Assembly: GCA_002685655.1 (NCBI GenBank)
Contig: NYXM01000076.1
Location: 1 to 26,722, forward strand
DNA: 26,722 nt
Origin: Planctomycetaceae bacterium
Lineage (GTDB): Bacteria; Planctomycetota; Planctomycetia; Pirellulales; Pirellulaceae
Reading direction: 5' to 3'
Under the pieces are notes generated by a model. The model did no database searches. It saw only the letters and a program-made list of their open reading frames with translations, and was not told the origin of the DNA. Made by a program: the position numbers and the translations under genes. The number at the start of each line of letters is the position of its first letter. Within the stretch, counting starts at the first letter, position 1. This document shows, piece after piece, positions 1 to 26,722 of the stretch.

Positions 1-567
1 ACGCACCCGACATGGGAGATGGGGCCCAAGATTACGGTCGATTCGGCGACGATGATGAACAAAGCGCTGGAGGTGGTCGAGGCCCGGTGGCTTTTCGATT
101 TGCCACCGGAACAGATCGAAGTGGTGGTTCACCCGCAGTCAATTGTCCATTCAATGGTAGAATTCAAGGATGGTTCGGTGATTGCTCAATTGAGCCCCCC
201 GGACATGAGACTGCCGATTCAATACGCTTTGACCTATCCTGACCGTTGGGAGGGTCCAGCGACCAAGTTAGATTTTACGCAGGCGATGGATCTGCAATTC
301 GAACCGGTCGACTTTACTCGATTTCCAGCGTTAGCGCTGGGTTACGAGGTGGCCCGTGCGGGCGGAACATCCGGCGCGGTGCTCAACGCGGCAAACGAGG
401 CGGCTGTGGATGGATTCCTCGCTGGCCAAATCGGGTTCAACGACATCGTGCCGGCGTGCCGCGCGGTTCTTGATCATCATGACTTTGACGACACTCCCAC
501 GCTAAAGCGACTTGTGGAACTGGATGTGTGGGCTCGACGGGAGGTAACACGGTGGGTTTGTGCCTGA
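1..567 (+). CDS. dxr: 1-deoxy-D-xylulose 5-phosphate reductoisomerase, C-terminal part (5' end outside window)
   Basis: Dxr (IspC) converts 1-deoxy-D-xylulose 5-phosphate to 2-C-methyl-D-erythritol 4-phosphate with NADPH in the cytoplasm, the committed step of the MEP isoprenoid pathway. The frame is open from base 1 and carries the family's most conserved block, [20 protein letters not shown], then [16 protein letters not shown] and [14 protein letters not shown]. The C-terminal helical domain shows [13 protein letters not shown]. About 188 residues are present, roughly the C-terminal half of a protein that is normally near 390-400 residues. The stop codon lies inside the start region of the downstream RseP-like gene, so the two are probably translationally coupled; dxr followed by rseP is a common bacterial order. 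The identification is secure; only the N-terminus is missing. Confidence 0.95.
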
Positions 568-2738
568 TTGCTGAATTTGACTTGGACGGGACGCTCAACA
601 TCTTGTGGATAATTGGCTCCGTTGCCTGCGGTCTCGGTTTTGTCATTTTCGTCCACGAATTGGGTCACTTTTTGGTCGCCAAGATGTGCGGCGTGAAGTG
701 CGAAAAGTTCTACATTGGCTTCGACGTTCCAATTAAGCTCGGGCCGATCAAACTGCCTTCGCGTCTTGGCCGGTTCCAATGGGGCGAAACCGAATATGGG
801 GTCGGCATCATCCCGCTCGGTGGCTATGTCAAGATGCTCGGCCAGGACGACGACCCTCGCGCGGCACAGGCCGAAGCGGATCGCATCAAGATCCGCAAGG
901 GCGACGCTGCAGATCGCGACGGCGCGGCAACGGGCGAAGAGACGGCCGATCGGGATGCCGTGTCACAGTCCGAATCGACCGCAGCGGCGTCTGTGGCGGC
1001 AACCGGCGGCGACGCGGACGACGAGTTTGAACTCGATCCGCGCAGCTTTCCTGCCAAGACCGTGCCTCAGCGAATGGCGATTATTTCTGCCGGCGTCATC
1101 ATGAATCTAATCTTCGCTGTTATCTTCGCGACGTTCGCCTTTCGCAGCGGTGTCTCCTACAAACCGTGCGAAGTCGGTGAGGTCGTACCCGGTAGTCCAG
1201 CGTGGGTTATCGGACTAAGGCCGAGAGATCTCATCGTGCAACTTGGAAATGGTAAACCCAGCGACCACCTCCGTTTTGATTGGGACCTGCGCAATGCGGT
1301 CCACATGGTGGGCCAGACGGACGAACTGTCGATGTTAGTGCGGCGCGGAAAATACCAGGAAGAGTCGTTCGCATTACGTCCGGTGATCCACAAAGTGGCA
1401 GGCGAAGAATTTCCGATGTTGGGTATCGCTCAGGCCGCAAGGCCGAACTTGTCCGACCTGATGCCAGCCATCGAGGGGTATCCAGCCAGCCAAGCCACAC
1501 CGGCGTTCGAAGGCGGCGACCGCGTCGTGGCAATTGACGGACAATCCGTTCAAGATGGCTACCAGATTCGCAGTCTGCTCGCACGGTTGTCGGACAAGGC
1601 CGTCAAAATCACCGTGGAAAGAAAGTCCAAGGATGGCGAGACCAAGACCGGACCACGAGCGGACATCATTGTCCAGCCCAACCACATCAAACGTCTCGGC
1701 CTGGTCATGACGCCGGGCGGCATTTCGGGGATCTATCCAGGCTCGCCTGGCGAGCAAGCGGGCTTTGAAATGGGTGACGTGCTGCTAGCGGTCAATGGTC
1801 AACCGATCGTCGATCCGATGTCGTTGGCAACGCAGCTGATTCCTTTGTGGGGAACGGAGGTCGAGTTTCAAGTGCGGCGAGGAGAGGCCAGCGAACCAAT
1901 CGCCGTCAAAGCAACGCCGCTGCCCCCGAATTCGTTTGAAAACGACTTTTCACTCGGGTCCCCAATGGCAGTCCGATCGTTGGGTATCGTTTTTCCGGTC
2001 GATCCGACGGTTGTGGCAGTGACCGCCAGCAGTGTGGCCGAGGAACAGGGGGTCGAACCCGGAGACAAGGTCACCGCGGTTCAATTCTCGTCGACCGATG
2101 TGACCAAAGATCTCGAAGAGCTGATCTTCAGCGGTGAAGAAATCCCCTTGGATACCAAAACGATAACGTGGCCCTTTATCTATGCGAAGTTGCAAGAGAT
2201 GTCGGAAGACGTCCGCATCAAACTGACAATGGATCGCAACGGCATGCGCCGGTCAGTTACGATGCAGCCTGCCGTGACTGACGAGTTTTTTGCGGAACGT
2301 GGCCTGGCCTTCACTCGCAAGAAGGCGACTCACAAGGCGAAAACATGGGGCGCGGCCGTCGGGCTCGGATTTCGTCAAACCAAAGAAGACCTGGGACGGG
2401 TCGGCGCGGTCCTCAAGGGGCTGTCGACTGGCGGAATCTCGCCGAAGAAACTGGGCGGCCCATTGTCGATTGCGACGGTGGCGGGCCTGGAGGCATCCGA
2501 GAGCGTTTCGCGGCTGTTGATTTTTCTCACCCTCCTGAGTGCCAACCTGGCGATCATCAACTTCCTGCCTATTCCAGCGTTGGACGGAGGGCACATGATG
2601 TTTCTGACCGTCGAATGGGTGCGCGGAAAACCGGTTGATGAACGGCTGCAAATGACGCTCACTTTGGTCGGCGTCGCGTGCCTGCTGGGTTTGATGCTCT
2701 TTGTGTCGGGCATGGACATTCGAAGGCTGTTCTTCTAG
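552..2738 (+). CDS. rseP: RseP-type site-2 intramembrane zinc metalloprotease with multiple PDZ domains
   Basis: Members of this family cut transmembrane anti-sigma factors or remnant signal peptides inside the membrane. Numbered from the GTG at 552, the zinc motif HELGH lies at residues 35-39 in the first membrane helix. The second metal-site motif, [12 protein letters not shown], is near the C-terminus and is followed by a last hydrophobic segment. Between them are at least two PDZ-like modules (around residues 207-290 and near the [17 protein letters not shown] stretch) and probably a third divergent one (around [18 protein letters not shown]). The GTG at 552 is preferred because GGGAGGT lies six bases upstream; a GTG at 528 would add eight residues. 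At about 728 residues it is much longer than E. coli RseP (about 450). Part of the excess is a low-complexity Asp/Ala/Ser-rich insert at about residues 99-162. It overlaps the end of dxr by 16 bases. Confidence 0.92.
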
Positions 2739-3043
2739 AGCGCGTGCCGATTCACTGTGGCGGCGTGTCGCAGGCGTTGGCTCGCGTGGCGGCCAGGTCG
2801 AAACAGAATATGGGCAATTGGTCGAACATCTTCGAGCGAGCGACGCGGTCTTTGCCGACGAACAAGCGGGCCGAGCGTGCATTTTGTCCAGCGGTCATCG
2901 CGAGCAAACTATCGTGCGACAACAAGACTGAGGCCTGACGTCGCTGCTGGCAGATCCTCACCAGCCTCGTCGCCACCTGTGACGTCCTGTTTCGTCGACT
3001 TCCTCGCCCCACGCATTCCACTAGCGCTAAAGCCGGGTTAGAC
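2739..3043. other. Non-coding gap, left part
   Basis: This stretch follows the rseP stop and precedes structured repeat copy A. Short open frames exist on both strands, but none has a family-like sequence, a convincing ribosome binding site or a recognisable motif. No tRNA, clear terminator or promoter is visible. It could be the remnant of a lost gene, but nothing in the sequence proves this. Confidence 0.4.
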
Positions 3044-3239
3044 ACCGAACGAACTAAATCAACGCTGAAGGTGTTGCATATCTCGGGATTGTCGCACGCC
3101 TTCAGCGTGCAAATGTTCTCCATTCCCATTACCCAGGGTGGCGCGGCTGCGCCGCTGACCCTGGGCTACGATGTGTAACGCCTTCGGCGTTGCGTCTTGC
3201 GAGCCCGCTAACCATGTACTGCGCTTGTACCGGCCTACT
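3044..3239 (-). repeat. Structured intergenic repeat, copy A
   Basis: By hand alignment this element matches the reverse complement of 16847-17043 at about nine bases in ten along its whole length. Read on the plus strand, it holds a degenerate inverted pair GCTGAAGGTGT / ACGCCTTCAGC. It then has a stem CCCAGGGT / ACCCTGGG enclosing GGCGC / GCGCC, and a tight hairpin AACGCC-TTC-GGCGTT. It ends in CCGGCCTAC, the mirror of the GTAGGCCGG motif seen at 16848 and 18605. It lies 40 bases beyond the stop of the leftward NamZ-type gene and between two convergent genes. The strand given is arbitrary: it places GTAGGCCGG first, in the direction of the NamZ-type gene. Confidence 0.8.
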
Positions 3240-3244
3240 TGCTG

Positions 3245-3286
3245 ATGCGCCAGTCGGCTAAGGGTATGCGCCAGTCGGCTAAGGGT
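3245..3286. repeat. Perfect 21-bp tandem duplication at the end of the NamZ-type gene
   Basis: The 21-base unit ATGCGCCAGTCGGCTAAGGGT occurs twice back to back (3245-3265 and 3266-3286) with no mismatch. On the minus strand each unit contains TACCCTTAG, which encodes the final Tyr-Pro and the stop codon of the NamZ-type gene, so the gene end exists in duplicate. The first in-frame stop (3279-3281) is the one used. The lack of divergence between units suggests a recent slippage or duplication event. Confidence 0.9.
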
Positions 3287-4464
3287 ACAGAAGACAACCC
3301 GCGACACGATTTCGCCACACGTTCGCATCGAAGTCAATGAGCGCGGACACGTGATCGGCGTCCTGAAGTCCACCGGATTCGATCTGATCACGCAGACGAT
3401 CACTGCCAAACAGAATGTCGATCGGCATCTTCTCCGTTTCGTATTCGTACGGAGGTGGCAACCAAGCCAGCTGGTTCGGCCAGAGTCGGCCAACACACGC
3501 CAACAGAGCGACGGTCGTGAAATGTGAGGGCGTCCAGCACGTGAAGTGAGACGCCGCCACAATCTTGGTCCTGCCATTTGTCGAACGTGGGTCGGAAGCG
3601 CGTCGGCACGCATCGGACCGCGGGCAATGCCATTTCTGACATTGCATCGGCCAGTCGAAAAGGATCGATGAACGGTGCTCCAGCAACCTCGAACGGTCGA
3701 GTCGTGCCACGTCCTTCGGAGAGATTGGTTCCTTCCAGCAACACCTGACCCGGGTAGACCAATGTCGATTCAAACCGGGGCAGATTCGGAGAAGGCGGCA
3801 GCCAGGCGCGTCCGGCAGCTGGCCACAATCGTTGACGGTCCCAGCCTCGCACGCTAACGACGTCGACGTCGGCGCCGATTGTCAGTTCCTGATTCACAAA
3901 TCGCGTGAGCTCGCCCAAGCTCAGACCGTGACGCATTGGAATCGTGACGCGTCCAACGAATGTCTCCCAACCGGACTCGAGCAGCGGTCCTTCCGAGAGC
4001 CCACCAAGCGGATTTGGCCGGTCCAGCACCACCAACGGTATCTCCGCCTCTGCACACGCTTCAAGACAGATCGAAATCGTCCAGGCAAACGTGTAGACGC
4101 GCGTTCCCACATCCTGCAGATCGACCACCAGACAATCCAAACCTTGCAACCACTCCGACAATGGCCGACGCGTTTCGCTGTACAGGCTGTAGATGGGAAG
4201 GCCCAGCGGCGGGTAAACGGCGTGCGGCGATTCGATCATGTTCGCCTGTTGTTCGCCCCACAGACCATGTTGAGGTGAGAAAAGGGCGACCAACTGACGG
4301 GGAAACCGCTCTGCGAGGACATCGCTGGAGAAGCGGAAATCAGAATCGACCGACGCCAGGTTCATCAATAACCCGAACTTGCCGTCTCGCATCGCAGCGG
4401 GCGGTTCATCCAGACAGTGTTCCAGGCCGAACTGAATCGGATCAGTGGATGTGGTCATCGACAT
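3279..4464 (-). pseudogene. Stand-alone NamZ-type (DUF1343, GH171-like) gene with an internal frameshift
   Basis: This gene belongs to the DUF1343 family, whose characterised members are exo-beta-N-acetylmuramidases (NamZ). From ATG 4464 (alternative 4458) the reading frame shows YSLYSETRRP, DLQDVGTRVYTF and VVLDRPNPLGG, then SPNLPRFESTLVYPG and GTNLSEGRGTTRPFEVAGAP. It runs in frame until about LDALTF (near 3520) and then drifts into unrelated residues with a stop at 3400. The expected C-terminus (LWPNQLAW, PPYEYETEKMPIDILFGSD, final CLLYP) continues one base over and ends at 3279. Compared with the neighbouring fusion protein, the stretch between the two parts is 11 bases short, which gives exactly this shift. 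No signal peptide is visible, unlike the fusion. The family SPEHG motif reads SPQHG (Gln65). It follows the fusion gene by 62 bases. It is either a decaying paralogue or affected by a sequence error. Confidence 0.82.
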
Positions 4465-4526
4465 CGTTGGGCGTCCGCGATTCCTTCGTGGTCCGACAGA
4501 TGTTCTCCGTTTTCAGCACAGCCTCG

Positions 4527-6932
4527 CTAGGGGTAGATCAGAAAACGGGCTCGGCGATCGAGAAACTTCCGCAGTTCGACTTGATATCCTGCTTCGATTT
4601 CACGTCGTGATTGCAACGTCAGCACACCATCCAAAGTACGGGCGTTGCTGAGCAATCTCGCATACGCATCGGCTTTCCATGTGTCCGGATAGAGTCGCCG
4701 AAGTTGTAGCGCGATCTCAAGGCCTGTCGGCAGCGGCCGAAACTGTTTTCGATCGACAACGATCGTATTGACGCCACCGCACACCTCGTCGGCGAACTTG
4801 CTGGCATCGGGTGTAAAGCGAATTGGTACAAAGCGAACGCCGGGCAACTCGGCTCGGTTGAGTTCCCTGGCCAATTCCTGGCCGTCGATCCACGGTGCCC
4901 CAACCACCTCGAACGGCGTGTCCGTCCCGCGACCAACCGAGAGATTTGTCGTCTCCAGGAGCCCGATGCCCGGGTAGAGCACTGCTTCGTTCAGGCTTCG
5001 CATATTCGGCGAAGGGTTGATCCAAGTGAGGCCCGTGGCGTCAAAAAAATCGCTCCGCTCCCAGCCTTCGACGGGAACCACGTGCAAGTCCAAGCCAAGT
5101 TGAAGTTCTTCGTTGAACATCCGGGCGAGTTCACCGACCGTCATCCCGTGGCGGACTGCAATGGTGTGCCAACCAACGAACGATTCGCGACCGTGATCCA
5201 GAACGGGGCCAGCCACATCGACGCCGTTGATCGGGTTGGGTCGGTCCAGCACGACAAATTTCACGTCATGCTCGGCCGCCGCCTTCATCGCCTCGCCCAT
5301 AGTGGAGACATACGTATAGAACCGCGCTCCGATGTCTTGAATGTCAAATACCAACGTGTCAACGCCGGCCAGCATCTCGGCCGTCGGCCGTCGGGTCGCG
5401 CCGTAGAGGCTATGGACCGTGAGACCCGTTGTCTTGTCGTTCACGTCGTCAACAATGCGTTGGTCGAGGGTTCCCAAAAAGCCATGTTCCGGGCTGAACA
5501 GCGCCGCCAGATCCACCTGCGGAGCAGCGTGCAGAACCTGAACCGTACTGGTGTGATTGCGATCCAGACTGGTGTGATTTGCAATCAGGCCGACGCGCCC
5601 CTTCAACGGCTTGAACCCATCACGTTGTAAGACATCAATGCCGGACAGAACCTTCGTCTGGACGCGCTTGACATCGCCTGGTTTGGCACTGGCTGCTTTA
5701 TCATTTGCTCCGCCGCGCGTCTCCGGCAGGTCCACCTGCGCCGGCAAGCGAATGGCACCCGCTGCGATCGTGCCAATCCGACCGGCCAGATGATTCACCG
5801 AACCTCTGCCATCAGGATGAAGTCGGTTGCTGAGGAAGATGACGAAAAGATCTAGATCGGGATCAATCCACAGCGTGGTTCCCGTAAACCCGCCATGACC
5901 GAAGGCCCGCGGCGAAAACTGCTCGCCTCGATTCGACGAATACCCTGACTGCTTATCCCAACCAAGTCCGCGCAGCCCGCTCGATACCGAGTACGGCCGT
6001 GTCATCATCTCGACCGTGTGAGGGCCCAAGATCGTCTTGCCGCCGTACGATCCGCGGCCGAGCATCATTTGCGCGTACACAGCTAGATCACTGGCTGTGG
6101 AAAACAAACCGGCGTGGCCGGCAACGCCGGCGAGCCGATAGGCGCGAGGGTCATGTACCTCGCCGCGCATCCAGCGCCCTTCGCGCTGTTCAGTCGGTGC
6201 GGCACGCGCCCGCAGATCTTCGCGAGGCAAGTAGCCCGTCTCCATCATCTGCAACGGGCCGAATAGATTCGCCTGTGTGAATTCGTGAATCGTTTTTCCT
6301 GTTTTGCGCCGCACCAGTTCGGCCAGCACGATGTAACCAACATCGGTGTAAACGAATTTAGTGCCGGGTTCCGCAACCAGTGGCAAGGCGAAGATCTTCT
6401 CCATCGCAACTGCCGGGCCGTCGCTGTAGTCGGCCAGACCGTTGTCCGGGATCAATCCACCTTGGTGCAACAGCAGTTCGCGCACGGTAACTTCGGCTTT
6501 GCCGTTCTGGCCGAATTCTGGAATGTGCTTCGCCACGGTGTCGCGCAATCTTATTTGACCACGTTCGATCAACTGCATGATGCTCGTTGCCGTTGCCACC
6601 GGCTTGGTAATCGACGCCATGTCGAAGACCGTATCGACGGTCATCCGTTCCTTTTCTGGTTCGAGTTGCCGAAACCCGTAGGCACGACGAAATACGACGC
6701 GTCCTCTTCGACCGATGCAGACGACACAGCCCGGCATGTTCTTCTGAGCCAACCCTTGGGAGACAACCTGGTCAATGCGATCCAAGTGGCCCGCGTCCAT
6801 TTCCGCGTCGCGGGGCGAGACGACCGGCAGACCAGTTTCGGAGCGGGCCGTCGTCGGGGCAAACAACATGCCGATCAATAGCAAAGTGAACAGCCGGGGA
6901 CTGTGCTCTAACGAACGAACGAAGTATGACAT
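4527..6932 (-). CDS. Exported serine hydrolase (beta-lactamase/AmiE-like) fused to NamZ-type exo-N-acetylmuramidase (DUF1343)
   Basis: This 801-residue protein has two enzymes in one chain. Residues 1-30 resemble a Sec signal peptide (hydrophobic core LFTLLLIGMLFAP). Residues about 40-395 are a class C beta-lactamase-type serine hydrolase with the S107-ITK-110 nucleophile/lysine pair, YTD at 195-197 in place of Tyr-x-Asn, and HGG at 346-348. Residues about 428-801 are DUF1343/NamZ, with FSPEHG at 479-484, SLYGATRRP, DIQDIGARFYTY, VLDRPNPINGVDVAGP and SPNMRSLNEAVLYPG. In Bacillus subtilis the amidase AmiE (YbbE) and the exo-muramidase NamZ (YbbC) are separate products of one MurNAc recovery operon; here they appear joined. 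By inference the protein removes peptide and then releases MurNAc outside the cytoplasm. AAAGGA lies eight bases upstream of the ATG. The symporter gene is 25 bases upstream on the same strand. Confidence 0.9.
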   Translation of the reverse strand: MSYFVRSLEHSPRLFTLLLIGMLFAPTTARSETGLPVVSPRDAEMDAGHLDRIDQVVSQGLAQKNMPGCVVCIGRRGRVVFRRAYGFRQLEPEKERMTVDTVFDMASITKPVATATSIMQLIERGQIRLRDTVAKHIPEFGQNGKAEVTVRELLLHQGGLIPDNGLADYSDGPAVAMEKIFALPLVAEPGTKFVYTDVGYIVLAELVRRKTGKTIHEFTQANLFGPLQMMETGYLPREDLRARAAPTEQREGRWMRGEVHDPRAYRLAGVAGHAGLFSTASDLAVYAQMMLGRGSYGGKTILGPHTVEMMTRPYSVSSGLRGLGWDKQSGYSSNRGEQFSPRAFGHGGFTGTTLWIDPDLDLFVIFLSNRLHPDGRGSVNHLAGRIGTIAAGAIRLPAQVDLPETRGGANDKAASAKPGDVKRVQTKVLSGIDVLQRDGFKPLKGRVGLIANHTSLDRNHTSTVQVLHAAPQVDLAALFSPEHGFLGTLDQRIVDDVNDKTTGLTVHSLYGATRRPTAEMLAGVDTLVFDIQDIGARFYTYVSTMGEAMKAAAEHDVKFVVLDRPNPINGVDVAGPVLDHGRESFVGWHTIAVRHGMTVGELARMFNEELQLGLDLHVVPVEGWERSDFFDATGLTWINPSPNMRSLNEAVLYPGIGLLETTNLSVGRGTDTPFEVVGAPWIDGQELARELNRAELPGVRFVPIRFTPDASKFADEVCGGVNTIVVDRKQFRPLPTGLEIALQLRRLYPDTWKADAYARLLSNARTLDGVLTLQSRREIEAGYQVELRKFLDRRARFLIYP

Positions 6933-6957
6933 TGCATTGGTCCTTTGACTTTCCTAA

Positions 6958-8511
6958 CTAGTTCTCATGTTGTGACGACTCTTGATTGCCAGGAACCACG
7001 TAGCTGGCCAGCACGCCGCCACCAAACGTCATTCCGCTCCCGATCACAGGAAGCCAGGGCCAGGCAACATTCCAACCAAACTCCGGCCCTACAATGAAAA
7101 CGACCAGCGGCGAAGCGAATTTGACGAACAGCAGGCCAGTCAATCCTACCATCAATCCGACCAACGCCGCGCGCTGATCAACGCGTCGGGTGCAAACCCC
7201 CAACAGAAACAGGCCTAACAGCAGCCCCGCTGAAAATCCCGCGATCGCCAACGCTTCGCCAACCACGCTGCGAGACACCCGCACGGCCAGCAGCGCGATC
7301 GCAATTTGAATGACGCCGAATAGGACCGTCAATCCGCGACTCCAATTCAGCAAGTGGCGTTCGCGGCTCCCGTCGCCGTCGTGATGTTTGAGAAAATCAT
7401 GCACGACCGCCGACGCCGACGAGTTTAACGAACTGGACAACGTCGACATGGCGGCGGCAAAGATGGCAGCCAGAAGCAAGCCGACTAAGCCAACATTGCG
7501 AGGCAATTCATGCACGACAAACGTCGCCAAGGCTTCATCATTTCGATTGATCACCACATTCGGCTGGACTTCTTCGTAGAAACAAGCGAGTCCCACTCCC
7601 AGTATCAAAAACAACGCGAACTGCAACATCACGACGAAGCCGCTGAAGAGGAGAGCGGTTCCAGCCCCGCGTTCGCTCCGCGCGGCCAGGTAGCGTTGCA
7701 CCATCATCTGGTCGGTGCCATGCGTGCCCAGTGTGAGAAACGCTCCGCCCACCAAACCGGCCCAAAACGTATATGGATCGTCCCAGGGAAACCCGTCGGG
7801 TGTTTGCCAAGGCCACGCGAAATCAAACACACGGAACTTATCCTGGGCCAAACCGAACTCAAGAAACTGGCTCCACCCGCCCGGGATTCGGTCCAACAGC
7901 ACCAATGCCACCACAATTCCTCCCGCCATGTAGACCAACAGTTGAATGCAATCATTCCAGACGACGGACTTCATGCCACCCATCATCGTATACACGATCG
8001 TGGCGACACCGATGACGAACACACAGCCTGGTAACGTCCAGCCGGTCGCTACGTGGAGCGCCATCGCGGTCAGGAACAGTCGCAGACCATCACCCAAATT
8101 GCGCGTCACCAGGAACACGAGTGAGGCCGTACGTTGAGTGGCGCCTCCGAATCGTTGGTGAAGGACCTCGTAGGCCGTACTCAATTGGCCGCGAAAGAAC
8201 TGCGGCAGCAAGAGAAACACGATGATGGTACGACCGACAACGTACCCCAGCGACAGTTGCAGGAAACGCATGTCGCCTGTTTCCTTCGCGAAGGCGATGC
8301 CCGGTACGCTCAGGAATGTCGCCGTGCTGGTCTCCGTCGCCACGATGGAACCCAAAATTGCCCACCATGGCAAATTTCGGCCACCGAGAAGGTAACCGTC
8401 CAAGTTCCGTTGCCCCCATCCGACCCACAACCCCAGGGCAACCGTCGCTGCCAGATAGGCAAGGAGGACGACAACGTCAAGGCCTCCGATTTGGCTGTAG
8501 TCAAGTTGCAT
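6958..8511 (-). CDS. Sodium:solute symporter (SSS family), candidate MurNAc importer
   Basis: This 517-residue polytopic inner-membrane protein carries SSS-family marks. These are YLLGGRNLPWW early on, IVATETSTATFLSVPG in the second helix region, YTMMGGMKSVVWND, and the long signature LGTHGTDQMMVQRYLAAR. About a dozen hydrophobic segments are visible. SSS transporters use the sodium gradient to import sugars, amino sugars, sialic acid or other solutes. The substrate cannot be read from the sequence. However, it is the first gene of a leftward unit with the hydrolase-NamZ fusion 25 bases downstream, and it faces murQ and a BadF-type kinase. In Tannerella forsythia an SSS protein (MurT) sits with a MurNAc kinase and MurQ and imports MurNAc, so that role is proposed here by context. 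The start is ATG 8511; the ribosome binding site is weak. Confidence 0.9.
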   Translation of the reverse strand: MQLDYSQIGGLDVVVLLAYLAATVALGLWVGWGQRNLDGYLLGGRNLPWWAILGSIVATETSTATFLSVPGIAFAKETGDMRFLQLSLGYVVGRTIIVFLLLPQFFRGQLSTAYEVLHQRFGGATQRTASLVFLVTRNLGDGLRLFLTAMALHVATGWTLPGCVFVIGVATIVYTMMGGMKSVVWNDCIQLLVYMAGGIVVALVLLDRIPGGWSQFLEFGLAQDKFRVFDFAWPWQTPDGFPWDDPYTFWAGLVGGAFLTLGTHGTDQMMVQRYLAARSERGAGTALLFSGFVVMLQFALFLILGVGLACFYEEVQPNVVINRNDEALATFVVHELPRNVGLVGLLLAAIFAAAMSTLSSSLNSSASAVVHDFLKHHDGDGSRERHLLNWSRGLTVLFGVIQIAIALLAVRVSRSVVGEALAIAGFSAGLLLGLFLLGVCTRRVDQRAALVGLMVGLTGLLFVKFASPLVVFIVGPEFGWNVAWPWLPVIGSGMTFGGGVLASYVVPGNQESSQHEN

Positions 8512-8528
8512 GAGTGCCTGACGAAGTA

Positions 8529-8540
8529 TTGCTCGAGCAA
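8529..8540. promoter_or_regulatory. Palindrome in the divergent symporter/murQ intergenic region, possible operator
   Basis: TTGCTCGAGCAA is a perfect 12-bp palindrome in the only gap (about 110 bases) between the divergent symporter and murQ genes. It lies 18 bases before the symporter ATG and 82 bases before murQ. No convincing -35/-10 pair could be matched to it, so assignment as a shared operator is inference from symmetry and position alone. Confidence 0.35.
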
Positions 8541-8621
8541 GAACAAAATGACCGCTGGCGCCACAATCATTTCCGATCCTTGCTTAGAATAGAGATGGGA
8601 TCATACCAGAGACACGCATCG

Positions 8622-9515
8622 ATGCTCAACAAACTTACAACCGAATCTCGGAATCCTGCCTCCGAGAAGCTTGATCAGTTGTCCGCGCTCGAGATCGTTC
8701 AACTGATGAACGCTGAAGACGCGCAAGTCAGCGTTGCAGTGAGCAAGGAAGCGGCAGCGATCGCGCGGGCAGTCGAGATGATCGCCGATCGCCTGCGCGG
8801 CGGTGGTCGCCTGATCTACATCGGCGCGGGAACTTCGGGTCGCCTGGGTGTACTGGACGCCAGCGAATGCCCGCCTACGTTTAACTCGCCACCCGAATTG
8901 GTCGTCGGCCTGATCGCGGGTGGCCCCGCCGCACTCACACGTTCGATTGAAGGCGCCGAAGACCACCCTGAATACGCAGTAACCGATCTGACAGAGGTGG
9001 GTTTGTCTGAATCTGATGTTCTTGTCGGCATCGCCACCAGCGGCCGAACACCGTATGTGATCGGCGGTCTGCAATATGCCCGTCAAGTTGGCGCGGCGAC
9101 GATCGGATTTAGTTGCAACGACGAGTCCGCGCTGGCGGACTTCTGCGACGTGGTCATCGCGCCGGTCGTCGGTCCCGAAGTTGTTAGCGGGTCAACGCGT
9201 TTGAAGGCCGGCACGGCCACCAAGATGGTTCTGAATATGCTCACGACCGGCGCAATGGTGTTGTTGGGAAAAACGTATGGCAACCTGATGGTTGATTTAC
9301 GAGCCAGCAACACGAAACTGACTGACCGGACACGTCGAATTGTCGCCATGTTAACCGGGATATCCGAAGACGCGGCAGAGGTGAAACTTCAAGCATCCGA
9401 CGGGGAACTCAAAGTGGCCGTGGTGTCGCAAGAGCTGGGGATCTCGCCTGACCACGCCAGACGGCGGTTGGCGTGCAGCGGTGGTCATTTGCGACGAGCG
9501 CTCGAGAATTCTTGA
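8622..9515 (+). CDS. murQ: N-acetylmuramic acid 6-phosphate etherase
   Basis: MurQ cleaves the lactyl ether of MurNAc-6-phosphate in the cytoplasm to give GlcNAc-6-phosphate and D-lactate. The 297-residue product aligns end to end with known MurQ proteins (E. coli 298). It has LTTESRNPASEKLDQL at the N-terminus, GGGRLIYIGAGTSGRLGVLD and ASECPPT at 62-86, LIAGG, and EGAEDHPE. Further on are ATSGRTPYVIGGL, GSTRLKAGTATKMVLNML and YGNLMVDLRASN. The residues matching E. coli catalytic Glu83 and Glu114 are Glu82 and Glu113. ATG 8622 is chosen because MLNKLTTESRN matches the N-terminus of other MurQ proteins; ATG 8595 is in frame upstream. It is divergent from the symporter and 81 bases ahead of the kinase gene. 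Confidence 0.95.
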   Translation: MLNKLTTESRNPASEKLDQLSALEIVQLMNAEDAQVSVAVSKEAAAIARAVEMIADRLRGGGRLIYIGAGTSGRLGVLDASECPPTFNSPPELVVGLIAGGPAALTRSIEGAEDHPEYAVTDLTEVGLSESDVLVGIATSGRTPYVIGGLQYARQVGAATIGFSCNDESALADFCDVVIAPVVGPEVVSGSTRLKAGTATKMVLNMLTTGAMVLLGKTYGNLMVDLRASNTKLTDRTRRIVAMLTGISEDAAEVKLQASDGELKVAVVSQELGISPDHARRRLACSGGHLRRALENS

Positions 9516-9596
9516 CGTTGTGCTACCCCTTTGATTCGGTGGCCTGGTGAGCGTACCCCTTGGCCTGACTTCACGGAGTGCATTGGCAGAAATGTG

Positions 9597-10538
9597 ATGA
9601 ACTTAGACGACTTGGTTCTTGGCGTTGATGGTGGCGGTACCAAGACCGTGGCTTGGCTAAGTAGCGTCAGCGGCGCTGCTGTGGAGACTATCGGCCGAGG
9701 CGCGGCTGGACCGTCTAACCCAGGCGTTGTGGGCATGTCACAGGCGATCGCAACGTTGGCACAAGCGATCGACGCCGCGTTCGACAATGCTGGGCTTGGA
9801 CCTGGTTTGCTCCCTGCAGCTTGCTTGGCCGTTTCAGGCACGGAGCGAACCGCGCATCGCGATGCGATGCTGCAATGGGCGGCCGATCGATCCTTGGCGA
9901 GCAACGTTCGATTGGTAGGCGATGCTGAAGCTGTACTTGCCGGCGGGTCGCCCGACGGTTGGGGGGTCGCCCTGATCGCCGGCACGGGCTCGTTCGCCTT
10001 CGGTCGCGATCTCCAAGGTCTGACCATCCGGGTCGGGGGATGGGGGTACTTGTTTGGCGACGAGGGGAGCGGTCACGCGCTGGGCGCTGCGGGACTGCGG
10101 GCCGCAACTCACCACGCGGACGGACGGGGGCCGGCGACAACCTTGTTGCCACGCCTCTTGAGCAGGTTCGACCTGACCGAACCGCGCGAGCTCGTAACGT
10201 TTTTCTACGGCCGACAACCCGCCCGGCGCGCTGCACTGGCAGAATTGGCACCCCTGGTTACGGTGGCCGCCGAAGAGGGTGACGACGTGGCCACGCAGAT
10301 TGCCAGCGATGCCGCCGCGGATCTAGCTCGTTTAGTGACTGCCGCGTGCAGCCAACTGAATTTGTCACCGCGCAGATTTCCGCTGGCAATCGCTGGAGGT
10401 GTGCTTTGCAACAGCTCGCTGATGCGCAAATGCCTGGAGGCGTCGTTGGCTGGTCAAGATTATCTCACTGAGGAGATCACGCTGGTCGAACAGCCGGTTC
10501 AAGGTGCTGTGGAACTAGCACGCCGCGCCATCTCGTAA
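9597..10538 (+). CDS. murK: BadF/BadG/BcrA/BcrD-family sugar kinase, probable MurNAc/GlcNAc kinase
   Basis: This is an ASKHA-fold cytoplasmic kinase of about 313 residues in the family that includes N-acetylglucosamine kinase and the MurK kinases of Clostridium acetobutylicum and Tannerella forsythia. The phosphate-1 loop DGGGTKT is at residues 11-17. NPGVVG, LAVSGTER, a VGDAEAVLAGG stretch, ALIAGTGSFAFG and the typical GWGYLFGDEGSG follow. A C-terminal AIAGGVLCNSSLM block resembles the adenosine motif. Placed directly after murQ, it would supply MurNAc-6-phosphate for that enzyme. This assignment rests on family plus neighbourhood; GlcNAc kinase is the alternative. ATG 9597 is preferred because the DUxGGGTKT-type core normally starts a few residues from the N-terminus. 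It converges on the next gene with a 20-base gap. Confidence 0.85.
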   Translation: MNLDDLVLGVDGGGTKTVAWLSSVSGAAVETIGRGAAGPSNPGVVGMSQAIATLAQAIDAAFDNAGLGPGLLPAACLAVSGTERTAHRDAMLQWAADRSLASNVRLVGDAEAVLAGGSPDGWGVALIAGTGSFAFGRDLQGLTIRVGGWGYLFGDEGSGHALGAAGLRAATHHADGRGPATTLLPRLLSRFDLTEPRELVTFFYGRQPARRAALAELAPLVTVAAEEGDDVATQIASDAAADLARLVTAACSQLNLSPRRFPLAIAGGVLCNSSLMRKCLEASLAGQDYLTEEITLVEQPVQGAVELARRAIS

Positions 10539-10558
10539 CTTGGAGAGAGTCGCCTGTG

Positions 10559-12118
10559 TCAGGGATTAAACGACCTCAGCAACTTGCGTCCCTTGTAGAT
10601 GGCGTACGCTTCATTGGCGCCAATCGCGCGCGGACCCGATTCCGCGCGATAGGAAAACACGTCATGCACATCGGCCACCGCGATGCACGCTTGCCCGCTT
10701 TTGGTAGCGCGGGCGACAAGCGCTTTTTCGCCCAAGAAGAAACCGAGTCGGATCATCTGGATGGCATCATAGCCGGCGTCGTGAAGTAACCGTTCTAACC
10801 GCTCGGCCTCGTACACCAGCCCTTCGTCCCAATCCGCTAGATCGACTTCAAAAATGTCTTCGTGTTGAGCCTGCCAGCCTGCGAAGGCGGCATAGATATC
10901 GGAATGTGGGATGTCATCCAGATTTGCCGCAAAGGCATGGGTCACCGGTCCCACAATCGCGATGTTCGCGTATTCGGCATCCCCAAACTGATAGTGAAAC
11001 CGCAGCAAGAAACAGTCGACAGGTTCATCGTATCCGGGCCAATACTGATTCCGGTCGTCGATTATCTCCAGGCTGGTGGGTGGAATTCCTAATTGGGCGG
11101 GTTGAGCCAACCAGAGTGCCAATTCTGATTCGGCCCGCGCCGCGGCGTTCCTCTGATCCGGTTCAATCTTGTCGAGCAGGTCTAGCTCTTCGGCATACGC
11201 CAATACGCGCAACCGCGCGACGGGTTCAGTCACGAGTTCCAGCAGCGCCTGTTCGCCGGCCTCTTCGCCGAGTCTGGCGAGTGCCGCTGCTGCTTCTGTA
11301 CGAAGTCGCCGGTGCGAGAGTTCCATCGCCTGGTACAGCTTGCCAACGGCTTCCTTGTTGCCGATCAGTGCCAACGCATCGCACAGTGCCACCGCCAATG
11401 CAACCCCATCTTCCACTCGCTGGGCTAACATCTCCGAGGACTCGGCAGGCTGATCACGAAGTTCCTCGATGACTCCCAGTTGCTGTGCCAACTGTCCGAG
11501 CAGCCCGATCAGCATTGTGCCACGCTCGGCAGCCGGGTGCGCGTCGACCAGCTGCTGGCGCGTTACAAAATTCGACAGATCCATCACGGCCGCTGCCGTC
11601 ACTGGTTGCGCAATCGCATCCAACAACCTGGGGAATAGAGCTGCAGGATCGTAGTCCTTGAATTGCATCAGCGGACCCAGTGCGATCGCCGTGTCTTCCG
11701 ATCCTGTCAGCGGCGCCGATACAAACCACTCGGCCAACGCCCTCAGTGAATCAGGATCGCGGGCTGTCGCCAGAATCTGCAGAAGGTAGGCCCGCGACCG
11801 ATAGTCGGATGGCAGGCGGTCATAGACGGCCTTCATGGCGGCCAACTCGGTGGCCGGAATCCGATCCGCGTCGCCAGGTGAACTTTGGCGTCGGACTCTG
11901 AGAGCCAACTGATGGCAGATTGACGCTAGCCCAGCGTCGCGCGGCTTGTCCCCGCTCACAAAGTCCCGTGTGGCCAGTTCGGCGAGTAAGCTCGCGATTT
12001 CATCGCGCGTAGCGGCAGCCAGCCAGTCCAAGGACCCGCTGACGCTGCGATCTTCCGAACTGAGCAGTGCACCCGTTTCCAGGTCCGTCAGAATTTGTAC
12101 AATGTTCGGTTCAGTCAT
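10559..12118 (-). CDS. Helical-repeat (HEAT-like) protein of unknown function
   Basis: A 519-residue soluble protein that I do not recognise as a named family. No signal peptide or membrane segment is visible. Much of the first two thirds is leucine/alanine-rich amphipathic helix. Around residues 225-325 it resembles HEAT repeats (for example LYQAMELSHRRLRTEAAAALARLGEEAGEQALLEL). The C-terminal third is acidic and aromatic with a different composition, including YDEPVDCFLLRFHYQFGDAEY and DIFEVDLADWDEGLVYEAERL, and looks like a separate globular domain. ATG 12118 is chosen because AGGA lies five bases upstream; an in-frame TTG at 12133 would add five residues. It converges on the kinase gene. 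No role in MurNAc use is implied beyond adjacency. Confidence 0.75.
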   Translation of the reverse strand: MTEPNIVQILTDLETGALLSSEDRSVSGSLDWLAAATRDEIASLLAELATRDFVSGDKPRDAGLASICHQLALRVRRQSSPGDADRIPATELAAMKAVYDRLPSDYRSRAYLLQILATARDPDSLRALAEWFVSAPLTGSEDTAIALGPLMQFKDYDPAALFPRLLDAIAQPVTAAAVMDLSNFVTRQQLVDAHPAAERGTMLIGLLGQLAQQLGVIEELRDQPAESSEMLAQRVEDGVALAVALCDALALIGNKEAVGKLYQAMELSHRRLRTEAAAALARLGEEAGEQALLELVTEPVARLRVLAYAEELDLLDKIEPDQRNAAARAESELALWLAQPAQLGIPPTSLEIIDDRNQYWPGYDEPVDCFLLRFHYQFGDAEYANIAIVGPVTHAFAANLDDIPHSDIYAAFAGWQAQHEDIFEVDLADWDEGLVYEAERLERLLHDAGYDAIQMIRLGFFLGEKALVARATKSGQACIAVADVHDVFSYRAESGPRAIGANEAYAIYKGRKLLRSFNP

Positions 12119-12125
12119 GGGCTTC

Positions 12126-12140
12126 CTAAGCAATGCTTAG
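12126..12140. promoter_or_regulatory. Palindrome over the ribosome binding region of the HEAT-like gene
   Basis: CTAAGCAATGCTTAG has two perfect 7-base arms around one central base. It lies 8-22 bases before ATG 12118 of the leftward gene and overlaps its AGGA ribosome-binding bases. It could be an operator, or an RNA hairpin that hides the ribosome site. This rests on symmetry and position only. Confidence 0.35.
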
Positions 12141-12372
12141 AAACGAATGCGTGGTTTGCAATTCAGGATCTCTGGATTTCTCAGCCTATTACTTCAAGTC
12201 GACTGAGCAATCATTTGCAAATCCCGCTTAGCCTCATTTCATATACGACTTCTCGCAGTTCCCCAAGCCCGGGGACCGCATTTTTCGGCCAAAGAACGCT
12301 CGCCATCGAATTGTGTGGCGGTTTAGCAATACGTAGAAACTGTTTTCTTGAACCCACAACGAGGTAACTGTC

Positions 12373-12870
12373 ATGTCAGACGTCAAACCGATCCCTGATC
12401 GCTTCAATTCTCTCAGCGCCTACCTGATTGTCTCGAATTCGGTCGAGGCGATTGAGTTCTATACCAAAGCGTTTGGTGCCGAATTGGTGTCACGAATGCC
12501 AGGCCCCGACGGCAACAGCACGATGCACGCCGAGTTAGCCATCGGCGATTCGATGCTGATGCTGAGTGACGAGAATCCGCAGTGGAACATGAAGTCGCCA
12601 CTCACCTTGGGCGGCTGCTCGGCGACGATGCACCTGTACGTCGAGGATGCGGATGCCGTGTTCAATCAAGCCGTCGCCGCCGGTTGCCAGGTACTTGCAC
12701 CGATCGACGACATGTTCTGGGGCGACCGCTTCGGCAAGGTCGCCGATCCTTTCGGCCACCATTGGGGCATCGCCACCCACAAAGAGGACCCGTCGCCCGA
12801 AGAGATGGCCGAGGGCGCAAAGGCTGCCTTTGCAGCCATGGAATGTGGGGAAAAACCGGCCGAAGCCTAG
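12373..12870 (+). CDS. VOC-family (glyoxalase/PhnB-like) protein
   Basis: This 165-residue cytoplasmic protein belongs to the vicinal oxygen chelate superfamily. It has the N-terminal pattern AYLIVSNSVEAIEFYTKAFGAE followed by STMHAELAIGDSMLMLSDE. The second half has TMHLYVEDADAVFNQAVAAG and DMFWGDRFGKVADPFGHHWGIATH, as in PhnB-like members. The repeated beta-alpha-beta-beta-beta layout is clear. His and Glu residues in AELAIGD, DMFWGDR and FGHHWGIATH are candidates for metal or substrate contacts. The exact substrate cannot be read; many such proteins are annotated only as glyoxalase-like. The start is well supported: GAGGTAA lies five bases before the ATG. It converges with the CPBP gene at a 17-base gap. 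Confidence 0.9.
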   Translation: MSDVKPIPDRFNSLSAYLIVSNSVEAIEFYTKAFGAELVSRMPGPDGNSTMHAELAIGDSMLMLSDENPQWNMKSPLTLGGCSATMHLYVEDADAVFNQAVAAGCQVLAPIDDMFWGDRFGKVADPFGHHWGIATHKEDPSPEEMAEGAKAAFAAMECGEKPAEA

Positions 12871-12887
12871 CAGCCTCGATGACGCGA

Positions 12888-13634
12888 CTATGAAAACACG
12901 ATGACCGCGTCGACGGTCACGCCGATGGCGATATGCTGCATCAGCCCAGAGGCGATGGAATTCGTTCGATACGCCAACCAACCCCAGAAGAGTCCCGCAC
13001 CAATGGCGGCCATGCTTTCGGTCCATGGTTGCCCGATGTGCAGCAACGAGGATGCCATCACTTGAATCAGCACGGCACCCGTGCGACCCATCGAATCGGA
13101 CAAGCCGAATTGAAGAAACCCACGGAAGTGGAATTCCCAGCCAACGTAGTACAAGACGTAGGTGCACACGTGCAGCAAAAATGGCGTCGAAACTCCGGCT
13201 TGCTTGTTGATGGGAAACGCTTCACGAACACCTGGGTCCGTCGAGGCGATAAAACCAGCGATCACAAATATCGGTACGGTCACCAAGATCGAGCGAATTG
13301 TGTACAGTCGACGTCCGACCTGAAGGCCATAGTCTGCGAGCCGTTCACGAAACACGAGTTTCACGATCAATCCTGGTATCACTCCCAGCAAAACCAGACA
13401 ACTGACAAATTGATAAATCGCCGACATGGATTCTGGACTGCCAAAGTTACAACGATCCGCAAGAACATCTGTGTAGAACTCGACCGTGCCAAAGTACTTC
13501 CAAACGAGCATTAAGACGGTAGAGCTAAGCAGAATGATCGTTGGCTTATGTTGATTGTGGAGTCGCGAATCCTCGTCGCTCGAAGAACGCTGGTCGATGG
13601 AATTCGATTTATTGGATTTATCGTCGTCGGTCAT
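12888..13634 (-). CDS. CPBP-family intramembrane metalloprotease homologue
   Basis: A 248-residue membrane protein of the CAAX-protease/bacteriocin-processing (CPBP, Abi) family. A charged, Ser/Asp-rich N-terminal tail of about 30 residues precedes about six hydrophobic segments. The core motif reads YYVGWEFHFRGF, so the usual Glu-Glu-x3-Arg is Trp-Glu-x3-Arg here (Glu167, Arg171). The second motif SLLHIGQP gives His199 and the third gives His234 in MQHIAIG. A Trp in the first Glu position occurs in some CPBP subgroups as far as I recall, so activity is not excluded. Substrate and role are unknown. The ATG at 13634 has no strong ribosome binding site. It lies downstream of, and on the same strand as, the two SDR genes but is separated from them by 125 bases containing a hairpin repeat. 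Confidence 0.85.
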   Translation of the reverse strand: MTDDDKSNKSNSIDQRSSSDEDSRLHNQHKPTIILLSSTVLMLVWKYFGTVEFYTDVLADRCNFGSPESMSAIYQFVSCLVLLGVIPGLIVKLVFRERLADYGLQVGRRLYTIRSILVTVPIFVIAGFIASTDPGVREAFPINKQAGVSTPFLLHVCTYVLYYVGWEFHFRGFLQFGLSDSMGRTGAVLIQVMASSLLHIGQPWTESMAAIGAGLFWGWLAYRTNSIASGLMQHIAIGVTVDAVIVFS

Positions 13635-13690
13635 GGTGCTTGTGTTCTATTCGCTGCGATGTGTCGTTGTTGGAAGGCAATGAAGTAGTT

Positions 13691-13722
13691 GTAGGCTGGA
13701 ACAAGCGAAGCGCAGTTCCAGC
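13691..13722 (+). repeat. Hairpin repeat, GTAGGC-type, solo copy
   Basis: This 32-base element starts GTAGGCTGGAACAAGCG and forms a perfect 8-bp stem GCTGGAAC / GTTCCAGC around a 12-base loop holding GCG / CGC. It resembles the GTAGGCCGGAACCAAGCGCAGCGCG end of repeat copy B and the copy at 18605. It lies 38 bases past the stop of the leftward SDR gene, in the orientation opposite to that gene. Confidence 0.7.
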
Positions 13723-13759
13723 TCAAGAATGGCACAAAGCCTGATCACTTGTCGATTTG

Positions 13760-14557
13760 TCACTCTCTGGTTAGCCGCTTGTTCGTTGCGAGGCGACGGA
13801 CGATTGGTTGAGCAGCCGGCATACGCATGAGTCGACCGAGAATGCGACAGGCCAGACCTGGAATGACGATCACTTGATGGAGTCGCTTCAGCGAGCAGCG
13901 CACCACTTCATCCGGCTTGATCCATAGCCATCTGGGCACATGCTTCTCGTTGAAACTACCCATTATTTCGGTGTCGAAGAAGCCGGTCTTTACAAACGCT
14001 GGACACAGAGCTTGAATCTTAACCTGAGTCCCCTTCAGCTCTTCCTTCACTCCCTCAGAGAATGCGACCAGGTATTGCTTGGTCGCCGAGTACTGCACAA
14101 CGCCAGCGCAGGGAGTCCAGGCGGAGAGCGACGCGACATTGATGATGGCTCCACGATCGCGTTGGATCATGCCAGGTAGGACGGCGTGGCAGAGGCGGAC
14201 CGGCGTGTGGACGTGCAGGTTGACCATATCGACGTGGTTTTCGACATCGATGTCGACGAAGTACTTCGACTGACCAAAGCCGGCATTGTTCACAAGCAAC
14301 GATAACCCAGGAAGTGACTCTAGATGTTGTGCCAATGGCTTGACCGCTGCTTCGTCGACTAAATTCACGCACTGCGTGTCAACAGCGACATCGAACTTGC
14401 TTGCGATCTCCTCCGCTAGTTTATCGAGGGCCTGTTGCTCGCGATCGATAATCAGCAAGTGGTAGCCTTGCTCGGCCAACTGCCAGCAGAACTGCGTCCC
14501 TAGCCCACCAGTAGCCCCCGTGATCACAGCGATCTGTACCTGGGATTCGTTCGTCAC
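13760..14557 (-). CDS. Short-chain dehydrogenase/reductase (SDR), first of two
   Basis: This 265-residue classical SDR enzyme is presumably a cytoplasmic NAD(P)(H)-dependent oxidoreductase. Visible motifs are TGATGGLG at residues 13-20 (nucleotide binding), NNAG at 90-93, Ser143, and the catalytic Tyr156/Lys160 of YSATK. After strand 2 the residue pattern LLIIDRE (acidic Asp) suggests NAD(H) preference, but this is weak. The C-terminal tail is basic (LMRMPAAQPIVRRLATNKR) and could touch the membrane. The start is a GTG with AAGG nine bases upstream. It lies 67 bases after the second SDR gene on the same strand, so the two may be co-transcribed. The substrate cannot be assigned. Confidence 0.9.
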   Translation of the reverse strand: MTNESQVQIAVITGATGGLGTQFCWQLAEQGYHLLIIDREQQALDKLAEEIASKFDVAVDTQCVNLVDEAAVKPLAQHLESLPGLSLLVNNAGFGQSKYFVDIDVENHVDMVNLHVHTPVRLCHAVLPGMIQRDRGAIINVASLSAWTPCAGVVQYSATKQYLVAFSEGVKEELKGTQVKIQALCPAFVKTGFFDTEIMGSFNEKHVPRWLWIKPDEVVRCSLKRLHQVIVIPGLACRILGRLMRMPAAQPIVRRLATNKRLTRE

Positions 14558-14624
14558 TGATATAAACCTTGCCGCCGTGTGCGTTTGTATGCAGTCGTGT
14601 TGTCTGATTCAAGTTGGAAGCGGT

Positions 14625-15521
14625 TCACTTCATACCCAGGCTATTCGCAACAACTCGATCACGAAGCCTGTCTGGCAAGTATCGCAAGGCAAGCTTCACA
14701 CTCCAAGTCTTGCCGCCAACGGGATACCGAGTCTTTGGCCGACGAGAAAGCAGTGCGTGCTCGATCGCCTTCACGACACGGCTGACGGGAATCGCGTTCG
14801 CCTCGCTCTTGCTAGTTGCTTCACGCATCGCAGCGATATCTTCTGCGTAGGCCTCGCGAACCTCTTCCAATACGGTGTCGGGATCGTTTTCGTCCAGCAT
14901 CTCATCTCGCAAGTCATTGGCTGCTTGGCGCGACTTCTCCCAAATCGGAGTTGCTACGTCCGCTGGTTCGACAAGCGAGACAGGCACGTTGAAGTTGCGT
15001 AGCTCGACGCGGAGCGAATCGCTCATGGCTTCAAGTGCGTGCTTCGACGCCGCATAGGCACCGATGTATGGTGCCGCGACGAGACCGCTTACTGAACTCA
15101 CGTTAACAATGCGTCCCTGGCCCCTGCGGATCAGAGGCAACATTGCCTGCGTGACCGCTGCCGGACCGATGACGTTGACTTCCATTTGCCTTCGCAGCGC
15201 GTCCATGGGAAGGAATTCCAGCGGGAAGGCGATTGTAATGCCTGCGTTGTTGACCAGCCCGCTCAAGCCGTCTTCCCCAGTCGCTTCAGTGATGTGCTGC
15301 ACTGCCACTTTGATCGCCTGTTCGTCGGTCACATCAAGAAGCAGCGGAATCAAAGCAGTGGAAGTCTTCTCAACCAATGCCTCGCCATCCTCGTGACGCC
15401 GCACGCCGGCAAAGACGCGAATGCCCTTGTCATGCAAGGCAATCGCGCACGCCTGGCCAATGCCGGTCGACGAGCCAGTTATCAATATTGACTTGTGGGA
15501 AGATTCTCTTTCTGAATCCAT
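14625..15521 (-). CDS. Short-chain dehydrogenase/reductase (SDR), second of two (retinol-dehydrogenase-like)
   Basis: A 298-residue classical SDR with TGSSTGIG at residues 15-22, LLDVTD, NNAG at 91-94, Ser143, Tyr156 and Lys160 (YAASK). The catalytic spacing is the same as in the neighbouring SDR. The Arg-Arg after strand 2 (VFAGVRRHED) is typical of NADP(H) users and of the 17-beta-hydroxysteroid/retinol dehydrogenase-like subgroup. The C-terminal region (IEHALLSRRPKTRYPVGGKTW) also matches that subgroup. It is the first gene of a likely two-gene leftward unit, with its ATG 275 bases from the divergent PLP enzyme gene. The natural substrate is unknown. Confidence 0.9.
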   Translation of the reverse strand: MDSERESSHKSILITGSSTGIGQACAIALHDKGIRVFAGVRRHEDGEALVEKTSTALIPLLLDVTDEQAIKVAVQHITEATGEDGLSGLVNNAGITIAFPLEFLPMDALRRQMEVNVIGPAAVTQAMLPLIRRGQGRIVNVSSVSGLVAAPYIGAYAASKHALEAMSDSLRVELRNFNVPVSLVEPADVATPIWEKSRQAANDLRDEMLDENDPDTVLEEVREAYAEDIAAMREATSKSEANAIPVSRVVKAIEHALLSRRPKTRYPVGGKTWSVKLALRYLPDRLRDRVVANSLGMK

Positions 15522-15734
15522 ATGGTCTCTTTAGTCGAAAATGGTGATGCGAGCGGAAACTCCGGAACACGAGTGTACTCGCCAACCGTCCGTTCGCCGA
15601 ACGAAAGTTTCCTTTCTTATAACAGAATGACTGTCGACACGCGCTTGGTCACAAAGGCCCTGCCGTCATGCTCCATCTGGACTTCGTCTCGAGTACTCAT
15701 CGGTTTTCTGCAATGCGCGTAAAGTCGGCGGCTT

Positions 15735-15762
15735 TTGACACGGACAGTGGCCGAGGTAAACT
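15735..15762 (+). promoter_or_regulatory. Sigma-70-like promoter for the PLP enzyme gene
   Basis: TTGACA (15735-15740, perfect -35) is followed after 16 bases by TAAACT (15757-15762, four of six matches to TATAAT). The -10 box ends 34 bases before ATG 15797, a sensible leader length. The rest of the 275-base divergent gap shows no other feature I can support. Confidence 0.45.
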
Positions 15763-15796
15763 GACCACTTGTGATCACCAGGGGTAAGGTCTCGTG

Positions 15797-16843
15797 ATGA
15801 ATGACTTCGATGTTAACGGTCCTCGCGTCCTCAAGCGACTCGAGGCATTTCCACGTTGCCGACTTGCGCATCTGCCGACACCTCTGGAGTCGATGGAGAG
15901 ACTATCTCAGCATTTGGACGGGGTCTCGCTCTTCGTCAAGCGAGACGACTGTACGGGATTGGGTTTCGGCGGCAACAAGGTTCGTCAGTTGGAGTTCTAT
16001 TTTGGCCAGGCGCTGAAGGAAGAAGCCGATACGGTACTCATTACCGGGGCGATCCAATCCAATTTCGTCCGCGCGGCCGCGGCCGCGGCTCGACGGTTAG
16101 GGATGGAGTGCCATATACAGTTGGAGGAACGTGTACCCGGTGTCGATGCTCTGCACCGATCTTCCGGCAACGTGTTACTGAGCCGGATTCTCGGCGCGAA
16201 GCTGCATTCCTATCCAGCTGGAGAAGACGAGGATGGGGCCGACGCCAATCTAAGTGAGATTGCCGAGCAACTTCGTCAAGGCGGTTCGAGACCATATATC
16301 ATCCCGCTTGGTGCCGGGCACGATCCTTTGGGCGCATTGGGGTATATCGATGCTGCCGTTGAACTGTTGACTCAACTAGACCGACAGTCACTTCGAATAG
16401 ACCATCTTGTGGTCACATCGGGAAGTGGTGCCACCCATGCCGGAATCCTGTTTGGGTTACGTTCTTTGGGCAGCCAGATTGGCGTAACTGGTGTCTGCCC
16501 TCGGCGTGACGCTCAATCTCAGAGACGACGAATTGCCGGACACACCAAGAAACTAACGAGTATGCTTGGGCTCGATCCGGGCATCGAACCAGACGATATT
16601 CGCCTAACGGATGTCTCCTTGGCACCGGGCTACGGTCAACTCAATGACGAGACCGTCAAGGCTCTTCAATTGACAGCCCAATGCGAAGGGTTGTTTCTCG
16701 ATCCCGTCTATACTGCCAAAACGATGGCGGGGTTGTTTCATCTGGTCGACCAGCAAGAAATCTCTGGCAATGTGGTGTTTGTGCATACCGGTGGCCAACC
16801 GGCCCTATTTGGGTACGGTGATGCGTTGATCGGCCAGGAGTGA
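15797..16843 (+). CDS. PLP-dependent D-cysteine desulfhydrase / ACC deaminase family enzyme
   Basis: A 348-residue fold-type II pyridoxal-phosphate enzyme. Characterised members of this group break down D-cysteine or 1-aminocyclopropane-1-carboxylate to ammonia and a keto acid. The N-terminus RCRLAHLPTPLESMERLS and the block FVKRDDCTGLGFGGNKVRQLEF are hallmark features, with Lys61 as the predicted Schiff-base lysine. GAIQSNFVRAAAAAARRLG follows; the family usually has QSNH there, so Phe replaces the His. VTSGSGATHAGILFGL matches the phosphate-binding loop, and the C-terminal DPVYTAKTMAGL and HTGGQPALFGY are also typical. ATG 15797 is preferred over the adjacent GTG 15794 because AAGGT is six bases upstream. 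Repeat copy B begins four bases after the stop codon. The exact substrate is uncertain. Confidence 0.88.
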   Translation: MNDFDVNGPRVLKRLEAFPRCRLAHLPTPLESMERLSQHLDGVSLFVKRDDCTGLGFGGNKVRQLEFYFGQALKEEADTVLITGAIQSNFVRAAAAAARRLGMECHIQLEERVPGVDALHRSSGNVLLSRILGAKLHSYPAGEDEDGADANLSEIAEQLRQGGSRPYIIPLGAGHDPLGALGYIDAAVELLTQLDRQSLRIDHLVVTSGSGATHAGILFGLRSLGSQIGVTGVCPRRDAQSQRRRIAGHTKKLTSMLGLDPGIEPDDIRLTDVSLAPGYGQLNDETVKALQLTAQCEGLFLDPVYTAKTMAGLFHLVDQQEISGNVVFVHTGGQPALFGYGDALIGQE

Positions 16844-16846
16844 GCG

Positions 16847-17043
16847 AGTAGGCCGGAACCAAGCGCAGCGCGTGTTTAGCGCGCTCGCACGATCCAACGC
16901 CGAAGGCGTTACACATCGTAGCCCAGGGTCAGCGGCACAGCCGCGCCACCCTGGGTAATGGGAATGGAAGACAGTTGCACGCTGAAGGCGTGCGACAATC
17001 CCGAGATGTGCAACGCCTTCAGCATTGATTTGGTTTGTTCGGT
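16847..17043 (+). repeat. Structured intergenic repeat, copy B
   Basis: This is the inverted partner of 3044-3239, about 90% identical by hand alignment. Starting four bases after the PLP enzyme stop, it opens with GTAGGCCGGAACC. It then has hairpin AACGCC-GAA-GGCGTT, stem CCCAGGGT / ACCCTGGG enclosing a GGC-rich inner arm, and a perfect 11-base inverted pair GCTGAAGGCGT / ACGCCTTCAGC. It ends in GTTCGGT. No open frame is convincing. The several conserved stems point to a folded RNA or DNA element rather than a coding remnant. Confidence 0.8.
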
Positions 17044-17213
17044 ACCGCAAGTAGATAGTTCATCAAACTGCATAAACGAGACCATGAGTTATCAGACAGA
17101 GCCAATCCTGTTCATCGTGTGCCTCGCATAAAACACACTCAATATGTCGTTGTCTATGTGCCGGCCGTCGAGAGTGAGTTTCGGCAGTTCTCGGTTGTGC
17201 CGGCTACTGTTCT

Positions 17214-17230
17214 CCGCAATTCAATTGCGG
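17214..17230. promoter_or_regulatory. Perfect palindrome next to a TATAAC box upstream of the sulfite-oxidase-like gene
   Basis: CCGCAATTCAATTGCGG has two exact 8-base arms around one central C. It is followed one base later by TATAAC (17232-17237), a good -10 candidate, 62 bases before ATG 17300. No clear -35 is present at the right distance, and the palindrome occupies that spacer, as a repressor or activator site might. The remaining gap (17044-17213) holds nothing else I can support. Confidence 0.4.
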
Positions 17231-17299
17231 GTATAACATGGGTACTCAGACGATACCGACGAACTGTTGCCCGCGCAACCCCTTGTGAGGCCACGCACG

Positions 17300-18565
17300 A
17301 TGAATTCCGATCTCGCCGCTTTCCTCGCTGAACACGCAAGTCTCACTCGACGTTTCTTCCTCCGTTGCGGCGCGGCCGGTGTGGCCGCGATGAGCGCGCT
17401 GCCGCTGCTTGCCCGAGGTGGCGAACGTAGCCCCGCGTTGCAGAAGGTCGTCGACGGCCTCGAAACCTGGCTGACGAAACAAGACGACTTCCGAGACGTC
17501 TCGCGAGGCACTCCAAAACCGTATTCCCACGACGAGGCCAAACTCAAGGAAGTCGGCATGACGCGCGACACCTGGAAACTCGAAGTCGTCGACGATCCGG
17601 ATAACAGCGCCCGGCTACGCAGCCCGCTGACGAAGGAGAAGAACACGGCCTTCACGTTCGAGGACCTGATGCAACTAGCCGGGAAGCACGCGGTTCGATT
17701 TCCCAAAGTGATGACCTGCCTCAACATAGGTCGCCCGCTGGGCAATGGGATCTGGGAAGGTGTGCCGTTGCGCGAAGTGCTCTGGCTGACTCAGCCCAGC
17801 CCGGCTCTGCGGCGCGTGTTCTATTACGGGTATCACAACGACGACCCGAAACAGATGTTTCGTAGTTCGATGCCGGTTAATCGTGTGCTCGAAGACCTGT
17901 ACGACCTGCCTCCAGTTATTCTCTGCTACAAACTCAACGGCCATTGGCTGACGGGCGAACGAGGTGCTCCCGTTCGGATCGTCGTTCCGGAGGCGTACGG
18001 TTTCAAGAGTATCAAATGGCTGTCGCATGTCGTTCTGTCGAACAAGTGGCAATCCAACGACACCTATGGCGAGAAGAGCAACGACGTCGACAGTCCGTTG
18101 AAGACCTTTTGCGATCCAATCTCGGTTCCCGACACGGTCAAACCCGATCAACCCATTGCCTTGACCGGTTATGCCCAGGTTGGCATCGCGGGTCTGAAGA
18201 AGGTCCAGGTCTGGATTCATAACGACGACGAGGCACTGCCCGCCGACGACAGTTATTTCATGACTGCACCTTGGCGTGATGCCGAGATTATCCCACCATC
18301 GAAGAACTGGGGCGGAGACATTGCAAACAATCGCATCCCCTCCCCGACACACGGGTTCGACCCGCAGACGGGGCAGCCGAAGAGCTGGCCGATGCGGCTG
18401 ACGAGAGCCCACTGGGCAGCATTGCTGCCCGGTTTGCCCGCTGGCCAGTACACGCTGCGGTGTCGCACGATCGATGAGAAAGGTATTGCACAGCCGATGC
18501 CGCGACCTTTCCGTAAGTCGGGTCGGGCAGCGATCGGCGAGGTGGGGCTGACTGTCAAAGCATGA
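17300..18565 (+). CDS. Tat-exported sulfite-oxidase-like molybdopterin oxidoreductase
   Basis: A 421-residue protein of the oxidoreductase molybdopterin-binding (sulfite oxidase/SoxC/MsrP-like) superfamily. The N-terminus carries a twin-arginine signal, TRRFFLRCGAAG at about residues 16-27 followed by a hydrophobic alanine/leucine run, so the folded cofactor-loaded enzyme should be exported. The Mo-ligand cysteine candidate is Cys140 in VMTCLNIGRPLGNGIWEGVPLREVL, which parallels the sulfite oxidase CxGNGR...W.GVPL block. Later landmarks are GHWLTGERGAPVRIVVPEAYGFKSIKWL and a C-terminal dimerisation-type domain (TGYAQVGIAGLKKVQVW). ATG 17300 is preferred with GTGAGG nine bases upstream. It precedes the cytochrome-type cassette genes on the same strand, but about 230 bases with a hairpin repeat separate them. 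The true substrate may not be sulfite. Confidence 0.85.
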   Translation: MNSDLAAFLAEHASLTRRFFLRCGAAGVAAMSALPLLARGGERSPALQKVVDGLETWLTKQDDFRDVSRGTPKPYSHDEAKLKEVGMTRDTWKLEVVDDPDNSARLRSPLTKEKNTAFTFEDLMQLAGKHAVRFPKVMTCLNIGRPLGNGIWEGVPLREVLWLTQPSPALRRVFYYGYHNDDPKQMFRSSMPVNRVLEDLYDLPPVILCYKLNGHWLTGERGAPVRIVVPEAYGFKSIKWLSHVVLSNKWQSNDTYGEKSNDVDSPLKTFCDPISVPDTVKPDQPIALTGYAQVGIAGLKKVQVWIHNDDEALPADDSYFMTAPWRDAEIIPPSKNWGGDIANNRIPSPTHGFDPQTGQPKSWPMRLTRAHWAALLPGLPAGQYTLRCRTIDEKGIAQPMPRPFRKSGRAAIGEVGLTVKA

Positions 18566-18604
18566 TTGCTTGCCGATCTCAGTTAGCAGCCGGTTGATTC
18601 TCGC

Positions 18605-18643
18605 GTAGGCCGGTTACAAGGAGCGTCAGCGACGCAGTTCCGA
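18605..18643 (+). repeat. Hairpin repeat, GTAGGCCGG-type, solo copy
   Basis: This 39-base element starts GTAGGCCGGTTACAAGGAGCG and ends GACGCAGTTCCGAC. It has a short perfect stem GCGTC-AGC-GACGC in the middle and partial outer complementarity (CGGTTAC / GTTCCG). It starts 40 bases after the stop codon of the sulfite-oxidase-like gene and in the same orientation. It resembles the copies at 13691 and at the edge of repeats A and B. Confidence 0.65.
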
Positions 18644-18678
18644 CGATGGAAACCGCTCCATGCGTGCCAGCGTTTGAC

Positions 18679-18707
18679 TTGCAAACTCAGCGTTGATCGC
18701 CGATAAT
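18679..18707 (+). promoter_or_regulatory. Sigma-70-like promoter upstream of the DUF1549/DUF1553 cytochrome gene
   Basis: TTGCAA (18679-18684) and GATAAT (18702-18707) are separated by 17 bases, with four and five of six consensus matches. The -10 box ends 86 bases before ATG 18794. This is the best pair in the 228-base gap; the assignment is by eye only. Confidence 0.4.
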
Positions 18708-18793
18708 TCTCAGAAGGACGCTTAACGGCGCAAAGTCGTCGCATCCCCACCTCACGTCCTTCCTCAAGACTCCTTTCTACACGACGAGTCCCT

Positions 18794-21364
18794 ATGCGTG
18801 GTTCGCTCCTCTTGATTCTGTTTGGTTTCACTTCCTCTCTGCTATCGCCAGTCGTGACACTGGTTCAGGCGAATCAGCCCGCGGCCGGCGACCTTGAGTT
18901 TTTTGAGAAGAAGATCCGGCCGGTGTTAGTCGAGCACTGCTACGAGTGCCATTCGGCTGAAGGCGGAGAAATGGAAGGCGGCTTGTTGCTCGACACGCGG
19001 ACTGCGATTCGGAAGGGGGGAGAGAACGGACCAGCAGTCGTGCCTGGCGAGCCGCGGAAGAGCCTGCTGTTGGACGCCCTGGAATTCAAGAAGACAGAAA
19101 TGCCTCCCGATGGCAAGTTGCCGCCTGAGGTGATCGCGGATTTTCGCAATTGGATCAAGCGTGGCGCGGAGGACTCGCGCGAAGGTGGCATGACGTTGGA
19201 ACTAGCCGGCCCGGTCGCCATTGCCGCGGATGAGCTCTGGTCGCTCCAGCCGATTCAGGATCCCCAGCCACCGGCTGTCGCTCAGGCCGACTGGCCGCGC
19301 GACGACATCGACCACTTCGTTCTGGCACTTCACGAACAGAAAGGACTGAAGGTGGTCGGTGAGGCGTCCCCGCTTACACTACTGCGGCGCATCTATTTCG
19401 ATCTGATTGGCTTACCGCCCTCGCCCCAGGCGATTCGCGATTTTGAACAAGATCATTCGCAACAGGCGCTCGGCGAATTGGTCGACCGGCTGTTGGAATC
19501 GCCGCAGTTTGGTGAACGTTGGGGACGGTATTGGCTGGACATCGCCCGCTACGCGGAGTCGGTCGGTGGTAGTCGGGATGTATTGATGCCGCATGCTTGG
19601 CGCTATCGCAACTATGTGATCGATGCAATCAACGCCGATATGCCCTTCGATCAGTTCCTCCGCGAGCAGATTGCCGGTGACTTGCTGCCCGCTCAAAACG
19701 CTACGGACCACGATCGTTTGCAAATCGCGACCGGTTTCTTGGCGGTAGGCACGAAGTCGCTCAACGGCGGCAACTTGCAGATGGATATCGTTGACGATCA
19801 GATTGATGTGACGGGAAAAGCCGTTCTCGGATTGGCAGTCGGTTGTGCACGCTGTCACGACCACAAGTTCGATCCCATTCCGACGGCCGATTATTATGCG
19901 TTGGCGGGTATCTTCCGCAGCACGCAAACGCTGTATGGCAGTGCCAAGAAGCAGGGAGCTGACAAAGCTGTCAATGAACTGTTGGCATTGGGCGAGAACG
20001 TTGAGCAGCTGATCGAGAGACACAAAGACCATCAGACACAGGTCGCCAAGATCAACAAGAAAACGGGCACCGTCAACAAGACCGTCCAGGCACTGCAGAA
20101 GAAGCTCCCCAAGGACTGGCGGAACCGCAGCAAGAAACTGAGGGAGGCAACGCAAACGAAGGCCAATGATGCGCTGCCTGACCAGGAGAAGCCAAATTCA
20201 GCTGATTCGCAGATCAACGAGCAAGACAGCAAGTTCCTGGACGAAGTGACGGCTCTGGAAGCAGCGCAGCGCGAACTTCAACAGTTGAAAACGGAGCTGA
20301 AGGAACTGAACAAGAGCAAGCCCGTCGACGACATCGAATACGCCATCGGTGTGCGAGAGGCTAAGCGCATTGACGACACTAAGATCCATATTCGCGGCGA
20401 CCGAGCCCAACTGGGCGAAACCGTTTCCCGTGGTTTTCTTTCCTGTGTCGATATCGAAGTCGCGAAGATTGACGAGCAACAGAGCGGGCGGTTGCAGTTC
20501 GCAGATTGGCTCACGCATGTCGATAACCCGCTCACGGCACGGGTTGCCGTCAATCGGATTTGGCAGCACCTCTTCGGCCGAGGTATCGTCGCCACGGTAG
20601 ACAACTTTGGAGCCAACGGGATGAAGCCAACGCACCCCGAATTGCTCGACTACCTGGCGACGCAGTTTCGGGAAGAAAAGTGGTCGCTAAAAAAACTGGT
20701 CCGACGGCTTGTTCTTTCCCGCACGTATCAACTGGCCGCCGACAACCACGCGGAGAATTTCGCCAAGGATCCCGGCAACGAATACTATTGGCGAATGAGC
20801 CGCCGCCGATTGGATGCGGAGGCCTTGCGCGACTCGATGTTGGCGGCCGGCGGCAGGCTGGATCTGGAAAGACCCGTTGCCTCCCCCGTGGCGGAGGTCG
20901 GCCATGGCGAGGTTGGTCGAGGGATTAACACCGCCCCGCTCGAGGCGCCGTTCCCGCACCGCAGCGTGTACTTGCCGATCTTGCGGGGCATCATACCCGA
21001 GCTACTGGGAACGTTTGACTTTCCCGAGCCCAGTAATCCTCAGGGACAGAGAATGGCGACGAACGTGCCGGCACAATCGTTGTTCCTCATGAATAGCCCC
21101 TTTGTTGTCGAACAGGCGGAAAGTCTGGCCGACAGCGTTTTGAAAGTCGAGTCCGAGCCTTCTTCACGGGTCGAACTGGCTTTTCTGCGGTGTTTGAACC
21201 GATTCCCCAAGGATGACGAGGTGGCCCAGTCGCTCGCCTTTTTGAAGCGTTTGGAACAACAAAGAGACAATGGACAGACGGATGTCCAAGATCGCGAACT
21301 TGCCAATTGGACTACGTTTTGCCACGCATTATTCAATACTTCGGAATCCCGTTATCTTGACTAG
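18794..21364 (+). CDS. Planctomycete cytochrome-type surface protein (PSCyt1-DUF1549-DUF1553)
   Basis: An 856-residue exported protein of the planctomycete-enriched family built from a C-type haem-like N-terminal module, DUF1549 and DUF1553 (PSD1). A Sec signal ([22 protein letters not shown]) is followed by CYECH at residues 49-53, the haem-binding CxxCH of PSCyt1. EMPPDGKLP sits at the end of that module. DUF1549 follows with [42 protein letters not shown] and a second CxxCH ([12 protein letters not shown], Cys351/Cys354). A lysine/glutamine-rich, coiled-coil-like insert spans about residues 390-515. DUF1553 then shows [29 protein letters not shown] and the final LFNTSE. Function is unproven; electron transfer or polymer processing at the cell surface is often suggested. 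The stop overlaps or abuts the DUF1501 partner gene. Confidence 0.93.
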
Positions 21365-21372
21365 TGAGCGCT

Positions 21373-22746
21373 ATGAACAATCCACTGCGAATCTCCCGCC
21401 GCCAAATGCTTACCTCAAGTGCCTGCGGCATCGGATCCCTGGCACTTGCGGGTCTATGTCAAGAAGCGCGTGCCGATTATGACAGCCCCTTGGCGCCCAA
21501 GACGCCTCACTTCGAGCCTCGCGCCAAACGTATCATCTTCTTGCATATGCGTGGCGCGCCGGCGCACATGGACACGTTCGACTATAAGCCCCAACTCAAC
21601 GAATTGGGAGGCAAGGTCGGCAAGTCAAAGAACCGCAAGTTGGTCGCGTCGCCGTGGAGTTGGAAGCAGCGAGGAGAAAGCGGGCTGTGGGTATCCGACT
21701 TGTTACCGAACATCGCCAAACATGCCGACGAACTCTGCGTGTTATCTGGTATGCACACCGATATCGGCAATCACACGCCCGCGATGCTTCATCTGCACAC
21801 GGGGAACTTCGTATTCGCCCGACCTTCGATGGGAGCTTGGATCCTGTATGGCCTGGGAACGGAGAATCAGAATCTACCGGGTTTTATCACCATGTCGCCG
21901 CCAGTGATCAACGGCGGTGCGTGGAACTACGGAACTGCGTTTTTGCCGGCCGTCTATCAGGGTACGGCCATCGGGGACATCAAGACGCCCATCGCCGACG
22001 CCAAGGTTGGCAACATCAAGAACCCCTATCTCAGTCCACGACAACAGCGCGCGCAGCTCGATTTTGCGCAGTCGTTGAATCGAGAGTTCGCTGATCGAGA
22101 CCAGAACGACTCGCAGCTAGAGGGAGTCATTGAATCGGCGGAACTGGCCTTTCGTATGCAAGCCGATATGCCGCACGCGATGGACCTTTCGCAGGAAACT
22201 GCCGGCACACTGGAGATGTACGGCATTGGCGAGGGTAAAAAGAGCGACAATTTCGGGCGCCAGTGTCTGTTGGCCCGACGATTTGCCGAAGCCGGAGTTC
22301 GTTACATTGAACTCTGTGATGAGTTCTGGGATCAGCATACCAAGTTGAAATCGGGCCACGGTGCACGCGCTGCAGCTACCGAGCTTCCCATCGCCGGTTT
22401 ACTGGCCGACCTCAAAAGGCGGGGAATGCTGGAAGACACCATTGTCTTGTGGGGTGGCGAATTCGGTCGCACGCCCGATAGCAGCAAGAAAGACGGTCGC
22501 GATCACAACATTAACGGATTCACGATGTTCCTCGCTGGCGGCGGAGTGAAAGGTGGATTCAAGTTCGGAGAAACCGACGAACTCGGTTACGCGGCCGTCA
22601 CAGACCGTATTCACACCCACGACCTGCACGCCACACTGCTGCACATCCTGGGACTCGATCACACGAAGCTCACCAGCCGATACGCCGGTCGCGATTTCCG
22701 TTTGACGGACGTTTACGGGCGAGTTGTCGACGAAGTCTTGGCATAA
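21373..22746 (+). CDS. DUF1501 protein, Tat-exported partner of the DUF1553 cytochrome
   Basis: A 457-residue DUF1501 protein, a sulfatase/alkaline-phosphatase-like fold family common in planctomycetes. A twin-arginine signal is visible at the start (RISRRQMLTSSACGIGSLALAGL). Typical sequence includes AKRIIFLHMRGAPAHMDTFDYKP, CVLSGMHTDIGNHTPAML, FGRQCLLARRFAEAGVRYIEL, VLWGGEFGRTPDS, GRDHNINGFTMFLAGGGVKGG and HTHDLHATLLHILGLDH. His/Asp/Glu residues in these motifs probably bind metals. ATG 21373 lies eight bases after the DUF1553 stop; a GTG at 21364 overlaps that stop and would add three residues. The tight spacing supports one transcript and joint action. The biochemical reaction is unknown. 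Confidence 0.93.
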   Translation: MNNPLRISRRQMLTSSACGIGSLALAGLCQEARADYDSPLAPKTPHFEPRAKRIIFLHMRGAPAHMDTFDYKPQLNELGGKVGKSKNRKLVASPWSWKQRGESGLWVSDLLPNIAKHADELCVLSGMHTDIGNHTPAMLHLHTGNFVFARPSMGAWILYGLGTENQNLPGFITMSPPVINGGAWNYGTAFLPAVYQGTAIGDIKTPIADAKVGNIKNPYLSPRQQRAQLDFAQSLNREFADRDQNDSQLEGVIESAELAFRMQADMPHAMDLSQETAGTLEMYGIGEGKKSDNFGRQCLLARRFAEAGVRYIELCDEFWDQHTKLKSGHGARAAATELPIAGLLADLKRRGMLEDTIVLWGGEFGRTPDSSKKDGRDHNINGFTMFLAGGGVKGGFKFGETDELGYAAVTDRIHTHDLHATLLHILGLDHTKLTSRYAGRDFRLTDVYGRVVDEVLA

Positions 22747-22977
22747 TTGCGGAATTGGTGACCTGCCATTCCTGTTGACAAACGACGAAGAGTGCCTTTT
22801 CTATCAGCGGCGTAGCGCTATGTCGCGATTCTGCTGCAGTGAGATGCAGTGCGACCATCGAGATTTCACGAGAGGCTATTGACGATTTATAGCCCGGGTT
22901 GAAGCGTTTGACTACAATTTGGCGTTGTCTGCTGCGCGTTTTGGACGTATCGCATCGAGCGGCTCGAGGTGTTGCAA

Positions 22978-25635
22978 ATGAAAGTCGTTAGTTGGCTCAG
23001 GTCGGTCGGGCTCGTGGCAGCCGCGATGATGTCTGGTTCGTTCATGGGCGTTAATGAACTGCCCTCGACCTACGCGGCTGATGCAGAGACCGGTTCGGCT
23101 CGCACACGAAGCGGCCTGCAGGCACTCTACGATTTCCGCTCGGCCGATGGCTCGGTCGTAAAGGATCAATCGGGTGTGGGCGATCCAGTTCACTTACGGA
23201 TCGAAAACATAAAGTCCGTTCGACGTTCCAAAGGTTCGCTGGAGGTCCGTGGCCAGACGTTGATTCGATCCGAACGTCCGGCGGCAAAGATCATCCAGTC
23301 GATCCGTCGGTCTGGCGAAATCACGATCGAAGCGTGGGTTCGCCCGGCAAAATCCAATCAGACGGGTCCGGCACGGATCGTCACGCTTTCCAAGAATGGC
23401 AGTGAACGCAACTTCACGCTTGGCCAAGATGGCGACAAGTTCGACGTGCGATTTCGAACAACCGAGACCAGTAAAAACGGGATCCCTTCACTGGGTTCGT
23501 CGAACAAGAGCCTAACCACAAAACTGATGCACGTGGTCTACACACGAGATCGCGCGGGTCGAACCCGGATCTATCTCAATGGCAAGCAACGCGCAGAAGG
23601 GAGGATTTCCGGCGGCACGTCCAACTGGGACGGTTCGTTTCGGCTGGCGATTGGCAACGAACATTCCAGAGATCGCCAGTGGTTAGGCAGTTACCATTTG
23701 GTGGCTGTGTACAACCGAGACTTAATGCCCAAGGAAGTCGAACAGAATTTCAAAGCCGGTGCCAACGCCCAGACGCTGCTGTTGACACAAAACGATTCAA
23801 AGGCCCGCCACTTCGAGCTGCAGGTCGCCCCGGTGCTGGCCCAGCACTGCCTCGAGTGCCACGATTCGGCATCGAAGGAAGGTGGTTTGGACTTGTCGAA
23901 GAAAACCGCGGCGCTGGCTGGTGGCGAAAGTGGCAAAGCGGTTATGCCCGAAAAGGTAGCGGAGAGTCTGCTTTGGGAATCCGTCGAAACGGACGAGATG
24001 CCCAAAGATCGTTCGCCGTTGTCGACACAGGAAAAAGCCGTATTGCGAGATTGGATCAATTCTGGCGCGACCTGGTCGTTGGATACGATCGATCCGGCGG
24101 TGTATGCCCACGATAGTCGAGTTGCTAAGAATTGGGTAAGACGGCTCACAGTTAATGAGTACATTGAGACCGTTCGTTGTGCCGTCGGTGTCAATATCGA
24201 TCAGCTGGCACGCGAAATTCTTCCGCGAGATCTGCGTGCCGATGGCTTCCGCAACACAGCCTATAACCTGAACGTCGATCTGAAGCATGTGGAAGCTTAC
24301 GCGGATTTGGCCGAGGTCGTCGTGAGCCGCATGGACGTACAGACATTTGCACGGCAGTTTTCCAAGAGTAAGAAACTGACCGACGACAGCATGCGCGGGC
24401 TCATCGCCAAGATGGGCAAGTGGCTGCTGCGCGGGCCGCTCGAAGAGAGCGAAGTCGTTGTCTATCGTGGTATCTCGACAACGGTCGCCAGTGCCGGAGG
24501 TGATTTCAAACAGGCAGTTGGATACATCATCGAGGCGATGTTGCAGTCGCCACGGTTCATCTATCGCATGGAGAACCAACGGGGCGACGGAACGGCTTGG
24601 CCGATTGGCGAATACGAACTCGCGTCGAGGCTCAGTTATATCATCTGGGGTGGGCCGCCGGACAAGGAACTCATCCGCGCGGCCGATGCAGGGGAACTCG
24701 ATCGCAGCGGTACTGGCCGTCAAGTCGAACGAATGCTCGAGGATCCGCGGGCGATAAGTCGGTCGAAGCAGTTCATCTTCCAGTGGCTGAACCTGGGCCG
24801 ACTTGACAACCTGCGACCAGACCCAGACAAGTTCCCGAACTGGGACGTCAAGCTGGCTGGTGACATGCGCGAAGAAACGCTGGCATTTTTTCAAGATGTT
24901 GTCTGGGAGCAGAAACGACCACTCGCAGATTTGTTCAACGCACAGGTGACTCACGTTACACCGCGTCTGGCCAAGCACTACGGCCTCCAGCTTTCGAGTA
25001 GCGGACCCGTCGACAAATGGAAGCGCCACGACCTTTCCGCGATACCCAGTCGTGGTGGACTGCTGACTCAGGGTAGCGTGTTGACCATTGGCGGCGACGA
25101 GGCGTCTATGGTGACGCGGGGACTGTTCGTACTTCACGATCTGCTCCGCGGTGTGGTCAAGGATCCACCGCCCGGTGTCGATTCGACACCGACCCCATCG
25201 AAACCCGGTCTGACGCAACGTGGTGTCGCCGAAGGACGAATCGGAAACAAGGCGTGTGGCGGGTGCCACCTGAAGTTCGAGCCGCTCGCCTTCGGCCTGG
25301 AGAAATTCGACGGCTCGGGGGCTTATCACGACGTGGACAAGCACGGAAACAGATTACGCGAAGACGGAGAGATTCTCTTTCCCGGTACTGCCCGGCCCGT
25401 TTCCTATGCTTCCACGGCAGAATTAATGGATTTGCTGGCCCGTAGCGGCCGCGTCCGCCAGAGCATCACCTGGAAGCTGACGCAGTTTTCGCTGGGACGA
25501 CCGCTGGTCGCGGCCGATGTACGGATTGTCAATGACATCCATAAGGCTGCGCAGAAAGAAGGCGGGACTTACGCCAGCCTGATCACCGCCATCGTGATGA
25601 GCGATCTGGTACAGATGACACGAACAGAAGAGTGA
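22978..25635 (+). CDS. LamG-PSCyt1-DUF1587/1592/1588/1585 planctomycete cytochrome-type protein
   Basis: An 885-residue exported protein. After a signal peptide (hydrophobic VGLVAAAMMSGSFM) comes a LamG/concanavalin-like domain at about residues 45-265, with LQALYDFRSADGSVVKDQSG, GEITIEAWVRPAK and RTRIYLNGKQ. Such domains usually bind carbohydrate. A haem-type CLECH (Cys291) with TDEMPKDRSPL follows as a PSCyt1 module, then DUF1587 (RRLTVNEYIETVRCAVGV). DUF1592 shows YELASRLSYIIWGGPPDKEL, DUF1588 shows RGGLLTQGSVLTIGG and CGGCH at about 760, and DUF1585 shows SITWKLTQFSLGRPL. ATG 22978 has GAGG eight bases upstream. The 231-base gap before it contains only an isolated TACAAT box and short palindromes. 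This type is regularly paired with a DUF1552 gene, which follows here with a 23-base gap. The enzymatic role is unproven. Confidence 0.92.
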   Translation: MKVVSWLRSVGLVAAAMMSGSFMGVNELPSTYAADAETGSARTRSGLQALYDFRSADGSVVKDQSGVGDPVHLRIENIKSVRRSKGSLEVRGQTLIRSERPAAKIIQSIRRSGEITIEAWVRPAKSNQTGPARIVTLSKNGSERNFTLGQDGDKFDVRFRTTETSKNGIPSLGSSNKSLTTKLMHVVYTRDRAGRTRIYLNGKQRAEGRISGGTSNWDGSFRLAIGNEHSRDRQWLGSYHLVAVYNRDLMPKEVEQNFKAGANAQTLLLTQNDSKARHFELQVAPVLAQHCLECHDSASKEGGLDLSKKTAALAGGESGKAVMPEKVAESLLWESVETDEMPKDRSPLSTQEKAVLRDWINSGATWSLDTIDPAVYAHDSRVAKNWVRRLTVNEYIETVRCAVGVNIDQLAREILPRDLRADGFRNTAYNLNVDLKHVEAYADLAEVVVSRMDVQTFARQFSKSKKLTDDSMRGLIAKMGKWLLRGPLEESEVVVYRGISTTVASAGGDFKQAVGYIIEAMLQSPRFIYRMENQRGDGTAWPIGEYELASRLSYIIWGGPPDKELIRAADAGELDRSGTGRQVERMLEDPRAISRSKQFIFQWLNLGRLDNLRPDPDKFPNWDVKLAGDMREETLAFFQDVVWEQKRPLADLFNAQVTHVTPRLAKHYGLQLSSSGPVDKWKRHDLSAIPSRGGLLTQGSVLTIGGDEASMVTRGLFVLHDLLRGVVKDPPPGVDSTPTPSKPGLTQRGVAEGRIGNKACGGCHLKFEPLAFGLEKFDGSGAYHDVDKHGNRLREDGEILFPGTARPVSYASTAELMDLLARSGRVRQSITWKLTQFSLGRPLVAADVRIVNDIHKAAQKEGGTYASLITAIVMSDLVQMTRTEE

Positions 25636-25658
25636 TAAGTCAATTCGGAGAAGATCTC

Positions 25659-26657
25659 ATGAAACGACCAAGAATAGACCGCCGCATGGTGCTCAAAGGA
25701 CTTGGTAGCGTTACCATCGGGTTGCCACTCCTGGAAGAGATGTTGGTCACCACCGCCACGGCGGCGTTGCAAGAAACGGTTCCTGTGCGCGCGTTCAATG
25801 TCTTCTTCGGACTCGGGATTCCCGCCCCTTTGCAGACGGAAGGTTTTAACGATGTCCTCGAACCGCTCAAACCACTCAGCGACAAGCTGTTGGTCATGCG
25901 GAACGTCGACCAGGTTCGTTGTGACGAATCCGGGATCAACGCTCACTTCGACGGAGCATCCGGTGCGTTTACTGCCGAACCGCCCGATGGTGAAGCTAAA
26001 GCCGGTGGTCCTTCGATCGACCAGGTCGTCCGCAAGACCTACCATCCTGATGGGTTGCCAAAGGGCATGGTTCCCACACTGATCGGAGGTACGTTCTTTC
26101 GGCGTAGTCGCGTCAGCCGGTACGTCCACAGCTATAACCCCGACGGCACGGTTGCCTCGACGATGCAAGAGAAGCCGCGCGATCTGTTCGACCGCGTGTT
26201 TGGTATGATTGGCGTAGCCGGTCGCGACACCGACGTTCGGAGCCGGCGACTGCGTCGCAGTGTGCTCGATTCCGTAGTCGATCAGTATAAGTTCTACACC
26301 GGCACAAATTCGCCGCTCGGTGCTGCTTCCAAGGCCCGCGTTGCCGATCACCTCGACCGGATCCGCGAGTTCGAACAGCGTGCCTACGAGATGAAAGCGC
26401 GCCCCAAAGGCGCACCCTCGCTTCCACGTCGATCGCAAATTGCCCATGGTGGACTGGCAGATCCCGGTGGCCAGGGCATCGACATGAAGCTGGACGACCT
26501 CACGACCGAATGGCGTTTGATGGCCGACCTCTACGCGCTGGCCATTCAACTGGATCGAGTCCGTTTTGGTTCGTTGACGTTCCTCGCGGCCGGCGAACGC
26601 CTTCGCATTAAGGGCGACTACAAGTACCTGAACTTTCGCAGATATTCGTCTGCTTAA
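25659..26657 (+). CDS. DUF1552 protein, apparently truncated at the C-terminus
   Basis: DUF1552 proteins are the usual partner of DUF1592-type cytochromes in planctomycetes. The N-terminus has a twin-arginine-like signal (RRMVLKGLGSVTIGLPLLEEML). Family blocks follow: KPLSDKLLVMRNVD, INAHFDGASGAFTAEPP, GGPSIDQVVRK, a long helical SVVDQYKFYTG stretch, DHLDRIREFEQRAYE and the near-C-terminal RVRFGSLTFLAAGERLRIKGDYKY. The expected remainder, about 100 residues with a conserved Ser-His/Trp-His block, is absent. After KGDYKY the frame reads nine unrelated residues and stops. No other frame restores the family sequence before the window ends, so this is not a simple frameshift. It is 332 residues against a usual length well above 400. 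ATG 25659 is preferred with GGAG eight bases upstream. Confidence 0.85.
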   Translation: MKRPRIDRRMVLKGLGSVTIGLPLLEEMLVTTATAALQETVPVRAFNVFFGLGIPAPLQTEGFNDVLEPLKPLSDKLLVMRNVDQVRCDESGINAHFDGASGAFTAEPPDGEAKAGGPSIDQVVRKTYHPDGLPKGMVPTLIGGTFFRRSRVSRYVHSYNPDGTVASTMQEKPRDLFDRVFGMIGVAGRDTDVRSRRLRRSVLDSVVDQYKFYTGTNSPLGAASKARVADHLDRIREFEQRAYEMKARPKGAPSLPRRSQIAHGGLADPGGQGIDMKLDDLTTEWRLMADLYALAIQLDRVRFGSLTFLAAGERLRIKGDYKYLNFRRYSSA

Positions 26658-26722
26658 ATGGCGAGACTTAGGTAGTTTTCCAGGGCGTCGATTAATTGTT
26701 GCTGGTCAGTCCTCGTTGGCGA
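26654..26722 (-). CDS. C-terminal end of an unidentified leftward gene entering from beyond the window
   Basis: On the minus strand an uninterrupted frame enters at the window edge and ends in a TAA at 26654-26656. It gives 22 residues ending QQLIDALENYLSLAI. The piece is too short to identify. It begins where DUF1552 similarity stops, and its stop overlaps the stop of the truncated DUF1552 frame, which would fit a gene (perhaps a transposase) inside an inserted element. A small inverted pair GCAGA / TCTGC (26638-26653) lies immediately past its stop. Chance openness over 69 bases is quite possible. Confidence 0.25.
   Translation of the reverse strand, partial: SPTRTDQQQLIDALENYLSLAI

Follow-up and report, generated by a model that had tools for sequence, protein, structure and literature searches.

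A candidate PTS-free MurNAc salvage locus in Pirellulales and the likely source of its substrate

The question raised by this locus is whether its five genes together form a route for recovering MurNAc from peptidoglycan and, if so, whose peptidoglycan would be consumed. The wall of Pirellulales is still a matter of argument, and the second part of the question bears on it. We analysed a stretch of 26,722 nucleotides, referred to here as the window. MurNAc salvage by the locus is well supported: the families to which the genes belong, a fusion protein start that resembles a signal peptide, the sodium sites of the symporter and the conserved clustering were read from the sequence, and the enzyme and transport activities are deduced from them. 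We consider it likely that the locus converts MurNAc of peptidoglycan, most likely from the walls of other bacteria, into GlcNAc-6-phosphate without a PTS.

Gene content and layout of the locus

All five genes were found at the positions listed in Table 1: they encode a sodium symporter, MurQ, a kinase of the MurK type, a serine hydrolase-NamZ fusion that would be secreted, and a second NamZ. Pfam and NCBIfam searches confirmed the original prediction that the SSS symporter, the fusion and the second NamZ gene run leftward on the minus strand, and murQ and the BadF-type kinase gene rightward on the plus strand. The probable start positions are 8595 or 8622 for MurQ and 9597 for the kinase, in neither case the first possible codon; the revised MurQ start leaves a shared intergenic stretch of about 83 to 110 bases. 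As predicted for NagZ-type enzymes, a Pfam scan of window ORFs detected no GH3 protein; neither MurR nor a sialic acid gene was found among the ORFs scanned, and no AmpG was seen at the locus. With no NagZ seen in the window and a broken second NamZ gene, the locus does not deserve its earlier description as complete-looking.

Table 1. Features of the candidate MurNAc salvage locus (positions in the window)
Feature	Positions	Strand	Evidence
Second NamZ gene (namZ2)	3279..4464	-	Pfam NamZ_N 233.4 bits, NamZ_C 104.4 bits (truncated; domain split between two frames)
Secreted serine hydrolase-NamZ fusion, 801 aa	4527..6932	-	Pfam PF00144 + PF07075 + PF20732
NamZ domain, fusion residues 447-800, proposed exo-N-acetylmuramidase	4533..5594	-	
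Serine hydrolase domain, fusion residues 53-378, YfeW/PBP4B-like, proposed MurNAc-peptide amidase	5799..6776	-	
Sodium:solute symporter, proposed MurNAc importer	6958..8511	-	PF00474, TIGR00813
Divergent upstream region common to symporter and murQ	8512..8594	.	Sequence; divergent layout conserved
murQ, MurNAc-6-phosphate etherase, start 8595 or 8622	8595..9515	+	TIGR00274
BadF-family sugar kinase, proposed MurNAc (and GlcNAc) 6-kinase	9597..10538	+	PF01869

The fusion begins with a hydrophobic, signal-peptide-like N-terminus and carries three domains (PF00144, 246.9 bits; NamZ_N, 284.7 bits; NamZ_C, 150.9 bits), the NamZ domains exceeding their gathering scores. The same three domains were present in all 120 fusion relatives among the matches listed. 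Residues S107/K110, Y195 and H346-G-G of the serine hydrolase half and the SPEHG motif (480-484) of the NamZ half were invariant in the 14 sequences aligned. The hydrolase half is 30% identical to E. coli YfeW, and the PBP4B (YfeW) equivalog NF002968 was the best of 31 matches, although its score of 178.9 bits remained below the cut-off of 385. AmiE is likewise a serine hydrolase of the PF00144 type. A predicted fold of the fusion was set aside as too weak (mean pLDDT 70.9, pTM 0.52, 14 sequences).

The second NamZ gene is interrupted: the open frame 4464-3400 stops within NamZ_C, and the remainder of this domain is encoded in a different frame that ends at 3279. Both domains nevertheless scored above their gathering scores, NamZ_C being truncated by the frameshift. 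Compared with an intact relative (P0241; 398 aa, 93% identical), about 11 bases are missing, a loss untypical of a single-base error, and a sequencing slip was thus rejected as the cause; mis-assembly, a strain variant and decay cannot be told apart here. The protein has no signal peptide and is a member of a leaderless family that is probably cytoplasmic; to our knowledge, no NamZ is known to act in the cytoplasm.

MurQ scored 389.1 bits against the TIGR00274 equivalog (cut-off, 302). The kinase matched PF01869 with 121.9 bits, and its only NCBIfam match, NagK_SO3507 (NF046058), reached 114.4 bits against a cut-off of 370. For the kinase comparison, 6 of 65 sequences outside 250-420 aa were left out and the window kinase was added, some loci being in the set twice. 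The best match in both sequence and fold, and the nearest relative that is characterised and structure-solved, is a MurNAc kinase, Clostridium acetobutylicum MurK (PDB 8zo3), which has the GGWG..GDEGSG motif in common with the window kinase and is 29% identical to it. The pocket of the Tannerella-type MurK is formed by T94 and S133-P134-L135, human NAGK shows no conflict for MurNAc, and C. acetobutylicum MurK also takes GlcNAc, as reported in PMC10465942. In the window kinase, the residue preceding the catalytic D is a G, and the pocket carries GGWG; it is the GGWG in which it resembles human NAGK and C. acetobutylicum MurK. MurQ and the kinase were joined in one frame in 3 of 65 loci (3 of 59 when six duplicate loci were counted once), and their fusion is thus occasional. 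AnmK adjoins the kinase in 16 of the 30 loci read.

The symporter scored 151 bits against PF00474 and 225 bits against TIGR00813 (cut-off, 184), and both sodium sites are kept (Na2, S356 and T357; Na3, D187, S359 and S360). Its comparison set left out 1 of 66 sequences, of 380 aa or shorter, and included the window, with some loci present twice. The nearest solved structure is the sialic acid carrier SiaT, whose Neu5Ac contacts include R135, Q82, N247 and Q250 (PMC5931594); these are replaced by G, S, T and T, respectively. Five of the eight SiaT contacts are lost, these four and T58, and three are kept (S60, T63 and F78). On these pocket residues, sialic acid transport by the symporter was rejected.

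Taken together, these assignments suggest the following route. Outside the inner membrane, the serine hydrolase half of the fusion would strip stem peptides from MurNAc, as AmiE does, and the NamZ half of the same chain would free MurNAc from the non-reducing end. The symporter would import MurNAc, and perhaps also a disaccharide, together with Na+. The kinase would then convert MurNAc to MurNAc-6-P, also producing GlcNAc-6-P if GlcNAc is present, and MurQ would take off the lactate, yielding GlcNAc-6-P for amino-sugar metabolism. An intact leaderless second NamZ could split imported MurNAc-GlcNAc in the cytoplasm.

Conservation and comparison with known systems

Related planctomycetes share the divergent layout, and since the arrangement was found in dozens of genomes, it is more than chance. 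Acidobacteria have a co-directional version of the cluster that includes a NagZ-type gene. In a set of 118 genomes from the order, 38 of the 41 with murQ also had NamZ, compared with 3 of the 77 without murQ; the fusion occurred in three murQ-negative genomes. Counting against a linked role, 12 of the 41 murQ genomes had no part of the fusion within 6 kb. We also read the neighbourhoods of 80 fusion loci, setting aside 17 acidobacterial ones (including L039, 'Bacterium HR10'); among the remaining 63, sequence extended for 5 kb upstream in 31 and for 1.5 kb downstream in 52. In 9 of these 31 loci, no salvage partner lay nearby. Over 27 loci, the sequence distances measured for MurQ agreed with those for the kinase, symporter and fusion, and these with one another (rho 0.51-0.66 for the non-acidobacterial loci), but common ancestry would by itself produce such agreement.

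NagZ was above cut-off in none of 34 related genomes, with weaker GH3 matches in 8, and NagA gave matches in all 34 but was above cut-off in only 1; for six of the 34, which include the genomes of the three best-matching loci, neither order nor completeness is stated. One genome scan scored at most eight candidates per genome, and its absences are lower bounds; 4 of 12 genome match lists ended within their tail of weak matches. The predicted PTS-free MurNAc salvage locus was supported by its gene families and by the conserved neighbourhood of symporter, fusion, murQ and kinase; in a comparison without a characterised MurT, neither symporter nor kinase fell firmly into a clade for other substrates.

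We take ybbC of Bacillus subtilis to be NamZ. There it belongs to the cluster murQ-murR-murP-amiE-nagZ-ybbC, with which muropeptides are digested sequentially outside the cell (PMC5061867). Both systems have MurQ, a MurNAc-L-alanine amidase (at the locus, an amidase-like domain) and NamZ. In contrast to B. subtilis, the locus carries the amidase-like and NamZ parts on one chain and a symporter and kinase in place of the PTS, with no NagZ or MurR among the window ORFs scanned. A complete B. subtilis-type pathway was thus not found at the locus, whereas the acidobacterial version does include NagZ. In E. coli (murR / murQ-murP-yfeW), MurQ likewise stands alongside a YfeW/PBP4B-type serine hydrolase, but import is by a PTS, and neither NamZ nor a kinase lies in that stretch.

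In the Tannerella forsythia operon, lytB-ampG-ybbC-murT-murK-murQ (PMC5388701, PMC7670621), ybbC directly precedes murTKQ (PMC5388701). NamZ adjoins MurQ together with a transporter and a kinase for MurNAc, as proposed for the locus, and no PTS is named. The locus had been proposed to combine extracellular enzymes of the B. subtilis type with PTS-free import and phosphorylation; this combination is present but, given the Tannerella arrangement (PMC5388701), is not new as such. The one-chain serine hydrolase-NamZ fusion is the feature that sets the locus apart, no such fusion being among the Tannerella operon genes listed there, and the leaderless second NamZ is a further difference. Moreover, the Tannerella operon lies on one strand and includes AmpG, unlike the divergent locus. 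The kinase had been likened to that of Tannerella, but its nearest match proved to be the C. acetobutylicum enzyme, which acts on both MurNAc and GlcNAc.

Source of the peptidoglycan and alternative roles

We asked whose peptidoglycan would feed this route. Of 24 related genomes with murQ, 22 had no MurA, MurC, MraY or PBP transpeptidase above cut-off, among them the complete Adhaeretor mobilis genome and those of the three best-matching loci. The MurA model was positive in 222 of the 234 genomes sampled from the phylum, so the missing MurA does not reflect a fault in the method. A 2025 paper also describes that Pirellulales, Isosphaerales and Gemmatales have lost murA, C, D, F, G, murJ and ftsW (PMC12283558). 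These data stand against recycling of MurNAc shed by self-built peptidoglycan, made by canonical or unknown enzymes, which we regard as unlikely. In its favour, two of the 24 genomes (G056 and G126) do have MurA, MurC, MraY and a transpeptidase, and MurQ (E value of 1e-60 or better) is common in MurA-positive planctomycetes (127 of 222, versus 5 of 12 MurA-negative genomes). Jeske et al. (2015; PMC4432640) moreover reported peptidoglycan in Rhodopirellula baltica and other planctomycetes, and found synthesis genes in every planctomycete included in their analysis. Within the order, MurA was found in 3 of 41 murQ-positive versus 22 of 77 murQ-negative genomes, but Fisher's test (0.008) ignores kinship and was given no weight. 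As 22 of 24 relatives lack the four synthesis genes, the peptidoglycan eaten would most likely be that of other bacteria, and a foreign wall is probably the food in those 22. The original prediction, which allowed for own or foreign peptidoglycan, is thereby narrowed towards foreign, most related genomes examined being without canonical synthesis genes.

It is quite improbable that the sugar handled by symporter and kinase is GlcNAc, sialic acid or one of the chitin type, with MurQ and NamZ as mere neighbours. SiaT as the nearest solved symporter, NagK_SO3507 as the sole NCBIfam match of the kinase and the acceptance of GlcNAc by C. acetobutylicum MurK would fit such a role, but the NagK cut-off was widely missed, most Neu5Ac contacts are lost, the scanned window ORFs include no sialic acid genes, and three loci have the kinase in one frame with MurQ. 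Least probable of all is that the fusion acts chiefly in predation or as a weapon that lyses walls, with sugar recovery secondary. It is secreted and widespread, and occurs both in murQ-negative genomes and at loci with no salvage gene nearby; however, each of its halves looks like an exo-acting salvage enzyme, and nutrition would better fit the tight co-occurrence of murQ and NamZ. Beyond salvage of foreign MurNAc by the locus itself, we give an even chance to a broader scenario, in which a large part of the Pirellulales gave up building peptidoglycan and streamlined its recycling genes into feeding on the walls of others, with a one-chain secreted fusion, a Na+ symporter and MurK-type kinase in place of the PTS, and a cytoplasmic leaderless NamZ lineage.

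In open-licence PubMed Central, we found no paper joining Planctomycetes, or wall-gene loss in Pirellulales, with MurNAc salvage; the portions of PMC10322874 and PMC11298437 at hand concern community enzymes in general. A MurNAc-eating route in strains without known wall genes is a possible reason for MurNAc and DAP in or on such cells, and suggests a part for Pirellulales in the turnover of bacterial necromass. The serine hydrolase-NamZ fusion and the leaderless NamZ family are named candidates for assay, and Adhaeretor mobilis (order Pirellulales; complete genome NZ_CP036263.1), with its locus at about 1.866-1.875 Mb, offers a direct test case.

Conservation of the proposed MurNAc salvage locus

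The original prediction read five neighboring genes of the window as one MurNAc salvage locus, and their co-occurrence across Pirellulales supports this. MurQ exceeded its cut-off in 41 of the 118 genomes sampled from the order, and NamZ was found in 38 of these 41 versus 3 of the other 77 (at most eight candidates being scored per genome). The serine hydrolase-NamZ fusion lay no more than 6 kb from murQ in 22 of the 41 genomes; 6 others had the serine hydrolase alone in this range, 1 had NamZ alone, and 12 had none of these. Of the 29 neighbors, 28 lay on the strand opposite to murQ. Thirty of the 41 loci were read over about 1.5 kb on each side, and the BadF-type kinase was found to adjoin murQ in 28, while the symporter was divergent in 23. 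AnmK adjoined the kinase or murQ in 16 of the 30, and the one AnmK scanned, from locus L060, was over the NCBI cut-off. Since AnmK yields MurNAc-6-P, the same product as proposed here for the kinase, these neighbors fix the identity of the pathway. A XylR/AraC-type regulator occurred at five loci; AnmK and such a regulator lie beside the locus in L013, L014 (Adhaeretor mobilis), L017, L024, and L060. MurQ and the kinase share a single open frame in loci L029 (63-1970), L032, and L111.

Genes of the proposed MurNAc salvage locus in the window
Gene	Position	Direction	Score
Sodium:solute symporter	6958-8511	leftward	
Serine hydrolase-NamZ fusion, 801 residues	4527-6932	leftward	
Second NamZ gene	3279-4464	leftward	
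MurQ	start 8595 or 8622, end 9515	rightward	389 bits vs NCBI cut-off of 302
BadF-type kinase	9597-10538	rightward	

A genome scan with the fusion as query gave at least 80 loci. After 17 acidobacterial-type loci were left out, 31 of the other 63 had at least 5 kb upstream of the fusion. Of these 31 of the at least 80 loci listed, 22 had murQ near the fusion, 21 had the kinase, and 18 had the symporter; 17 had all three genes, always in the divergent layout, whereas 9 had none of them. In open-licence PubMed Central, we found no report of MurNAc salvage in Planctomycetes, of the divergent locus, or of a leaderless NamZ. NamZ together with MurT, MurK, and MurQ is already known in Tannerella (PMC5388701).

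A fuller enzyme set is found in Acidobacteria, where a GH3 NagZ-type gene immediately precedes the fusion in 13 loci (L063, L065-L070, L072, L074-L076, L078, and L080), and all 12 readable copies harbor KHFPGHGDTxxDSH, which we take to be the NagZ motif. The symporter precedes the GH3 gene in all nine loci reaching far enough, five of which are arranged kinase-murQ-symporter-GH3-fusion on one strand. Of 34 genomes related to that of the window, none exceeded the NagZ cut-off and eight gave a weaker NagZ-like GH3 match; five of the eight carry it on the murQ contig, about 9 to 40 kb away.

Predicted roles of the fusion, second NamZ, and symporter

The fusion, already labeled in databases as a NamZ-domain protein, displays a signal-peptide-like stretch at its N terminus. 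In an alignment of 14 fusions, the serine hydrolase fold keeps S107/K110, Y195, and H346-G-G, and NamZ keeps SPEHG, presumably as the catalytic motifs of the two halves. PBP4B/YfeW was the best NCBIfam match of the serine hydrolase half, below cut-off, and this half matched Escherichia coli YfeW at 30% over 398 aligned positions. In E. coli K-12, yfeW comes after murQ-murP. The B. subtilis murQ cluster includes amiE (MurNAc-L-alanine amidase), nagZ, and ybbC (PMC5061867). On the basis of the likeness to YfeW and of the presence of yfeW and amiE in these murQ clusters, our best guess is that the serine hydrolase half would act as an amidase. Relatives of this half (44 to 62% identity) were also found in 11 genomes in which murQ was not over cut-off and none of the candidates scored matched NamZ (G037, G129, G018, G086, G089, G094, G113, G082, G117, G121, and G051).

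In the window, a frameshift disrupts the second NamZ gene, about 11 bases being missing compared to a 93% identical intact relative, through recent decay, a strain variant, or mis-assembly. A second NamZ of this kind follows the fusion in 12 of the 52 nonacidobacterial loci with enough downstream sequence, among the at least 80 fusion loci. Leader presence was judged by N-terminal hydrophobicity (KD over 11 residues). Only 1 of the 120 nearest second NamZ relatives had a strongly hydrophobic N terminus (KD of at least 2.0), versus 101 of 120 fusion relatives; at KD 1.6, the counts were 17 and 110. This rarity suggests that the second NamZ lineage is leaderless and probably cytoplasmic.

Alignment of the symporter with SiaT showed that the Na2 and Na3 residues are retained, as are SiaT positions S60, T63, and F78, while R135, Q82, N247, Q250, and T58 are not. 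R137 and R144, two further arginines that flank the one of SiaT at a distance of one turn, are at least 97% conserved among 66 aligned symporters, and the family profile is closer to SSS anion carriers than to glucose carriers. These features would suit an acidic amino sugar as the substrate, without proving MurNAc.

Proposed salvage and the loss of wall synthesis genes

Wall genes were searched in 34 genomes (24 murQ positive and 10 murQ negative), 28 of them from the order sample and 6 reached via loci. Four genomes exceeded the cut-offs for all of MurA, MurC, MraY, and the PBP transpeptidase domain, and no other genome exceeded any of them; two of the four had no murQ over cut-off (G006 and G015) and two had murQ (G056 and G126). 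None of these wall markers was over cut-off in the drafts with the three best-matching loci (G001-G003) or in the complete chromosome of A. mobilis (G005). The other MurA matches scored 34 to 92 bits, one per genome plus a second fragment in G013, and look like AroA. At E 1e-60, MurA was found in 25 of the 118 Pirellulales genomes (24 over cut-off) and in 222 of the 234 genomes of the phylum sample (218 over cut-off), the latter indicating that the search detects MurA where present.

These absences agree with Henriques et al. 2025, who describe Pirellulales, Isosphaerales, and Gemmatales as having lost murA, murC, murD, murF, murG, murJ, and ftsW (PMC12283558). They are at odds with the report by Jeske et al. 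2015 of a peptidoglycan wall in R. baltica (PMC4432640). An earlier review thought MraY likely in all PVC genomes (PMC5147048). MurNAc salvage in strains without wall genes was not found in open-licence PubMed Central. In the phylum sample, murQ (E 1e-60) was detected in 127 of 222 MurA-positive versus 5 of 12 MurA-negative planctomycetes. Since murQ is common in the former and present in the latter, the salvage route probably predates the loss of wall synthesis and was retained afterwards.

Other genes of the window

A PLP enzyme (15794-16843) is closest to the D-cysteate sulfo-lyase CuyA (359 bits, cut-off of 450) and adjoins a sulfite-oxidase-fold protein (17267-18565), a pair for which sulfonate use is possible. 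Positions 17267-26657 hold a planctomycete cytochrome c/DUF1501/DUF1552/PSD-type gene run behind a molybdopterin oxidoreductase-fold protein. An RseP-type site-2 protease of 736 residues with three PDZ_6 stretches is encoded at 528-2738.
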